The notes under the pieces were generated by a model. That model had not been told where the DNA came from. It made no database searches and was given only the letters and a program-made list of their open reading frames with translations. Made by a program: the position numbers and the translations under genes. Shown here one piece after another: positions 1 through 64,000 of a DNA stretch of 64,000 nucleotides; the stretch's first letter is position 1; each line of letters starts with the position of its first letter. Source of the DNA: Dechloromonas sp. (GTDB lineage Bacteria > Pseudomonadota > Gammaproteobacteria > Burkholderiales > Rhodocyclaceae); the NCBI GenBank assembly GCA_028687035.1, contig JAQUAX010000011.1, positions 1 to 64,000 of the forward strand. The letters run 5' to 3'.

Positions 1-1
1 C

Positions 2-76
2 AGCCGCCGGATCAGCGAGGGCGCGCCGGCCAACGCGATCTCGACGGTACCGATCCAGCCCTGGCCGGCGCCCTAG
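2..76 (+). CDS. Possible C-terminal end of an upstream protein
   Basis: Frame 2 on the plus strand is open from the window edge to a TAG at 74-76 and reads as a plausible protein tail, ending in Ile-Gln-Pro-Trp-Pro-Ala-Pro. Its stop overlaps the stop of the convergent kinase gene, which is how tightly packed convergent genes end elsewhere in this window. Only 24 residues are visible, so no function can be assigned, and it may be chance. Confidence 0.3.
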
Positions 77-3000
77 CGCCCCAGCCAGCGCAGCAGCGCG
101 GGGTATAGCACGTCCGGATCGACCGGCTTGGCGACGAAGTCGTTCATGCCGGCCGCCTCGCAGCGCGCGCGGTCCTCGACGAAGGCGTTGGCCGTCATCG
201 CCAGGATGGGCAGATCGGCGCCGCCCGGCATCGTGCGGATGCGACGGGTCGCCTCGAGGCCGTCCATCACCGGCATCTGCACGTCCATCAGCACCAGGTC
301 GTAGTGCTGGCAGGCGACCCGTTCCAGCGCCTCGGCGCCGTTCTCGACGGCATCGCAGTTCAGCCCGACATCCTCGAGCAGCTCCAGCGCGACCTCGCGA
401 TTGATCAGGTTGTCCTCGACGACCAGCACACGACGGCCGGCGAAGCCCTGGCGATGTGCCGCCTCGCTCGCACCGTGGCTGTCCGGCCGGGCGACCAGCG
501 GCCGTTCGATGCCGGCATCGCGCAGCAGCGCCGAAAACCAGAAGAGGCTGCCGCGTCCCGGTTCGCTGGACACGCCGGCCGCGCCCCCCATCGCCTCGGC
601 CAGTCGGCGGGTGATCGCCAGCCCGAGCCCGGTGCCGCCGTAGTTACGGGTCGTCGAATTGTCGGCCTGCTCGAAGGGCGTGAACAGCTTGGCGACGACG
701 TCCGGCGGGACGCCGATGCCCGTATCCTCGACCTCGAAACGGACCAGGACGCGTCCACCGATGACCGGCTCGGTGATCGCCCGCAGCGTGACCGAGCCGC
801 GCTCGGTGAACTTGATCGCGTTGCTCGCGTAATTGAGCAGCGCCTGCTGCAGCCGGGTCGGATCGCCGCGCAGGCGGTCGTGGCCGACGCGCCCGGTATC
901 GACGAGGAGTTGCAGGCCCTTCTGCCGCGCGCGCTCGCCGAGCATCGACGCGACGTTGTCGAGCAGGCCGCTGAGACTGAGGCCGATATCCTCGAGCACC
1001 AGCTTGCCGGCCTCGATTTTCGACAGGTCGAGCACGGCGTTGATGATTTCCAGCAGGTGCCGGCCGGCGGTATCGATCGAGTTCAGGCGGTCGGCCTGCT
1101 GCTGCGTCAGCGGACTGCGCCGCAGCAGGTGGGCCATGCCGGTGATCGCGTTGAGCGGCGTCCGGATCTCGTGCGACATGTTGGCCAGGAAGGAACTCTT
1201 GGCGACGTTGGCGACTTCGGCCGCTTCCTTGGCGGCCGACAGTTCGCGGGTGCGTTCCTCGACCAGGCATTCGAGTTGCTGGCGGTGCTGCTCGAGCGCC
1301 GCCTCGGCCTGCTTGCGCTCGCGGTTCAGGATGGTCAGGCCGAGCTGGTCGGCGATCTGGCACGCGAAGGCGATCTCGTCCTCGGTCCAGGTATGGCGCT
1401 GGCCGACGTGCTCGAAGCACAGCGTGCCGAGGCTGCGCCCGCCCGACGTGATCGCGCAGTCGAGCATCGACAGGATGCCGAGCGGCCGCAGGTAGCCCTC
1501 GACATAGCCGGCGGTACGCGGATCGTTCAGCGCGTCCGACGCATCGACGAACTTGGCCTGGCGCAAGGCCTCGAACTCAGTCAGGAACTGCCGGCGGTCG
1601 AGCAGCATGCCGGAGGTATGACGGCGCGGGATCAGCTCGTAGGAATCGATGCACTGCAGGAAGATGCCGTCGGCGTCGAACAGCCAGATGCCGACCCGCT
1701 CGATGCCGAAGGCCGTGGCGATGCGCTCGCTGATCACCTGCGCGGTTTTTTCGATGTCGCCCTCGTTGACCGCGGGCAGCAACGCCAGGTCGAGCACGAT
1801 CTGCTTCTGCGCGGCAAGCCGCTGCAGGGCGAGCCGGCTTTCCGTGATGTCCTGCACCGTGCCGACGCCGGCCAGCGGCAGGCCGTCCGGAGCATGCACA
1901 ATGCTCGCCCGCTCGCGGACCCAGCACACCGCGCCGTCGACGACGATGCGATGCTCGATGTCGTAGGGGGCGCCATGCAGTGCCGCAGTCCAGGCGGACT
2001 TCACCCGTTCGAGGTCGTCCGGGTGCACGTAGGCCTCGAAGCGCTCGATGCTCATCGGCTCCTCGGCCGACACACCGAACATCCGGTAAGTCTGCGCCGA
2101 CCAGGCCAGCGTCCCGGAGCGGATGTCCAGCTTCCAGCTGCCGGTGTTCGCCACCTGCTGGGCCAGTTCCAGTTCTCGGGCGGCGGTCTCGGCGTCGCGC
2201 CGGGCCTGGGCCAGCCGGCGGTTGGTTCCCGTCAGCCGGAACAGCAGCATCAGGATGACCAGCGCGCCACTGCCGGCGACGAGCAGCAGGCCGCGATAGC
2301 GGGACCAGACGTCGCCCGCGGTGAATTCGGGCTGGTGATCAAAAGGCGGCAGGCGCAGCCGCCGCATGCCCTCCTCGACGACGCCATAGTCGGCCGGAAT
2401 CGTGAAGCCGTGGATGTCCAGCACGCGGGCCAGCGGGTCGCCGGATTCGATCGCGAACAGCGCGGCGGCGACGCGGCGCGCGGTGTTTTCCGGCACCTGG
2501 GGCAGCGCGACGAAAGCCCATTCCGGATACAGCCGGGTCGACACCAGGAAAGGGAAACCCGGATACCGGCGCGCCCCGATCACCTCGAGCGCATCCGCTT
2601 GCAGGCTGCCCTCGCGGATCATCGCCTCGATGACGCCGGTCCGGATGAAGCCGGCATCGACCTCGCCGGCCAGCACCTTGGCAACGACCTTGTCGTGCGG
2701 CTGGCCGGTTTCGACGAAATTCACGGCGTCGACCGCGACGCCGGCCTCGATCATTTCCATCACCGGCGCGATGTAGCCGCCGAGGTGGCGGGCGCCCGTG
2801 AAAGCCACCGAACGGCCGCGCAGGTCGGACAATCCGGCCAGATCGCCGCGGTCGGCGCGGCGGATCACGACGCCGCCCAGCGACGAAGTCGGCAACCCGT
2901 TTTCGAGGCTGACCAGCGAAGCCAGCGCGCCGGACAGGCGGTATTTCTCGCGGATCGCGATGTAGTGCGTCGGGTTGGTGAAGACGAAATCCAGGCGGTC

Positions 3001-3213
3001 TTCGCGCAGCGCCTGCTCGATCCCTTGCTGGTCGAGCGCCTGCAACCGCACCGGCTGGCCGCCCAGGGCCCGCGACAGGTAGTCGGCGAGCGGCTGCCAG
3101 CGCTTCTCGATGATTTCCGCCGGACGGTAGGCATAGACGCCGATGGTCAGCGGGGCCGCCAGCCCCGTCTGCACCACCAGGCAGAGCAGCAGGGCCAGCC
3201 AGATTCGCTTCAT
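73..3213 (-). CDS. Hybrid sensor histidine kinase with PhnD-like periplasmic sensor, PAS and GAF domains
   Basis: A 1046-residue membrane sensor kinase. A signal peptide at 1-19 is followed by a phosphonate-binding-protein-like (PhnD/TctC-type) domain at about 20-290 and a transmembrane helix near 307-326. Then come a PAS domain (about 345-460), a GAF domain (about 470-630) and a coiled coil. The HisKA domain has the SHEIRTPLN motif with phospho-acceptor His681; the ATPase domain has GTGLGLA; the C-terminal receiver has MDVQMP with Asp977. The layout predicts that periplasmic ligand binding controls a phosphorelay. No separate response regulator or output gene lies beside it, so the target is unknown. 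The ATG is followed by a good signal peptide. Its upstream region shares a motif with the second hybrid kinase in this window. Confidence 0.9.
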
Positions 3214-3220
3214 AAAGTTT

Positions 3221-3237
3221 TAATTACCAGAAATTTG
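3221..3237 (-). promoter_or_regulatory. Upstream motif shared with the kinase gene at 29537
   Basis: On the minus strand this reads CAAATTTCTGGTAATTA and lies 8-24 nt before the kinase ATG, in an AT-rich stretch unlike the surrounding DNA. Fourteen of 17 positions match the site at 29583-29599 upstream of the other large hybrid kinase. Here it is embedded in the dyad TTACCA-N6-TGGTAA (3224-3241). A shared operator or leader element is inferred, not shown. Confidence 0.4.
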
Positions 3238-3294
3238 GTAAATATATTAAGCGATATCATATGCCGCCGACAAGCCCGCGGCGGCCCGGAGGAG

Positions 3295-3990
3295 TCAGTT
3301 CAGCTTGTCAGGCCGACCGCAGCACTGCTTGAACTTCTTGCCGCTGCCGCAGGGACAGGGGTCGTTGCGCCCGGTTTTCGGCTCCTCGCGCTGCACCGTC
3401 GCGGCGCCCCGCTTGGCGCGCCAGAAGTTGTACAGCGTCTGCACGATGACCGGCAGGTTGTCCTGGATGTCCGCCACCAGGCGGGCCTCCTCGGCCGGCG
3501 AGAACCAGCGCTCGCCGCTCTTCTCGGCATCTTCCTTGAGCATGCCGTTGAGCATGAACATCGGCTCGAGGAGCTCGGACAGGTCGTCGGCATGCTTGCC
3601 GGCCAGTTCGTACCAGTCCCCGGCCAGGCCGGCGCCATACACGTAGGAATCGGCCCAGGCCGCGTAGTCGTATTCCTCGCAGGTCTCGTCGACCGGGTAG
3701 AGCATCGGCGCGACCGTCTCGTCGGCGAGCAGCGCGCCGGCGATGTCGTTGTTCAGGCGCATCAGCAGTTCGATGGTCTCGATGACCTCCGGCGAATCGC
3801 CAGCTTCCAGCCCCGGCCCGAGCGCCTCGGGCAGCCAGACGGACGGCGGCACCGGGACCGGGCCGCTGACCACGGCGCACAGCATGGCCTGGGCCTCGTC
3901 GAGGCGCATCGCCTCGCCTTCGAAAACGTCAGCCTCGAGCAATTCTTCAAGCCGGTCGAGATCGGCATCGGTCAATGGATTCGGGTTCAT
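3295..3990 (-). CDS. UPF0149/YecA-family protein with C-terminal SEC-C zinc motif
   Basis: A soluble protein of about 231 residues. The N-terminal three quarters is an acidic, helical UPF0149 (YecA/YgfB-like) domain. The C-terminus carries a SEC-C metal-binding motif, [16 protein letters not shown], like the zinc hook of SecA. YecA-type proteins are thought to associate with nascent chains or ribosomes; the role here is inferred from family only. The start is placed at 3990 because GAGGA lies about 9 nt upstream. A further in-frame ATG at 4020 overlaps a TATGAT -10-like element and probably lies outside the transcript. The gene is divergent from msrB. Confidence 0.8.
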
Positions 3991-4064
3991 CTGCGGTATC
4001 CTCGTCAATCCGTGAATCATAGCCGACTTTGCCTGTCACAGCCGGCATCCCGACGGAGAACAGC

Positions 4065-4460
4065 ATGCCGAAAATCGAAAAAACCGACGCCGAATGGCGC
4101 GCCCTGCTCGACCCCGAGCAATACCGCATCACCCGCCAGAAAGGCACCGAATGGGCCTTCAGCGGCCGCTACTGGGACTGCACCGAGCCCGGCACCTACC
4201 GCTGCGTCTGCTGTGGCGCGCCGCTCTTCCGTTCCGAGACCAAGTTCGACGCCGGCTGCGGCTGGCCGAGCTTCCACAGCCCGGACGACGAAAATCGGAT
4301 CGACGAGCACGTCGACCGCAGCCTGGGCATGACCCGCACTGAAGTCACCTGCCACGACTGCGGCGCCCACCTCGGCCACGTGTTCCCGGACGGCCCGCCG
4401 CCGACCGGCCTGCGCTACTGCATCAATTCGGCCGCGCTGGCGCTCGACCGCGATGAGTGA
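4065..4460 (+). CDS. msrB: Peptide-methionine (R)-S-oxide reductase MsrB
   Basis: A 131-residue cytoplasmic enzyme that reduces methionine-R-sulfoxide in oxidised proteins, normally using thioredoxin. Both structural zinc pairs are visible (CVCCGAPLF and [12 protein letters not shown]), as are the GCGWPSF segment and the catalytic cysteine in RYCINSAAL. The length matches stand-alone bacterial MsrB. The start at 4065 follows GGAGAA; an upstream in-frame ATG at 4029 lacks a ribosome-binding site. The last codons overlap the start of the following MFS gene, so the two are translationally coupled. Confidence 0.95.
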
Positions 4461-5679
4461 GGCCGCCGCGACGGCGCTCGACGCCCCGCCGCCGGCCGGC
4501 CGCAGCGATCTCGCAGTGATCTCGCTGATCGGCTTCGTGCATGGCGTGTCGCATTTCTTCCACCTGCTGCTGCCGCCGCTGTTCCCGTGGCTGATGGCCG
4601 ATTTCGGCCTGAGCTTCACCGGCATCGGGACGACGATGACCGTGTTCTTCATCGTCTCGGCACTCGGCCAGGCGATCGCCGGTTTCCTCGTCGACCGCCA
4701 CGGCGCCGCCCGCGTGCTCGGCGGCGGCATCGCCTGCTTCGCGCTGGCCGGCCTGCTGCTGCATTTCGCGACCGGCTACCCGATGCTGGTCGCCGTCGCC
4801 GCGCTGGCCGGCCTCGGCAACGCGGTGTTCCACCCGGCCGACTTCACGGTGCTCAACCGCCACGTGTCGCCGCCCCGGCTCGGCCATGCCTTCTCGGTGC
4901 ATGGTCTGTCCGGCAACCTCGGCTGGGCGGCGGCGCCGGTGCTGCTGACCGGCATCGCCAGCACCGCCGGCTGGCGCAGCGCAGCACTGGCCACGGTCGC
5001 GATCGCCATCGTGGCGCTGGCCCTGCTGTTCACCGCCCGCGGCGCGATCGCCGACCCGCCGGACAGCCACGCCGGACGCCAGGAAGCCGACCGGGCGCCG
5101 GCGCTGGCCTTCCTCGCCTCGCGCGCCGTCTGGCTGTGCTTCCTGTTCTTCCTGCTGATCACCGCCGCCTTCGGCGCGATCCAGAATTTCGCCAGCCCGA
5201 TCCTGCAGGCGCTGTACGGCCTGTCGCTGACGACCGCGGCGAGCGCGCTGTCGACCTACCTGCTGGGCGGCGCCGCCGGCATCGTGCTCGGCGGCTTCCT
5301 CGCCCAGCACGGCGAACACGACCGGCTGATCGCCGGCGCGCTGGGCGTCGCCGCGGCGCTCGCGGTGCTGCTCGCTGCCGGCGGACTGCCGGCCTGGAGC
5401 CTGCTGCCGCTGATGGCCGGCATCGGTTTCTGCACCGGCGTCGCCGGCCCGTCGCGCGACCTGCTGGTCCGCCGCGCCGCGACCGCGCGTTTCGGCAAGG
5501 CCGCCTTCGGCCGAGTCTATGGCTTCGTCTATTCCGGGCTGGACCTCGGGCTGGCGCTGGCGCCGCTCGGCTTCGGCGTGCTGATGGACGACCGGCGCTT
5601 CGGCGAAGTGCTGGTCGGTATCGCGGTCCTGCAGGGACTGGCGATTTTCAGCGCACTGCGCGTCGGCAAGGCGGTCTGA
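4453..5679 (+). CDS. MFS transporter, fosmidomycin-resistance (Fsr)-like
   Basis: A 408-residue inner-membrane protein with about 12 predicted transmembrane helices. The N-terminal [18 protein letters not shown] segment is typical of the Fsr-like branch of the major facilitator superfamily. Drug or small-molecule efflux is the usual role of that branch; the substrate here is unknown. Its ATG lies inside the last codons of msrB (8-nt overlap), implying one transcript. It ends 18 bp from the convergent radical SAM gene. Confidence 0.82.
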
Positions 5680-5697
5680 ACGGCGCGCTCGCCCGCC

Positions 5698-6582
5698 CTA
5701 CAACCCGCGCGCCCAGGCCGGGCGCAACGCCGCCTGGCCGGAAAGCGCCTGCCGCACCTGCGCCAGCAGCCTGTCCTTGTCGGCGCCGAGCGTGCCTTTC
5801 AGTACCAGCCAGTTCGACGCGTGGTCGCTGCGGAACACCGTGCGCTTCAGTTCCAGCGCGCGCAACAGGGCTTCCATCTCGACGAACAGTTCGTGCTGCG
5901 TCAGCGGTTCCCAGCCGGGGAAACCGGCGCGCAGCCGGGCCTCGCCCTGCGGAAAGCTGACCACCAGCGTCGCCAGGTATTCCGGCTGCGTCGCGTTGAT
6001 CAGCCGCGCCGAATGGGCCGCGTGCTGAGCCGACAGCGCCCGACCGCCCAGCCCGTTGAGCAGCATCACCGAGCGCGTGATGCCGGCGGCGCCGAGCTTG
6101 TCGAGCGCCTCACGGGTGGAATCGAAGGTCTCGCCCTTGTTGACCGCAGCGAGCACCGCATCGTCGCCCGATTCGGCGCCGACATAGACCATCTTCAGCC
6201 CGGCGGCGGCGAGTTCGTCGATTTCCTGCTGGCTCTTCTTGCGCAGGTTGCGCGGCAGGCAGTAGCTGGAAATCCGCCGTACCGCCGGCAGGTGCGTGCG
6301 GATCGCGTCGAGCACGGTCAACAGCCGCCGGGTCGGCAAAACCAGCGCGTCGCCGTCGGCCAGGAAGACGCGGCGGATCTGGTCGCCGTAACGCTCGCCG
6401 GTCAGCCGGATGCTTTCGATCACCTCGGCCTCGTCGCGGGCGCGGAAGGCCTTCTGCGGCGCAGTGTACATCTCGCAGAAACTGCACTTGTTCCAGCTGC
6501 AGCCGTCGGTGACCGGCAGGATCAGGGATTCCGCCTCGCTCGGCGGCCGGAACACCGGCTCGACATAGCGGATCGGTATCAT
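5698..6582 (-). CDS. Radical SAM protein
   Basis: A protein of about 294 residues of the B12-independent COG1032-like radical SAM type. The iron-sulfur motif is CSWNKCSFC near residues 29-37, so the spacing is C-X4-C-X2-C rather than the common CX3CX2C; I recall this spacing in close relatives. Further hallmarks are the ADGDAL segment and the later VYVGAESGDD and LLNGLGG motifs. The reaction is unknown. The ATG at 6582 overlaps the stop of the thioesterase gene by ATGA, so the pair forms an operon. The longer open frame upstream of this ATG is the thioesterase gene read out of frame. Confidence 0.82.
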   Translation of the reverse strand: MIPIRYVEPVFRPPSEAESLILPVTDGCSWNKCSFCEMYTAPQKAFRARDEAEVIESIRLTGERYGDQIRRVFLADGDALVLPTRRLLTVLDAIRTHLPAVRRISSYCLPRNLRKKSQQEIDELAAAGLKMVYVGAESGDDAVLAAVNKGETFDSTREALDKLGAAGITRSVMLLNGLGGRALSAQHAAHSARLINATQPEYLATLVVSFPQGEARLRAGFPGWEPLTQHELFVEMEALLRALELKRTVFRSDHASNWLVLKGTLGADKDRLLAQVRQALSGQAALRPAWARGL

Positions 6583-7007
6583 GCCGCGCCGACCCTGGCG
6601 GCGAAGGCCGGCGGCACGCCGACCGGCTTGCGCGCCGCGTAGTCGAAGAAGACGATGCCGTGCTTGCCGCGCGCGACTTCGCGACCTGACGCCTGGTCGG
6701 AGACGCGCCAGACCAGGTCGCAGCCGAACTTGTTGAAATCGTCGGCCGCCATCTCGACGACCAGCGTCTCGCCGTGGAAGGCTTCCGACCTGTACTGCGC
6801 GGCGACGTCGGCGACGACGATGCCGACGCCCTCGACATCGAGCTCGCTGTAGCCGAGCGACTTGAAGAAGCGCACCCGGGCCTCGGCGACCAGCGCGATC
6901 AGCGCGGCGTTGTCGAGGTGGTGGCCGTAGTTGATGTGGCCGATGTAAATCGGGATCTCGGTCGAGAAGATGAAGCGTTCGGGCAATTCGATCTTGATGC
7001 GCGGCAT
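6579..7007 (-). CDS. Acyl-CoA thioesterase, hotdog (4HBT) family
   Basis: A 142-residue single hotdog-fold protein. The segment YIGHINYGHHLDNAALI matches the active-site region of 4-hydroxybenzoyl-CoA/YbgC-type thioesterases, where an acidic residue after the His-Leu/Val acts in thioester hydrolysis. The rest follows the five-strand hotdog pattern and ends in a basic-to-proline tail. Short acyl-CoAs are the usual substrates of the family; the substrate here is not evident. It is first in a two-gene operon with the radical SAM gene. Confidence 0.85.
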   Translation of the reverse strand: MPRIKIELPERFIFSTEIPIYIGHINYGHHLDNAALIALVAEARVRFFKSLGYSELDVEGVGIVVADVAAQYRSEAFHGETLVVEMAADDFNKFGCDLVWRVSDQASGREVARGKHGIVFFDYAARKPVGVPPAFAARVGAA

Positions 7008-7037
7008 GGCTTGCGGTGGACGGTCGGGAAAAGGCGA

Positions 7038-7060
7038 ATTCTAGGGCCGCGGCGTAGAAT
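7038..7060. promoter_or_regulatory. Symmetric divergent promoter candidate
   Basis: ATTCTA (7038-7043) and TAGAAT (7055-7060) are two outward-facing -10-like hexamers separated by 11 bp around the palindrome GCCGCGGC. One points to the thioesterase gene and the other to the YajD-like gene. No good -35 elements are visible, so this remains a candidate. Confidence 0.35.
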
Positions 7061-7084
7061 CCGGAAAAAAACCCGGAGCCCGCC

Positions 7085-7450
7085 ATGAAAACCATCGACC
7101 ACCAGCGCCTCGACCAGGTCGTCAGCGCCGCCCGCAAGGCCGCCGACCAGCGTGCCGAGGGCTACCGCGAACGCGCGCTGAAGATCTATCCGTGGATCTG
7201 CGGCCGCTGCGCCCGCGAATTCACCGTCGCCAACCTGCGCGAACTGACCGTGCATCACCGCGACCACAACCACGACAACAATCCCAACGACGGCAGCAAC
7301 TGGGAGCTGTTGTGCCTTTATTGCCACGACAACGAGCACCAGAAGCAGATCGAGGCCGATCGCGGCTATACCGATGCGCGCAGCGGTCGCGGCGGCGGCG
7401 CCACGCACAATCCCTTTGCGGCGCTGCAGGGCCTGCTGAAGAAGGACTGA
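7085..7450 (+). CDS. yajD: YajD-family HNH nuclease
   Basis: A 121-residue protein with an HNH zinc-finger endonuclease fold: CGRCARE (about 39-45), then HHRDHNHDNNPNDGSNWELLC with the HNH histidines, then CLYCHDNEH. This matches E. coli YajD in length and motif order. The biological role of YajD is not established. GGAG about 6 nt upstream of the ATG supports the start. The next gene begins 8 nt downstream, suggesting co-transcription. Confidence 0.85.
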   Translation: MKTIDHQRLDQVVSAARKAADQRAEGYRERALKIYPWICGRCAREFTVANLRELTVHHRDHNHDNNPNDGSNWELLCLYCHDNEHQKQIEADRGYTDARSGRGGGATHNPFAALQGLLKKD

Positions 7451-7458
7451 GCCGGGCG

Positions 7459-7872
7459 ATGGCCGAACAGCACCGCCTGAGCGTCCAGACCCGCGGCCGC
7501 GGCACGACCGAGATCACCGGCGAAATCGCCGCCGTGCTCCGGCAATCCGCGGTCGACGCCGGAATCGCCCACGTTTTCGTCCGCCACACCAGTTGCGGAC
7601 TGCTCATCACCGAGAACGCCGACGCCGATGTCCGCCGCGATCTCGAAACCCTGCTCCAGCGCTGGGCGCCCGACGGCGACCCGGCCTATCGCCACGACCT
7701 CGAGGGCGACGACGACATGGCGGCGCACGCCCGTTCGCTGCTGACCGGCGTCGAGCTTTCCGTGCCCTTTGCCGACGGCCGCCTGCTGCTCGGCACCTGG
7801 CAGGGCATCTACCTGTTTGAGCACCGCGCGCAGGGCCACCGACGCGAGATCGTCGTCACGCTGCTCGGCTAG
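7459..7872 (+). CDS. YjbQ-family protein (UPF0047)
   Basis: A 137-residue protein of the YjbQ/UPF0047 family. Some members show weak thiamine-phosphate synthase activity, but the physiological role is unsettled. The conserved segment HVFVRHTSCGLLITENADADV carries the family histidine and cysteine, and GTWQGIYLFEHR near the C-terminus is the second hallmark. It starts 8 nt after the YajD-like gene and its end overlaps the end of the convergent membrane-protein gene by 4 nt. Confidence 0.85.
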   Translation: MAEQHRLSVQTRGRGTTEITGEIAAVLRQSAVDAGIAHVFVRHTSCGLLITENADADVRRDLETLLQRWAPDGDPAYRHDLEGDDDMAAHARSLLTGVELSVPFADGRLLLGTWQGIYLFEHRAQGHRREIVVTLLG

Positions 7873-8537
7873 GCGAGCAGCCGGCGCAGCCCGAGCAGGA
7901 TCAGCACCGCCGCCGCCGCCCAGACCAGCCAGCGCGACAGCCACGGGCGGCCGCAGCGCAGTTCGCGGCCGAGCCGGCCGGCCAGCGGCACGAGGATCAG
8001 GATCGGCGTCATCGCCGCGCCCAACCCGAAGGCCAGCCCGTAGCCGGCGCCGTTCAGCGCGCTGCCGCTCTGCGCGGCGAGCGCCAGCAGCGACGCGAGC
8101 GGCGTGCACGGCGTCAGCGCCAGCGCGGCACCGAGCGCGAACGGCGGCGCCGCGTCGGCCTTGCCGCGAAAACGCAGCGGCTGTACCGCCGGCGCTTTCG
8201 GCGCGCAGCCCGGCCGGCGGGCGCGGAGCAGCAGCCACAGCCCGGCGGCGATGCTGGCGCCGCCGATCAGCGCGTTGCCCCAGGTGCCGCCCAGCGCCTT
8301 GGCCAGGCCGAGCCCGGCCAGCCCGGCCGACGCGGCGAGCGCCGTGTAGGTCAGCACGCGGCCGGCGAGGAAGACCAGCGCATGGCGGAAGGCTTCGGCG
8401 GTACCGCTGGCCCGGCCGAGCGCCCAGGTGCCCATGAAGGGCAGGCAGGTCACGGTGCACGCGGTCAGGCCCATCGAAACGCCGAGCAGCCAGACGGTGC
8501 CGAAGCCGATCTGCCCGGCCGCCAGGTCGTCAAGCAT
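7869..8537 (-). CDS. Sulfite exporter TauE/SafE-like (COG2836, DsbD-type) membrane protein
   Basis: A 222-residue inner-membrane protein with about six transmembrane helices. Conserved cysteines lie in the first helix (TACTVTCLPFMGTW) and near the middle (ALTPCTPLASL), the CcdA/DsbD-like pattern of COG2836. Members often sit beside cytochrome-oxidase or copper-handling genes and may carry electrons across the membrane or transport metal. Its start overlaps the end of the polyferredoxin gene, placing it last in a four-gene minus-strand operon headed by a TonB receptor. Confidence 0.8.
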   Translation of the reverse strand: MLDDLAAGQIGFGTVWLLGVSMGLTACTVTCLPFMGTWALGRASGTAEAFRHALVFLAGRVLTYTALAASAGLAGLGLAKALGGTWGNALIGGASIAAGLWLLLRARRPGCAPKAPAVQPLRFRGKADAAPPFALGAALALTPCTPLASLLALAAQSGSALNGAGYGLAFGLGAAMTPILILVPLAGRLGRELRCGRPWLSRWLVWAAAAVLILLGLRRLLA

Positions 8538-9588
8538 TGCCGGCCTCGCCGCGCCTGACGAAGCGCACCGGCTTGACCGTGCCGTCCGGCAGTTCGCCGC
8601 GCACCTTGTCCTTGTAGTAGTCGCGGCGCGACGAGAACAGCGTCCACGGCCCCCACTTCAGGCGGATCGTACCGTCCTGCGGGCAGTATTCGGCGCAGCG
8701 GCCGCAGAGCGTGCAGTCCTCCGTATAAGCCTTGCGCCCGTCCTGGGTCGAGATTTCCTCGATGTCCATCGGGCAGGCCTCGCTGCAGATCCGGCACTGG
8801 CCGCAGTTGTCGTGCCGCGTCTTGGCCAGGCGCAGCGGCGACAGGCGCTGGAACAGCGAATTGAACGCGAGCAGCGGGCAGATGCGGCAGAACGGCTGGC
8901 GGATCGCCAGGCCGCCGACGATCATGAAGCCGATCAGCGCATCGCCGAAGGCGCCGAGCGCGAAGCTCCAGCTGTCGCCGACGCGCAGTGCCAGCTGCTC
9001 GGTATTGCCGGTGAGCAGCGTGGTCGCGACCCGCGACGGGCAGATGTCGCAGTACGGATTGCCCAGCGCGTGCGGCGTCACGCCCAGCCCGGTCAGCAGC
9101 GGCAGCACGAAGACCAGGCCGAGCAGCAGCAGCCACTTGAGCGGCCGCACGCGGCGCGCCGCGACCAGGTCGCCGTCCTCGAGCCGACGCAGGCCGATGC
9201 CGAAACGGCGGCCGACCCGGCCGACGGTTTCCTGCAGCGTGCCGAGCGGGCAGACCCAGCCGCAGAAGGCCTTGCCGATCACGAAGAAGAAGGCGAAGAA
9301 GGTCGCGAAGCTGAACAGCAGGGGCAGGACCATCGAGAAAGTCAGCTGCTGCGCGCGCACCATCGCCTCGCCGATCCGGTGGTGCAGGATGTGCTGCGTC
9401 GGGATCAGCACGCAGTAGCCGCCGTTCATCTGGTCGTAGGCGCAGGACAACGCCGGCAGCGCGTTCGAGATCTTGCCGGCCATGTAGCTGCCGACCAGCA
9501 CGCTGCCGTAGACGGTGACGAAGAGCATGACCAGTTGCACCGCGAGGCGCAGCCGCGACAGCGTCGGGAAAAGCGTTTTCAGCATCAT
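8530..9588 (-). CDS. Membrane-bound polyferredoxin (NapH/CcoG/NosR-like 4Fe-4S protein)
   Basis: A 352-residue inner-membrane protein with about five transmembrane segments. CGWVCPLGTLQE (about 115-126) and CRICPLLAF are the CxxxCP motifs typical of NapH and NosR. Two classical 4Fe-4S clusters near the C-terminus read CGQCRICSEACP and CTLCGRCAEYCP. It likely passes electrons from a quinol or cytoplasmic donor to a periplasmic or membrane partner. Start at 9588 (tandem ATG ATG), with its ATGA overlapping the previous stop. In this operon it could reduce a metal imported through the TonB receptor; that is inference. Confidence 0.85.
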   Translation of the reverse strand: MMLKTLFPTLSRLRLAVQLVMLFVTVYGSVLVGSYMAGKISNALPALSCAYDQMNGGYCVLIPTQHILHHRIGEAMVRAQQLTFSMVLPLLFSFATFFAFFFVIGKAFCGWVCPLGTLQETVGRVGRRFGIGLRRLEDGDLVAARRVRPLKWLLLLGLVFVLPLLTGLGVTPHALGNPYCDICPSRVATTLLTGNTEQLALRVGDSWSFALGAFGDALIGFMIVGGLAIRQPFCRICPLLAFNSLFQRLSPLRLAKTRHDNCGQCRICSEACPMDIEEISTQDGRKAYTEDCTLCGRCAEYCPQDGTIRLKWGPWTLFSSRRDYYKDKVRGELPDGTVKPVRFVRRGEAGNA

Positions 9589-10424
9589 TGCTCCTTGCCG
9601 TGACGGCGGCGGCGCAGCAACGGCGCGGCAGCCAGCATGCCGGCCAGGCCGAAGGCGGCGCCCCAGCCGAGGCTGCGGCCGCGTTCGCCGTCCGGCCCGT
9701 AGGTGTAGTTGAAGGCGGTCACGTAATGCCGCTCGGCGGTCTGGCGCTCGGTGCTCAGCACGAAACCCGCCTTCGGCCGGCCGTGGCCGCCCTCGCCGTC
9801 GGCGTCCGGCGCGAAGTCGCGCGGGAAGAGCACAGTGGCGACGCCGTCGGCATCGGTGATGAAATTCGTCCGCGTGCCGAGCTCGGTTTCCAGCCGGACG
9901 ACCTGCCCGGCCAGCGGCTGGCCGTTGGCACGCACGACGAAGCGCCACTTCTCGCTTTCGCGGTAGCTGCCGTGCTCGCGCGGCAGCGGATCGGGAACGA
10001 TCTCCAGCTCGCTTTTCGGCCGCCGCAGCAGGTCGACCGGGGCCGGCCCCGGATTGCCGAAATACCACACGGTCGAGGCGACGGCGACGTGCGCCGGCGT
10101 CTCGAAACGGGCGCTGACCCAGTGGTAGTTGCCGGATTCCGGCGCCGGGCTGCGCAGCCGGGCTGCGCCGGCCTCGACCGGGAAGGCCTGCTCGCCGCCC
10201 AGCGGGCCGGCGATGCGGACCTCGGCCGCCGGCAGGCCGACCGGCCGGACCTGCACCGCGCTCCGCTCGCCGCGCCCGCCGGGCACCGGCAGCAGCATCG
10301 GCTGCGCGGTCCAGGCCGACACGCCGGCGTCGGCGGCCCGGCCGCGCGGGCCGTGCCCTTCATGCTGCGCCGCGGCCGCGAAGCTCGCGGTCGACAACGC
10401 CAGAACAAGGATTTTCCAGTGCAT
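9585..10424 (-). CDS. Periplasmic membrane-anchored protein, DUF4198-like
   Basis: A 279-residue protein. A cleavable signal peptide (1-19) is followed by a short His-rich stretch (QHEGHGPRG), then a mostly beta domain. The segment PRSELEIVPDPLP-like to ADGVATVLFPRDF resembles DUF4198-type periplasmic proteins linked to nickel/cobalt or copper uptake. A single C-terminal helix (about 250-272) ends in Arg/Lys-rich residues, giving a periplasmic domain anchored in the inner membrane. It sits between the TonB receptor and the polyferredoxin, with a 4-nt overlap to the latter. The assignment to metal handling is by context. Confidence 0.7.
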   Translation of the reverse strand: MHWKILVLALSTASFAAAAQHEGHGPRGRAADAGVSAWTAQPMLLPVPGGRGERSAVQVRPVGLPAAEVRIAGPLGGEQAFPVEAGAARLRSPAPESGNYHWVSARFETPAHVAVASTVWYFGNPGPAPVDLLRRPKSELEIVPDPLPREHGSYRESEKWRFVVRANGQPLAGQVVRLETELGTRTNFITDADGVATVLFPRDFAPDADGEGGHGRPKAGFVLSTERQTAERHYVTAFNYTYGPDGERGRSLGWGAAFGLAGMLAAAPLLRRRRHGKEQ

Positions 10425-10433
10425 CGCCGGCTC

Positions 10434-12530
10434 CTAGCGGAAATCGTAGCGGTAGGTCAGCAGCACCGTGCGCGGCGCCCCCAGCGTGTAGGTGACCTTG
10501 CCGGTCGTGTCCTTCTTGGCTTCGGCCGCGTAATGCTGGTCGAACACGTTGTCGGCGTTCAGCGTCAGCGAATGCTGGCTCCACTGGTAGCCGAGCGACG
10601 CGTTGGCGATCCACTCCCAGCCCTCGTATTTCTGGGTGTTGGCATTGTCCATCCAGTATTCGCCCCAGGTGTTGGCCGACACCCGGGCCCGCCAGCCGCC
10701 CTGCTTCCAGCCGGCGAAAACGCCGTACTGGTTGCGCGGCACGAAGGGCAGCGCGTTGCCGGAGCGATCCATGTTCACCGTCGTTCCTCCGACGCGCACC
10801 GGCTCGGTGAATTCCTTGTACTTGTAGTCGGCGTAGCTGTAGTAGCCGCCCAGTTCCCAGTACTTGCCCAGCGCGTAGCGGCCGGCGAATTCGAAGCCCT
10901 TCTTGTCGGTCTTGCCGGCGTTCAGGTAGGTCGTCACGCCGCCGTTGTTCTGCTGCACGATGTCCTTGTCGACCGGGCTGTAATAGACGCTGGTATCGAA
11001 GGACCAGTCGGCCGCCCGGCCCTTCAGGCCGAACTCGTAATTGCGGGCGACCGGCGCATCGAGCGACGGATTGGTCGACACTTCGCTGAACGACGGAATC
11101 TGGCCGGCCTGCGCAGCCATCGCGAACAGGTTCAGGCCGGGCAACAAGCGGTAGCTGGCGGCGATCTTCGGCGCCGGCAGGTGGAAGGTCTTGTTGATCT
11201 TCGTCTGCCCGTCGCCAGCCACGTATTTGCCGGTGCTGTAGTCGTACTTGCGGAACTGCTGGTTGTCGTCCTCGAACTCGACGACGTCGTAGCGCATGCC
11301 GGCGTCGATGATCCAGCGCTCGGTCGGCCGCCAGGATTCCTGCACGTAGACGCCGGTCAGCAGCGTCGTCGCGTTGTCGATCTCGGCCAGCGTGCCCTTG
11401 GCGTCGGAACGCGTGGCGACGATCCGCCCGCCCGGGATCGTCGTCACGTCGCGGTACTCGTACTTGCGCGAATCCGGCACCCGCTCCTGGCGGGCCGTGA
11501 CGCCGGCGACCAGCGTGCCCTGCGCGTGGCGGTAGTTGCCCTCGAGGTCCACGCCGAGGTTGGAAACCCAGGACTCGGACTCGTTGATGATGCCGGTCAC
11601 CGGGTGGTAGTGGTACCAGGTGTTGTAGTAGATCCGCGGCTTGAACGTGAAGTCGCCGCGCTGCATCTCGAGCCGGCTATTGACGAACCAGACCTTGGAA
11701 TACCGGCCGGAGTTCTTCCAGGCTTCCGACGTGCCGTTCTGCTCGCCGGTCCGCTTGTAGGTCTTGAACATCGCGGCATCGACGGCACCCGGCAGCTGCA
11801 TGTTCGATTCCGAATACGACACCTCGCTCTCGACGACATCGCCGTCGCCAAGCTGGATGCCGTGCTTGATCGAGCTCTGCGTGGTGTCGAAGCGGTTCCA
11901 GGTCCGCCAGTCGTTCTCCATTTCGCGGCGCGTGAAGGTCAGCGCCAGCGCCTGGCGGTCGTCGATCATGCCGCCGTAGCGCAGGTGGTAGTTCTCGGTA
12001 CCCTGGTTGCCGGCGCCGATCTTCAGGTTGTTGGCCCGGTCGTCGAACACCGACTTGGAGATGATCTGGATCGCCCCGCCGGCGCTGCCTGCGGCGAACA
12101 GGTTGCCCGGCCCCTTGGCGATCTCGATGCGCTCGATGTCCTGGGTGTCGACGAAGTCGAGGCGGGTGAAGCTGTCCGGGTCGGACAGCGGCACGCCGTC
12201 GCGCAGCACCTGGATCTCGCGGATGCCGTAGGCCGCCTTCAGGCCGGCGCCGCGGATGATCAGCCGGGCATCGAAGCCGCCGTTCTTGCTGTCGATCAGC
12301 ACGCCGGGCACTTCCTGCAGCGCTTCCTTGACGTTGAACATCTTCTTGTCGGCCAGCGTTTCCTTGCCGACCACGGCGATCGCCTGCGGCACTTCGCCGG
12401 TCGAGCGCGTTTCGCGCGTCGCCGTCACCGAGACTTCGTCGAGCACGTTGGCCGCATCGTCGGCCAGCGCGCTGCCGATCGCCAGCGAACAGGCGCACAG
12501 CACCCCGTACGGTGCACTCCCTTTTTTCAT
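10434..12530 (-). CDS. TonB-dependent outer-membrane receptor
   Basis: A 698-residue outer-membrane barrel. A signal peptide (1-23) precedes a plug domain (about 35-160) with ALQEVPGVLIDSKNGGFDARLIIRG and the characteristic IERIEIAKGPGNLFAAGSAGG segment. The strands end in a terminal aromatic-rich Tyr-Arg-Tyr-Asp-Phe-Arg barrel signature. It resembles FecA/ferric-chelate-type receptors, but the ligand cannot be read. GGGGA precedes the ATG. It is the first gene of a minus-strand operon with a periplasmic anchored protein, a polyferredoxin and a DsbD-like membrane protein. No siderophore genes are nearby, which favours a reductive metal-uptake system. Confidence 0.9.
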   Translation of the reverse strand: MKKGSAPYGVLCACSLAIGSALADDAANVLDEVSVTATRETRSTGEVPQAIAVVGKETLADKKMFNVKEALQEVPGVLIDSKNGGFDARLIIRGAGLKAAYGIREIQVLRDGVPLSDPDSFTRLDFVDTQDIERIEIAKGPGNLFAAGSAGGAIQIISKSVFDDRANNLKIGAGNQGTENYHLRYGGMIDDRQALALTFTRREMENDWRTWNRFDTTQSSIKHGIQLGDGDVVESEVSYSESNMQLPGAVDAAMFKTYKRTGEQNGTSEAWKNSGRYSKVWFVNSRLEMQRGDFTFKPRIYYNTWYHYHPVTGIINESESWVSNLGVDLEGNYRHAQGTLVAGVTARQERVPDSRKYEYRDVTTIPGGRIVATRSDAKGTLAEIDNATTLLTGVYVQESWRPTERWIIDAGMRYDVVEFEDDNQQFRKYDYSTGKYVAGDGQTKINKTFHLPAPKIAASYRLLPGLNLFAMAAQAGQIPSFSEVSTNPSLDAPVARNYEFGLKGRAADWSFDTSVYYSPVDKDIVQQNNGGVTTYLNAGKTDKKGFEFAGRYALGKYWELGGYYSYADYKYKEFTEPVRVGGTTVNMDRSGNALPFVPRNQYGVFAGWKQGGWRARVSANTWGEYWMDNANTQKYEGWEWIANASLGYQWSQHSLTLNADNVFDQHYAAEAKKDTTGKVTYTLGAPRTVLLTYRYDFR

Positions 12531-12592
12531 CGATTCCCCTTTTCGTGTCTTTTTCGAAAAGGCGGATGTTAATTACGCCCAAGGGCATAACC

Positions 12593-12628
12593 CCGCGACA
12601 TGGCGTCGCATGCGACAACGTGTCGCGG
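12593..12628. promoter_or_regulatory. Concentric double palindrome upstream of the TonB receptor gene
   Basis: Outer arms CCGCGACA (12593-12600) and TGTCGCGG (12621-12628) enclose a perfect inner palindrome GTCGCATGCGAC (12605-12616). Both share the same centre at 12610.5. The element lies between the rtcB stop and the TonB receptor start. No run of T follows on either strand, so an operator is more likely than an intrinsic terminator. Confidence 0.5.
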
Positions 12629-12649
12629 CCGCAAGGTGGAGGGGCCAGG

Positions 12650-13846
12650 TCAGCCCTTGACGCAGACGACCTGCTTCAGCGTATGGACGATTTCGGTCAG
12701 GTCCTTCTGGTTTTCCATCACCGCGTCGATGTCCTTGTAGGCGGCCGGAATCTCGTCGATGACGCCCTTGTCCTTGCGGCAGACGACGCCCTCGGTCTGG
12801 CGGCGCAGGTCGGCCTCGGCGAAGGCGCGGGCCGCCGCGTTGCGGCTCATCCGGCGGCCGGCGCCGTGGGCGCTGGACTCGAAGCTCTCCGGGTTGCCCT
12901 TGCCGCGGACGATGTAGCTGCGGGTTCCCATGCTGCCCGGAACGATGCCCATGTCGCCCGCCCGCGCCCGGATCGCGCCCTTGCGCGTGACCCAGACGTC
13001 GGCGCCGTAGTGGTGCTCGCGGGCGAGGTAGTTGTGGTGGCAATTGACCACCTCGCCGGTCACCGAAAACGGTGGCAGGTGGCGGGTCAGGCCGGCGAGC
13101 ACCAACTGGAGCATGCATTCGCGGTTGGCGTAGGCGTATTCCTGCGCCCAATGCACGGCCGCCACGTAATCGGCGAAATGGTCGCTGCCCTCGGCAAAGT
13201 ACGCGAGGTCGCGGTCCGGCAGGTGGATCTGCCGGCGCTCGATGTCCTGCCGCGCCAGTTCGATGAAATAGCTGGCCAGCGCATTGCCGATGCCCCGGCT
13301 GCCCGAATGCAGCATGACCCAGACCTGCCCGGACTCGTCCAGGCAGACCTCGATGAAATGGTTGCCGCCGCCCAGCGTGCCCAGCTGGTTGACCCATTTC
13401 GAGAATTTGCCGAAGGTCTTCAGCAATTGCGGGTGCTTCTGCGTCATCGCCTTCAGCCCCGCCTCGAACGGCCGGGCGGCACCGGTCAGCGCCCGGTCGT
13501 CGGCGTGCTGCGCCTTGCCGACCGGCACGTCGCGGCTGATCTGGTCGAAGACGCGCTGCAGCCGGCGCTCGTCGAGCTGCTCCGCAGCCAGCGACAGCCG
13601 GCAGGCGACCATGCCGCAGCCGATATCGACGCCGACCGCGGCCGGCACGACGGCGCCGCGCGTCGCGATCACCGAGCCGATCGTCGCACCGATGCCCAGA
13701 TGCACGTCGGGCATTGCCGCGACGTGGTGATGGATGAAGGGCAGGCTCGCCAGGTTGGCCAGCTGCCGGCGCGACGCCTCGTCGACGTCGGCGGTCCAGA
13801 TCCTGACCGGGACGCCGGGCGAATCCAGCGTCTGGACGACCGGCAC
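12650..13846 (-). CDS. rtcB: RNA-splicing ligase RtcB
   Basis: A 398-residue RtcB, the GTP- and Mn-dependent ligase joining 2',3'-cyclic-phosphate or 3'-phosphate RNA ends to 5'-OH ends. Metal and guanylylation motifs are visible: MPDVHLG, GVDIGCGM (ligand Cys), LGGGNHF, LHSGSRG, CHHNY and the late SSAHGAGR histidine. The start is placed at GTG 13846, 6 nt after GGAGG, and gives an N-terminus collinear with E. coli RtcB. The longer frame to 13894 overlaps the zinc-ribbon gene. No RtcA or RtcR is in the window. It is last in a five-gene operon with no sigma-54 signature. Confidence 0.92.
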   Translation of the reverse strand: MPVVQTLDSPGVPVRIWTADVDEASRRQLANLASLPFIHHHVAAMPDVHLGIGATIGSVIATRGAVVPAAVGVDIGCGMVACRLSLAAEQLDERRLQRVFDQISRDVPVGKAQHADDRALTGAARPFEAGLKAMTQKHPQLLKTFGKFSKWVNQLGTLGGGNHFIEVCLDESGQVWVMLHSGSRGIGNALASYFIELARQDIERRQIHLPDRDLAYFAEGSDHFADYVAAVHWAQEYAYANRECMLQLVLAGLTRHLPPFSVTGEVVNCHHNYLAREHHYGADVWVTRKGAIRARAGDMGIVPGSMGTRSYIVRGKGNPESFESSAHGAGRRMSRNAAARAFAEADLRRQTEGVVCRKDKGVIDEIPAAYKDIDAVMENQKDLTEIVHTLKQVVCVKG

Positions 13847-13847
13847 C

Positions 13848-14888
13848 TCAGCCCTCCGCGCGGGCCGCCCCGCAGGCGTGGCAGAAGCGCGCAAAAGCGC
13901 TCTTCCTCGCGGTGCACTGGCCGCAATGGTCGAAAAGGCAGATGCCGCAATGCGGGCAGTAGTCGATCGCGGCGTTGGCCAGATCGACCGGGCGCTCGCA
14001 GCCGGGACAGACCTTCTTGGCCAGCCGGGCCAGCGCGGTGTCGTAGGACAACTCCTTGCGCCGCTCGACGTCGGGCAGCGCCTCGGCCTGCTTCTGCCGC
14101 TCCAGGTAGCGGTTCAGCGCCAGGATCGCCTGGCGGCCGACCAGCACCGTGATCACGATGCCGACCGTGGAGCGCACGTAGCCGCCGTAGCTCGGCAGGT
14201 AGGGAACGAGTTCGACGAAGAAGGTGAACAACGCGAAATAGATGAAACCCCAGACGAAGGGCCACCAGGTGCTCTGCCGCTGCTTCGCAAACAGCCAGCC
14301 GGCGATGCCGAGCAGCGGCAGGGTCAGCGCCAGCCGGTAGAGGAAGATGCGCAGCTCCTGGCTGCGCTGGGCCCCCGCCAGCTGCTCGCCGGCGACGCGT
14401 TCGAGTTCGTGCAGGCTGCGCGACGCCCGCGCCTCGGCCTGCTGCGCGTCGAGCAGCGCCTGCTGCTGCGCCTCGACGGCGGCCAGCGCCTGGCGTTCGT
14501 TCGCCTTCAGGCCGTCCAGCGCCTGCGTGCGGGCGAGCAGTTCCGGGTCCTGGCCGGCCCGGCCGGTGACCTGGCGGGTCGCCAGCCAGTTGTTGAAGGT
14601 TTCGCGCGCCGCCTGGCTGCTGGCCCGCGCCGCGTTGTGCCCGAGCCGGGCCTGTTCCAGTTTTTCCTGCGTATCCTGGCGCGACTGCTGCATCGCCTTG
14701 ACGGTGGCGCGCGCCTGCTGCGCCGCCGCCCGGTCGATGAAATCCTCGATCGTCAGGTGCTGCTCGACGCGCGGCAGGTTCTCGACGACCGAAGCGCCCA
14801 GCCCGGTCAGAAAGCTGGCGAACACGAAGGCGACCAGCCACAGGCCGCCGCGAAACCACTTTTCCGACAAACGCAATGCCTTGCTCAT
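13848..14888 (-). CDS. Membrane protein with coiled coil and C-terminal zinc ribbons
   Basis: A 346-residue protein. A first transmembrane helix (about 15-36) is followed by a long Ala/Gln-rich coiled coil (about 60-175), three more hydrophobic segments (about 185-262) and a cytoplasmic cysteine-rich tail. The tail has CPGC, CPHCGIC, CGQC and CHAC knuckles, enough for two zinc ribbons. I do not recognise a named family. GGGGAGGG precedes the ATG, which overlaps the DUF808 stop by ATGA. The rtcB GTG starts immediately after its stop, so it is translationally coupled to both neighbours. Confidence 0.72.
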
Positions 14889-15802
14889 GCTGCCCTCCCC
14901 TCGCTGCGCAGATGACGGACGGCGCTGAGCCCGGCCAGCGCCACCGTCCCGGCGACGATGCCGAGCAGCGCGTCGAGCGCCAGCGCCGCGACGCCGCCGA
15001 AGGCGCCGGCCGCCCCGGCCGCCAGTTCGATCGCGTGATGCGCGACCGGCAGGCCGTGCGCCAGGATGCCGCCGCCGACCAGGAACATCGCCGCTGTGCC
15101 GACCACCGTCAGCCCCTTCATCAGTTTCGGCGCGGCAAGCAGCAGCCCGTTGCCGAGCGCGATGCGCAGCGCGCCGCCACGGCGGACCAGCCAGGCGCCG
15201 AGATCGTCGAGCTTGACGATGGCGGCGACCAGGCCATAGACGCCGACCGTCATCAGCAGCGCGACGCCGACCAGCACCGCGACCTGCGCCGCGAAGGACT
15301 GGCCGGCGACGGTGCCGAGCGCGATGACGATGATCTCCGCCGACAGCACGAAATCCGTGCGGATCGCGCCGCGGATCTTGTCCGCCTCGAAGGCCGCGAG
15401 ATCGACCGCCTCGTCGGCGATCGCGGCCAGTCCGGCGGCGTGCTGCGCGGCGACTTCCGCCGGGCCGTGCAGCCATTTGTGCGCCAGCTTCTCGACGCCC
15501 TCCAGGCAAAGGTAGAGACCGCCCAGCATCAGCAGCGGCGTCACCGCCCACGGCGCCAGCGCGCTGATCGCCAGCGCGGCCGGGACCAGGATCGCCTTGT
15601 TCTTCAGCGAACCGACGGCCACCGCGCGGACCACCGGCAGCTCGCGCTCGGCGCGCACGCCGGACACCTGCTGCGCGTTCAGTGCCAGGTCGTCGCCGAG
15701 CACGCCGGCCGTCTTCTTCGCCGCGACCTTGGTCATCAGCGCGACATCGTCGAGCACGCTCGCGATGTCGTCGAGCAGCGCGAGCAGGCTGGCGCCGGCC
15801 AT
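14885..15802 (-). CDS. DUF808 (YedI-type) inner-membrane protein
   Basis: A 305-residue DUF808 protein. The N-terminus has the family signature [30 protein letters not shown], shown here in parts, followed by about six transmembrane helices and several Gly/Ala-rich segments. E. coli YedI belongs to this family, whose function is unknown. It is 4 nt downstream of the nitroreductase gene and overlaps the zinc-ribbon gene, so it sits mid-operon. Confidence 0.85.
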
Positions 15803-15806
15803 CGCC

Positions 15807-16457
15807 TTACAGCTCGCTGATCACGGCGGACGCCGGCAGGCGCGACTTGGGCAGCGCGGCATTGAAATCGCCGTCGCCGCTGTAGCCGAGCGCGACCATG
15901 ACGACCGCGCTCAGTCCGCGTTCGGCCAGGCCCAGTTCGACGTTCAGCGCGGCGACGTCGATGCCCTCCATCGGGCAGGCGTCGATGCCGAGCGCCGCGG
16001 CGCCGTTCAGCAGGCTGCCGAGCACGATGTAGACCTGCTTCTCGGCCCACAGGCCGAGGTCGCCGCGTTCGCGGTGCAGATTGACGTAGAAGCTGCGCGA
16101 ATTGTGCTGCGTCTGCTTCGCCTCCGGCGTCGCGAAGCGGCCGTCGGCCTCCTCCTGGGTCACCAGCGCGTCGAGGTGGGCGACGTCGAGGTCGGTGCGG
16201 GCGCACAGCACGACGACATGCGACGCGTTGCGCACCTTCGGCGCGTTGTAGGCGAAGGTGCCCTGCGTGCCGGCGGTCAGGCGTTCCTTGCCGGCCGCGG
16301 TCGAGGCGACGATGAAATGCCAGGGCTGGGAATTGACCGACGACGGCGCGAAACGCAGCAGCGTGCGCAGTTGCTCGACCTGTTCGGCCGGAATCTTGCG
16401 GTTCGGGTCGAAGGCCTTGCAGGTCTTGCGGGTGGTGGCGAGTTGGGCGATGTCCAT
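15807..16457 (-). CDS. NAD(P)H nitroreductase, NfsB-like
   Basis: A 216-residue flavin reductase of the NfsB family. The segments [10 protein letters not shown] (about 9-18), [14 protein letters not shown] (FMN phosphate/ring contacts) and CPMEGID near the C-terminus match the oxygen-insensitive nitroreductases. These use FMN to reduce nitroaromatics, quinones or related electrophiles with NAD(P)H. AAGGAGAA lies before the ATG. It follows the acuI-like gene by 17 nt, and the two reductases are probably co-transcribed. Confidence 0.88.
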
Positions 16458-16474
16458 GGGTTCTCCTTGTTGAA

Positions 16475-17458
16475 TCAGCGATTGACGTCGACGACGACGC
16501 GGCCGCGCACCTGCCCTTCGAGCAGGCGGGCGGCGGTGGGAATGGCGTCGGCGAGCGCGATTTCCTTGGTCATCGCGGCGAGCAGGCCGGGATCGAGGTC
16601 GCGCGCCAGGCGTTGCCAGGCTTCCAGCCGGCGCGGGCGCGGGCACATCACGCTGTCGACGCCGGCCAGCGTGACGCCGCGCAGGATGAAGGGGGCGACG
16701 CTCGCCGGCAGGTCCATGCCGCCGGCCAGGCCGCAGGCGGTGACGACACCGCCGTACTTCGTCGCGGCGCAGACGTTGGCCAGCACGTGGCTGCCGACGA
16801 CGTCGACGGCACCGGCCCAGCGCTCCTTCGCCAGCGGCCTGCCCGGCGCCACGAGTTCGGCGCGGTCGACGATGCTGGCGGCGCCCAGTTGCTTCAGGTA
16901 ATCGGCCTCGGCAGCGCGGCCGGTGACCGCGGCGACCGTGTAGCCGAGTTTGGCGAGCAGCGCGACGGCGACGCTGCCGACGCCGCCGGCGGCGCCGGTG
17001 ACGACGATCTCGCCCTGGTCGGGCGTCACGCCGTGGCGTTCGAGCGCCAGCACGCAGAGCATCGCGGTGTAGCCGGCGGTGCCGATCGCCATCGCCTGCT
17101 GCGGCGTGAAGGCGGCGGGCAGCGGCACCAGCCAGTCGCCCTTCAGCCGCGCCTTCTGCGCCAGGCCGCCCCAGTGGCCTTCGCCGACGCCCCAGCCGTT
17201 GAGCACGACGGCGTCGCCGGCCTGCCAGTCGGGATGGCTGCTGGACTCGACGGTGCCGACCAGGTCGATGCCGGGCACCATCGGGAACTTGCGGACGACC
17301 GGCCCCTGGCCGGTGATCGCCAGCCCGTCCTTGTAATTGAGCGTCGAATACTGCACGCGCACCGTGACGTCGCCGTCCGGCAGCTGCGACTCGTCGATGT
17401 CGCGGACGGCGGCGCGGTAGCCGGCCTCGTCCTTGTCGATCAGGATGCCCTTGAACAT
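16475..17458 (-). CDS. acuI: Acrylyl-CoA reductase / YhdH-type quinone oxidoreductase
   Basis: A 327-residue medium-chain dehydrogenase/reductase without zinc ligands. [14 protein letters not shown] and [13 protein letters not shown] at the N-terminus and the nucleotide-binding [20 protein letters not shown] loop (about 148-168) match E. coli AcuI/YhdH. AcuI detoxifies acrylyl-CoA to propionyl-CoA with NADPH. An unspecified quinone or enone reductase is the alternative. It is the first gene of the minus-strand operon running to rtcB and is divergent from parE. AAGGAGAC precedes the ATG. Confidence 0.85.
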
Positions 17459-17616
17459 TTTTCGTCTCCTTGGTCTGCGTGGGGTCAGCCCGGCAACATA
17501 GACGGAAGCCGGGCGAAAATCAACGACGGGAAAACCCGGGCGCCCGGTTAAAATGCCCGCCGTGCCGCCCTTCGCGGTCGACCGTCCCCACCGCCCGAAT
17601 TTCAAGCTTCAAGCGC

Positions 17617-19566
17617 ATGTCCGACTACTCCGCCTCCTCCATCCGCGTCCTGAAAGACCTCGAGCCCGTCAAGGAACGTCCGGGCATGTACACCCGGACG
17701 ACCTGCCCGACGCACATCGTCCAGGAAGTCATCGACAACGCCGCCGACGAGGCGCTGGCCGGTTTCGCGAAGAAGATCGCGGTGGCGATCCGCGCCGACG
17801 GCACGATCGAGGTGTCCGACAACGGCCGCGGCATCCCGGTCGAGATCCACCCGGAGGAAGGCAAGCCGGCGGTCGAACTGGTGTTCTGCAAGCTGCACGC
17901 CGGCGGCAAGTTCAACAAGAAGGAAGCCGGCAACGCCTACCGCTTCTCCGGCGGCCTGCACGGCGTCGGCGTGTCGGTGACCAATGCGCTGTCGACCCGG
18001 CTCGAGGTCGAAATCAGGCGCGGCGGCGGCGTGCACCGCATCGTCTTCGGCGACGGCTTCGTCGTCGAGCCGCTGGCCCGCATCGGCGACTGCGGCGTGC
18101 GCACGACCGGAACCACGGTGCGCATCGCGCCCGATCCGAAGTATTTCGATTCGCCGAAGATCAACCTCGCCCAGCTCGAACACCTGCTGCGCTCGAAGGC
18201 CGTGCTGATGCCGGGCGTCACGGTCGACCTCGAAATCGACGGCGAAACACCGAAAAGCTGGTGCTACCGCAACGGCATGGCCGACTACCTGGCCGAGCTG
18301 ATGACCGGCACGCCGGTCGCGCCGATTTTCGTCGGCGAGAAATACGTCGAGGTCGAAAACGGCTTCTCGGTCGGCGAAGGCGCGACGTGGGCGCTGGCCT
18401 GGTTCGAGGAAGGCGGCGGCAAGCCGGAATCCTACGTCAACCTGATCCCGACGCTCGACGGCGGCACCCACGAGGCCGGGCTGAAGGCCGGCGTCTTCGA
18501 GGCGGTCAAGGCCTTCGCCGAGCACCACGCGATCCTGCCGGCGAAAGTGAAGCTGGCGCAGGAGGACGTCTGCGGCCGGATGAGCTTCCTGCTGTCGGCC
18601 AAGGTGCTCGACCCGCAGTTCCAGGGCCAGACCAAGGAAAAGCTGACCTCGCGCGATGCCTACAAGCTGGTCTCGCAAATGGTGCGCGACCCCTTCGAAT
18701 TGTGGCTGAACAGCCACGCCGACTACGGCAAGAAGATCGCCGAACTGGCCGTCAAGGCGGCGCAGAACCGGCTGAAATCGACGCAGAAGGTCGAGAAGAA
18801 GAAGTCCTCCGGCATCGCGACACTGCCCGGCAAGCTGACCGATTGCGAATCCGACGACATCGGCCGCAACGAACTCTTCCTGGTCGAGGGCGACTCGGCA
18901 GGCGGCTCGGCCAAGCAGGGCCGCGACAAGGAAACCCAGGCGGTGCTGCCCTTGCGCGGCAAGGTGCTGAACACCTGGGAAGTCGAGCGCGACCAGCTGT
19001 TCAAGAACAACGAGGTGCACGACATCTCGGTGGCGATCGGCGTCGACCCGCACGGCATCGAGCAGATCGACACGGTGGACGTCTCCGGCCTGCGCTACGG
19101 CCGCATCATCGTGATGTCGGACGCCGACGTCGACGGCTCGCACATCCAGGTGCTGCTGTTCACGCTCTTCCTCAAGCACTTCCCGGCGCTGGTCGAGAAG
19201 GGCCACATCCACGTCGCGCAGCCGCCGCTGTTCCGCGTCGACGTCGAGGCGCGCGGCCAGACGCGCAAGATCTACTGCCTCGACGAGGCCGAGAAGGAAC
19301 AGACGCTGCACAAGCTGCGCGAGGAAGGCGTTTCCGAAAACAAGATCAGCGTCTCGCGCTTCAAGGGCCTCGGCGAAATGAACCCGGACCAGCTGTGGGA
19401 AACCACGCTGTGCCCGGACACCCGCCGGCTGGTCCCCTTCCAGGCGCCGCGCGAAGTGCTCGCCGAGATGGCGCGGACCTTCACGCTGCTGATGGGCAAG
19501 GGCGAAGCCGCCGGCCGACGCGCGTGGATGGAAAAGGACGGCGGGCTGGTCGAGGCGGACGTCTAG
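17617..19566 (+). CDS. parE: DNA topoisomerase IV subunit B
   Basis: A 649-residue ParE, the ATPase subunit that with ParC decatenates daughter chromosomes. The GHKL ATPase domain shows EVIDNAADEALAG, SDNGRGIPV and SGGLHGVGVSVTNALS. The TOPRIM domain shows EGDSAGGSAKQGRD and SDADVDGSHI. The C-terminal segment FKGLGEMNPDQLWETT is diagnostic of type IIA B subunits. The start is at ATG 17617, collinear with other ParE; the frame is open for 49 codons upstream but these overlap the promoter region (TAAAAT at 17549-17554). parC is not adjacent here. Confidence 0.95.
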   Translation: MSDYSASSIRVLKDLEPVKERPGMYTRTTCPTHIVQEVIDNAADEALAGFAKKIAVAIRADGTIEVSDNGRGIPVEIHPEEGKPAVELVFCKLHAGGKFNKKEAGNAYRFSGGLHGVGVSVTNALSTRLEVEIRRGGGVHRIVFGDGFVVEPLARIGDCGVRTTGTTVRIAPDPKYFDSPKINLAQLEHLLRSKAVLMPGVTVDLEIDGETPKSWCYRNGMADYLAELMTGTPVAPIFVGEKYVEVENGFSVGEGATWALAWFEEGGGKPESYVNLIPTLDGGTHEAGLKAGVFEAVKAFAEHHAILPAKVKLAQEDVCGRMSFLLSAKVLDPQFQGQTKEKLTSRDAYKLVSQMVRDPFELWLNSHADYGKKIAELAVKAAQNRLKSTQKVEKKKSSGIATLPGKLTDCESDDIGRNELFLVEGDSAGGSAKQGRDKETQAVLPLRGKVLNTWEVERDQLFKNNEVHDISVAIGVDPHGIEQIDTVDVSGLRYGRIIVMSDADVDGSHIQVLLFTLFLKHFPALVEKGHIHVAQPPLFRVDVEARGQTRKIYCLDEAEKEQTLHKLREEGVSENKISVSRFKGLGEMNPDQLWETTLCPDTRRLVPFQAPREVLAEMARTFTLLMGKGEAAGRRAWMEKDGGLVEADV

Positions 19567-19578
19567 GCCCGACGCGAC

Positions 19579-22239
19579 TTACGCCGGCCGGCAGCGCCGC
19601 CGGCACCAGGCCTTGCGCCCCTCCTCGGCGACGAAGAGCAGCAGCGCGAAAGGCAGCGCGACGGCCCAGGCTTCGGCCGGCAGCGGCGCCGTGCCGAACA
19701 GGCGCTGCCCCCAGGCGGTATGGATGATGGCCAGCAGCAGCACGAGCTCGGTCGCCAGACCGGCCAGCAGCAGGCGGTTGCCGGTCAGCGGGAAGCGCCA
19801 GGCCGGCTCGGCCGGATGCCGGCAGACGAACAGGTTGGCCATCTGCGCGAGCACGATGCCGGCCAGGCAGGCGGTGGTCGCCTGCCGGTACAGCGGATCG
19901 CCGGCCGCCAGCATGTCGCCGTAGTTCCAGCCGCCGGCCAGCAGCACGCAGAAATAGGCGGCCAGCGCGCCGAACGCCTCGAGCGGGCCGAGGAACAGGT
20001 AGGCCCGGGCGAGCAGCGGCCAGGTCAGCAGGCGCTCGCCGCGCGGCCGCGGCGGCCGGCGCATCACGTCCGGCCCCGGCGGCTCGACGCCGAGCGCCAG
20101 CGCGGGCAGCATGTCGGTCCCGAGATCGACCGCGAGGATCTGGATCACGGTCAACGGCAACGGAATGCCGAAAATCACGAAGGCCAGGTAGGGCAGCAGT
20201 TCCGGAATGTTCGACGTCAGGATGTAGGTCAGGAACTTGCGGATGTTGTCGAACACTGCTCGCCCCTCCTCGATCGCATTGACGATGGTCGCAAAATGGT
20301 CGTCGAGCAGCACGATGTCCGCCGCCTCGCGCGCGACGTCGGTGCCCGACAGCCCCATCGCGATGCCGATGTCCGCGGTTTTCAGCGCCGGCGCGTCGTT
20401 GACCCCGTCGCCGGTGACCGCGACGATGTCGCCCTTGCGCTGCAGCGCCTGGACGACCTGCATCTTCTGCTCGGCGCTGACCCGGGCGAACACCACCTCG
20501 GGCGCGTCGAGCGCCAGCTGCAGCGAGGCCGGCCGCATGCCGCGCAGCATGTCGCCGGTCAGCACGACCGGCGACGCCGAACGGACGATGCCGACCTCGC
20601 GCGCCACCGCGACCGCCGTCTGCGGATGGTCGCCGGTGATCATCAGGACGCGCACGCCGGCCTCGTGGCAGCGCGTCACCGCGTCATGGACGTCGGGGCG
20701 CAGCGGATCCTCGAGCCCGACCAGGCCGCTCAGCGCCAGCCCGGCCTCGATCTCGCCGCCCGCCGCATCCTGCCGCTTCCAGGCCAGCGCCAGCACGCGC
20801 AGGCCGCGCTCGGCCATGTCCTCGTGGGCACGCCGGAACATCGCCCGCGCCGCGTCGTCGAGCGGCCGGGAAACCCCGCCGTCGTCCCAGCTGGCGCACA
20901 GCGGCAGCACCGATTCGGGCGCCCCCTTGGTCCAGACGAAGCCCGCGCCGTCGTCGCCGCGCGTCGTCACCGTCATCCGCCGCCGCTCGGCGTCGAACGG
21001 AATCTCGCCACTGCGCTCGCCGAGCGCCGGCACCTCGCCGGCGAAGCGCCACAGCGCGATCTCCATCGGATCGCCGGCCGCTTCGCCGGCGACGAACTTC
21101 AGGCTGTGGCAGAAACGCGCGACGGCACGCAGATGCAGGTCGCCGCCACGCGGCCAGCGGGCCGCCGCCAGCTGGTGGCGGCCGGCCGCGAACAGCTCGC
21201 GGACGCTCATCCGGTTCTGCGTCAGCGTGCCGGTCTTGTCGGTCAGGATCACCGTCGCGTTGCCCAGCGTCTCGACCGCCGGCAGGTGGCGGACCAGCGC
21301 CTGGCGGCGCACCATGCGCTGCGTCGCCATCGCCAGCGCCAGCGTCACGGTCGGCAGCAGGCCCTCGGGCACGTTGGCGACGATGATGCCGATCGCGAAC
21401 ATGAAATTGGCCCAGAACGGCAGCCCGATCGCCATGCCGATCGCGAAGAACAGCACGCCGAGGCCGAGCGCCAGCAAGGCGACGACCCGCGAGACGTGGC
21501 GGATTTCCTTCTGCAGCGGCGATTCGGCATCGCCGGCCGTCTGCGCCAGGTGGGCGATGCGCCCGAACTCGGTATGCATGCCGGTCGCGTAGACGACGGC
21601 GCAGCATTCGCCGGCGACGACCAGCGAGCCGGCGAGCAGCAGGTTGCGCGCCTGCAGCGGATCGCCGCCCTCGCCTTCGGCGGCGCGCCGCGCCTTGGGC
21701 AGCGATTCGCCGGTCAGCGTCGCCAGGTTGACGCGCAGGCCCCAGCTTTCGACCAGCCGGCAGTCGGCCGGCACCTTGTCGCCCTCGACCAGCAGCACGA
21801 CGTCGCCGGGCACCAGCTCGCCGGCCTCGACCTCGACGGTCGCCCCGTCGCGGCGGACCTTGACGCGCTGCGGCAGCAGCAGGCGCAGCGCATCGATCGC
21901 CTGCCCGGCGCGGAAAGCCTGCCAGAACGAGAAGGCGCCATTGACGACGATGACGCCGACGATGGCAGCGCCCAGTTCGGCCATGCCGGCGCCGGGCTCG
22001 AAGCGCTCGGCGACGAAGGCCAGCCCGGCCGCCAGCCACAGGATCAGTGCGAAGAAATGGCTGAATTCGCGCAGCAGCGCGAGCCACAGCGGCTCGCGCC
22101 GGGCCGCCTCGACCCGGTTCGGGCCGAACTCGGCCTGCCGCCGGCGGACCTCGGCCGCCGACAGGCCGGCCGGACCGCTGGCCAGCCCGGCCAGCGCCGC
22201 GTCGCCCGCCGAACGGGCGGTTTGCTGCACTGCGTCCAT
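19579..22239 (-). CDS. Cation-transporting P-type ATPase (P2 class)
   Basis: An 886-residue inner-membrane ion pump. An N-terminal cation-ATPase domain is followed by the actuator motif TLTGES, the transmembrane-4 motif NVPEGLLPT, the phosphorylation site DKTGTLTQ with Asp334, the nucleotide domain (KGAPE) and the hinge TGDGVNDAP. About ten transmembrane helices are predicted. The PEGL motif places it with Ca2+ or Na+/H+-type P2 pumps rather than heavy-metal P1 pumps. No cytosolic metal-binding domain is present. It converges on parE with a 12-bp gap. The ion cannot be decided from sequence. Confidence 0.9.
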   Translation of the reverse strand: MDAVQQTARSAGDAALAGLASGPAGLSAAEVRRRQAEFGPNRVEAARREPLWLALLREFSHFFALILWLAAGLAFVAERFEPGAGMAELGAAIVGVIVVNGAFSFWQAFRAGQAIDALRLLLPQRVKVRRDGATVEVEAGELVPGDVVLLVEGDKVPADCRLVESWGLRVNLATLTGESLPKARRAAEGEGGDPLQARNLLLAGSLVVAGECCAVVYATGMHTEFGRIAHLAQTAGDAESPLQKEIRHVSRVVALLALGLGVLFFAIGMAIGLPFWANFMFAIGIIVANVPEGLLPTVTLALAMATQRMVRRQALVRHLPAVETLGNATVILTDKTGTLTQNRMSVRELFAAGRHQLAAARWPRGGDLHLRAVARFCHSLKFVAGEAAGDPMEIALWRFAGEVPALGERSGEIPFDAERRRMTVTTRGDDGAGFVWTKGAPESVLPLCASWDDGGVSRPLDDAARAMFRRAHEDMAERGLRVLALAWKRQDAAGGEIEAGLALSGLVGLEDPLRPDVHDAVTRCHEAGVRVLMITGDHPQTAVAVAREVGIVRSASPVVLTGDMLRGMRPASLQLALDAPEVVFARVSAEQKMQVVQALQRKGDIVAVTGDGVNDAPALKTADIGIAMGLSGTDVAREAADIVLLDDHFATIVNAIEEGRAVFDNIRKFLTYILTSNIPELLPYLAFVIFGIPLPLTVIQILAVDLGTDMLPALALGVEPPGPDVMRRPPRPRGERLLTWPLLARAYLFLGPLEAFGALAAYFCVLLAGGWNYGDMLAAGDPLYRQATTACLAGIVLAQMANLFVCRHPAEPAWRFPLTGNRLLLAGLATELVLLLAIIHTAWGQRLFGTAPLPAEAWAVALPFALLLFVAEEGRKAWCRRRCRPA

Positions 22240-22417
22240 CGCCCCTCCGCGATCATCGAAGCGTCACCCGGAAGTATAGGCCGCGACGCCGCCAGGCCGG
22301 CGGCCGCTCGGCCTCGTCCGGCGTGCCGGCGGCGGCGACGCAAGCCGCTCGGCAAGGCGCGCTCGCGGCCGGGCGGCGTCTTCGGAAGGCCGGAAAGGCG
22401 GCGTGGCGTCGCTGCCG

Positions 22418-22879
22418 TCAGCCGGGAGCGCCGACGCGGGCGGCGATCAGGCAAAGACAGGCGACTGCGGTCAGGCGCAGGCGCAGCGGCAGGTACCAGC
22501 CGGGCAGGCCGGCCCGGGCCGCCAGCCGCCGGTCCTGCAGGTAGTGCGCGAGAAAGCCGGCGACCAGCAGCGGCACCGCGTAGTCGGCCGGCAGCAGCAT
22601 CGCCGGCCAGGCCACCAGGGCCGGCACCACGCTCCAGGCGAACCAGGCGGTGCGCCGGGATTCGTCCAGTTCGTCGAGGCTCATCGCGAACGCCCAGTGC
22701 AGCGCGCCGACGAAGGCCAGGATCACCGCGCCGTAAGCGAGCAGCGCCTCGCTCCACACCGGGCCGTGATGAAAATCGATCCGGCTGGCAAACGCTAGGC
22801 CGAGGAAAGGCAGCAGGCCGCCGTAACCGAGCCAGGCGACGCTGCGCGGCAGCGCCGCGGGAAGGGATGCGAAGCTCAT
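22418..22879 (-). CDS. DUF3429 membrane protein
   Basis: A 153-residue protein with about four to five transmembrane helices. WLGYGGLLPFLGLA near the N-terminus and FVGALHWAFAM in the second third are the DUF3429 hallmarks. The function of the family is unknown, but members tend to occur near photolyase, lipocalin and cyclopropane-fatty-acid genes, as here. It is divergent from the lipocalin gene across a 103-bp region carrying repeated GGACAA half-sites. The 178 bp between its stop and the P-type ATPase start shows nothing recognisable. Confidence 0.82.
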   Translation of the reverse strand: MSFASLPAALPRSVAWLGYGGLLPFLGLAFASRIDFHHGPVWSEALLAYGAVILAFVGALHWAFAMSLDELDESRRTAWFAWSVVPALVAWPAMLLPADYAVPLLVAGFLAHYLQDRRLAARAGLPGWYLPLRLRLTAVACLCLIAARVGAPG

Positions 22880-22910
22880 GGGAACCTCCGAAGGAAAAGC
22901 ATTACGTCAA

Positions 22911-22980
22911 GGACAACGATTGGACAAAAAGCCATCCATTGGCTTAATATGGCAACAAAACGGTATTTTGTCCAGGACAA
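22911..22980. promoter_or_regulatory. Divergent promoter with repeated GGACAA half-sites
   Basis: GGACAA occurs at 22911-22916 and 22922-22927, exactly one helical turn (11 bp) apart, and again at 22975-22980. The last copy forms the perfect palindrome TTGTCC-A-GGACAA (22968-22980) overlapping the lipocalin ribosome-binding site. A plausible promoter is TTGGAC (22920-22925), an 18-bp spacer and TTAATA (22944-22949). This is a candidate for a light- or redox-responsive regulator; no regulator gene lies in the window. Confidence 0.5.
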
Positions 22981-22982
22981 TC

Positions 22983-23543
22983 ATGAAAACACCGCGTACT
23001 ATGCTCCGCGCCCTGCTGCTCGTCGCCGGCCTGTCCGGGCTGGCCGCCTGCAGCGTCGCACCGCCGGACGGCGTGGTCCCGCTGACCGGCTTCGAGGCCG
23101 AGCGCTATCTCGGCCGCTGGTACGAGATCGCCCGCCTCGACCACCGCTTCGAGCGCGGCATGACCGACGTCCACGCGACCTATCGCCGGCTCGAAAACGG
23201 CGGCATCGAGGTCGTCAACCGCGGTTACGACCCGGCGCGCCAGGCCTGGAAGGAAGCGGTCGGCCATGCGCTGTTCCTCGGCGACCCCGGAACGGCCTCG
23301 CTGAAGGTGTCGTTCTTCGGCCCCTTCTACGGCGGCTACCATGTCGTCGAACTCGACCGCGACGCCTACCGCTGGGCGCTGGTCGCCGGCCCGAGCCGCG
23401 ACTACCTGTGGATCCTCGCCCGCGAGCGCTCGATCGGCGACGACGTCCGCGACCGGCTGACCGCCCGCGCCAGGGCGCTCGGCTTCGACACCGCGGCGCT
23501 GATCTGGGTCGAGCAGCGCCAGCCGGTGGAGCCCGCGCAATGA
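22983..23543 (+). CDS. blc: Bacterial lipocalin (Blc-like lipoprotein)
   Basis: A 186-residue lipoprotein. The signal peptide ends in the lipobox LAAC, so Cys at about 22 is lipidated. The first lipocalin motif reads YLGRWYEIARLDHRFERG (GxWYEIA), and a YDPARQAWKEAVGHA to YHVVELDRDAYRWALV barrel follows. Blc proteins bind lysophospholipids or fatty acids at the outer membrane and respond to membrane stress. It is the first gene of a plus-strand operon with a flavin oxidoreductase and a photolyase; its stop overlaps the next start. Confidence 0.9.
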   Translation: MKTPRTMLRALLLVAGLSGLAACSVAPPDGVVPLTGFEAERYLGRWYEIARLDHRFERGMTDVHATYRRLENGGIEVVNRGYDPARQAWKEAVGHALFLGDPGTASLKVSFFGPFYGGYHVVELDRDAYRWALVAGPSRDYLWILARERSIGDDVRDRLTARARALGFDTAALIWVEQRQPVEPAQ

Positions 23544-24511
23544 GCGCCGGCATCGCCGTGATCGGCGCCGGCATCGCCGGCCTGGCCTGTGCCCGCCGGC
23601 TGCACGAGGCCGGCCACGCCGTCGCCGTGTTCGACAAGAGCCGCGGCCCGGGCGGCCGGATGAGCACGCGGCGCGGCGATGGCTGGCAATGCGACCACGG
23701 TGCCCGCTACTTCACCGCGCAGGACCCGGTTTTCCGGGCCGAAGTCGAACGCTGGCAGCAGGCCGGCGTCGCCGCGCCGTGGGCGGCCCGGCCCCGGGTG
23801 ATCGGCAGCGGCCCGATGCACGAAGCCGATCCCTCGACCGTGCGCTACGTCGGCACCCCGCGGATGACGGCCCCGGCCCGCCTGCTCGCCGACGGCCTGG
23901 ACCTCGCCGTCGGCCACACGATCGTCGAGCTGTGCTGCGACGACGACGGCTGGCAACTGGTGTCGGCCGAACACGGTCCGCTGGCCGGACGCTATTCGGC
24001 GGTGCTGGTCGCCGTGCCGGCGCCGCAGGCGATGCCGCTGCTCGAGCCGATCGCGCCGGCGCTGGCCGGACTGGCCGGGGCGGCCCGGATGACCGGCTGC
24101 TGGACGCTGATGCTGCGCTACGCCGCCCCGCCCCCGCTGCCCTTCGAGGCGGCCTTCGTCAATCGCGGCCCGCTGCGCTGGATCGCCCGCGACAGCGGCA
24201 AGCCGGATCGCACCGGCGCCGAATGCTGGGTGCTGCAGGCGACGGCCGAATGGAGCGAGGCCCACCTGGAAGAGGAGCCGGAGCAGGTCGCCACGCAGCT
24301 GCTCGACGCCTTCGCCGAACTCGGCGGCCCGCCCCCGGCGGCCTGGAGCGCACACCGCTGGCGCTACGCCGACAGTCGGCCCGGGCGGACCCCGGGCAGC
24401 GCCTGGGACCCGGCGCTCGGCCTCGGGCTGTGCGGCGACTGGCTGGCCGGCAACAGCGTCGAATCGGCCTGGCTCAGCGGCCGCGCGCTGGCCGAACTGG
24501 TCGCCGGCTGA
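23540..24511 (+). CDS. FAD/NAD(P)-dependent oxidoreductase, renalase-like
   Basis: A 323-residue flavoprotein. The N-terminal Rossmann motif AVIGAGIAGLACARRL is followed by FDKSRGPGGRMSTRR, which marks the renalase-like amine-oxidase family. The C-terminal CGDWLAGNSVESAWLSGR binds the FAD tail. Bacterial renalases oxidise aberrant dihydro-NAD(P) isomers; that activity is possible but unproven here. Genes of this type commonly accompany photolyases in light- and singlet-oxygen-response clusters. The ATG overlaps the lipocalin stop (ATGA). Confidence 0.83.
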   Translation: MSAGIAVIGAGIAGLACARRLHEAGHAVAVFDKSRGPGGRMSTRRGDGWQCDHGARYFTAQDPVFRAEVERWQQAGVAAPWAARPRVIGSGPMHEADPSTVRYVGTPRMTAPARLLADGLDLAVGHTIVELCCDDDGWQLVSAEHGPLAGRYSAVLVAVPAPQAMPLLEPIAPALAGLAGAARMTGCWTLMLRYAAPPPLPFEAAFVNRGPLRWIARDSGKPDRTGAECWVLQATAEWSEAHLEEEPEQVATQLLDAFAELGGPPPAAWSAHRWRYADSRPGRTPGSAWDPALGLGLCGDWLAGNSVESAWLSGRALAELVAG

Positions 24512-24527
24512 TCGGGAGCCGGCGCCG

Positions 24528-26057
24528 GTGGCCACGCTGCGCCTGATCCTCGGCGACCAGCTCGACCCGCAGCACGACTGGTTCGCGCATTGCGATCCCG
24601 GGGTCGTCTACGTGCTGATGGAGGTCAGGCAGGAAACCGACTACGTCCGCCACCACGCGCAGAAGCTGATCGCGGTCTTCGCCGCGATGCGCGACTTCGC
24701 GCGCCGGCTGCGCGCCGCCGGCCACCGCGTCGATTACCTGGCGATCGACGACCCGGACAACCGCCAGTCGCTGCCCGCCAACCTGGAAATGCTGCTCGCC
24801 CGCCACGGCGCCCGGCGCTTCGAGTACCAGGCGCCGGACGAATGGCGCCTGGACCGCCAGCTCGCCGGGTGGGCGGAAACGCTGTCCATTCCGGCCGGCA
24901 TGGTCGACAGCGGCCACTTCTACACGCAGCGCGACGAGGCCGCCCGGCTGTTCGCCGGCCGCCGGCAATGGCGGATGGAACACTTCTACCGCCGGATGCG
25001 CGAACGCCACCGCGTGCTGATGGACGGCCCCGGCCGGCCGGTCGGCGGCCGCTGGAATTTCGACGCCGACAACCGCAAGGCCTGGCCCGGCCTGCCGCGG
25101 GAGCCGGCCGACCGCCGCCCGGTGCACGACCACTCGGCGCTGTGGGCGACGATCCGCGCCGCCGGCGTCGACAGCTTCGGGGAAGCCCGGGCCGACGCCT
25201 TCCGCTGGCCGCTGAACCGCGAGGAGGCGCTGGCCCAGCTCGACGCCTTCGTCGCCGACGGCCTGCCGCATTTCGGGGACTTCCAGGACGCGACCAGCCG
25301 CCATGCGCGCCGCCTGTTCCACTCGCTGCTGTCCTTCGCGCTGAACGTCAAGATGCTGCGCCCGCAGGAAGTCGTCGACCGCGCCGAGGCGGCCTGGCGG
25401 GACGGCCGGGCGCCGCTCGCCGCCGCCGAGGGCTTCATCCGGCAGATCCTCGGCTGGCGGGAATACGTGCGCGGCGTCTATTGGGCGCACATGCCGGATT
25501 ACGCCGAAGCCAACCACTTCGGCCACCGGCGGCCGCTGCCCGCGTGGTTCTGGACCGGCGCCACCGGGCTGCGCTGCGTCGCCGACGCGATCGGCCAGTC
25601 GCTGGACGACGCCTACGCCCACCACATCCAGCGCCTGATGGTGATCGGCAATTTCGCGCTGCTCGCCGGCCTCGATCCGGCCGCGCTGCACCGCTGGTAC
25701 CTCGGCGTCTATATCGACGCCTTCGAGTGGGTCGAACTGCCCAACACGCTGGGCATGAGCCAGTACGCCGACGGCGGCCGGCTGGCCAGCAAGCCCTACG
25801 TGTCGGGCGCCGCCTACCTCGACCGCATGGGCGACCACTGCCGCGCCTGCCGCTACGACCGCAAGGCGCGCACCGGCGAGCGGGCCTGCCCGTTCAATGC
25901 GCTGTACTGGGATTTCCTCGACCGCGAACGCGACCGGCTCGGCGCCAACCCGCGGCTGGCCCTGCCCTACCGCCAGCTCGAACGCCTGGCGCCGGCCGAG
26001 CGCCGTGCCATCGGCGAGCGGACGGCGACGCTGCTGGCCGGGCTCGACGCGCTGTAG
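24528..26057 (+). CDS. phrB: Iron-sulfur bacterial cryptochrome/(6-4) photolyase, PhrB type
   Basis: A 509-residue FAD protein with a GTG start and GGGAG just upstream. The N-terminus LRLILGDQLDPQHDWF and the FAD-domain segment QILGWREYVRG are typical of the cryptochrome-like (COG3046) family. Four cysteines fall at 350, 438, 441 and 454 (CRAC...RACPF), the positions that ligate the 4Fe-4S cluster in Agrobacterium PhrB. Light-driven repair of (6-4) photoproducts is the expected activity, with DMRL-type antenna use in relatives. It is the last gene of the lipocalin operon and ends 9 bp from the convergent kinase. Confidence 0.92.
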   Translation: MATLRLILGDQLDPQHDWFAHCDPGVVYVLMEVRQETDYVRHHAQKLIAVFAAMRDFARRLRAAGHRVDYLAIDDPDNRQSLPANLEMLLARHGARRFEYQAPDEWRLDRQLAGWAETLSIPAGMVDSGHFYTQRDEAARLFAGRRQWRMEHFYRRMRERHRVLMDGPGRPVGGRWNFDADNRKAWPGLPREPADRRPVHDHSALWATIRAAGVDSFGEARADAFRWPLNREEALAQLDAFVADGLPHFGDFQDATSRHARRLFHSLLSFALNVKMLRPQEVVDRAEAAWRDGRAPLAAAEGFIRQILGWREYVRGVYWAHMPDYAEANHFGHRRPLPAWFWTGATGLRCVADAIGQSLDDAYAHHIQRLMVIGNFALLAGLDPAALHRWYLGVYIDAFEWVELPNTLGMSQYADGGRLASKPYVSGAAYLDRMGDHCRACRYDRKARTGERACPFNALYWDFLDRERDRLGANPRLALPYRQLERLAPAERRAIGERTATLLAGLDAL

Positions 26058-26066
26058 CGCCCCGCC

Positions 26067-29537
<3,471 letters not shown>

Positions 29538-29582
29538 TTGAAGCGCCGGCCGGACCGGGCAATGAATTTATCGAACAAATTG

Positions 29583-29599
29583 AATTTACCGGAAATTTG
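29583..29599 (-). promoter_or_regulatory. Upstream motif shared with the kinase gene at 3213
   Basis: On the minus strand this reads CAAATTTCCGGTAAATT, 46-62 nt before the kinase start, in an AT-rich region. It matches the site at 3221-3237 at 14 of 17 positions and is also part of an imperfect dyad (CCGG-N7-CCGG). Possible common operator; inferred only. Confidence 0.4.
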
Positions 29600-29698
29600 C
29601 CGGCATGACGAAGCGCCGCAGATTATGGCTTTAGTAATATGCAAAGGGAAGTCCAGGCGCCGCGGGCCGCCACGCCGAAGCGGCCCGGGACCCAGCCC

Positions 29699-29714
29699 TG
29701 TCGCATTTCCGACA
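29699..29714 (+). promoter_or_regulatory. NifA upstream activator sequence of nifB
   Basis: TGTCGCATTTCCGACA is an exact TGT-N10-ACA NifA-binding site. It ends 64 bp before the sigma-54 -24 element, within the usual range for NifA with IHF-assisted looping. The context (nifB) makes the assignment strong. Confidence 0.85.
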
Positions 29715-29778
29715 AGCATCACGACAAGCCCCCCTTCTGCGGCGGAGAAACAATCGAAAAAACAGTCACCTGGACGAC

Positions 29779-29794
29779 TGGCACAGCGATTGCT
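29779..29794 (+). promoter_or_regulatory. Sigma-54 (-24/-12) promoter of nifB
   Basis: TGGCACAGCGATTGCT matches the consensus TGGCAC-N5-TTGCW at every defined position. Transcription should start near 29805, giving a leader of about 25 nt before the nifB GTG. Confidence 0.92.
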
Positions 29795-29830
29795 GAAGAC
29801 AGCCCGAACCGATTTCGAGGAGTCTTCACC

Positions 29831-31339
29831 GTGGAACTACCCGTCATCAGCCACAGCGGGCCGAAAGCCGAAGGCGGCGGCTGCGCCTCCAGCGGCTGCG
29901 GCTCGGCGCCGGATGCGCTGGCCCACCTGCCCGACCACATCCGCGCCAAGGTCCAGGACCATCCCTGCTATTCCGAAGAAGCGCACCACTACTTCGCCCG
30001 CATGCACGTTGCCGTCGCGCCGGCCTGCAACATCCAGTGCAACTACTGCAACCGCAAGTACGACTGCTCCAACGAATCCCGCCCCGGCGTCGTTTCCGAG
30101 CTGCTGACGCCGGACCAGGCGATCAGGAAGGTGCTCGCGGTGGCCGCCGAGATTCCGCAGATGACGGTGCTCGGCATCGCCGGCCCCGGAGACCCGCTGG
30201 CCAACCCGGCGCGCACTTTCGACACCTTCCGCCAGCTGTCCGAAAAGGCGCCGGACATCAAGCTGTGCGTCTCGACCAACGGCCTGAGCCTGCCCGAGCA
30301 CGTCGACGAGATCGCGAAGCACAACATCGACCACGTGACGATCACCATCAACTGCGTCGATCCCGAGATCGGCGCGCAGATCTACCCGTGGATCTACTGG
30401 CAGAACAAGCGCATCCGCGGCGTCGAGGCGGCCCGCATCCTGATCGAGCAGCAGCAGAAGGGGCTGGAAATGCTGACCGCGCGCGGCATCCTGGTCAAGG
30501 TCAATTCGGTGCTGATTCCCGGCGTCAATGACCAGCACCTCGCGGAAGTCTCGAAGATCGTCAAGGCCAAGGGCGCCTTCCTGCACAACGTGATGCCGCT
30601 GATCGCCGAAGCCGAGCACGGCACCTACTACGGCCTGATGGGCCAGCCGGAGCCGACCGCCGAACAGCTGCAGGCGCTGCAGGACGAATGCGCCGGCGAC
30701 ATGGCGATGATGCGCCACTGCCGGCAGTGCCGTGCCGACGCGGTCGGCCTGCTCGGCGAGGACCGCGGCGACGAATTCACGATGGACAAGATCGACGTCA
30801 TGGACATCGACTACGCCGCCGCGATGGCCCGCCGCAAGGAAGTGCACGACGCGATCATCGACCAGCTCGAGGCGAAGCGCGGAAATGCCCCGGCCGCCGC
30901 GGTCGACCGCGGAATCCCGGCCGGATCGCGGCCGGTGCTGATGGCGGTCGCCGGCAAGAACGGCGTCGTCGCCGAGCACTTCGGCCACGCCCGCGAATTC
31001 CTGATCTACGAAGCCTCGCCGGCCGGCGTGCGCTTCATCGGCCACCGCAAGACCGAGCTGTACTGCGGCGGCATGGACAGCTGCGGCGACGGCGACGTCA
31101 TCGAAGCCGGCGCCAGCGAATCGCTGCTCGACCGCAACATCCGCATCCTCGAAGGCTGCGAAGTCGTGCTCTGCGCCAAGATCGGCTACGAGCCGTGGGG
31201 CAAGCTCGAAGCCGCCGGCATCGCACCGAACGGCGAGCACGCGATGGAAGCGATCGAAGACGCCGTGCTGGCGGTGTACAAGGAAATCGCGGCGACCGGC
31301 AAGCTGGCCCCCGCGGTCGACAGCAAGAAGGTGGCGTAA
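29831..31339 (+). CDS. nifB: Nitrogenase FeMo-cofactor biosynthesis protein NifB
   Basis: A 502-residue radical SAM enzyme that builds NifB-co, the 8Fe-9S-C core of the nitrogenase cofactor. The SAM cluster motif CNIQCNYC sits at Cys66, Cys70 and Cys73, preceded by the conserved HPCYSEEAHHYFARMHVAVAP segment. A C-terminal NifX/NafY-like domain (about 365-480) may hold the product. GTG at 29831 follows GAGGAG by 8 nt and gives the usual NifB N-terminus (Val/Met-Glu-Leu); upstream in-frame codons overlap the sigma-54 promoter and cannot be translated from it. Its stop abuts the fdxN start. Confidence 0.97.
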   Translation: MELPVISHSGPKAEGGGCASSGCGSAPDALAHLPDHIRAKVQDHPCYSEEAHHYFARMHVAVAPACNIQCNYCNRKYDCSNESRPGVVSELLTPDQAIRKVLAVAAEIPQMTVLGIAGPGDPLANPARTFDTFRQLSEKAPDIKLCVSTNGLSLPEHVDEIAKHNIDHVTITINCVDPEIGAQIYPWIYWQNKRIRGVEAARILIEQQQKGLEMLTARGILVKVNSVLIPGVNDQHLAEVSKIVKAKGAFLHNVMPLIAEAEHGTYYGLMGQPEPTAEQLQALQDECAGDMAMMRHCRQCRADAVGLLGEDRGDEFTMDKIDVMDIDYAAAMARRKEVHDAIIDQLEAKRGNAPAAAVDRGIPAGSRPVLMAVAGKNGVVAEHFGHAREFLIYEASPAGVRFIGHRKTELYCGGMDSCGDGDVIEAGASESLLDRNIRILEGCEVVLCAKIGYEPWGKLEAAGIAPNGEHAMEAIEDAVLAVYKEIAATGKLAPAVDSKKVA

Positions 31340-31618
31340 ATGGCACTCTCCATCACCGAATCCTGCGTCAATTGCTGGGCCTGCGTCGATGTCTGCCCGA
31401 ACGACGCGATCTACCCGGACCGGCCGCATTTCATGATCGACGACATGAAATGCACCGAATGCATCGGCGACCACCCCGACCCGCAATGCGCGGCGATCTG
31501 CCCGATCGAAATGGCGATCGCCGACGAACTCGGCGTCTTCCTGAACCCGCCGGGGTCGTTGACCGGCATACCGGTGGAGAAGTTGAAGGAGTTGGGGTTG
31601 TGGAGGGAGGCGGCGTGA
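31340..31618 (+). CDS. fdxN: Nif-associated 2[4Fe-4S] ferredoxin FdxN
   Basis: A 92-residue ferredoxin. The first cluster motif is CVNCWACVDVCP (CX2CX2CX3C). The second, CTECIGDHPDPQCAAICP, has the long CX2CX8CX3C spacing typical of nif and photosynthetic bacterial ferredoxins. In Azotobacter FdxN supports NifB-co synthesis, and the gene directly follows nifB as here. The ATG touches the nifB stop (TAAATG), with AAGGTGG inside nifB as the ribosome-binding site. It is followed by a 490-bp inverted repeat element. Confidence 0.95.
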   Translation: MALSITESCVNCWACVDVCPNDAIYPDRPHFMIDDMKCTECIGDHPDPQCAAICPIEMAIADELGVFLNPPGSLTGIPVEKLKELGLWREAA

Positions 31619-31667
31619 ATTTGCGCCGTGTTCCCTGGCGCTGTATTCCGCGTTTGACCGCGGGTGT

Positions 31668-31697
31668 ACTTTCTTTTTGCTTCGCCAAAAAGAAAGT
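31668..31697 (+). terminator. Left end hairpin of the repeat element
   Basis: ACTTTCTTTTT and AAAAAGAAAGT form a perfect 11-bp stem around the loop GCTTCGCC, 50 bp after the fdxN stop. The stem is A/T-rich and no pure T tract follows, so termination would be partial at best. Confidence 0.45.
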
Positions 31698-32122
31698 AAC
31701 CAAAGAAAAAGGCGCCCCCTGGGTCGGCGCCCGCTGCGCGGGTTCCCTGCGCTACTCGGCAGGCCGGGCGGCTCGCATGAACTCGCCTGCGGCTCAGACA
31801 ATGCGAGCCGAAGGCCCCCGTCCCGCCTGCGTTGCTCGGCGCCTCTCAAGGGGCCCACAAGCGTCGCGGCTGACAGGCACGAAGCAGAAAGAACGGTTTT
31901 GCGGCACACCGCATTTTTCGCCCAATTTCCGCGTCCACCGCAAAACTCCGATCGGTTCTCCAATCTCCCCTGGGAGGCGCCGAGCAACGCAGGGCTTGGC
32001 GGAAAAAGGGCGAGGACTGTCTGAGGCCCGCAGGGCCGAGTTCCGCAGCCCCCGACAAGACCGAGTAGCGCAGGGAACCGGGCGTCAGCCCGGCGCCGAC
32101 CCGGGGTCGCCTTTTCTTTGCC

Positions 32123-32152
32123 GACTTTCTTTTGGCGAAGCAAAAGAAAGTC
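32123..32152. terminator. Right end hairpin of the repeat element
   Basis: GACTTTCTTTT and AAAAGAAAGTC pair as a perfect 11-bp stem around GGCGAAGC, which is the reverse complement of the left loop. It lies 61 bp before nifO and could act on transcripts from either side. Confidence 0.4.
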
Positions 32153-32212
32153 CGGCCGCGCGTCAGGCGCGGAACCCAGCGCCAAAACAATCCAAAAACA
32201 TCAATTAAGAAC

Positions 32213-32677
32213 ATGCCCACCATCACCTTCTACGAAAAACCCGGCTGCAAAGGCAACCTCCGCCAGAAGACCCTGCTCGCCGCCGCCGGCCACACCGTCC
32301 AGGCGAAAAACCTGAAAACCGAGGCGTGGACCGCGGACCGCCTGCTCGCCTTCGTCGGCAAGCTGCCGGTCGCCGACTGGTTCAACCGCGCCGCCCCGGC
32401 CGTGAAATCGGGCGAAATCGTTCCGGAAAACCTCGATCCCGAGACGGCGCTGAAACTGCTGCTCGACAACCCGCTGCTGATCCGCCGCCCGCTGATGGAA
32501 GTCGGCGACGAGCGCATGGTCGGTTTCGACGTCGCCGCGGTCGACGCCTGGATCGGGCTGAAAAACGTCGAGCTGCCCACGGGCGACATCGAGGCCTGCG
32601 TGCATGGCCCCGAGGGCCACGGCCGCTGCGGCAGCCACGACGAAGAGACGGACCATGCCGGCTGCGGCACTCACTAG
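32213..32677 (+). CDS. nifO: NifO-like nitrogenase-associated protein, ArsC/Spx thioredoxin fold
   Basis: A 154-residue protein of the ArsC/Spx family. FYEKPGCKGNLRQKTLL carries the single N-terminal cysteine of the ArsC fold (CX2-less form). Residues 45-95 match the nitrogenase-associated branch, and the tail is Cys/His-rich (CVHGPEGHGRCGSHDEE). In Azotobacter the order is nifB-fdxN-nifO-nifQ, where NifO influences molybdenum distribution; the neighbourhood here is the same. The ribosome-binding site is weak (TTAAGA). Its 3' end overlaps the flavodiiron gene start by 23 nt. Confidence 0.83.
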   Translation: MPTITFYEKPGCKGNLRQKTLLAAAGHTVQAKNLKTEAWTADRLLAFVGKLPVADWFNRAAPAVKSGEIVPENLDPETALKLLLDNPLLIRRPLMEVGDERMVGFDVAAVDAWIGLKNVELPTGDIEACVHGPEGHGRCGSHDEETDHAGCGTH

Positions 32678-33926
32678 CGACGCGGTCGAGATCGCGCCGG
32701 GCGTCCACTGGGTGGGCGCCCTCGATCCGCATCTGCGCAGTTTCGACATCATCCTGAAGACCGCCAACGGCACCAGCTACAACGCCTACGTCGTGCGCGG
32801 CGAGTCCGGCGTCGCGGTGATCGACACGGTCAAGGAAAGCTACGCCGGCGACTTTTTCCGCCGGCTCGAATCGGTCGCCCGCTACGACGAGATCACGACC
32901 ATCGTCCTCAACCACCTCGAACCCGACCACAGCGGCGCGCTACCCGAACTGCTGCGGCGCGCGCCGCAGGCCCGCGTCTACCTGTCGTCGCGCGCGCAGA
33001 TGATGCTGAAGGCGCTGCTCAAGCCTTCCGGCGAGAAGCCGCCGCAGTACATCCCGGTGACCACCGGCGACGAAGTCGACCTCGGCGGCCGGACGCTGCG
33101 CTTCCTGCACACGCCCTACCTGCACTGGCCGGACACGCAATGCACCTACCTGGTCGAGGACGGCCTGCTGTTCTCCGGCGACGTCTTCGGCTGCCATTTC
33201 TGCGACGCCCGGCTGTTCAACGACGCGGTCGGCGACTTCCGCTTCTCGTTCGAGTACTACTACGCGCACATCATGCGCCCCTTCCGCGAGCACGTGCTCG
33301 ACGCGGTCGCGCTGATCGAGCCGCTCGAACTCCGGACGATTGCCCCGGCGCACGGCCCGATCCTGCGCCACCAGCCGCGCGACTACCTGCACCGCTACCG
33401 CGAACTGGCGACGCCGCGCCTGCACAACGAGGCGCGCAGCGAGAAAACGCTGCTGGTCTTCTACATCTCGGCCTACGGCAACACCCGGCATATGGCCGAG
33501 GCGCTGGCCGCCGGCGCCGAGGCCATCGGCGGCGTCCGCGTATCGCTGTACGACCTCGAAGGCGGCGAAGCCGGCGTCTTCACCGACCTGATCGAGGAAG
33601 CCGACGGGCTGGCCTTCGGCAGCCCGACGATCAACGCCGACGCGGTCAAGCCGGTGTGGGACGTGCTGTCGTCGCTGACCACCGTCAACGTCAAGGGCAA
33701 GCTGGGCGCCGCCTTCGGCTCCTACGGCTGGAGCGGCGAGGCGGTGCGCCTGATCGAGGACCGCCTGCGCGGCCTGAAGCTGCGCGTCCCGGTCGAAGGC
33801 CTGCGCATCAAGCTTGTCCCCGCCGCCGACGAACTGGCGCAATGCCGCGCACTCGGCGAACAACTGGCCCGTCACCTGACCGGCCGCATCGAACCCCGCG
33901 AGATCGACCTGGCCGCCCTCGCCTGA
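32655..33926 (+). CDS. FprA-type flavodiiron protein (A-type flavoprotein)
   Basis: A 423-residue soluble enzyme. The metallo-beta-lactamase-like domain has the di-iron ligands HLEPDH (His87, Glu89, Asp91, His92), SGDVFGCH and the late APAHGPIL histidine. A C-terminal flavodoxin domain (about 265-410) begins LLVFYISAYGNTRHMAEAL. Flavodiiron proteins reduce O2 to water or NO to N2O with electrons from a ferredoxin or rubredoxin. Lying inside a nif operon with two ferredoxins next door, it is best explained as an O2 scavenger protecting nitrogenase. The start overlaps the nifO end. Confidence 0.92.
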   Translation: MPAAALTSDAVEIAPGVHWVGALDPHLRSFDIILKTANGTSYNAYVVRGESGVAVIDTVKESYAGDFFRRLESVARYDEITTIVLNHLEPDHSGALPELLRRAPQARVYLSSRAQMMLKALLKPSGEKPPQYIPVTTGDEVDLGGRTLRFLHTPYLHWPDTQCTYLVEDGLLFSGDVFGCHFCDARLFNDAVGDFRFSFEYYYAHIMRPFREHVLDAVALIEPLELRTIAPAHGPILRHQPRDYLHRYRELATPRLHNEARSEKTLLVFYISAYGNTRHMAEALAAGAEAIGGVRVSLYDLEGGEAGVFTDLIEEADGLAFGSPTINADAVKPVWDVLSSLTTVNVKGKLGAAFGSYGWSGEAVRLIEDRLRGLKLRVPVEGLRIKLVPAADELAQCRALGEQLARHLTGRIEPREIDLAALA

Positions 33927-33942
33927 CCCGAAAGGAAAAACC

Positions 33943-34230
33943 ATGCCCAAAGCCAAAGTCACCTTCGAGGATATCGGCGTCTCGGTCACCGTGCCGGCCG
34001 GCACCCGGCTGATCGAAGTCTCGGAAAAGGTCGGCGCCGGCATCACCTACGGCTGCCGCGAAGGCGAATGCTGCACCTGCCTGACCAAAATCGTTTCCGG
34101 GGCCGAGCACCTCGCGCAGCCGAGCATGCTGGAAGACCAGGTGCTCAAGGACAACATGGCGCCGCGCGGCCACCGGCTGGCCTGCCAGGCGCAGATCCTG
34201 GGCGGCGACATCGTCGTCCGCCCGGCCTGA
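33943..34230 (+). CDS. 2Fe-2S ferredoxin, nif-associated
   Basis: A 95-residue plant-type ferredoxin. Cluster ligands are visible in CREGECCTC (about 37-45) and the distal ACQAQ cysteine near 82; the extra adjacent Cys is unusual but seen in nif-linked members. AAGGA precedes the ATG. Position directly after the flavodiiron gene suggests it donates electrons to that enzyme or to nitrogenase; that is inference. Confidence 0.88.
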   Translation: MPKAKVTFEDIGVSVTVPAGTRLIEVSEKVGAGITYGCREGECCTCLTKIVSGAEHLAQPSMLEDQVLKDNMAPRGHRLACQAQILGGDIVVRPA

Positions 34231-34302
34231 ACAAGACCAAAAGCAGCTTCACCCGAAAACGACAGAGAAATCCCAGAAACCCGCTCATCCGGAGAATTCC
34301 CC

Positions 34303-34665
34303 ATGGCACTCATCACTTTCAGCAGTCCGCTGCACAAGGACAAGACGGTCTATGCCGTCGCCGGCAGCCACACCCAGACCATCCTGGACCTGGCCAAGGA
34401 ACACCACATCCCGATCGACTTCGGCTGCCAGGAAGGCAACTGCGGCACCTGCCTGGTCAAGGTCTCGTCCGTCGACGGCAAGCGCGCCCCGATGGGCGGC
34501 CCGCTGAACCCGCGCGAAGTCGCCGCGCTGCTCGAACTGGGCAAGATCACCAAGGCCGAAGTCGACCAGATGTACGTCGACGACATCCCGCCGACCCAGT
34601 GGCGGCTGGCCTGCCAGATGATCGTCCGCGACGAGGACATCCTCGTCGAATACCCGAGCAAGTGA
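34303..34665 (+). CDS. fesII: FeSII (Shethna protein II)-like 2Fe-2S protein
   Basis: A 120-residue 2Fe-2S protein. The N-terminus ITFSSPLHKDKTVYAVAG, the ligands FGCQEGNCGTCLVK and the C-terminal WRLACQMIVRDEDILVEY match the Azotobacter FeSII protein in order, spacing and length. FeSII binds oxidised nitrogenase and locks it in an O2-tolerant complex (conformational protection). The insert between the cluster ligands (PMGGPLNPREVAALLELGKI) is the family's lid region. A good CCGGAGAA site precedes the ATG. Between the previous stop and this start are 72 bp without a recognisable promoter. Confidence 0.88.
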   Translation: MALITFSSPLHKDKTVYAVAGSHTQTILDLAKEHHIPIDFGCQEGNCGTCLVKVSSVDGKRAPMGGPLNPREVAALLELGKITKAEVDQMYVDDIPPTQWRLACQMIVRDEDILVEYPSK

Positions 34666-34669
34666 CGCC

Positions 34670-35242
34670 ATGAACGGTCCGGACCGCCTGCCGCTGCGCA
34701 GCGTGCTGCTCGCCGTGCTGCTCGCCTGCCCGGCGGCCGGCGACGCGGCCGGCGATCCGAACCGCCCGCTGCTGGCCAGCCTGGTCGCCGGCCAGGCGGC
34801 CGGCGCCGGCTGCCTGCCGGCCGACCTCGGCCTCGGCAAGGCCGCCTGGCGCCACCTGCTCGACCGCTATTTCCCGGGCTGCGGCATCGCCGGGCACGAA
34901 CGCCAGCTCGACGCCATCCCGGAATGGGACGACCTGCGGAAACTGCTGCTCGACCACCGCGCCCGCCGCTCGCCGGCCGAACTGATGGCCGCCAACATCG
35001 TCGCCACCGCCTGCGCCGGCCGCGACCACCTGTGGCAGGACCTGGGCCTGGCCAGCCGCGAGGAACTGAGCCGGCTGATGTGGGTCAACTTCCCCGGCCT
35101 GGCCCGCGCCAACACCGGCGACATGAAATGGAAGAAATTCCTCTATCGCCGGCTCTGCGCCAACGAAGGCATCTACGTCTGTCCCGCGCCGAGCTGCGGC
35201 GTCTGCAAGGATTACGCCAAATGTTTTGGACCGGAGAACTGA
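34670..35242 (+). CDS. nifQ: NifQ, molybdenum donor for FeMo-co
   Basis: A 190-residue protein ending with the diagnostic NifQ cysteine motif C-X4-C-X2-C-X5-C (CPAPSCGVCKDYAKC, about 171-185). NifQ carries a Mo-Fe-S cluster and delivers molybdenum to NifEN/NifH for cofactor maturation. MKWKKFLYRRLC just upstream is a second family hallmark. The N-terminus is Leu/Ala-rich and could be slightly over-extended. It starts 4 nt after the fesII stop and overlaps the draG start by 22 nt. Confidence 0.9.
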   Translation: MNGPDRLPLRSVLLAVLLACPAAGDAAGDPNRPLLASLVAGQAAGAGCLPADLGLGKAAWRHLLDRYFPGCGIAGHERQLDAIPEWDDLRKLLLDHRARRSPAELMAANIVATACAGRDHLWQDLGLASREELSRLMWVNFPGLARANTGDMKWKKFLYRRLCANEGIYVCPAPSCGVCKDYAKCFGPEN

Positions 35243-36171
35243 TCGCCCGCACCGCCCCCGTCCGCCGCCGCGCGATGCCGCTGCGCCCGCCGCTGCAGGA
35301 CCGCGCGGTGGCGGCCTATCTCGGGCTGGCGATCGGCGACGCGCTGGGGGCGACCGTCGAATTCATGACGCCGCGCGAGATCCGCGAACGCCACGGCATC
35401 CACGCCGACCTGACCGGCGGCGGCTGGCTGCGCCTGCGACCGGGCCAGGTCACCGACGACACGACGATGTCGCTGGCGCTGGGCGAATCCATCCTCGCCG
35501 CCGGCGCCGTCGAGGCGCGGGCCGCTGCCGAGGCCTTCGACGCCTGGATGCGCGGCAAGCCGGTCGACATCGGCAACACCGTGCGCCGCAACCTGATCTC
35601 CTTCCGCCAGCACGGCCGTCCCGAGGCCCAGCCGTCCGAACACGACGCCGGCAACGGCGCGGCGATGCGCATCCTGCCGGTGGCGCTGGCCTGCTGCGGT
35701 AAACCGCCGGAAACGACCGTTTCCGCCAGCCGCGCCCAGGCGCACGTGACGCACCACAACGCGCTGTCCGACGCCGCCTGCGAAACGCTCGCCTTCATGG
35801 TCCAGGATTTCCTGGCCGGGCGCGATGCGCTCGACGTCGAACGCGACCGCGTCGGCCGGCTGATCGGCGAATTCCCGGTTTTCGCCTACGACCGCAAGCG
35901 CCGCGACAACCCGGGCGGCTTCGTCGTCGAGACGCTGCAGGCGGTGTTCCAGGCCTTGTTCGCGACCGAGAATTTCGAGGATTGCCTGGTCGACGTCGTC
36001 AACCGCGGCGGCGACGCCGACACCACCGGCGCGATCGCCGGCATGCTGGCCGGCGCCCGCTGGGGCACCGCGGCCATTCCGCGGCGCTGGCTGCGCGCGC
36101 TCGACGAGGACGTCGCCCGCGCCTGCGAAGCCCAGGCCGAGGCGCTGCTCGCCGCGGCCGGCGCCGCCTGA
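35221..36171 (+). CDS. draG: ADP-ribosyl-[dinitrogenase reductase] hydrolase DraG
   Basis: A 316-residue enzyme that removes ADP-ribose from NifH, reactivating nitrogenase after ammonium or darkness shut-down. Di-manganese site motifs are visible: GDALGATVEFMT, TDDTTMSLALG, DAGNGAAMR and GGDADTTGA. The sequence closely follows Rhodospirillum DraG. ATG 35221 has AAGGA 10 nt upstream; ATG 35275 would give 298 residues, nearer the 294 of R. rubrum, but has no ribosome-binding site. The partner transferase DraT is not in this window. It ends 8 bp before the convergent kinase gene. Confidence 0.93.
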   Translation: MFWTGELIARTAPVRRRAMPLRPPLQDRAVAAYLGLAIGDALGATVEFMTPREIRERHGIHADLTGGGWLRLRPGQVTDDTTMSLALGESILAAGAVEARAAAEAFDAWMRGKPVDIGNTVRRNLISFRQHGRPEAQPSEHDAGNGAAMRILPVALACCGKPPETTVSASRAQAHVTHHNALSDAACETLAFMVQDFLAGRDALDVERDRVGRLIGEFPVFAYDRKRRDNPGGFVVETLQAVFQALFATENFEDCLVDVVNRGGDADTTGAIAGMLAGARWGTAAIPRRWLRALDEDVARACEAQAEALLAAAGAA

Positions 36172-36179
36172 CGCGCCGT

Positions 36180-37727
36180 TCAGACGGTGGCCGGCGGCTG
36201 GCCGGCCAATGGCAGCCAGATGCGGAAGGTCGAGCCCTCGCCCGGCACGCTATGCACGTCGATGCGCCCGCCGTGCTTCCTGACGATGTCGTAGGAGATC
36301 GACAGGCCGAGGCCCGTTCCCTGGCCGACCGGCTTGGTCGTGAAGAAGGGATCGAAGATGCGCTTCTGCACGTCCGGCGGCATGCCGCGCCCCGTATCGG
36401 CGACCTCGATCCACGCCCAGGCGTCGTCGCAGCCGGTGCGCACGGTGATCCGCCCCTGCGTCTCGATCGCCTGCGCGGCATTGACCAGCAGGTTCAGCAC
36501 GACCTGGTTGATCTGCGCGGCGATGCAGGGCACTGGCGGCAGCGTGCCGTATTCGCGGACCACCTCGGTCTTGTACTTCAGTTCGTGCCAGGCGACGCTG
36601 AGCGCGCTCTCGACGCCGGCGTTGAGGTCGGCCTCCAGCCATTCCGACTCGCCGACGTGCGAGAAGGACTTCAGGTTGGCGACGATCTTCTTGACCCGGT
36701 CCAGCCCCTCCTGCGACTCGCGCAGCAGCGCAACCACGTCGTCCCGGATGTAGTCGAATTCGAGGCGCCGGAAGGCCGCCTCGTCGGCCTGCCCGGCCCG
36801 GCACGCCTCGGCCAGTTCGAGCAGCGTCCCGACGTATTCCTTCAGCGTTCCCAGGTTCGAGGTCACGAAGCCGACCGGGTTGTTGATCTCGTGCGCGACG
36901 CCGGCCGCCAGCTGGCCGATCGACGCCATCTTCTCCGACTGCAGCAGCTGGCCCTGCGCGTCCGCCAGCTCGCGGGTGCGCGCGGCGACCAGTTCCTCCA
37001 GGTGCTCCTGCTGGTCGCGCAGCGACGCCTCGGCGCGCTTGCGCACCTCGATCTCGTGCTGCAGGTCGGCGTGGTAGGCCTCGAGGTCGCGGCGCATTGC
37101 GGCGAAGCTGCCGACCAGCGAACCGATCTCGCCGCTGCCGGCGGCCGGCAGCGCGACATGGAAATGCCGGCGGGCCAGCGCCGCGGAGGCGACCGCCAGC
37201 CGGCGCGCCGGGCGGATCACCGCGAATTCCAGGATCAGCGCCAGCGCGAGGGTCACGGCCAGCAGCATGCCGAGCTGCAGCATCAGCAGTTCGTGGTGGC
37301 GGGCCAGCGCGGCGGCGCGGAATTCGCGCAGGTCGACCAGCACCTCGAGCTGGCCGTGCTCGGTCCCCAGGTAGTGGATCGGCCGCCGCAGCAGGATGCG
37401 CGACGCGCCGTCCCCGGCCAGCACCAGCGGTGCCTTGTCGAGCAGCGGGTAGAGCTGGCGGCCGTGGTGGTCGACCAGGCGCAGGCCGACCCATTCCGGA
37501 TTCTTCCGCTGCAGCGGCCCGAGGTTGCCGTGGATGTCGGCCAGCAGGTTGCCGAGCAGCAGCGGCAGCAGGCTCTCGACGACGCTGTCGAGATGGCGCT
37601 CGACCATCTGGACGTGGGCGCGCTCGGCCAGCTGCAGCGAATGCGGAATCCAGACCAGGTGCAGGTAGGCGCCCAGCGCGAGGCTGAGGGCGAGCAGCGG
37701 CACGAGGAGTTTCTGGCGCAGGTTCAA
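36180..37727 (-). CDS. Membrane sensor histidine kinase
   Basis: A 515-residue kinase. A transmembrane helix near 8-26, an extracytoplasmic domain (about 27-165) and a second helix (about 168-190) precede a HAMP-like linker. A coiled coil follows, then the HisKA motif GVAHEINNP with His279 and the ATPase domain (NLLVNAAQAIE, DTGRGMP, GTGLGLSIS). A TTG start at 37727 is chosen because a TATAAT -10 element at 37781-37786 would lie over the alternative TTG at 37781. No response regulator is adjacent. GHKL details resemble the NtrB/DctB-like kinases that act on sigma-54 activators, but the partner is unknown. Confidence 0.82.
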   Translation of the reverse strand: MNLRQKLLVPLLALSLALGAYLHLVWIPHSLQLAERAHVQMVERHLDSVVESLLPLLLGNLLADIHGNLGPLQRKNPEWVGLRLVDHHGRQLYPLLDKAPLVLAGDGASRILLRRPIHYLGTEHGQLEVLVDLREFRAAALARHHELLMLQLGMLLAVTLALALILEFAVIRPARRLAVASAALARRHFHVALPAAGSGEIGSLVGSFAAMRRDLEAYHADLQHEIEVRKRAEASLRDQQEHLEELVAARTRELADAQGQLLQSEKMASIGQLAAGVAHEINNPVGFVTSNLGTLKEYVGTLLELAEACRAGQADEAAFRRLEFDYIRDDVVALLRESQEGLDRVKKIVANLKSFSHVGESEWLEADLNAGVESALSVAWHELKYKTEVVREYGTLPPVPCIAAQINQVVLNLLVNAAQAIETQGRITVRTGCDDAWAWIEVADTGRGMPPDVQKRIFDPFFTTKPVGQGTGLGLSISYDIVRKHGGRIDVHSVPGEGSTFRIWLPLAGQPPATV

Positions 37728-37780
37728 GGCGTTCCCGGTCGGCCCCGACAGGCCGACGGCTCGTGGATGGGCATGCCGCA

Positions 37781-37814
37781 ATTATACGAAGCCCGCCGCG
37801 GTCGACCGCGGCGG
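37781..37814 (-). promoter_or_regulatory. Kinase promoter -10 with adjoining 22-bp palindrome
   Basis: TATAAT on the minus strand (37781-37786) is a consensus -10. Just upstream, 37793-37814 is a perfect 22-bp palindrome (CCGCCGCGGTC and its complement) over the expected -35 region, which has no recognisable hexamer. This pattern suits an operator controlling the kinase gene, the divergent YeeE gene, or both. Confidence 0.5.
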
Positions 37815-37890
37815 AATGCGAAAAACCGCCGCAAGGCCGCCGCTTGATGCGAAAATCCCGCCCCCTCCCCCCGTCCTTTCCCGAGCTTTC

Positions 37891-38352
37891 ATGTACGAAC
37901 AACTCTTTCCCCGGGGCATCGAAGCCTACCTCGCCGGCGGCCTCTGCATCGGCCTCGGCGTCGCCCTGCTCTACGTCGCCACCGGCCGCCCCGGCGGCAT
38001 CAGCACCTTCTACAGCGCCGCGTGGTCGTGGCTGCTCGACACGCCCTTCTTCCGCCAGGCCTCGTTGATCGACGGCCGGCGCTGGCGGCTGATCTACGCG
38101 CTCGGCCTGCTGCTCGGCGGACTCGCCTACGCGCGGCTCGGCCTGCCGGTCGAGGCCAGCGCGCTGCCCGCCTGGAAACTCGCGCTCGGCGGCGTGCTGA
38201 TCGGTTTCGGCGCCCGCCTCGGCGGCGGCTGCACGTCCGGCCACGGCATCTGCGGCATCGCCTCGCTGTCCGGCGGCTCGCTGGCCATGGTCTGCACCTT
38301 CCTGGCCACGGCGATCGCCACCGCCTGGGCCGTCACCGCGCTGGGGGTCTGA
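37891..38352 (+). CDS. YeeE/YedE-family membrane protein, first half
   Basis: A 153-residue protein with about four transmembrane helices. GARLGGGCTSGHGICG (about 108-123) is the YeeE/YedE (DUF395) signature, with cysteines that in TsuA relay thiosulfate. Together with the next gene it makes a full split transporter for thiosulfate or another sulfur species. The Shine-Dalgarno sequence is weak (GAG). The next gene begins 3 nt after its stop. Confidence 0.87.
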   Translation: MYEQLFPRGIEAYLAGGLCIGLGVALLYVATGRPGGISTFYSAAWSWLLDTPFFRQASLIDGRRWRLIYALGLLLGGLAYARLGLPVEASALPAWKLALGGVLIGFGARLGGGCTSGHGICGIASLSGGSLAMVCTFLATAIATAWAVTALGV

Positions 38353-38354
38353 GC

Positions 38355-38783
38355 ATGCAGCGTCCCGCCCTCGCCAACGACCTGGCCACGCTGGCCAGCG
38401 GCCTGCTGTTCGGTTTCGGCCTCGCCTGGTCAACGATGATCCGCCCGGAATCGGTCATCGACTTCCTGAATTTCCGCGATCTCGGGCTGCTGCTCGTGCT
38501 CGGCTCCGCCGTCGGCGTCAACCTGATCGCCTACCAGCTGCTGCCTCGGATGCTCGGCCGGCCGCTGTGCGGCGGCGAATTCCAGCAGCGCCCGTTCGCG
38601 CTCGACCGTGCGGCGCTGGCCGGCGGCGTGCTGTTCGGTCTCGGCTGGGGCCTGTGCGGCGTCTGCCCCGGCCCGGCGCTGGCCGGCCTGGGCGCCGGCA
38701 ATCCCGACCTGCTGATCGCGCTCGCCGGCATCTTCGCCGGCGCGCTGCTGCACGGCCTGTGGGCCGGACGACGGAAAGGCTGA
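38355..38783 (+). CDS. YeeE/YedE-family membrane protein, second half (DUF6691)
   Basis: A 142-residue protein with about four transmembrane helices and the paired signature GLGWGLCGVCPGPAL (about 98-112). Two-gene split versions of YeeE, as here, are common in Proteobacteria and are often linked to sulfur metabolism or beta-lactamase-like sulfur dioxygenases, though none is nearby. Coupled to the gene before it. Confidence 0.87.
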   Translation: MQRPALANDLATLASGLLFGFGLAWSTMIRPESVIDFLNFRDLGLLLVLGSAVGVNLIAYQLLPRMLGRPLCGGEFQQRPFALDRAALAGGVLFGLGWGLCGVCPGPALAGLGAGNPDLLIALAGIFAGALLHGLWAGRRKG

Positions 38784-38831
38784 GGCCGACCGGAAAAAAC
38801 ATCGGCAACAAGCGAGAACAAAAAGCACCCA

Positions 38832-38869
38832 ATCTTTTGAAATAAAACAACTATAATCCGCCAAAAGAT
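38832..38869 (+). promoter_or_regulatory. fic promoter within an inverted repeat
   Basis: ATCTTTTG (38832-38839) and CAAAAGAT (38862-38869) form an 8-bp perfect inverted repeat, extended to CC[A/G]ATCTTTTG on both sides. They flank a consensus TATAAT (38852-38857) 22 nt before the fic ATG. The arrangement suggests repression by a dimeric regulator, possibly Fic itself through its winged-helix tail. Confidence 0.6.
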
Positions 38870-38879
38870 CGGCAAAACC

Positions 38880-40151
38880 ATGCGCGAACCTACTGCACTC
38901 TACAACGCCCCCGTCCAGATGGAACCGCTCGTCATCGATTCCTCGAGACCACTGTACGAGCCCTTGATCGGCCTGGCGTACGAGCTTGCCGAGCTGTCAT
39001 CGCGCATCGACGCAAAAGTTCATCCATCCACCGCACGCGGCCTGGCCGATCTCGTCGCAGGAATGAACTGCTATTACTCGAACCTGATCGAGGGACAGCA
39101 CACCTTGCCGCTGGACATCGACAGAGCCCTGCGGGAGCTTGTAAAACCGGAGCAGAAGGACTTGAAAAGCCTCGCCGTCGCCCATGTCGCAACGGAGCGC
39201 TGGGCTCGCAGCCGATCGATCGGCAAGGATTCGCTGCTGCCCTTCGTTCTGGAAGCCCATTTCCGCTTCTGTTCGGCCCTGCCGGAAGACATGCTGCGCA
39301 TCGAGGACGGAACGAAGCTGACGCCGGGAGAGATACGCCGCAGGGATGTTCAGGTCGGTTATCACGTTGCGCCAGCATGGCAATCGCTCGACGCCTTCCT
39401 GGACCGCTTCGTTTCCTTCTACGGAACCCGCCTCGAATCGGCCGGGAAAGGCGGCACCAGCAAACTCGCCGCAATCGTCGCCGCTTTTTGCGCCCATCAC
39501 CGCTTCGTCTGGATTCACCCCTTTCTTGACGGCAACGGGAGAATTGCCCGCATCCTGCTCGATGCGATGCTGCGGGCATGCGGAATCAACGGCGCATCGC
39601 TGTGGTCGATGTCCCGCGGATTTGCCAAGACGCAGGCCGCCTACAAGGCGGCGCTGGCCGAAGCCGACCGCTCGCGCATGGGAGATCTCGACGGCCGAGG
39701 CACGCTCTCGGAAAAGCGTCTCCACGATTTCTGCGACTACGCCATCAGAACTGCGATCGACCAGGCCCGATTCATGGAGGGCATCCTCGACCTCGACAGG
39801 ATCGCGCAGCGCTCGGAAGCCTACTTCACCCGCGTCCGTTTCGACATCAAGGGACGCGAAGCGCACGAACTCTTCATGCGCGCCTTCGTCCATGGCGAAA
39901 TCGAACGCGGCGAAGCAGCCCGGATTACCGGGCTGTCCGAGCGGAGCGCCCGCACCCTCCTGGGCACCCTGCTCGATGAAGGCTTCCTCGAATCGGACAC
40001 CCCGAAAGGCAAGGTACGCGCCGGCTTCCCCCTCCACGCGCTCGGCTCGCTGCTCCCCAACCTGTATCCGGCCGGCGATCTCGATGTCGACGTTGAACAA
40101 CTGAAGGCCGAACGCCGCAGCCGGCGACTGTCGAATCCTCGGGAAAGCTGA
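38880..40151 (+). CDS. Fic-family AMP transferase with built-in inhibitory helix
   Basis: A 423-residue Fic protein that presumably transfers AMP (or another nucleotide part) to a target protein. The catalytic motif HPFLDGNGRIAR begins at His213. An N-terminal SNLIEG (Ser67 to Gly72) matches the [S/T]xxxE[G/N] inhibitory motif of class II Fic proteins, with Glu71 as the obstructing residue. The C-terminal third (about 335-400) looks like a winged helix (GEAARITGLSERSARTLLGTLL). GC is lower than in neighbouring core genes, suggesting transfer. The gene stands alone with its own operator-like promoter. Confidence 0.88.
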   Translation: MREPTALYNAPVQMEPLVIDSSRPLYEPLIGLAYELAELSSRIDAKVHPSTARGLADLVAGMNCYYSNLIEGQHTLPLDIDRALRELVKPEQKDLKSLAVAHVATERWARSRSIGKDSLLPFVLEAHFRFCSALPEDMLRIEDGTKLTPGEIRRRDVQVGYHVAPAWQSLDAFLDRFVSFYGTRLESAGKGGTSKLAAIVAAFCAHHRFVWIHPFLDGNGRIARILLDAMLRACGINGASLWSMSRGFAKTQAAYKAALAEADRSRMGDLDGRGTLSEKRLHDFCDYAIRTAIDQARFMEGILDLDRIAQRSEAYFTRVRFDIKGREAHELFMRAFVHGEIERGEAARITGLSERSARTLLGTLLDEGFLESDTPKGKVRAGFPLHALGSLLPNLYPAGDLDVDVEQLKAERRSRRLSNPRES

Positions 40152-40215
40152 GCGCGGCATTTTCGGTCGGGAGAACTCCAGACCCTAAACAGAAGTCGAG
40201 ATCACGAAAAGCAGA

Positions 40216-41535
40216 TCAGGCGGCCATTCGATACGGCAGGCCATCTGTCCAATGATGGTGAATGTAGCCATTGTTGAGCAACAGGCTCGTTACCGTCTGC
40301 TCGCTGACGTCGAACTCGGCGGCGGCTTCTTCGATGGCGTACGAAGAGAAATCACCGCCCAGAAAGGACGTCAATGAATCGATGGGGCACAGAAACTCTG
40401 CGGCGAAAGCACGCTGGTACTTTTGACGAGAAGTCGATAGGTCGGTTGATGCAAGCCAACGCGCTTCGCGGGTCGAGGAGCGGAGGTACTCGCCCAGGAA
40501 ACGCGCCAGTTCGAAGCGTCGCCCGGCCAGGTTGCGCCTGCGCGGAACGAACTTCAATTGATGATCGTTCAGCGGTATCGCCACCGCGACAGGCGACCGT
40601 CCTACCGGCGCCGACCAGTTGGTTGCCGCTTCACTGCTTATGCCAAGCAGGTCATGCAGACTGCAGTCGGGAACCGGACCACCGACATTGCCCATCAGGT
40701 GACGAAGCGCACGAGCGTCATGAATCGCACGCTCCCAAGGTGCCCCGTGCTCCAGGTGAGCGATGCTGTCAGGCGAGATATCGGGGGTGCCGACAATTCC
40801 GCCGGCACCAGCCAGCTGCCCGATGAGCGCCAAATCCGGGGTCGCTCCCGATGCTGCAATCGCCGGCGCCAGCTCCGAGAGTGCCGCGTCTCCGATCTGG
40901 CTCTCCCACTGCAATGCCGCGTCCAGCGCCTGCTCCGGGCATTCCTCGGGATCGAATCCCAGTTCGGCCTCCAGCTTCCTCCGGCGGACCGCGTCGGGAT
41001 CCGCCAGATCTTCCTGCACGAGCGTCCACAGGTGTGCCAAATTCGACCCGGCGAGCTCCTTGGCATCCAGGCGGGCCAGCACGCTGTGCATGAAGCGCTC
41101 GACGCTCTGCTGAAAGCCAGACAACGTGATCATTCTCGGCACTTCCAGCGCTTGCAGGTATTGCACCGACTGGTCCGGCATCATCGACGTCCCGGCCCAC
41201 ACGTGAATCGCCTCACCATCCGGGATGAAGATGACGCGCGGCCACACGAAACCGTGATTGGCTGCACCGAGTTCATGGACCATGCGCCAGTCATGGCCAG
41301 GCTGCTGCGTTGGCAAGGGCTCATGGTTGAGACGCCACCACGAACTCGCAAACCACATGGCCAGCGGGTAGGCAGAGACGAAGACGTTGTCACGCACGGT
41401 CTCCGCCCAGATATCCTGATTCCGGGTCAAGCTGATGTTGTCGACATACATGTCGAGCAGGGCTGCAGTGGCCGTGACTTCCGGCTCTCCGGATGCCGCT
41501 GCCATCCACTTCGTGTTGATGCGCAGTTCAGCCAT
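40216..41535 (-). CDS. ImmA/IrrE-like protein with degenerate peptidase motif
   Basis: A 439-residue protein, not recognised over most of its length. The C-terminal part reads RRFELARFLGEYL then RAFAAEFLCPIDSL, matching the order of an ImmA/IrrE (DUF955) domain. The expected HExxH zinc motif is replaced by Arg-Phe-Leu-Gly-Glu, so it is probably not an active metallopeptidase. A winged-helix-like tail (IEEAAAEFDVSEQTVTSLLLNNGYI) follows, as in that family. The N-terminal 300 residues are acidic and helical. Its ATG lies within the end of the preceding small gene (8-nt overlap), so the two form a unit. Toxin/antitoxin or defence roles are conceivable but unproven. Confidence 0.6.
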   Translation of the reverse strand: MAELRINTKWMAAASGEPEVTATAALLDMYVDNISLTRNQDIWAETVRDNVFVSAYPLAMWFASSWWRLNHEPLPTQQPGHDWRMVHELGAANHGFVWPRVIFIPDGEAIHVWAGTSMMPDQSVQYLQALEVPRMITLSGFQQSVERFMHSVLARLDAKELAGSNLAHLWTLVQEDLADPDAVRRRKLEAELGFDPEECPEQALDAALQWESQIGDAALSELAPAIAASGATPDLALIGQLAGAGGIVGTPDISPDSIAHLEHGAPWERAIHDARALRHLMGNVGGPVPDCSLHDLLGISSEAATNWSAPVGRSPVAVAIPLNDHQLKFVPRRRNLAGRRFELARFLGEYLRSSTREARWLASTDLSTSRQKYQRAFAAEFLCPIDSLTSFLGGDFSSYAIEEAAAEFDVSEQTVTSLLLNNGYIHHHWTDGLPYRMAA

Positions 41536-41968
41536 CGAGGCGACCCCAACGATGAATCACTTCCAGCGCCAGAGGATCAGTCTCGGGCATGGGGTAGCCG
41601 TGATAGATCCCCAAGCAGGGGTTCTCAAGCTGCGCCTCCATGGCAAAACCGTGGTCAGTGACTGCCCAGATGTTCTTCGGCCACTCGCCAACCATCCGGT
41701 CGCTCACAAGGCCCTTGCGCAGTCCCGCGCGCAGCAACTCTTCGGCTTCGTCACGCTTGAAAATCCTGGCGACATCGCACAATGATTTCCCTTGTCTTGG
41801 ATCGGAAGGTGGAACCAGCCCGAAATCGCCGGGGTTCTTCTTATGCTCCGGGTTGCCGCCATAGCGAGCGCGACAGCCCAAGGCCTGGAACTCGGCCATA
41901 CGCACTTCTGCCTCAGCAGGCGAGAGTAGTTTGCGTTTGGGATTAAACTGGGCGTAGCGACGCTTCAT
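41528..41968 (-). CDS. Small protein of unknown function paired with the ImmA-like gene
   Basis: A 146-residue basic protein with no recognised domain. The most distinctive segments are RARYGGNPEHKKNPGDFGL and RKGLVSDRMVGEWPKNIWAVTD. I recall proteins with the NPEHKxNPGDF pattern as small partners of larger genes in accessory regions, but without known function. The start is uncertain: ATG 41968 lacks a clear ribosome-binding site and TTG 41986 is an alternative. It overlaps the ImmA-like gene, implying coupled translation. Confidence 0.6.
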   Translation of the reverse strand: MKRRYAQFNPKRKLLSPAEAEVRMAEFQALGCRARYGGNPEHKKNPGDFGLVPPSDPRQGKSLCDVARIFKRDEAEELLRAGLRKGLVSDRMVGEWPKNIWAVTDHGFAMEAQLENPCLGIYHGYPMPETDPLALEVIHRWGRLDG

Positions 41969-42042
41969 CGTGTATGGGGCAGGCAATGACCGCTTTTGAG
42001 TCTACCAGCTAATTCAATGCTCAGGCCAAGGTGGATCGGTAC

Positions 42043-42372
42043 TCATGCATGCGCGTGATTTTCGGGCTCGACGGAAAGGCGCAGACCGACCGTCTTCAAC
42101 ACCGCAAGCAGCGTTTTCAGCGTCGGGTTACCTTTGGGTGACAGGGCGCGATAAAGGGATTCCCGGCTGATACCCGCTTCGGCAGCAACCACGCCGAGAC
42201 CGCCGTAGGCTTCGGCGACCGTGCGCAGTGCAAGCAACCCGGCTGCCCGGTCATCGGGATTGTCGAGCGATTCCATTGCCGCTTTCAGATACTCGACGGC
42301 CAATTCACGATCGGCCCGCAATTCGGCAAGCTCCAACTCATGGTGCGATACCGCGCCTTCGACTCTGCTCAT
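42043..42372 (-). CDS. Antidote-like HTH protein (HigA-type), no toxin partner seen
   Basis: A 109-residue protein. An N-terminal helical region (ELRADRELAVEYLKAAMESLD) is followed by an HTH: GGLGVVAAEAGISRESLYRAL, then KGNPTLKTLLAVLKTVGLRLSV. This is the HigA branch annotated as 'addiction module antidote protein', normally paired with a HigB/RelE-like toxin just upstream. No toxin gene is visible on either side. The start at 42372 is preceded by AAGGTGG; an in-frame ATG at 42390 is less likely. A perfect palindrome lies 30 nt upstream. Confidence 0.8.
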   Translation of the reverse strand: MSRVEGAVSHHELELAELRADRELAVEYLKAAMESLDNPDDRAAGLLALRTVAEAYGGLGVVAAEAGISRESLYRALSPKGNPTLKTLLAVLKTVGLRLSVEPENHAHA

Positions 42373-42401
42373 ACCTGCCACCTTTTCCATTCCGACCGAT
42401 T

Positions 42402-42417
42402 GTAGCTTAAAAGCTAC
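42402..42417 (-). promoter_or_regulatory. Palindromic operator of the antidote-like gene
   Basis: GTAGCTT-AA-AAGCTAC is a perfect 7+7 palindrome 30 nt before the start codon, in a short AT-rich stretch. This is the usual position for an autoregulatory HigA-type operator. Confidence 0.6.
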
Positions 42418-42451
42418 TAAAAGCAGTATCGGCGGCCCCGAATCACCCGAC

Positions 42452-42868
42452 TCAAGCGCCTGCCCGACTCTCCGTTCGGGGCAATCGAGCTTCGTCCGCA
42501 CGCCTCAAACACCCCGCCAGCGCCGCGTCCATCGTCGCCAGGTGGGTGGCAAACCAGCCGGGCAGCGCTTCGGCGTAGCGGCGTGCCGCGGCCAGACGGC
42601 CGGCGGCGACGCCGCGGCCGAAGTGGGCGAGTTCGCCGAGCACCCGCAGGTGCTCGGCATGGTGCTCGCCGGTCGCCGGGAAGCGGCAGGCCTTCATCAG
42701 CCGGCCCTCGTTGTCGAAATGCCGCCGCGTATGCTCGTGCAACTGCGCGAACAGCGCCGGGAATTCGGCATCGCCGGCCCGGCGCAGCGCGTCGGCCAGT
42801 TCGACGAACTCGCGGTGGGTGGCATCCATCTCCGCCACCCCGAGCGCCTGCGCTTCCGACCAGGGCAT
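42452..42868 (-). CDS. Bacteriohemerythrin
   Basis: A 138-residue hemerythrin-domain protein that binds O2 at a di-iron centre. Ligand positions can be followed in order: MDATHREF (His), HEHTRRHFDNEG (His and the HxxxE pair), GEHHAEH (His pair) and HLATMD (HxxxxD). It is the last gene of a three-gene operon whose first gene is preceded by a NifA-type site; its ATG overlaps the previous stop (ATGA). O2 buffering or delivery during nitrogen fixation is a reasonable inference. Confidence 0.9.
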   Translation of the reverse strand: MPWSEAQALGVAEMDATHREFVELADALRRAGDAEFPALFAQLHEHTRRHFDNEGRLMKACRFPATGEHHAEHLRVLGELAHFGRGVAAGRLAAARRYAEALPGWFATHLATMDAALAGCLRRADEARLPRTESRAGA

Positions 42869-43419
42869 CAGACGGCCCCGTGCGTTTCGCGTTTGGCGCT
42901 ATTGGTCTTCGCGTCCTCGACCGCCATCGCCGGCAGCTTGAAACGGTGGTCCTTGATCGCCTCGTACAGCGTCACCACCTTGTCGGCGGCGCCCTGCCCC
43001 TTGAAATCGCCCTTCTCCAGCGCGGCGAGATCGATCAGTTCGTTCCACACCATGCCCTGGACCAGCGGGATGAACGCCACGTTGGCGCCATTGACCGTGG
43101 AAACGAAACCGTCGTCGATGTTCACCGTGAACAGCACGACCAGCGTGCCCGGCTTCAGGTCGGCGCCGTACTTGTCGAGCAGGGACGGGAAATGCTGCAG
43201 CTCGTCCAGCGAGCCGGCCAGCAGCTTCAGCTCGTCGCCGGCAGCCAGCACGATGGCCTGCTTGAGCACCTCGACCGGCGGCTTACGCCGGCCCTGGGCG
43301 TCGGCGACCTCGCCCTCGCGGAGCACCAGTTCGCCGCGATAGGCGGCCCAGCCGGCGGTACTGGCGGCTTCACGGAAATTGGCGTTGAAAAAGAGCGGTT
43401 CGTAGCGATCCAGCAACAT
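42868..43419 (-). CDS. Unknown protein in the SIR2-like/hemerythrin operon
   Basis: A 183-residue soluble protein, not recognised. There is no signal peptide or transmembrane helix. It has acidic helices and a hydrophobic segment GTLVVLFTVNIDDGFVSTVNGANVAFIPLV, described here in parts, that could form a beta sheet. The composition looks like a cytoplasmic, folded protein. GGGAGGAAAA precedes the ATG at 43419, 26 nt after the SIR2-like gene's stop; its own stop overlaps the hemerythrin start. The context points to a function shared with both neighbours. Confidence 0.65.
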   Translation of the reverse strand: MLLDRYEPLFFNANFREAASTAGWAAYRGELVLREGEVADAQGRRKPPVEVLKQAIVLAAGDELKLLAGSLDELQHFPSLLDKYGADLKPGTLVVLFTVNIDDGFVSTVNGANVAFIPLVQGMVWNELIDLAALEKGDFKGQGAADKVVTLYEAIKDHRFKLPAMAVEDAKTNSAKRETHGAV

Positions 43420-43445
43420 GCGGTTTTCCTCCCGTTTTGAAAAAG

Positions 43446-44282
43446 TCAGGCCGCGACTGCGGCGCCGATGAACTCGAACACGTCGCCCTCGATGATCTCG
43501 AGGCCGACCTTCCTGCAGAAGCGGCGTTCCTTGTCGGTCGGCGCCGCGATGAAGGCCCAGCCGGACGGCTCGGCCGCCGCGTAGATCATGTCGGCCAGCA
43601 CCATGCGCTCGGTGTCGCGGTTCAGCCGCAGGCCCATCAGCAGGTAGCGCTTGCCCTGACGCAGCGCCTTGATCTCCGGCGGGATCGAGAAGCCGCCCAT
43701 CAGCTCGGTGATGAAATCCACGTAGTCGGCGTCCGACGCGATATAGACGCCCTCCGGCCGCGGCGTGCCCATCGGCTTGAACAGGATGGGCAGCGCCGGA
43801 TCGACCGCCTGGGCCCTGGCATAGGCCTGGCCGTCCCAGCGCCAGACCTTGTAGCGGAAATCGGTGCCGCCGATGCGCGCGATGCCGACCACCAGGTTGT
43901 GCGGCACGCCGGCGTACGAATCCTGCAGCTGCGTGTCGCGGTTGATGTCGATCACGTAATGCGGCGAAATCGACTTCAGCCAGTCGTGCACCGCGCCGCG
44001 CGTCCATGCCGTCTCGCCGTAGGTGCGGTTCAGGAAGCGGGTGACCGTGGTCCGCCCGCGCTTCAGCTCCACGTTCATCGCCGCGCGCGGGAATTCGTAC
44101 ATCAGCTTGGGCGCCATCGGCTTGCCGTCGTTCATCGCGAGGATCAGCGAATCGCTGTCGGCCGGGATCGGCGCGCCGCTCGCCGCGTTGCGCACGTCGG
44201 CCAGCACGCCGGGGCCGAGATAGGGAACGATGCTGCCGTCGCGCAGGCCGGCCAGCAGGTGTTGTCGGAGTTCTGGGGTCAT
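43446..44282 (-). CDS. SIR2-like domain protein, candidate NifA-regulated
   Basis: A 278-residue soluble protein. GSIVPYLGPGVL at the N-terminus resembles the NAD-binding loop of SIR2-type folds. The middle (PHYVIDINRDTQLQD) and late (ILFKPMGTPRPEGVYIASDADYVDF, KRYLLMGLRLNRDTERM) segments follow the SIR2_2 pattern of His/Gly-rich strand, two-residue turn and Gly-x-x-x-x-Arg/Asp end. Several catalytic positions of true sirtuins are missing, so NAD binding or cleavage is uncertain. It heads a tightly packed three-gene operon with an unknown gene and hemerythrin, downstream of a TGT-N10-ACA site. Confidence 0.72.
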   Translation of the reverse strand: MTPELRQHLLAGLRDGSIVPYLGPGVLADVRNAASGAPIPADSDSLILAMNDGKPMAPKLMYEFPRAAMNVELKRGRTTVTRFLNRTYGETAWTRGAVHDWLKSISPHYVIDINRDTQLQDSYAGVPHNLVVGIARIGGTDFRYKVWRWDGQAYARAQAVDPALPILFKPMGTPRPEGVYIASDADYVDFITELMGGFSIPPEIKALRQGKRYLLMGLRLNRDTERMVLADMIYAAAEPSGWAFIAAPTDKERRFCRKVGLEIIEGDVFEFIGAAVAA

Positions 44283-44318
44283 CGGGATTCTCTGGAGTTG
44301 GGTTGGCATCCCCTGACA

Positions 44319-44333
44319 GCAAGTTCCAGACCC
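44319..44333 (-). promoter_or_regulatory. Candidate sigma-54 promoter of the SIR2-like operon
   Basis: On the minus strand GGGTCT-GGAAC-TTGC keeps the invariant GG-N10-GC spacing of -24/-12 promoters, though the -24 block is poor (GGGTCT against TGGCAC). Transcription would begin near 44307, about 25 nt before the start codon, the same leader length as nifB. Confidence 0.45.
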
Positions 44334-44383
44334 GGGCCGTACCCACGCAACGGCGCGGCTTTCCGGGCGCCGCGCCGACGGCT

Positions 44384-44399
44384 TGTCGGCTTCGCGACA
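44384..44399. promoter_or_regulatory. NifA-type upstream activator sequence of the SIR2-like operon
   Basis: TGTCGGCTTCGCGACA is an exact TGT-N10-ACA site, here a full palindrome. The flanks match the nifB site: both read TGTCG-N6-CGACAAG. It lies 50 bp upstream of the candidate sigma-54 promoter. The 350-bp gap it occupies (44283-44632) otherwise shows no gene. A chance hairpin is the alternative explanation. Confidence 0.6.
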
Positions 44400-44632
44400 A
44401 GACATCGACACCGGCCATGCCCCTGCTGAGGCCTGCGCCATCTATTCAGGACGCCATGCCAACCCGTCGCTGCCGCACAAGAAGCATCTCACCCGACGAT
44501 GCCGAATCGATGTTGCGTCAAACGAATCCTCGGGATGACAATGGCCTGGGCTTGTCGATTTACGCATCAGGAAAGTCATTCATCCGAATTTTCCCTCAGT
44601 CCCGGGAGCAAACATTCGAACGAGGTAAATCC

Positions 44633-46213
44633 ATGACGACGATCAAACGCCTGTGGTGGCTGCTAATCCTGCCCTTGGCACCGGGAGCATGTTCGAGCAT
44701 TCACTACCAGCAGCAAATTGCCAAACCTCCCGCATACGAAACGGCCAAAGCCGCATCGCCCGATCCTCGATCCAACTCCCCCCATCGAAAGATCGCGATC
44801 TTCTTCGACGGCACGGCCAACAACGTCGAGTCGGATACCAATGTCAAACGCTTGCATTCACTGGTTTCGCTGCAAAACAAACCCGAAATCGCCACCCTGT
44901 ACATCGAGGGCGTGGGAGTCGACAACGACCTGATCGGCGCCGGCACCGGCCGGGGGTTCAGAAACCGCGTCGCGCTGGCCTACAGCTTTTTGCTGGCCAA
45001 TTACCATGCCGGCGACCGGATCTATCTCTTCGGTTTCAGCCGGGGCGCCTACCAGGCGCGTGCGCTGGCTTCCATGCTGTACTACGTCGGCCTGCCCGAT
45101 GCGCCGGAGCAGAAAGAAAATTCGCTTTTTGAAGAGAATCTTCAGCATGCAATGACCCTGTTTGACGAAATGAAGGAAGGCTTTCACGAACGCCGCTACC
45201 CATGCTCGATTGCCGGCGTGCGCGCCGAATCGACAGGGCGCTACAAATCCCGCCGGGTCGAGGTTCTCGGTCTGTGGGACACCGTCGAGGCATTGGGCGG
45301 CGGGATACTGGGCTGGAGCGAACGCCTCGGGCACAAGGCGGACATCAAGGCCTTCCACGTCGACATCGACGAGCCCAACGACCGTTACGGCGATCAACTC
45401 TGGAATGTGAACCACGTATTTCACGCCGTTTCGCTGGACGACGACCGGGAATGGATCTTCACGCCGCTGCTGGCTTCACGGCAGCACCTGCTGAGCAACA
45501 AACGCCTGCCGAACCGCGACGAGCGATCGACAAGGTTTGCTGACGACTGCCCATCCCCGAAGGAGGTCGACTTCTCGACGATATCCATCGAGGGCGATGC
45601 TTCGCCCGGAGCCCCGAACATCTCGGAAGTCTGGTTCGCCGGCGCCCACAGCGACGTCGGAGGCGGATACGTCGGCACCGACCTGCCCGGCGTCAGCCTG
45701 AACTGGATGATCGGCATGCTGGAGAAAAACGCGAACGCCGGTCTGCTGCCCCGGGGGAGCGAAGTCCGCGAAGACCCCTTCGGCAGCAGCCACGATCCCG
45801 AGGCCGGGATGTGGTCGCCGCTCTATCACAACGTCAACCGCAACCTCGCAGCCCATGCCCTCGGCCAAGCCGCGACCTGCGGCCTGGCCGGAGACTCGAC
45901 TCGCTGCGGTGCGGCGGGCATCCATGAACCAATGGCCGGGCTGGCCGGCAAGCTCTGCGTACATGAAAGCGTGTTCCAGCGGCGCCGCCTGATGCCGCCG
46001 CGAGACCACGAAAACACCTATCTCGACCTGCTGGAACCCGGCACGATCTGCGTCAGGGCAAGCGATCAACTGAGCAATCCGCGAATCCTGCGCCAGGCCC
46101 CCTGGCCAAAGGACGCTGCCGGCTGCCCCTCCGGTACCCGGGAACTGATCATCGAATCCTGGCAACGGAACGGTGAGAAATGCCCCTCTTTCGTCCGGGA
46201 GGCAACACGATGA
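44633..46213 (+). CDS. DUF2235 alpha/beta-hydrolase, probable exported lipoprotein
   Basis: A 526-residue protein of the DUF2235/Tle1-like hydrolase family. KIAIFFDGTANN (about 54-65), the nucleophile elbow GFSRGAYQAR, LWDTVEALG and AGAHSDVGGGY are the family hallmarks, giving a Ser-Asp-His triad. The N-terminus has a hydrophobic stretch ending in PGAC, so it is likely secreted and perhaps lipidated, unlike most type VI lipase effectors, which lack signal peptides. CGAGG precedes the ATG. The stop overlaps the next gene. No type VI genes are nearby. Confidence 0.8.
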   Translation: MTTIKRLWWLLILPLAPGACSSIHYQQQIAKPPAYETAKAASPDPRSNSPHRKIAIFFDGTANNVESDTNVKRLHSLVSLQNKPEIATLYIEGVGVDNDLIGAGTGRGFRNRVALAYSFLLANYHAGDRIYLFGFSRGAYQARALASMLYYVGLPDAPEQKENSLFEENLQHAMTLFDEMKEGFHERRYPCSIAGVRAESTGRYKSRRVEVLGLWDTVEALGGGILGWSERLGHKADIKAFHVDIDEPNDRYGDQLWNVNHVFHAVSLDDDREWIFTPLLASRQHLLSNKRLPNRDERSTRFADDCPSPKEVDFSTISIEGDASPGAPNISEVWFAGAHSDVGGGYVGTDLPGVSLNWMIGMLEKNANAGLLPRGSEVREDPFGSSHDPEAGMWSPLYHNVNRNLAAHALGQAATCGLAGDSTRCGAAGIHEPMAGLAGKLCVHESVFQRRRLMPPRDHENTYLDLLEPGTICVRASDQLSNPRILRQAPWPKDAAGCPSGTRELIIESWQRNGEKCPSFVREATR

Positions 46214-46893
46214 AAGCGCAAACTCCACTGTCCCGGCACACCGCGAGCCGGTATCGCCATCTGGCCGTTCTCTCCCTGGGAGCGCTTTGCGGATGCGCCT
46301 CGGTCGTCGTCGATCCGCAAGCGGTCGACCAATTTCTCCCCGAGCAGGCCGCCAACGGAGCCTCCTGCCGAGAACTGAACGCGCCGGGCTCGAACGGCAA
46401 GTCATGCCGGTTCATAGTCCAACCCGGCGTCCGCTACGATCAGCAAGGCAATCGCACCGGCATCCACGTAAAGCCCGACGAACGCTACCGGATTACGCTG
46501 CCCGACAAACAGTTCTGGTACGACCTCGACCGCCGGGTTCCCGCCCCCGATGGCGACAGCGGCGGCGGAATAACCAAGTGCATGGGGTTCACCAAGCACC
46601 ATACCGAACTGAAATGGTTTGCCCTGATGGCGACAGTCAAGCCGCTCGGGCCGCGATCCGCATTCCCCGGTGATCCCCACGCGAAAGCCATATCGACCGG
46701 CAAAGACGTTTTCTGCCCGGCAGTTGAAGGCGAACTCAGTTTTTACGTCAATGATGCGGCATGGTTTTACGACAACAATTCCGGGCGCATCCTGGTCGTG
46801 ATCGAGCGACTGCCGGATTGCCCCGGGTGCAGCAACGCCGCGGCCGAACAGCAGTGCAACAGCCAAACGACTCCGGGCGCCAGCCCCCGCTGA
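46210..46893 (+). CDS. Lipoprotein coupled to the DUF2235 hydrolase
   Basis: A 227-residue protein. A long signal peptide ends at LCGC, a lipobox, near residue 29. The second half (YRITLPDKQFWYDLDRRVP ... LSFYVNDAAWFYDNNSGRI) resembles the jelly-roll of PA-IL-type galactose lectins, a weak similarity by eye. The ATG overlaps the hydrolase stop (ATGA), so the pair is translationally coupled. It could be an immunity protein, a substrate-binding partner or a cell-surface lectin. Confidence 0.65.
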   Translation: MKAQTPLSRHTASRYRHLAVLSLGALCGCASVVVDPQAVDQFLPEQAANGASCRELNAPGSNGKSCRFIVQPGVRYDQQGNRTGIHVKPDERYRITLPDKQFWYDLDRRVPAPDGDSGGGITKCMGFTKHHTELKWFALMATVKPLGPRSAFPGDPHAKAISTGKDVFCPAVEGELSFYVNDAAWFYDNNSGRILVVIERLPDCPGCSNAAAEQQCNSQTTPGASPR

Positions 46894-46949
46894 GCAGCGC
46901 CCTCGGCAACCCCGAACCAATCCGGTTGCCGATGCGCCATAATCCCCGC

Positions 46950-48230
46950 ATGCTCCACGACCCCCACTACCTGCACAGCATCGTCACGCTGGGCGAGCGC
47001 CACCCGGTGATCGCCCACCGGCCGATCACCACGGTCAACGGCATCAAGCTGGTCGATTCCGGCGTCCGCCTGTCGGCAGCGCTGTACGACAAGCTGGTCC
47101 GGCACAAGCTGCTGCCGGAAATCGACGAGTGCCTGAGCATCGCCGACCCCGTCACGCCCGCCGCGCTGGCCGCCGCCGCGCAGGCCCTGCTCGATGAAGG
47201 CGGGCTGGCCGGCCAGCTCGCCCGGCACATCGAAACGGCCGCAGTCGGCCGCGTCTTCGCCGCGCTGCCGCTCGCCCCGGCGCTCGCCTTCAAGCTGACG
47301 CTGGCCCGCGAACAGCGCCCCCGGCTGTTCCGCCACAGCCTGCAGGTCGCGCTGTGCGCCGTGATCCTCGCCATGCAGCACCCGGGCGCCAGCGAGCAAG
47401 GGCTGATCCAGGCCGCCGCCGCCGGCCTCTTCCACGACCTCGGCCTGCTCCACGTCGCTCCCGAAGTCGTCGACCGGCCCGGCGCGCTCAGCGAACAGGA
47501 ACGCCACCATATCTACTCGCACCCGGTCGCCGGCCACCTGATCCTCAGCCGCTTCCCCGAATGGCACCCGACGGTCAGCGCCGCCGTGCTCGAACACCAC
47601 GAACGCCTGGACGCCAGCGGCTACCCGCGCGGCCTCGGCGGCGACGACATCTCGCCGCTCGGCCAGCTGCTCGCCGTCGCCGAACTGGCCGCGTCGATGT
47701 TCTTCGGCCAGCGTTCGATCCCGCTCGCCGACAGCGTTCATGTCGTGCTGCGCCTGAACCAGGGCAAGATCAACCGCGACATCGCCGACCTGCTGACCAG
47801 CCTGGCCCTCGACGGCCCGCACAACGCAGCGCCGGACGCCGGAGGCGTCGATTATTCGGCGGTACTCGGCCGGCTGGTCGGGCTGTCGATGGCGATCCAG
47901 CACTGGCACCAGCTCGCCGGACAGTTCGCCGACCAGCCGATCGCCGCGCTAATCGGCCGGCGCCTCGAACGGCTGGAACACAACCTGGCCGGCATCGGCA
48001 TCGACCTGCAGTACTGGGTGATGATCGACAACGACCTGGCGGCCGATACCGCGTCGCTGCACGAACTGGCGACCGGCGTCGAGGAAGCGCGCTGGCAACT
48101 GCGCGCCATCGCCCAGGAAGCGCGCCGCGACTGGGAGCGCCTGCAGCCGAAACATCCCCGCGCCAGACAGGAAATCCACGCCTGGATAGCGCGCGTCGAG
48201 GAAGACGACGCGCCGGGCAACCCGGCCTGA
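46950..48230 (+). CDS. HD-GYP domain protein (probable c-di-GMP phosphodiesterase)
   Basis: A 426-residue cytoplasmic protein. The N-terminal third is not recognised. The HD-GYP domain runs from about 115 to 270: RHSLQ, AGLFHDLGLLHV, HPVAGHLIL, EHHERLDASGYPRGL and the following AELAASM. The C-terminal 150 residues are helical. Hydrolysis of cyclic di-GMP is expected. The start at 46950 is preferred because CATAAT at 46938-46943 looks like a -10 element; ATG 46932 would then lie outside the transcript. It is followed by a strong hairpin. Confidence 0.85.
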   Translation: MLHDPHYLHSIVTLGERHPVIAHRPITTVNGIKLVDSGVRLSAALYDKLVRHKLLPEIDECLSIADPVTPAALAAAAQALLDEGGLAGQLARHIETAAVGRVFAALPLAPALAFKLTLAREQRPRLFRHSLQVALCAVILAMQHPGASEQGLIQAAAAGLFHDLGLLHVAPEVVDRPGALSEQERHHIYSHPVAGHLILSRFPEWHPTVSAAVLEHHERLDASGYPRGLGGDDISPLGQLLAVAELAASMFFGQRSIPLADSVHVVLRLNQGKINRDIADLLTSLALDGPHNAAPDAGGVDYSAVLGRLVGLSMAIQHWHQLAGQFADQPIAALIGRRLERLEHNLAGIGIDLQYWVMIDNDLAADTASLHELATGVEEARWQLRAIAQEARRDWERLQPKHPRARQEIHAWIARVEEDDAPGNPA

Positions 48231-48256
48231 ACGGCCGCAGCCGGAGTCAACGCAAA

Positions 48257-48278
48257 GGCCCCACCTAAGGGTGGGGCC
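48257..48278. terminator. Hairpin terminator between HD-GYP gene and HTH gene
   Basis: GGCCCCACC-TAAG-GGTGGGGCC is a perfect 9-bp GC-rich stem with a 4-nt loop, 27 bp after the HD-GYP stop. A second hairpin (48287-48310, TGATTGCT paired with AGCAATCA) overlaps the stop of the convergent HTH gene. Together they can stop transcription from both sides. Confidence 0.8.
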
Positions 48279-48307
48279 TCCAGTTGTGATTGCTTGTTGG
48301 AGAGCAA

Positions 48308-48622
48308 TCAAACCATGGCAAGTCGATCGACCGTATCCGGGAATTTCTCGACCAGGCGAATCAGCAGAGAGGCTTGAGCATTCGGCTTGGCCCTGCCCTG
48401 CTCCCAATTTTCCAGCGTCCGCGGGTTGGTGCGTAAATACCCGGCGAATACCGGCCGAGAGAGGTGCAGGCGTTCACGCAACCTCACCAACTCTTCCGCC
48501 GTAACCTCTGCCAATGGCTGAACCTCGACCTTGTGCGTGCGCAACGTCTGCTTCCCGGCACGCTCGTTCGCCAGCGCGTCGAAGCCCTCGGCAATCTCCG
48601 CAAACAAGTCACGTTTTTTCAT
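48308..48622 (-). CDS. HTH regulator of the NadS/HigA antitoxin type, no toxin partner seen
   Basis: A 104-residue protein. An N-terminal helix (RDLFAEIAEGFDALANERAG) precedes a linker (KVEVQPLAEVTAEEL), and the HTH reads RERLHLSRPVFAGYLRTNPRTLENWEQG. This is the NadS/HigA-like layout in which the antitoxin follows a RelE/HigB-type toxin. Upstream (48623-48758) no toxin frame is visible. GGAGG lies 8 nt before the ATG. A small palindrome upstream could be its operator. Remnant or solitary regulator. Confidence 0.8.
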   Translation of the reverse strand: MKKRDLFAEIAEGFDALANERAGKQTLRTHKVEVQPLAEVTAEELVRLRERLHLSRPVFAGYLRTNPRTLENWEQGRAKPNAQASLLIRLVEKFPDTVDRLAMV

Positions 48623-48689
48623 CGTCTGGCCTCCAGTTCTGCTTTCAACATCGCCTTGAGCAACTTCTTTTCACTGACGATAAAACATA

Positions 48690-48700
48690 CGCAAGTTGCG
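48690..48700 (-). promoter_or_regulatory. Possible operator of the NadS-like gene
   Basis: CGCAA-C-TTGCG is a perfect 11-bp palindrome on the minus strand, 68 nt upstream of the start codon, just before TATGTT, a possible -10. TTGCTA about 18 bp earlier could be the -35. Short, so only suggestive. Confidence 0.35.
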
Positions 48701-48758
48701 GACAGATAGCAAAAGCTATTCAGCAGTATCAACTGCAATCCAGTGAATCAGAACAAAT

Positions 48759-49766
48759 TCAGCGCGCCGTCCGCTGCTGGAAATGCCAGGTGCTGGCGCA
48801 CATGTCGTCCAGCGAACGCACGGCGCGCCAGGCCAATTGATCTGCGGCCTTGTCGGCTTTCGCGTAGCAGGCGGCCACATCTCCCGGCCGCCGCGGCGCG
48901 ATCCGGTAAGGCACCGGCCGGCCGCTCGCCTGCTCGAAGGCGCGGACCATGTCGAGCACGCTGTAGCCGCAACCGGTGCCCAGATTGAAGGCATGCCAGC
49001 CCGCCCCGGCCGACCCGGCGAGAAAATCGATCGCCGCCCGGTGACCTTCGGCGAGATCCATCACGTGGATGTAATCGCGCACGCCGGTACCGTCCGGCGT
49101 CGGGTAATCGTCGCCGAAAACGTTCAGGAAAGGCAGTCGACCGCCGGCGACCCGCGCGATGTAAGGCATCAGGTTGTTGGGGATGCCGTTCGGGTCCTCG
49201 CCGATCAGCCCGCTCGCATGGGCGCCGACCGGGTTGAAATACCGCAGGCAGGCGATCCGCCAGTGGGTGCCGGAAGCCGCCAGTTCGGCGAGCATTTCCT
49301 CGATATGCAGTTTCGTCCGGCCATACGGGTTGGTCGCCCCGGTCGGATGCACCTCGTCGAGCGGAAGATAGGCGGGCTGGCCATAGACCGTCGCACTGCT
49401 GCTGAACACCAGCGTACCGACACCGGTTTCATCCATCGCCTGCAGCAGGCTGATCGTCCCACCCACGTTGTTGTCGTAATAGCGCAGCGGCTGTTCGACC
49501 GATTCGCCGACCGCCTTCAGGCCGGCGAAATGCACCACCGCCCCAATCCCCTCGTCGGCCAGCACGCGGCGCAGCAGCGCGGTATCGCGGATGTCGCCCT
49601 CGACGAAAGGAAAACGGCTCCCGGTGATCTGCGCCAGCCGGTCGACGACATCGGCAGAACTGTTGGACAGGTTGTCGAGCAGCACGGGCCGGTGCCCGGC
49701 CTCGGCGAGAACGACGGCCGTATGGCTGCCGATGTAACCGGTTCCACCGGTCAGCAGGATATTCAT
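48759..49766 (-). CDS. galE: UDP-glucose 4-epimerase
   Basis: A 335-residue short-chain dehydrogenase-type epimerase interconverting UDP-glucose and UDP-galactose (and perhaps the N-acetyl forms). NAD motif GGTGYIGSH at the N-terminus, FSSSATVYG with the catalytic Ser, YGRTKLHIEE with the catalytic Tyr and Lys, and RYFNPVGAH all match GalE. Located at the edge of the polysaccharide cluster, from which it is separated by HipBA and the small toxin/antitoxin-like pair. AAGGTGAAAG lies before the ATG. Confidence 0.95.
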   Translation of the reverse strand: MNILLTGGTGYIGSHTAVVLAEAGHRPVLLDNLSNSSADVVDRLAQITGSRFPFVEGDIRDTALLRRVLADEGIGAVVHFAGLKAVGESVEQPLRYYDNNVGGTISLLQAMDETGVGTLVFSSSATVYGQPAYLPLDEVHPTGATNPYGRTKLHIEEMLAELAASGTHWRIACLRYFNPVGAHASGLIGEDPNGIPNNLMPYIARVAGGRLPFLNVFGDDYPTPDGTGVRDYIHVMDLAEGHRAAIDFLAGSAGAGWHAFNLGTGCGYSVLDMVRAFEQASGRPVPYRIAPRRPGDVAACYAKADKAADQLAWRAVRSLDDMCASTWHFQQRTAR

Positions 49767-49821
49767 TGCACTTTCACCTTTCTGAAAAATCGGTCACAGA
49801 TTGCGCTTGCCCCGGCGACTC

Positions 49822-51174
49822 TCAGGCGTCCACCAGCAACTTGCGCAGTTCTCTGGTCGAAACATCATCGACATGCCGGAATGCGGGAGCGACCTTGGCC
49901 TGTTCTTGCTCGGGAACCTCTGCCTGATCGAAGTAGACGCGCCACTGGCGCACCACCCGCCAGACCTCCCCGATCAAACGGCAGGCAGTTTCCCGCGACA
50001 ACGTGAATCCGGCGTGGGCCGCGAACGCATTGTCGAGCGTCGCGAGCCTGCCTTGCGGCCCCACCCCGAGGTGCAGGAAGCGCTCCGTGGCCAGACTGGC
50101 CCGGGGCAGGACGTCATAAAGCGGGCTGAGCCTCCAGCCCGGCAAGCGATGATCCCAAACAAAACCATGATTACGGAGATGGTCGTCGTCGTTGCTGACG
50201 AAGATGTTGAAGACCATCCGTTTGAATAATTCCTCGTTGTCTTGCCTGATCACTGAGGGATGGCAGTAGCGGCGCACCGCCCCGGCCAGATCGGCGTAGG
50301 ACTTCGTACGCGATTCGGTCTCATCGCACGCAACCATGGTCAATCCGCTGACGAATCCCAGCCGGTGTTCCACGCGTCCGCCACCGGGACCGGCGGCAAG
50401 CAGGTCGCCATCGGGATCGGGTAGCGTATCCGGGGCAAGCCAGTAGCGATCGAAGCGACGAATCAGCATGATGCGTCGGTTGCCGAGCATCATCGTGCGA
50501 ACGGGCGGAACGTTCAGCCCGGCATGAGCAGCCAGTTGCAGGGCTGCGCACTCGATGGCCGGGACATCGAAAGCATCTTGCCGGCTGGCGAACTTGGCCA
50601 GCCAGAGCACTCCGGCCTCATCGCGGACCGAGGCTTTGGGGCGTGCGCCGCCCAGGGCGGTACCATCCATGAAAATGGCTTCAAGGTGTGCCGGGATGGG
50701 CAAACCCGCTTCAATGCGCTCCGCAGCTTCAACGAGGTGTGCCAAGGTATGCCATCCGCCGGCACCGGCCGTCGGGCCATCATGGATTTCCTGGCGGATA
50801 TCGAGGGCGCCGACGCGCTCGCTGCCGGCATGCAGAAGATACTGCGACTCGGGCAGGCTGTTGGCAGGCACTTTCAGCTTGGCTTCGATGACCCGCCGCC
50901 CCCAGGAATCCGGCGCAGCATCCCGAATGCCGCCAAAGAAGGACAAGCCGGCAATCGGCAGCAAACGCTTGCCGCGTATTGCTTCCCGATCGGCCAGCCC
51001 CAGGCTCACCGGATCGACCTCCAGCGCATCGCTGCGCTTCAGGTAATTCAGGCCGTAGGCAAAGCTCGAGGCCAGCAGTTGCCCGGATTCTTCGGTAAGC
51101 GTCAGTTGCCCGCACGGCGCCCAGTCGGTAGCGATGTGAGCAAAGGCCATCAGCCTGATTTCCTTTGCCGCCAT
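49822..51174 (-). CDS. hipA: HipA-type serine/threonine kinase toxin
   Basis: A 450-residue HipA-like kinase. The N-terminal subdomain includes RLLPIAGLSFFGGIRDAAPDSWGRRVI, the glycine-loop region GGARPKASV, the catalytic loop SNDDDHLRNHGFVWD (Asp base, Asn metal ligand) and the LSPLYDVLP Asp. HipA toxins phosphorylate glutamyl-tRNA synthetase or related targets, causing growth arrest; the target here is unknown. It is 3 nt downstream of the hipB gene. Confidence 0.9.
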   Translation of the reverse strand: MAAKEIRLMAFAHIATDWAPCGQLTLTEESGQLLASSFAYGLNYLKRSDALEVDPVSLGLADREAIRGKRLLPIAGLSFFGGIRDAAPDSWGRRVIEAKLKVPANSLPESQYLLHAGSERVGALDIRQEIHDGPTAGAGGWHTLAHLVEAAERIEAGLPIPAHLEAIFMDGTALGGARPKASVRDEAGVLWLAKFASRQDAFDVPAIECAALQLAAHAGLNVPPVRTMMLGNRRIMLIRRFDRYWLAPDTLPDPDGDLLAAGPGGGRVEHRLGFVSGLTMVACDETESRTKSYADLAGAVRRYCHPSVIRQDNEELFKRMVFNIFVSNDDDHLRNHGFVWDHRLPGWRLSPLYDVLPRASLATERFLHLGVGPQGRLATLDNAFAAHAGFTLSRETACRLIGEVWRVVRQWRVYFDQAEVPEQEQAKVAPAFRHVDDVSTRELRKLLVDA

Positions 51175-51177
51175 GGC

Positions 51178-51519
51178 TCAGAAATCCAGCGCTTCGAGTT
51201 CGGCGGAGCTCAGGTCGCGGACGCGCTTCGACTGTTCACGCACACTCAATGCGACGAGGGCCGGGTCCGATTCGGACAGCAGATCGAGCAGCGTGCAGCC
51301 GGGGGCAATCGCGTCCAGGTAGCGCAGGACCTGGCCGATGGCCAGCCCGGGGTCCCCGTGCTCGATTCGATAGACGGTATTGCGCGACAGGCCGGCACGC
51401 AGCGCTGCATCGGTTTGCTTGATGTGGCGGGCGATCCGCAAGCGGGCAAGTCGCTGGCCGAGCTGGCTGCACTCCTGCAGCAAGGACGGCGAAAGAAGGT
51501 CGGCCTGCTTGATTTTCAT
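51178..51519 (-). CDS. hipB: HipB-like HTH antitoxin
   Basis: A 113-residue XRE protein: LGQRLARLRIARHIKQTDAALRAGLSRNTVYRIEHGDPG (about 18-56, described here by parts) is a standard HTH, followed by a short dimerisation/tail region. It precedes hipA with a 3-nt gap, the usual antitoxin-first order. The ATG at 51519 lacks a clear Shine-Dalgarno sequence; the frame extends upstream without a better start. Confidence 0.88.
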   Translation of the reverse strand: MKIKQADLLSPSLLQECSQLGQRLARLRIARHIKQTDAALRAGLSRNTVYRIEHGDPGLAIGQVLRYLDAIAPGCTLLDLLSESDPALVALSVREQSKRVRDLSSAELEALDF

Positions 51520-51684
51520 GATCGTAATATCGAGCCTAACAACCCAAATGAAGGAAATTACGAACAATTTATTTCCGGGGCCGCTCGCTGTCAATCAGTG
51601 TTCGTCATTTCGAGCGCAAGGCATCAACGCCTCGATTCAACGAAGGCACACCATCTCAAACCGCAAGCGGAACCCCACCCTCGC

Positions 51685-51825
51685 GGAAAATCACCCCGCC
51701 GTCGCGGTCGACCGCGCCGAATGCAGCAAATCGACGATACGCTCGCCCGGGCCGTAGCCGCTGACCTGTTCCTGCAGCGCGCCGCGCACCGAAACGTAGT
51801 CGTCGGCCTTGATCGCGCCGACCAG
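51685..51825 (-). pseudogene. Relic of a second WbpM/PglF-like gene: 3' end
   Basis: This 141-bp segment is a near-identical direct repeat of 52578-52718, offset by 893 bp. It preserves the last 44 residues of the dehydratase (GAIKADDY, VSGY, PGERIVDLLHSARSTATAG). The upstream coding sequence is missing here and replaced by the DUF2442/DUF4160 pair. The rest of the 356-bp gap (51520-51875) shows no gene. Confidence 0.8.
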
Positions 51826-51875
51826 AGCTCTGGCCGAACCATCGGCATTCCTGCAGCAGAGACAGAACAGCTTCA

Positions 51876-52118
51876 TCAGACCGGAAGAGACCGGTCGTAG
51901 AGCGTTTCAGGCGCAATGTCGATATTTCCTGGCCAAACAACGGTGCCGTAATCAACGGATGCCTTTGTAAAGAGAGGAGACCCTTTCAGCTGGACAAAAG
52001 GCTTCTTGTCCATCAGCGGAGTCATATCGAATACCCTTTTTTCCCCGTTCTCGAACTCCAGAAACAGAGTGTAATCAGGCTTCGCATCTACCCGAACCAC
52101 GTCTAACAGGATGCCCAT
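51876..52118 (-). CDS. DUF2442 protein
   Basis: An 80-residue protein: LEFENGEKRVFDMTPLMDK and GTVVWPGNIDIAPETLYD are DUF2442 hallmarks. DUF2442 genes regularly pair with DUF4160 genes, as here (14-nt gap), in a toxin/antitoxin-like arrangement whose activity is not established to my knowledge. GGAGTGC precedes the ATG. It lies inside the remains of a duplicated sugar-dehydratase gene. Confidence 0.87.
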   Translation of the reverse strand: MGILLDVVRVDAKPDYTLFLEFENGEKRVFDMTPLMDKKPFVQLKGSPLFTKASVDYGTVVWPGNIDIAPETLYDRSLPV

Positions 52119-52132
52119 AATGCACTCCTTGT

Positions 52133-52402
52133 TTATTGCAGCGGCGCAATCCGGAAGGGCTGCTCACCCGCGAGAGCAAGCTCCCAGTCGGCAAACAATT
52201 CATCCTTATGAATTTCAATCCAGGCTTGCACCATTTTCAGTTGCTTGGACGGAATGCTTCCCGCTAGCACGCTTCCATCTTCGATAGCAATCGACGCCTT
52301 CTGCCCCGAGTACCGCACATGGATGTGTGGCAAGTTATGGCGGTCATTGTCTTCGAACATGATTGCCACCAAGATGCCGTAGAACATGCTGATTGTAGGC
52401 AT
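52133..52402 (-). CDS. DUF4160 protein
   Basis: An 89-residue protein. FYGILVAIMFEDNDRHNLPHIHVRYSGQKASI, seen here in parts, is the DUF4160 signature with the conserved HxPHxHV histidines. ATG 52402 is favoured over GTG 52408 because AAGGGAG then sits 5 nt upstream. It is the first gene of the DUF4160/DUF2442 pair. GC is distinctly lower than the flanking dehydratase sequence, indicating insertion. Confidence 0.87.
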   Translation of the reverse strand: MPTISMFYGILVAIMFEDNDRHNLPHIHVRYSGQKASIAIEDGSVLAGSIPSKQLKMVQAWIEIHKDELFADWELALAGEQPFRIAPLQ

Positions 52403-52450
52403 AGGCACTCCCTTCCCAACGGATTTTAGCTAATTGCGCACGTTCGAGCT

Positions 52451-52549
52451 CGCTAGCCAGCCAGCGCCGGGCACCAGCCTCGTCAGACGCTTGGTACTGC
52501 CCATCACGTTAGTCGAGCGCATCGCCCTATCGGTCTAAATCAGCACAAC
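52451..52549 (-). pseudogene. Relic of a second WbpM/PglF-like gene: internal fragment
   Basis: On the minus strand this translates VLI*TDRAMRSTNVMGSTKR, matching the dehydratase segment VLISTDKAVRPTNVMGSTKR with an in-frame stop at the Ser codon and several substitutions. The nucleotides align with 53240-53320. Together with the 3' relic it shows a decayed duplicate gene in the same orientation as the intact copy. Confidence 0.75.
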
Positions 52550-52583
52550 CAAGCGACAGATGCGACACGTCACTCGTGGAAAA

Positions 52584-54662
52584 TCAGCCCGCCGTCGCGG
52601 TCGACCGCGCCGAATGCAGCAAATCGACGATGCGCTCGCCCGGCTGGTAGCCGCTGACCAGTTCCTGCAGCGCGCCGCGCACCGCGACGTAGTCGTCGGC
52701 CTTGATCGCGCCGATCAGGTGTTCGAAGCGCGCCGTCAGTTCCTCCCAGGGAATGAACTCCTCCTGGGCGCGCATGATCTTCGGGTGCGCGGTCGGCAGC
52801 ACGTCGTCGCCGATCAGCAGTTCCTCGTAGAGCTTTTCGCCAGGCCGCAGGCCGGTGAAGACGATCTCGATGTCGCCGTTCGGGTTGTTCTCGTTGCGGA
52901 TGCTCAGGCCGGCCAGGTGGATCTTCTTCTGCGCCAGGTCGAGAATCTTCACCGGCTTGCCCATGTCGAGCACGAAGACCTCGCCGCCCTCGCCCATCGA
53001 GCCGGCCTGGATCACCAGCTGCGCGGCCTCGGGAATGGTCATGAAATAGCGCGTGATGTCCGGGTGCGTCACCGTCACCGGGCCGCCGTTCTGGATCTGC
53101 TCCCGGAACAGCGGGATCACCGAACCCGACGAACCCAGCACGTTGCCGAAACGGACCATAGTGAAGCGCGTGCGGTTGGTCCGGCGGGCACCTTCCAGGT
53201 CGCGGTACATCGTCGGCTCGGCCTCGCGGGCCAGCGCCTGCAGCACCATTTCCGCCATGCGCTTGGTGCTGCCCATCACGTTGGTCGGGCGCACCGCCTT
53301 GTCGGTCGAGATCAGCACGAAATTGGCCACGCCGGCCGCCACCGCCGCCTGCGCGGTATGCAGCGTGCCCATCGTGTTGTTGAAGAAACCTTCCGCAATG
53401 TTGAACTCGACCATCGGCACATGCTTGTAGGCCGCCGCGTGATAAACGGTATTCACGCCCCAGGTGCGCATCACGTCGAACAGCCGGCCGAAATTGCGCA
53501 CCGAGCCGAGAATGGGGATCAGCTCGACGCCCTGTGCCAGAATGCGCGGGCATTTCGACAGCTCGCGGTGGATGCTGTACAGCGCGTATTCCGAATGCTC
53601 GTACAGGATCAGCGCGCGCGGCCGACTGGTCGCGATCTGCCGGCAGAGTTCCGAGCCGATCGAACCGCCGGCCCCGGTCACCATCACCACCTGATCGCGG
53701 ATGCAGCGTTCGAACAGCCGCTCATCCGGCGTCACCTGCTCGCGCCCCAGCAGGTCGGCGATATCGACCTCCTGAAAATCGCTGACCTTGACCCGGCCGC
53801 AGGCCAGGTCCATGAAGCCGGGCACGGTGCGCACGTGCAGCTGGAACTGGCCCAGCGTATTGAGGATTTCGCGCCGGCGCGAGCGCGCCGCCGACGGAAT
53901 GGCCAGCAGCACCTCGGTCGCTCCCGTCTCGGCCATCATCCGCTCGATCTCTTCGCCCGAATACACGTGCAGGCCGTCGATGACCCGCCCCTGCAGGCCC
54001 GGCGCATCGTCGATCAGCGCCACCGGGCGCATTTCGCGGCCGATGCGCAGCGACGTCAGCAACTGGTTGCCGGCGCTGCCCGCCCCGTAGATCGCCACGC
54101 GCGGCGCATCCGCCGCAGGCTCCGCCTCGGCCTGGCCCCGGCCCCAGCCCGGAATGGCCGGCAGCAGGCCATTGAAATACCAGCGCATCGTCACGCGCAG
54201 ACCGCCCAGCAGCAGCAGCGCGAAGAACCAGTACGACAGCGGCAGCAGGCGGGGCATCACGGCCGGCGTCGGCTTCACGACCCAGGTCATCGCGCCAAGG
54301 CAGAGCGCCGACAGCGACACCCCGCAGAATACCGACATCAGCGCCCGCGGCCCCACATAGCGGATCACCGCGCGGTAAAGGCCGAAGCGCACGAAAATCG
54401 GCAGCGACAGCAGCGGCAGCAGCGCGAAGACCGGCGCATGGCCGCCCAGCGGGTCGATCTGCGCGAAGCTCTCGAAACGCGAAGCGAAGGCCAGCCACAA
54501 GGCCAGGCTAACCAGTACCCAGTCGGCCAGCAACTGCAGCGAACGCTTGGTGGCGTAAGACAGGGAGAGCAGGTATTCGCGGAACGAAACTGACTTCTCC
54601 TGCCCTTCTTCAAGCTTCATCGGCCCCGGCTCGGATGGCATTGCATACTCGTTTGCTTTCAT
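52584..54662 (-). CDS. UDP-N-acetyl-sugar 4,6-dehydratase, WbpM/PglF (CapD) family
   Basis: A 692-residue membrane protein. Four N-terminal transmembrane helices (about 25-150) and a first nucleotide-binding-like domain (VAIYGAGSAGNQLL) precede the catalytic short-chain dehydrogenase domain with VTGAGGSIGSELCRQI and the ISTDKAVRPTNVMGSTKRMAE active-site region. It converts UDP-GlcNAc to the 4-keto-6-deoxy sugar, first step to bacillosamine- or QuiNAc/FucNAc-type sugars. The start is uncertain: ATG 54662 is used; GTG 54680 and ATG 54620 are alternatives. It is the last gene of the minus-strand cluster. Confidence 0.9.
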   Translation of the reverse strand: MKANEYAMPSEPGPMKLEEGQEKSVSFREYLLSLSYATKRSLQLLADWVLVSLALWLAFASRFESFAQIDPLGGHAPVFALLPLLSLPIFVRFGLYRAVIRYVGPRALMSVFCGVSLSALCLGAMTWVVKPTPAVMPRLLPLSYWFFALLLLGGLRVTMRWYFNGLLPAIPGWGRGQAEAEPAADAPRVAIYGAGSAGNQLLTSLRIGREMRPVALIDDAPGLQGRVIDGLHVYSGEEIERMMAETGATEVLLAIPSAARSRRREILNTLGQFQLHVRTVPGFMDLACGRVKVSDFQEVDIADLLGREQVTPDERLFERCIRDQVVMVTGAGGSIGSELCRQIATSRPRALILYEHSEYALYSIHRELSKCPRILAQGVELIPILGSVRNFGRLFDVMRTWGVNTVYHAAAYKHVPMVEFNIAEGFFNNTMGTLHTAQAAVAAGVANFVLISTDKAVRPTNVMGSTKRMAEMVLQALAREAEPTMYRDLEGARRTNRTRFTMVRFGNVLGSSGSVIPLFREQIQNGGPVTVTHPDITRYFMTIPEAAQLVIQAGSMGEGGEVFVLDMGKPVKILDLAQKKIHLAGLSIRNENNPNGDIEIVFTGLRPGEKLYEELLIGDDVLPTAHPKIMRAQEEFIPWEELTARFEHLIGAIKADDYVAVRGALQELVSGYQPGERIVDLLHSARSTATAG

Positions 54663-54726
54663 GGGCCCGGATGGTATCACGGGCCGAAAAATGCCTTCAA
54701 CATTAAAAATTTATATCAATCTTCAT

Positions 54727-55902
54727 TCAGATCGACGCATCCGCCAGCACAGAACGGACAACCGCGCAGGACTTCTCGATCTCCGCCTCGGTCAGCGTCG
54801 GATGCACCAGCAGCATCAGCGAAGTGTCGCCCAATTCCCGGGCAACCGGCAAACGCCCGGCCGGCCGCCAGCCGGTATCGTCGAACGCCTTTTCGAGATA
54901 GACCTCCGAACAGGAACCGGAATAGCACGGCACGCCCGCCGCATTCACCTCCGCCATGATGCGGTCGCGGCTCCAGCCTTCACGCAGCCGTTCCGGACGG
55001 ACAAAGGCATAGAACTTGTACCAGGCATGCTCGACGTCGGCCGCCGGCAGCGGCACGCGGACCGCAGGGCAACCCGCCATCGCCTCGACCAGGCGCATCG
55101 CGTTGGCGGTACGCCGCGCATGCCACTCCGCCATGCGGGCCAACTGGATGCGCCCGATCACGCCCTGCAGTTCGGTCATCCGCCAGTTGGTGCCGAAAGT
55201 CTCGTGCAGCCAGCGGAAGCCCGGCGGATGCTGGCGCTCGTAAACCGCATCCCACGACTTGCCGTGATCCTTGTACGACCACGCCTTCTTCCACCAGTCG
55301 CGACGGTTGGTCGTCAGCATGCCGCCCTCGCCCCCCGTGGTCATGATCTTGTCCTGGCAGAAGGACCACGCGCCGAAGTGGCCGATCGAACCGACCGGCC
55401 GCCCCTTGTAACGCGCGCCGTGCGCCTGCGCACAATCCTCGATCACGTACAGCCCCTTTTCCTCGGCCAGCGCCATGATCGGATCCATGTCGCACGGCCA
55501 GCCGGCCAGGTGCACGCAGATGATCGCCCGCGTGCGCGGCGTCAGCACCGCCCGGACGGAATCGGCCGTGATGTTCTGCGAATCGCGATCGACGTCGGCA
55601 AACACCGGCACCGCACCAGCCGTGACGATGCTGGAAGCTGAAGCGAGGAAGGTGCGCGAAGTCACCACAACCTCGTCGCCCGGGCCGATATCCAGCGCCT
55701 TCAGCGCCAGGTCGAGGGCCAGCGTGCCGTTGGACAGCGCAATCGCGAATTCGCTGCCGCACCAGGCCGCAAACTCCTTCTCGAATTCACGGCACTCCTG
55801 ACCGGTCCAGTAATTGACCTTGTTGGAAAGCAGCACGCGGGAAACGGCATCGGCCTCTTCCTGAGTGAAACAGGGCCAGGGGGAAAACGGGGTATTCAAC
55901 AT
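54727..55902 (-). CDS. DegT/DnrJ/EryC1 sugar aminotransferase, PglE-like
   Basis: A 391-residue PLP enzyme. The lysine that binds PLP is in WSFCQDKIMTTGGEGG (about 181-196), with the upstream IEDCAQAHGARYKG aspartate. It would aminate the 4-keto sugar from the dehydratase next door, the PglE step of bacillosamine synthesis. A FdtB/QdtB-like activity on dTDP sugars is the alternative. There is a 64-bp gap to the dehydratase gene. Confidence 0.88.
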   Translation of the reverse strand: MLNTPFSPWPCFTQEEADAVSRVLLSNKVNYWTGQECREFEKEFAAWCGSEFAIALSNGTLALDLALKALDIGPGDEVVVTSRTFLASASSIVTAGAVPVFADVDRDSQNITADSVRAVLTPRTRAIICVHLAGWPCDMDPIMALAEEKGLYVIEDCAQAHGARYKGRPVGSIGHFGAWSFCQDKIMTTGGEGGMLTTNRRDWWKKAWSYKDHGKSWDAVYERQHPPGFRWLHETFGTNWRMTELQGVIGRIQLARMAEWHARRTANAMRLVEAMAGCPAVRVPLPAADVEHAWYKFYAFVRPERLREGWSRDRIMAEVNAAGVPCYSGSCSEVYLEKAFDDTGWRPAGRLPVARELGDTSLMLLVHPTLTEAEIEKSCAVVRSVLADASI

Positions 55903-55964
55903 TGAAAAACTTTCGAAATCAATTATGGCAATCGGCCTTCAATGCCCGGTTAACGAATTCCGCA

Positions 55965-56822
55965 TTAAGCGGGATAAGCGTAAAAACCTTGCCGGGTTTT
56001 CCGGCCAAGCAAGCCGCCCCTTACCATTTTCCTCAGCAAGGGATGAGCACGATATTTTGGATCGCCCGTTTCTGTATGTAGCACCTCCATGATCGACAAA
56101 CACACATCGTTGCCGATCAGGTCAGCCAATGCCAGAGGGCCAATCGGATGGTTTGCACCATTACACATTGCCGCATCGATATCCTCTGCAGATGCCACCC
56201 CCTCAGCCAATACTCCGATCGCCTCGTTAATCATGGGGATCAACATCCTGTTAACTACAAACCCCGGTGCTTCATTAACAAAAACCGGTTTCTTCCCAAG
56301 ACTCACAGAGAAATCGTAGGCAAACTGCCGTGTTTCTTCGGAGGTGAGGATTCCAGAAACGATCTCAGTCAGCGCCATGACCGGTGCGGGGTTGAAAAAA
56401 TGCAGCCCAATGACATTCGCAGGATTTTTGGTCACTGAAGCAATTTCGGTTATCGACAAAGAAGACGTGTTCGAAGCAAGTATCGTACGTTCATGAGTCG
56501 AGTCCGATATCTCCTTGAAAACAATTCTCTTCACCGCCATTTGCTCTGCAACGGCCTCGACAACGAGGTCTGAATTTCCTAGATCACGATAGTCAACCGT
56601 GATTTTTACCTTGTCTTGAAAAACAGACAGATCGGATCGAGATATCTTCCCTTTCTCAAGGAGGGATTCCCAGCGTTTTTTCACTGAACGCTGAGCCCTT
56701 TCGCCTTTTTCAAGGCTGGAAACCTTCCAGGCCACGAGGTCAACTGCAGAAGATTGGGCAAATAATTGAACAAGCCCAGCCCCCATCGTGCCAGCACCAA
56801 CAACTGCAAGTTTCACGTTCAT
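55965..56822 (-). CDS. 3-hydroxyacyl-CoA dehydrogenase, 3-hydroxybutyryl-CoA type
   Basis: A 285-residue enzyme matching FadB2/Hbd. The N-terminal NAD motif VVGAGTMGAGLVQLF is followed by NTSSLSITEIA, HFFNPAP with the catalytic His, and the C-terminal GFVVNRMLIPMINEA dimerisation domain. It normally interconverts acetoacetyl-CoA and 3-hydroxybutyryl-CoA. The GC is visibly low for this genome, as in the next two genes. Location between an aminotransferase and an acetyltransferase gene suggests it supplies a 3-hydroxyacyl donor for an N-acylated sugar. Confidence 0.87.
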   Translation of the reverse strand: MNVKLAVVGAGTMGAGLVQLFAQSSAVDLVAWKVSSLEKGERAQRSVKKRWESLLEKGKISRSDLSVFQDKVKITVDYRDLGNSDLVVEAVAEQMAVKRIVFKEISDSTHERTILASNTSSLSITEIASVTKNPANVIGLHFFNPAPVMALTEIVSGILTSEETRQFAYDFSVSLGKKPVFVNEAPGFVVNRMLIPMINEAIGVLAEGVASAEDIDAAMCNGANHPIGPLALADLIGNDVCLSIMEVLHTETGDPKYRAHPLLRKMVRGGLLGRKTRQGFYAYPA

Positions 56823-57490
56823 CCTCTCTGCAAAGGGCGAGCGGGATTACCAACAACAGTAAGGCCAGGTGGTACATCCTTCGTCACCACGGCTCCCATG
56901 CCGATTACTGCACCACGACCGATGACCAGTGGCTTACCAGGGCGTCCTTGCTTAATAATTGCCCCTGTGCCTATGTACGCATGATCCTCAATAACTACAT
57001 TGCCGTTACAGCGAACTGCAGGAGCAAATGTCACGAAATCGCCAATCACGCAATCATGAGCCACGTAGCTGTAAATATTAGCGTGAAAATTTTTACCTAT
57101 TTTAACGTTAGAAGTGATCGTCACGAATGGTGAAAGGATCGCGCCCTCACCAATCTCAACATCGTCCATGGAGATGACATTTTGCGCGATGACATTTAGG
57201 GGAATGGCACCGGAATCAATGCACTTCCTTGCAAGTTCTTCACGAATTTCCCCACTTGCAATCGCAATCGAAACATAGCGATTTCTAGCGTCAATTTCCA
57301 TGAAATCATGAAAACAGACAATCTGGTGACCATTAACAAACCCCTCACCTGGATTATCGTCTATGAACACCACTCGATCAGCGGAAACTCCAGAAGACTC
57401 CAACTGGGCTCGAACAACCGGCATAACCTCTCGCCCGAACCCACTTGCGCCATAAACACCGTATATATCTTTTTTCACAACAAATTCCAC
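56819..57490 (-). CDS. NeuD/PglD-family sugar N-acyltransferase
   Basis: A 223-residue protein. An N-terminal Rossmann-like domain (IYGVYGASGFGREVMPVV) is followed by a left-handed beta helix of hexapeptide repeats from about 95 to 210. The catalytic His lies in YSYVAHDCVIGD and the acyl-CoA pocket near NPARPL at the end. PglD acetylates the 4-amino group of the UDP-sugar made by PglF and PglE. The acyl donor need not be acetyl-CoA here, given the neighbouring hydroxyacyl-CoA dehydrogenase, whose ATG overlaps its stop. Confidence 0.85.
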   Translation of the reverse strand: MEFVVKKDIYGVYGASGFGREVMPVVRAQLESSGVSADRVVFIDDNPGEGFVNGHQIVCFHDFMEIDARNRYVSIAIASGEIREELARKCIDSGAIPLNVIAQNVISMDDVEIGEGAILSPFVTITSNVKIGKNFHANIYSYVAHDCVIGDFVTFAPAVRCNGNVVIEDHAYIGTGAIIKQGRPGKPLVIGRGAVIGMGAVVTKDVPPGLTVVGNPARPLQRG

Positions 57491-57534
57491 AAAAATCTAC
57501 TACACAAATCTCTTTTCACCGCCAAGCAATCCAA

Positions 57535-58338
57535 CTAAAAAACGTCGGACATTACAAACTCTCTACGAAAGCAAACCTCATCGTATTCCGAATCAAAAAC
57601 ACGGAAGCCAAACTGATATTCAAACAAATGGGAATTGCCAAAATTTTTAGCCGATAGTTCGCCATCAAGCAAAACCCGATATCGCTGGCATCGCTCTATC
57701 GAATTCAATCCATTCGGGGCGACATGGAGAATATTCAAAACCCCTTGATACTCCTTAACGACGAGACCAGGCTTTCTTTCCACGACTGCTCCAGGCATGG
57801 AAAACCGCCAATTGGCTTGCGCCTCGTCGATCGAATCCCATTCGACATCCGCAGTTTCCAGCAATGCCTTCTGCAAATCCTGATTTTCAAGAATCTCGCT
57901 TCCAGAGAAATCAAAAACGCGATCCGGGGTCAAAAGCGTCCAGCCGAGGTTCCTGATGAAACCAGGTGCCGAATTGGCATTCGGAAAACCGTAGACCATT
58001 GACGCCCCATCGGCCTCAAGCATCGAATAAACCCGCTTGGCCAACTCCGTGAATAGCCCTTTTCCCCGACCATCCGGATGGACCATGGTCGTCATCGAAC
58101 GATATGCGACAAACGATTTCCCCCGGAAGCTCAGCAAGGTCGGAAGGACGGCATAGTGCCCAAGCAGTTTTCCGTTTTCATAAAACAGGGAAACATAAGG
58201 ATCGCCTACCGGATTATCGATATAGAACCAGCGCCATTCATCGCTGGACAGGGGCTTTCCGAATGAATCCAGGAAAAGCTGTGCGATCTCCCCTTCCTTT
58301 TCGAAAAGAGCTTTCTTGTCCTTGATATCGACATACAT
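57535..58338 (-). CDS. GNAT-fold acyltransferase
   Basis: A 267-residue protein with a GNAT-like pattern: AYRSMTTMVHPDGRGKGLFTELAKRVYSML carries the acyl-CoA loop (here shown as RGKGLF), followed by YGFPNANSAPGFIRNLGW. Its C-terminal half is less typical. Likely an N- or O-acyltransferase in the polysaccharide pathway. GC is low, like its neighbours. It follows the sugar-transferase gene by 15 nt. Confidence 0.75.
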   Translation of the reverse strand: MYVDIKDKKALFEKEGEIAQLFLDSFGKPLSSDEWRWFYIDNPVGDPYVSLFYENGKLLGHYAVLPTLLSFRGKSFVAYRSMTTMVHPDGRGKGLFTELAKRVYSMLEADGASMVYGFPNANSAPGFIRNLGWTLLTPDRVFDFSGSEILENQDLQKALLETADVEWDSIDEAQANWRFSMPGAVVERKPGLVVKEYQGVLNILHVAPNGLNSIERCQRYRVLLDGELSAKNFGNSHLFEYQFGFRVFDSEYDEVCFRREFVMSDVF

Positions 58339-58353
58339 GGAACAGTCTCCTCA

Positions 58354-58983
58354 TCAATTCTTTTTGTTAGCCTGCTGGTCGTAACGGGTTGCCGTCGCCT
58401 GCCCGGGCATTGAAATTCCCTCCCGCCCCAAGACGACCGGGATCGTCTTCAGGAATATCTCCAGATCCATCATGAAACCGAAACGGCGGACATATTCGAC
58501 ATCCAGAGAAAACTTCTGATCCCAATCCAGGGCATTCCTTCCCCGAATCGCCGGGAGGCTGGTGATGCCTGGAACCGCATCGAATCTTTCCGGATATTTC
58601 TCCAGAAGCCGGGCCTTGTAGGCAGGAAGCGTCGCCCGAGGGCCGATGAAACTCATCTCTCCCTTCAGGATATTCACGATCTGCGGGAGCTCATCGAGAC
58701 TCGTACTGCGCAACAGGCGACCGAAACGCGTCAGCCTGACTTCATCCGGCAACAGTTCTCCGTCCGGGCCGCGGGCATCAGTCATCGAACGAAACTTGTA
58801 CAACCTGAATTCCGTGGCGCCCCGCCCGAGTCGGGTCTGCGAAAAGATGACCGGCGATCCGAGTTTCAAGCGGACAAGCACCGCAACGACTAGCAGCACG
58901 GGCCACAGAAGCAGCACGATTCCCAGCGCAAGGGCCAGATCGCAGGCGCGCTTTCCGAATTTCCCCCAAAAACCCTTGGGCAT
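58354..58983 (-). CDS. Phosphoglycosyl transferase, PglC-like
   Basis: A 209-residue membrane enzyme. An N-terminal re-entrant hydrophobic helix (about 10-40) is followed by the small monotopic PGT domain: KFRSMTDA, LDELPQIVNILKGEMSFIGPRA with the Asp-Glu catalytic dyad, then the C-terminal FDAVPGITSLPAIRGRN. PglC-like enzymes load the first sugar-1-phosphate, usually diNAc-bacillosamine or a related sugar, onto undecaprenyl phosphate. The ATG overlaps the deacetylase stop. Confidence 0.9.
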   Translation of the reverse strand: MPKGFWGKFGKRACDLALALGIVLLLWPVLLVVAVLVRLKLGSPVIFSQTRLGRGATEFRLYKFRSMTDARGPDGELLPDEVRLTRFGRLLRSTSLDELPQIVNILKGEMSFIGPRATLPAYKARLLEKYPERFDAVPGITSLPAIRGRNALDWDQKFSLDVEYVRRFGFMMDLEIFLKTIPVVLGREGISMPGQATATRYDQQANKKN

Positions 58984-59660
58984 CAGATGCTCTCCCTAAG
59001 CAATACGAAGGCTTCGGCAGCCTCGACGCCGATATGGGTACCACGAATGCGGGCCAATGCCCGCAATGCCTCGATCGAGCGCGGCAGATGATCGGCCTGA
59101 AGCTGCGAAGCGTAGGCCCTCATTGCATCCAGCTTCTTGTCCAGACACCCCGAGATATCGACAAACACGTTCGGTTGAAATGGCGGCGCCAGATACGGAG
59201 GCGCAAGATGGGTCTCGGACAAGGTCTCGTAGGCCAGTACCCGCTTGACCCTGCGCCCGATATCGAGATACGGCCGGCAAGCGACGGTCGCCGCATAGGC
59301 AATCGCCTGATGATCCTGATGCAGATCGTGCGAAAACGGAACGTACACTTCTTCCGGCTGCACTTCCTTCAACACATCGGTCACCACCTGGTTGATCCGC
59401 CAGGCCGGCGCACTATCGAGACAAGCAGCGGGCAGTTCGCGAAAAAGCAATTCCGCAACCCCGAGACCGGCACAAGCCTCCCTGGCTTCGGCACGAATGC
59501 GGTCCCACATCGCCGGTTCCCACAGCGGATGCTTTTCCTCTCCGTGCCCGGTCAGGATGGCCACCACAACCCGCTTTCCCTCGGCGGAAAAGCGGGCAAT
59601 CGTTCCTCCCATGCCCAAAACCTCGTCGTCGGCATGCGGCGCCAGTACAAGAATCGTCAT
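58983..59660 (-). CDS. PIG-L/LmbE-family deacetylase
   Basis: A 225-residue zinc-dependent deacetylase: APHADDEVLGMGGT at the N-terminus carries the metal ligands (HADDE), and HDLHQDHQA supplies the later His. It likely N-deacetylates a sugar or sugar-lipid in this pathway. The start at 59660 has AGGGAGG 7 nt upstream; ATG 59666 is also in frame but too close to it. Overlaps the next gene by ATGA. Confidence 0.88.
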   Translation of the reverse strand: MTILVLAPHADDEVLGMGGTIARFSAEGKRVVVAILTGHGEEKHPLWEPAMWDRIRAEAREACAGLGVAELLFRELPAACLDSAPAWRINQVVTDVLKEVQPEEVYVPFSHDLHQDHQAIAYAATVACRPYLDIGRRVKRVLAYETLSETHLAPPYLAPPFQPNVFVDISGCLDKKLDAMRAYASQLQADHLPRSIEALRALARIRGTHIGVEAAEAFVLLRESI

Positions 59661-59688
59661 ATCCATTCCTCCCTTCGAGAGCCGCTTC

Positions 59689-60909
59689 TCAGCGATCTCG
59701 GGCAATACCTGAAAAAATCTTTTTGAAGCGTGCGACCCCGGTCGAAAGGGACAACTCCTGCCAGTAATAATCCCGCCCGCGCTTGCCCATCGCTTCCAGA
59801 TCGCCGGTCGGCAACTTCTCAAGCGCCATCGCAGCCTCGGCAATCGAGGCCGGATTTTCCGAAAGCGCCGTCAATCCGCATCCAGCCTCTTCGACCAGGC
59901 TGGCAGCGTCGCCGCTGACCGCCATCAGAACGGGCTTTCCTGCAGCCATGTAGGCCTGCGTCTTGGAAGGAATAGTGACGCGATACAGCGGATCATCCTT
60001 CAGGTGGACCAGCAAAGCATCTGCCGCCTGCAACAGCGGCCCGACTTCCGCCATCGGTACGCGCGGCAGGAAAAGAACATTCTGAAGCCCCCTGCTTGCG
60101 GCACGCTCCTTCAGCGATTCGCACTCCGTTCCACTCCCCAGGAAAACGAAGCGAATCCTGGGGGCAACTTCCCGCACCATCTCAGCCGCATCGAGCACGG
60201 CAGCCAGTCCCTGCCCCTTGCCCATCGTCCCCGCGAACAAGATGTTGAACCCCTCGGGCAAGGAATTCTTGCGGCCTGCCTCCGCTGCCACATCGAATAT
60301 CGATGCTTCGTCGCACCAGTTATAGATCACCTCGATTTTTCGCTCGTCGACACCTCGGCTGACCAGAAGACTCCTGAAGCCCGGCGACAGCACGACGATC
60401 TTGTCTACCATCCGGTAAACCCATTGGCAGACCCTCTCCACCACCGCCAGGATTTTCTCGTTGCCCAGCATGCCGGATGCCTTCAAGCTGTCCGGCCACA
60501 TGTCCTGGATGTCGTAGACGACAGGAATGCGCCGGAACAGCCTGACCAGGCCGGCAGCAACGCCGACGGTCAACGGCGGATGATAGGCATAAACCACGTC
60601 GGCCCGGCGTGCCAAAAACAGCGTGTAAAACAGCAGGGAAGCCGAAAAGCTCACGTAATTGGCAATGCGGCGGATGGCGGAAGAGTCATGGCTCGGATAC
60701 AGCGGCACCCGGGTAATCCTCACGCCATCGATCTGCTCCCGCTGGATCGGACGAATGCGATAACCCGGGTATACCTTGCCTCCCGGATAGTTCGGAAACC
60801 CGGTCACCACCTCGACCTCGCAGCCCTGGCGCACCAATTCGTGCGCAAAGGCCAAACCTTTCGGGACGGGTTCCGGATCGAACCACTGGGTCAACAACAG
60901 GACGCGCAT
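59689..60909 (-). CDS. wbuB: Family 4 glycosyltransferase, WbuB-like
   Basis: A 406-residue GT-B enzyme. The N-terminus LLLTQWFDPEPVPKGLAFA and GFPNYPGGKVYPGYR closely resembles E. coli O26 WbuB, a FucNAc transferase. The C-terminal E-x7-E region lies around GGKPVLMAVSGDAASLVEE. It likely transfers the L-FucNAc made by the fnl genes just upstream. Gaps are 4 nt to fnlC and 28 nt to the deacetylase gene. Confidence 0.85.
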   Translation of the reverse strand: MRVLLLTQWFDPEPVPKGLAFAHELVRQGCEVEVVTGFPNYPGGKVYPGYRIRPIQREQIDGVRITRVPLYPSHDSSAIRRIANYVSFSASLLFYTLFLARRADVVYAYHPPLTVGVAAGLVRLFRRIPVVYDIQDMWPDSLKASGMLGNEKILAVVERVCQWVYRMVDKIVVLSPGFRSLLVSRGVDERKIEVIYNWCDEASIFDVAAEAGRKNSLPEGFNILFAGTMGKGQGLAAVLDAAEMVREVAPRIRFVFLGSGTECESLKERAASRGLQNVLFLPRVPMAEVGPLLQAADALLVHLKDDPLYRVTIPSKTQAYMAAGKPVLMAVSGDAASLVEEAGCGLTALSENPASIAEAAMALEKLPTGDLEAMGKRGRDYYWQELSLSTGVARFKKIFSGIARDR

Positions 60910-60913
60910 GGTT

Positions 60914-62050
60914 TCAGTACCGCTTCCAAACCACCCGATTCACGTAATCGGTATAGCTGTGGATGATGCGCAGCACCTTGTCCGAAACGTTCGGCATGCT
61001 GTAGTCCCCGACCAGGCGCAGGCCACGGGTTTCGCCGCGCGGTTGCGACTGCAGGATGGCCAGCCCCTGGCGGACACGCTCGACCTCCAGGCCGACCATC
61101 ATCACCGCCGCCTCTTCCATGCCTTCCGGCCTTTCGTGGGCCTCGCGCAGGTTCAGCGCCGGGAAGTTCAGGATCGACGATTCCTCGTTGATCGTGCCGC
61201 TATCGGAGAGAACCGCCTTGGCCGAAAGCTGCAGCTTCACGTAGTCGTGGAAGCCGAGCGGCTTCAGCAGGCGCACCAGCGGGTGGAACGTGGCGCCGGT
61301 CGCATCGACCCGCTTCTGGGTACGCGGGTGGGTCGACACGATGACCGGCAGGCCGTAATCCTCGGCCACGGCGTTGAGCACGGCGACCAGCTTGGCGAAG
61401 GAACGCTCGGACTCGATGTTTTCCTCGCGGTGGGCGCTGACCACGAAATAGCCCTCGGGCTGCAATTCGAGGCGCTGCAGCACGTCGGAAGCCTCGATGC
61501 GCGGCCGGTAGTGGTTCAGCACCTCGAACATCGGGCTGCCGGTCTTGATCACCTGGTCGGGCGGCAGGCCTTCGCGCAGCAAGTAGTCGCGGGCGATGGT
61601 GCTGTAGGTCAGGTTGATGTCGGCCGTGTGGTCGACGATGCGCCGGTTGGTTTCCTCGGGCACGCGCAGGTCGAAACAGCGGTTGCCGGCTTCCATGTGA
61701 AAGATCGGAATCTTGCGCCGCTTGGCCGGGATCACCGCCAGGCAGCTGTTGGTATCGCCCAGCACCAGCATCGCTTCCGGGTTTTCGGCCGCCAGCACCT
61801 GGTCCACCGCGATGATCAGGTTGCCGATCGTGTGCGCCGCACCGCTGCTGCCTGCCGCACTGTTCAGGAAATGGTCGGGCTTGCGCACGCCCAGATCGTC
61901 GAAAAAGACCTGGTTAAGTTCGTAGTCGTAGTTCTGCCCGGTATGCACCAGCACGTGGTCGCAATGTTCGTCCAGGCGCGCCAGCACGCGCGACAGGCGA
62001 ATGATTTCCGGCCGGGTACCGACCACGGTCATGACTTTGAGTTTTTTCAT
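60914..62050 (-). CDS. fnlC: UDP-N-acetylhexosamine 2-epimerase for L-FucNAc, FnlC/WbjD type
   Basis: A 378-residue non-hydrolysing 2-epimerase family enzyme: VVGTRPEIIRL at the N-terminus, HTGQNYD, EAGNRCFD and the SDSGTINEES segment are diagnostic. With FnlA and FnlB it completes UDP-L-FucNAc, converting UDP-L-PneNAc to UDP-L-FucNAc. The start is ATG 62050, preceded by no strong ribosome-binding site. An upstream extension exists in frame but is not supported. Confidence 0.9.
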   Translation of the reverse strand: MKKLKVMTVVGTRPEIIRLSRVLARLDEHCDHVLVHTGQNYDYELNQVFFDDLGVRKPDHFLNSAAGSSGAAHTIGNLIIAVDQVLAAENPEAMLVLGDTNSCLAVIPAKRRKIPIFHMEAGNRCFDLRVPEETNRRIVDHTADINLTYSTIARDYLLREGLPPDQVIKTGSPMFEVLNHYRPRIEASDVLQRLELQPEGYFVVSAHREENIESERSFAKLVAVLNAVAEDYGLPVIVSTHPRTQKRVDATGATFHPLVRLLKPLGFHDYVKLQLSAKAVLSDSGTINEESSILNFPALNLREAHERPEGMEEAAVMMVGLEVERVRQGLAILQSQPRGETRGLRLVGDYSMPNVSDKVLRIIHSYTDYVNRVVWKRY

Positions 62051-62075
62051 GTTGGCAAAAATCTGGGTATGGGGT

Positions 62076-63203
62076 TCAGAGCGGCGCCGCAAAGGTATCC
62101 GGGCGTTCGCGGTCGAAGATTTCGTTAGCCCACAGCATGACGACCATTTCGTCGTCGCCGACGTTGGTGATGTCGTGCGTCCAGCCGGGCACGGTCTCGA
62201 CGATCTCGGCCTTGTCGCCGGCGGTGAACAGCTCGTAGCTTTCGCCCGTCTGCATGTGGCGGAACTTGAAGCGGGCCCGCCCCTTGATGACCAGGAACTT
62301 CTCGGTCTTCGTATGGTGGTAGTGCCCGCCGCGGGTGATCCCCGGATGCGCGGTAAAGAACGAGAACTGGCCGCAATCCGGCGTCTTCAGCATCTCGACG
62401 AACACGCCGCGGGCATCGCCGTGCTGCGGCACTGCGTAGGCGAAGGATTCCTTCGGCAGGTAGCTGACGTAAGTCGAATAGAGTGCCCGGACCAGCCCGC
62501 TGCCGACGCGCTCGGTCAGCAGGCTATTGCGGCTTTCCCGGAAGGCGCGGATCAGGCCGGCCAGTTCGCCGACGGTGGTCGAATACTGCGGCGACACCGT
62601 CGCAAACCCCTCGGCCGACAACTGCGGATCGGCGCCGTCCATCAGCTGGATGAAACGCGACACCACGTCGTCGATATAGACCAGCGTGACCGGTGCCGAC
62701 GGATCGTTGACCTGGATCGGCAAATCGCGGGCGATGTTGTGGCAGAAGGTGGCAACCGCCGAGTTGTAGTTCGGCCGGCACCACTTGCCGAACACGTTGG
62801 GCAGGCGGAACAGATAGACCGGGAAACCGTGCTCAGCCCCGGCCGCGCGCAGCGCCTGTTCGGCCGACAGCTTGCTCTGGCCGTACGGATTGTCGCGCTC
62901 AGCCTGAATCGACGACGTATAGACCACGGGAATAGCCTTGCCGCCCTGGCGCACGGCGCGGCCGACCGCGGCGCACAGCGCACTCGTCAGGTCGGCATTG
63001 CCGGTCACGAATTCCTGCGGATCCTGCGGACGATTCACCCCGGCCAGGTGGAACACGAAATCGACGCCGGCCAGCTTGGCCGGCAGATCGTCCACGCTGT
63101 CCGAACGCTCGAAACAGACAACCTCGACATCACGCCGCTCGGCCAGGAACAACTGCAGGTTCTTGCCGACGAAGCCGGCCGCCCCGGTGATCAGCACCTT
63201 CAT
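62076..63203 (-). CDS. fnlB: UDP-L-FucNAc pathway reductase, FnlB/WbjC/CapF type
   Basis: A 375-residue bifunctional enzyme. An N-terminal short-chain dehydrogenase domain (TGAAGFVGKNLQLFL; the YGQSKLSAEQ catalytic Tyr/Lys) is fused to a C-terminal cupin (about 260-375, GHYHHTKTEKFLVI, PGWTHDI). This layout is specific to CapF/WbjC, which performs C3 epimerisation then C4 reduction. The GC matches the genome norm. It is 4 nt after the previous gene. Confidence 0.93.
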   Translation of the reverse strand: MKVLITGAAGFVGKNLQLFLAERRDVEVVCFERSDSVDDLPAKLAGVDFVFHLAGVNRPQDPQEFVTGNADLTSALCAAVGRAVRQGGKAIPVVYTSSIQAERDNPYGQSKLSAEQALRAAGAEHGFPVYLFRLPNVFGKWCRPNYNSAVATFCHNIARDLPIQVNDPSAPVTLVYIDDVVSRFIQLMDGADPQLSAEGFATVSPQYSTTVGELAGLIRAFRESRNSLLTERVGSGLVRALYSTYVSYLPKESFAYAVPQHGDARGVFVEMLKTPDCGQFSFFTAHPGITRGGHYHHTKTEKFLVIKGRARFKFRHMQTGESYELFTAGDKAEIVETVPGWTHDITNVGDDEMVVMLWANEIFDRERPDTFAAPL

Positions 63204-63207
63204 CGGT

Positions 63208-64000
63208 TCACTCCTCGGCGACGGCGTATTCGCCGCGCGCGATCTTCTGCATGAAATCCAGCTTCAGCAGCAGTTGCTTCATGCCCTCGACGTCGAGCCG
63301 GGTCGTGTTGTGCGAGTTGTAGTCTTCGCCGTGCGCCGTCTGGGTCAGGCGTTGCTCGCCCTGCTCCACATACTTCGCATAGTTCAGGTCGCGGCCGTCG
63401 GGCGGCACACGGAAATAGTCGCCCATGTCCTCGGCGCAGGCCATTTCCTCGCGGCCCAGCAGCGCCTCGTAAAGCTTTTCGCCGTGCCGGGTGCCCATCA
63501 CGTTCACCGGATGATCCGGCTTGCCCATCAGCTCTAGAATGGCCCGGGCCAGCACCTCGACCGTCGCCGCCGGCGCCTTCTGCACGAAGATGTCGCCGTT
63601 GTTGCCGTGCTCGAAGGCATACAGCACCAGATCCACCGCGTCGGCCAGCGTCATCATGAAGCGGGTCATCGTCGGATCGGTGATCGTGATCGGCTGGCCG
63701 TTGCGCACCTGGTCGACGAACAGCGGGATCACCGAACCGCGGGAAGCCATCACGTTGCCGTAGCGGGTACCGCAAATCACCGTCCCCGTGCCTTCCAGGT
63801 TGCGGCTGGACGCGACCATGACCTTTTCCATCATCGCTTTGGAAATGCCCATCGCGTTGATCGGATAAACCGCCTTGTCGGTACTCAGGCAGACGACCCG
63901 CTTGACGCCTGCATCAACGGCAGCCGTCAGAACATTCTCGGTACCCAGCACATTGGTGCGCACCGCCTGCATCGGGTGGAATTCACAGGACGGGACCTGC
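63208..64000 (-). CDS. fnlA: UDP-GlcNAc 4,6-dehydratase/5-epimerase FnlA/WbjB/CapE, cut by window edge
   Basis: At least 264 residues of a short-chain dehydrogenase of the CapE/FnlA type are present. Ser-Cys-Glu-Phe-His-Pro-Met is read before the first internal Met, so the gene continues past 64000 and 63972 is not its start. STDKAVYPINAMGISKAMMEK carries the catalytic Met-Lys-type residues, and the C-terminus (FMQKIARGEYAVAEE) is complete. It makes the first two steps towards UDP-L-FucNAc. Four nt separate it from fnlB. Confidence 0.93.
   Translation of the reverse strand, partial: QVPSCEFHPMQAVRTNVLGTENVLTAAVDAGVKRVVCLSTDKAVYPINAMGISKAMMEKVMVASSRNLEGTGTVICGTRYGNVMASRGSVIPLFVDQVRNGQPITITDPTMTRFMMTLADAVDLVLYAFEHGNNGDIFVQKAPAATVEVLARAILELMGKPDHPVNVMGTRHGEKLYEALLGREEMACAEDMGDYFRVPPDGRDLNYAKYVEQGEQRLTQTAHGEDYNSHNTTRLDVEGMKQLLLKLDFMQKIARGEYAVAEE

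Follow-up and report, generated by a model that had tools for sequence, protein, structure and literature searches.

We asked what unites three tightly packed genes in a Dechloromonas genome, coding for a SIR2-like protein, a protein of no recognised family and a hemerythrin, and whether they belong to the nitrogen-fixation (nif) machinery. The original prediction was that they form an undescribed nif accessory unit with its own NifA-type control, perhaps coupling NAD state to oxygen handling. The stretch of DNA analysed here (the window, 64,000 nucleotides) is part of contig C12 of a 3.3 Mb genome, and among named loci its nearest counterparts are in Azonexus and Dechloromonas species.

Operon layout and genomic setting

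All three genes were confirmed as open reading frames on the minus strand. The lead gene (43446..44282) encodes the 278-residue SIR2-like protein, the middle gene (42868..43419) a 183-residue protein whose family is nif-linked, and the last gene (42452..42868) a single-domain hemerythrin of 138 residues. The SIR2-like and middle genes are 26 nt apart, as had been described. The middle and hemerythrin genes share one base, in TGATG, so the ‘ATGA overlap’ reported earlier was a small slip.

In this genome the operon lies between the nifB...draG region (29.7-36.2 kb) and nifHDK (contig ~87 kb, with nifH at C12:86986). It is surrounded by mobile and toxin-antitoxin-type genes, and window positions 38880-52000 resemble an insertion of accessory DNA within the nif region. 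The claim that the operon sits in an accessory region is therefore apt for this genome but not for many relatives, where the operon is ~3-9 kb from nifB or nifH. Genes encoded within 38880-52000 include a Fic-like gene (a mob_myst_B match below its cut-off), an addiction-module antitoxin-like gene (42043-42501), a Tle1-like lipase gene (44633-46213) and genes for an HD-domain protein and a HipA-like protein. The nifB region also encodes a flavorubredoxin-like protein (32604-33926), a possible further O2/NO-handling gene close to nif.

Conserved control sites precede the SIR2-like gene

Two putative control elements lie ahead of the operon. The palindromic NifA-type upstream activator site TGTCGGCTTCGCGACA (44384..44399) has the form TGT-N10-ACA and lies ~117 bases before the SIR2-like start codon, and a sigma-54 -24/-12 element of the form GG-N10-GC, GGGTCTGGAACTTGCT (44318..44333, minus strand), is at position -51. 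For comparison, nifB has a NifA site at 29699..29714 and a sigma-54 promoter, TGGCACAGCGATTGCT, at 29779..29794, both on the plus strand. As predicted, the operon site is an exact TGT-N10-ACA and, flanks included, has TGTCG-N6-CGACAAG in common with the nifB site at 29699. This extended motif has three matches, two of which are both strands of the operon site, against 0.01 expected.

Counts of the bare TGT-N10-ACA pattern were rejected as evidence, as they are at chance level: two occurrences in the window against 3.76 expected, and a genome-wide total of 107, compared with 113 for a reversed control pattern. The strict form TGTCG-N6-CGACA has 10 genomic occurrences where its control has 1, and 8 of the 10, the operon site included, are on two nif-bearing stretches. 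Strict sites outside nif regions, at C5:89228 (L249) and C19:44525 (L250), have no convincing sigma-54 partner and are probably due to chance. A second nif region of the same genome (G000:C11:256780-287925; L086, L087), with NifA-like and nifE/N-like matches, holds five strict NifA sites, all of them accompanied by a sigma-54-like element no more than 120 bases away. The dyad at 44384-44399 was also considered as the hairpin of a terminator or repeat element, a reading we rejected: it folds only mildly better than shuffled sequence (z -1.6), no scored terminator was found at this place, and relatives retain the NifA dyad without a longer palindrome.

Comparison across relatives was decisive for the control sites. 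We aligned the sequence ahead of the SIR2-like start from 37 genus relatives and the window (38 sequences). An exact TGT-N10-ACA is present at -136 to -110 in 37 of them (the window and 36/37 relatives), the lone exception (L056) having one mismatch at that place, and a sigma-54 GG...TTGC is present at -56 to -46 in all 38. Shuffled controls averaged 0.18 for the NifA site and 0.14 for the sigma-54 element and never exceeded 2. The GG-N10-GC candidate is weak when taken alone (GGGTCT-N5-TTGCT, with a poor -24 half in the window), but it is the element conserved in every sequence. Conservation drops between and around the two elements, except in the stretch before the start codon. That stretch, at about -20 to -8 with majority sequence CCCCACTTCAGAGCAAA, may be just the ribosome-binding region.

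Within the genus, similar elements also precede the middle gene where it stands apart. It is split from the SIR2-like gene in 7/37 genus relatives, and there an exact NifA site precedes it at ~-128 in 6/7 and a sigma-54-like element at -59 to -64 in 7/7. Its own control is less clear outside the genus. Among 35 named loci in which it does not follow the SIR2-like gene, a count that leaves out the split genus genomes, a sigma-54-like element is in place at -66 to -46 in 27, but an exact NifA site lies within 300 bases in only 12; 11 loci have both.

The families co-occur with nif genes

Co-occurrence with nif genes was one of two refutation tests that the original prediction had set itself, and the prediction passed it; the other, NifA control, was addressed through the conserved sites. 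In a sample of 266 genomes of the class, a search with profile A2 detected the SIR2-like family in 21. Twenty of these pass the nifH cut-off, and the last carries a nifH fragment at the end of a contig. The gene is thus present in 21/25 nif-positive genomes and 0/241 others; five of the latter have weaker nifH-like matches (221-231 bits against a cut-off of 394) and were counted as nif-negative. So close an association is unusual when a gene has no known role. Of the same 266 genomes, 9 have the middle family, all over the nifH cut-off. In a phylum sample of 398 genomes, 17 carry the SIR2-like family and 14 of these pass the nifH cut-off; the remaining three have nifK over its cut-off, a partial nifK and a nifE/N-like match only (G424), respectively. 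Fisher tests of these associations ignore the relatedness of the genomes. The SIR2-like gene is absent from 4/25 nif-positive class genomes and 24/38 nifH-positive phylum genomes, and is therefore not essential for nitrogen fixation.

In the relatives sample of 100 genomes, 44 (own genome included) encode the middle protein. All 38 genomes that pass the nifH cut-off are among these 44. The other six comprise two with nifH fragments and nifK over its cut-off (G001, G026), three with nifK over its cut-off (G012, G054, G088) and one with a nifE/N-like match only (G021), in which nifB nevertheless lies near the operon (L048). The 56 relatives without the middle gene were searched for nifH only.

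Position tells a similar story. A core nif gene was detected in 28/37 genus stretches and 49/80 named loci, the rest being cut short or giving no match to the queries; these counts come from contigs that are often short and from queries that are Paraburkholderia proteins. We also chose 20 stretches from SIR2-positive class and phylum genomes, one of which (L210) does not reach the SIR2-like gene. A core nif gene was detected in 18 of the remaining 19, some stretch ends having been set to include an already known nifH.

Gene order varies around this common theme. The SIR2 gene lies within or close to nifB-fdxN-nifZ-nifT operons in Rhizobium, Paraburkholderia and Methylococcus; within the genus and elsewhere in the class it and nifH often point away from each other, with the hemerythrin gene often next. 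The SIR2-hemerythrin pair is found outside the genus beside nifH in L213, L215 and L216 (same class) and also in the named loci L142, L143 and L145. The middle family in Paraburkholderia is beside nifHDK with ankyrin-repeat genes. Such ankyrin-repeat genes recur near the middle family and nifHDK (L091, L093, and 16/80 named loci, from Paraburkholderia and several Betaproteobacteria).

A predicted SIR2 fold that has lost the catalytic pair

Further analysis of the lead protein returned a match to Pfam SIR2_2 (PF13289) at E 8.6e-5 and 23.1 bits, just below the 24.5 cut-off, which many of its genus orthologues pass. Profile-profile comparison with SIR2_2 gave 99.6%. The SIR2 fold is complete in the predicted structure, and the closest solved structures are NADase-type SIR2 proteins (ThsA, DSR2, KomC), not deacylases.

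Three catalytic-site residues are replaced in the window protein (S to L27, T to D112 and H to M171), and Asn114 is kept. We compared these positions across 82 distinct nif-type sequences and an ordinary SIR2 set of 21 sequences, taken from a search that gave 30 loci. Of the available homologue sequences, 66/80 and 45/49 were used in two further steps, near-duplicates being left out. The catalytic Asn and His are both present in 0/82 nif-type members and in 21/21 ordinary members. The His is replaced in 77/82, and the five with His retained carry Trp where the Asn would be. Nine of the 82 are the remaining loci of the search that gave the ordinary set and were assigned to the nif group by sequence, not by neighborhood, after the motifs had been seen; without them the count is 0/73. 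These nine share 60-70% identity with nif-linked members and no more than 28% with the ordinary set.

The nif-type family would thus combine a SIR2 fold, as modeled, with loss of the SIR2 catalytic pair, as read from the sequences. Given this loss across the family, the proposed coupling to NAD state through SIR2 enzyme activity is not supported; the loss counts against enzyme activity and not against plain NAD binding. The protein's function is probably not the enzyme activity that its name implies, and its changed active site could carry out some other chemistry. Its role in nitrogen fixation looks real, because the sampled genomes show the family almost only in nitrogen fixers.

The hemerythrin and the middle protein

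The 138-residue protein matches Pfam Hemerythrin (PF01814) with 36.4 bits (cut-off 25.3) and exceeds the cut-off of NCBIfam TIGR02481; against NF033749 (bacteriohemerythrin) it scores 65.3 bits, below the cut-off of 84. Hemerythrins hold their diiron center through ligands arranged as H, HxxxE, HxxxH and HxxxxD. By this scheme the full set is present, as H18, H46, H50, E54, H69, H73, H109 and D114. The hemerythrin gene was not found in the otherwise similar loci L117, L122, L133 and L140, nor in any of the 14 Trp-type SIR2 neighborhoods that were read. It is therefore not essential to the function of the SIR2-like protein. The hemerythrin count made along with the ligand check leaves out one distant match (L169).

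The 183-residue protein had been called unrecognised, and profile searches agree: it matches nothing in Pfam, NCBIfam or PADLOC save one chance-like NCBIfam match (E 0.07). When 18 members of its family were searched against Pfam, three families each matched 1/18, with a best E of 0.0005. Its structure model is confident and alpha/beta, with no clear fold match in the PDB.

A proposed role and its rivals

We consider it probable that these genes form a NifA/sigma-54-controlled nif accessory operon in which a SIR2-like binding protein, a partner and an O2-binding hemerythrin protect or mature nitrogenase. At low oxygen and ammonium, NifA would bind at about -117 and drive sigma-54 polymerase at -51, so that all three proteins would be produced together with nitrogenase. 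The lead protein would be a ‘pseudo-SIR2’: its SIR2 fold, catalytically dead, would act through binding and not through NAD hydrolysis or acetyl removal. Its ligand may be a nucleotide (NAD(H) or ADP-ribose, for example) or a nif protein. The hemerythrin could buffer O2 locally by binding it near nitrogenase and the nitrogenase maturation factors, and the middle protein is probably a partner or assembly factor in the same task. The likely purpose would be protection or maturation of nitrogenase components when traces of O2 are present. Gene order, conserved control sites, the tight nif link and the intact hemerythrin ligands are read directly from the DNA, and the case for the control sites and nif linkage is strong; a joint function of the three proteins is what we infer. 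The predicted nif accessory unit with its own control thus looks right, as its sites are conserved in relatives and it co-occurs with nif. A hemerythrin behind a NifA-type promoter is a plausible O2-handling part for nitrogenase, and such additional nif factors bear on the transfer of nitrogen fixation into new hosts. More tentatively, a dead SIR2 fold (‘pseudo-sirtuin’) might be a core-like nif accessory factor of many proteobacterial diazotrophs, joined in one branch by an O2-binding hemerythrin and a third protein, whose fold is possibly new, in an O2- and nucleotide-responsive complex for nitrogenase protection or maturation.

A rather unlikely alternative is that the trio has no joint function and consists of separate nif passengers, co-regulated by one shared promoter in one lineage. 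The genes do occur separately, with the SIR2 gene behind nifT in rhizobia, the hemerythrin gene missing from some loci and the middle gene of Paraburkholderia beside ankyrin-repeat genes and nifH; recurrence of the SIR2-hemerythrin pair at the six loci outside the genus named above counts against this reading. We give a small chance to a link with DraT/DraG modification of NifH, in which the SIR2-like protein would regulate nitrogenase by binding ADP-ribose or NAD. The family is also found in symbiotic rhizobia, which to our knowledge mostly lack DraT/DraG, and this counts against such a link. A draG gene (34924-36171; 402 bits), for ADP-ribosyl-dinitrogen reductase hydrolase, lies in the nifB region ~6 kb from the operon; NAD/ADP-ribose might connect it to the SIR2-like protein, whose predicted structure keeps the SIR2 fold. 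A table of PMC2907700 lists both DraG and DraT in the Dechloromonas aromatica nif cluster.

Two further rivals would make the SIR2-like protein an active enzyme. A working NAD-dependent deacylase acting on nitrogenase or NifA, as proposed for Zymomonas mobilis ZMO1821, is improbable given that no nif-type member has both catalytic residues and that the closest folds are of the NADase type. Those same neighbors, the defense NADases ThsA, DSR2 and KomC, would favor an NAD-consuming defense or NAD-depleting module that travels with nif by chance. We regard this as very improbable: the protein had no match to PADLOC models at E up to 1, its catalytic pair is lost, and it has NifA/sigma-54 sites and a tight nif link.

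Comparison with known systems

SIR2 proteins of nif clusters have been reported in several papers, uncharacterised, so in this respect the operon is not undescribed. In excerpts of these papers, the Rhodobacter capsulatus ‘SIR2 family protein’ Rcc03262, next to NifT, is detected by proteomics in wild type and not in a double nifA mutant (PMC6925177); Rcc03262 is presumably a homologue of the window protein. ZMO1821 rises with nitrogenase and was guessed to be a deacetylase (PMC8600466; also PMC8594446). Loss of the catalytic pair argues against the deacetylase guess and points to a binding role. Pseudomonas stutzeri PST_1325, of the SIR2 family, is listed as adjoining nifH (PMC11332353), Rhodovulum nif operons include a SIR2-like gene (PMC9412634), and a nif cluster figure shows a hemerythrin (PMC11208148). 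The D. aromatica genome paper (PMC2907700) and an Azoarcus BH72 NifA paper mention neither ‘SIR2’ nor ‘hemerythrin’ in the available main text. While the SIR2 gene is already known as a nif neighbor, the trio, its conserved promoter and the dead SIR2 active site were not found in the open-licence literature, as far as its available text goes.

Rcc03262, ZMO1821 and PST_1325 share a nif-cluster position with the window protein, a likeness drawn from their descriptions and not from sequence. The SIR2 members on Rhizobium and Paraburkholderia plasmids share that position at ~25-27% identity. In the Azonexus-group SIR2 proteins the two catalytic positions are occupied by Asn and Met, and their genes mostly stand ahead of the middle gene and hemerythrin, whereas the rhizobial type carries Trp and is often encoded behind nifT. 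Compared with the bacteriohemerythrins (TIGR02481, PF01814), the window hemerythrin has all of the diiron ligands and differs in the NifA/sigma-54-type promoter ahead of its gene. The middle protein belongs to one family with Paraburkholderia phymatum BPHY_RS38250 and its relatives beside nifHDK (~25-29% identity, with shared invariant residues); BPHY_RS38250 is oriented away from nifHDK, with ankyrin-repeat and zinc-ribbon genes behind it, whereas the middle gene of the window is followed by the hemerythrin gene. Finally, unlike the NADase-type SIR2 proteins ThsA, KomC and DSR2, the window protein lacks the catalytic Asn/His pair and any attached effector or sensor domain, and is encoded in a nif context behind NifA-type control sites.
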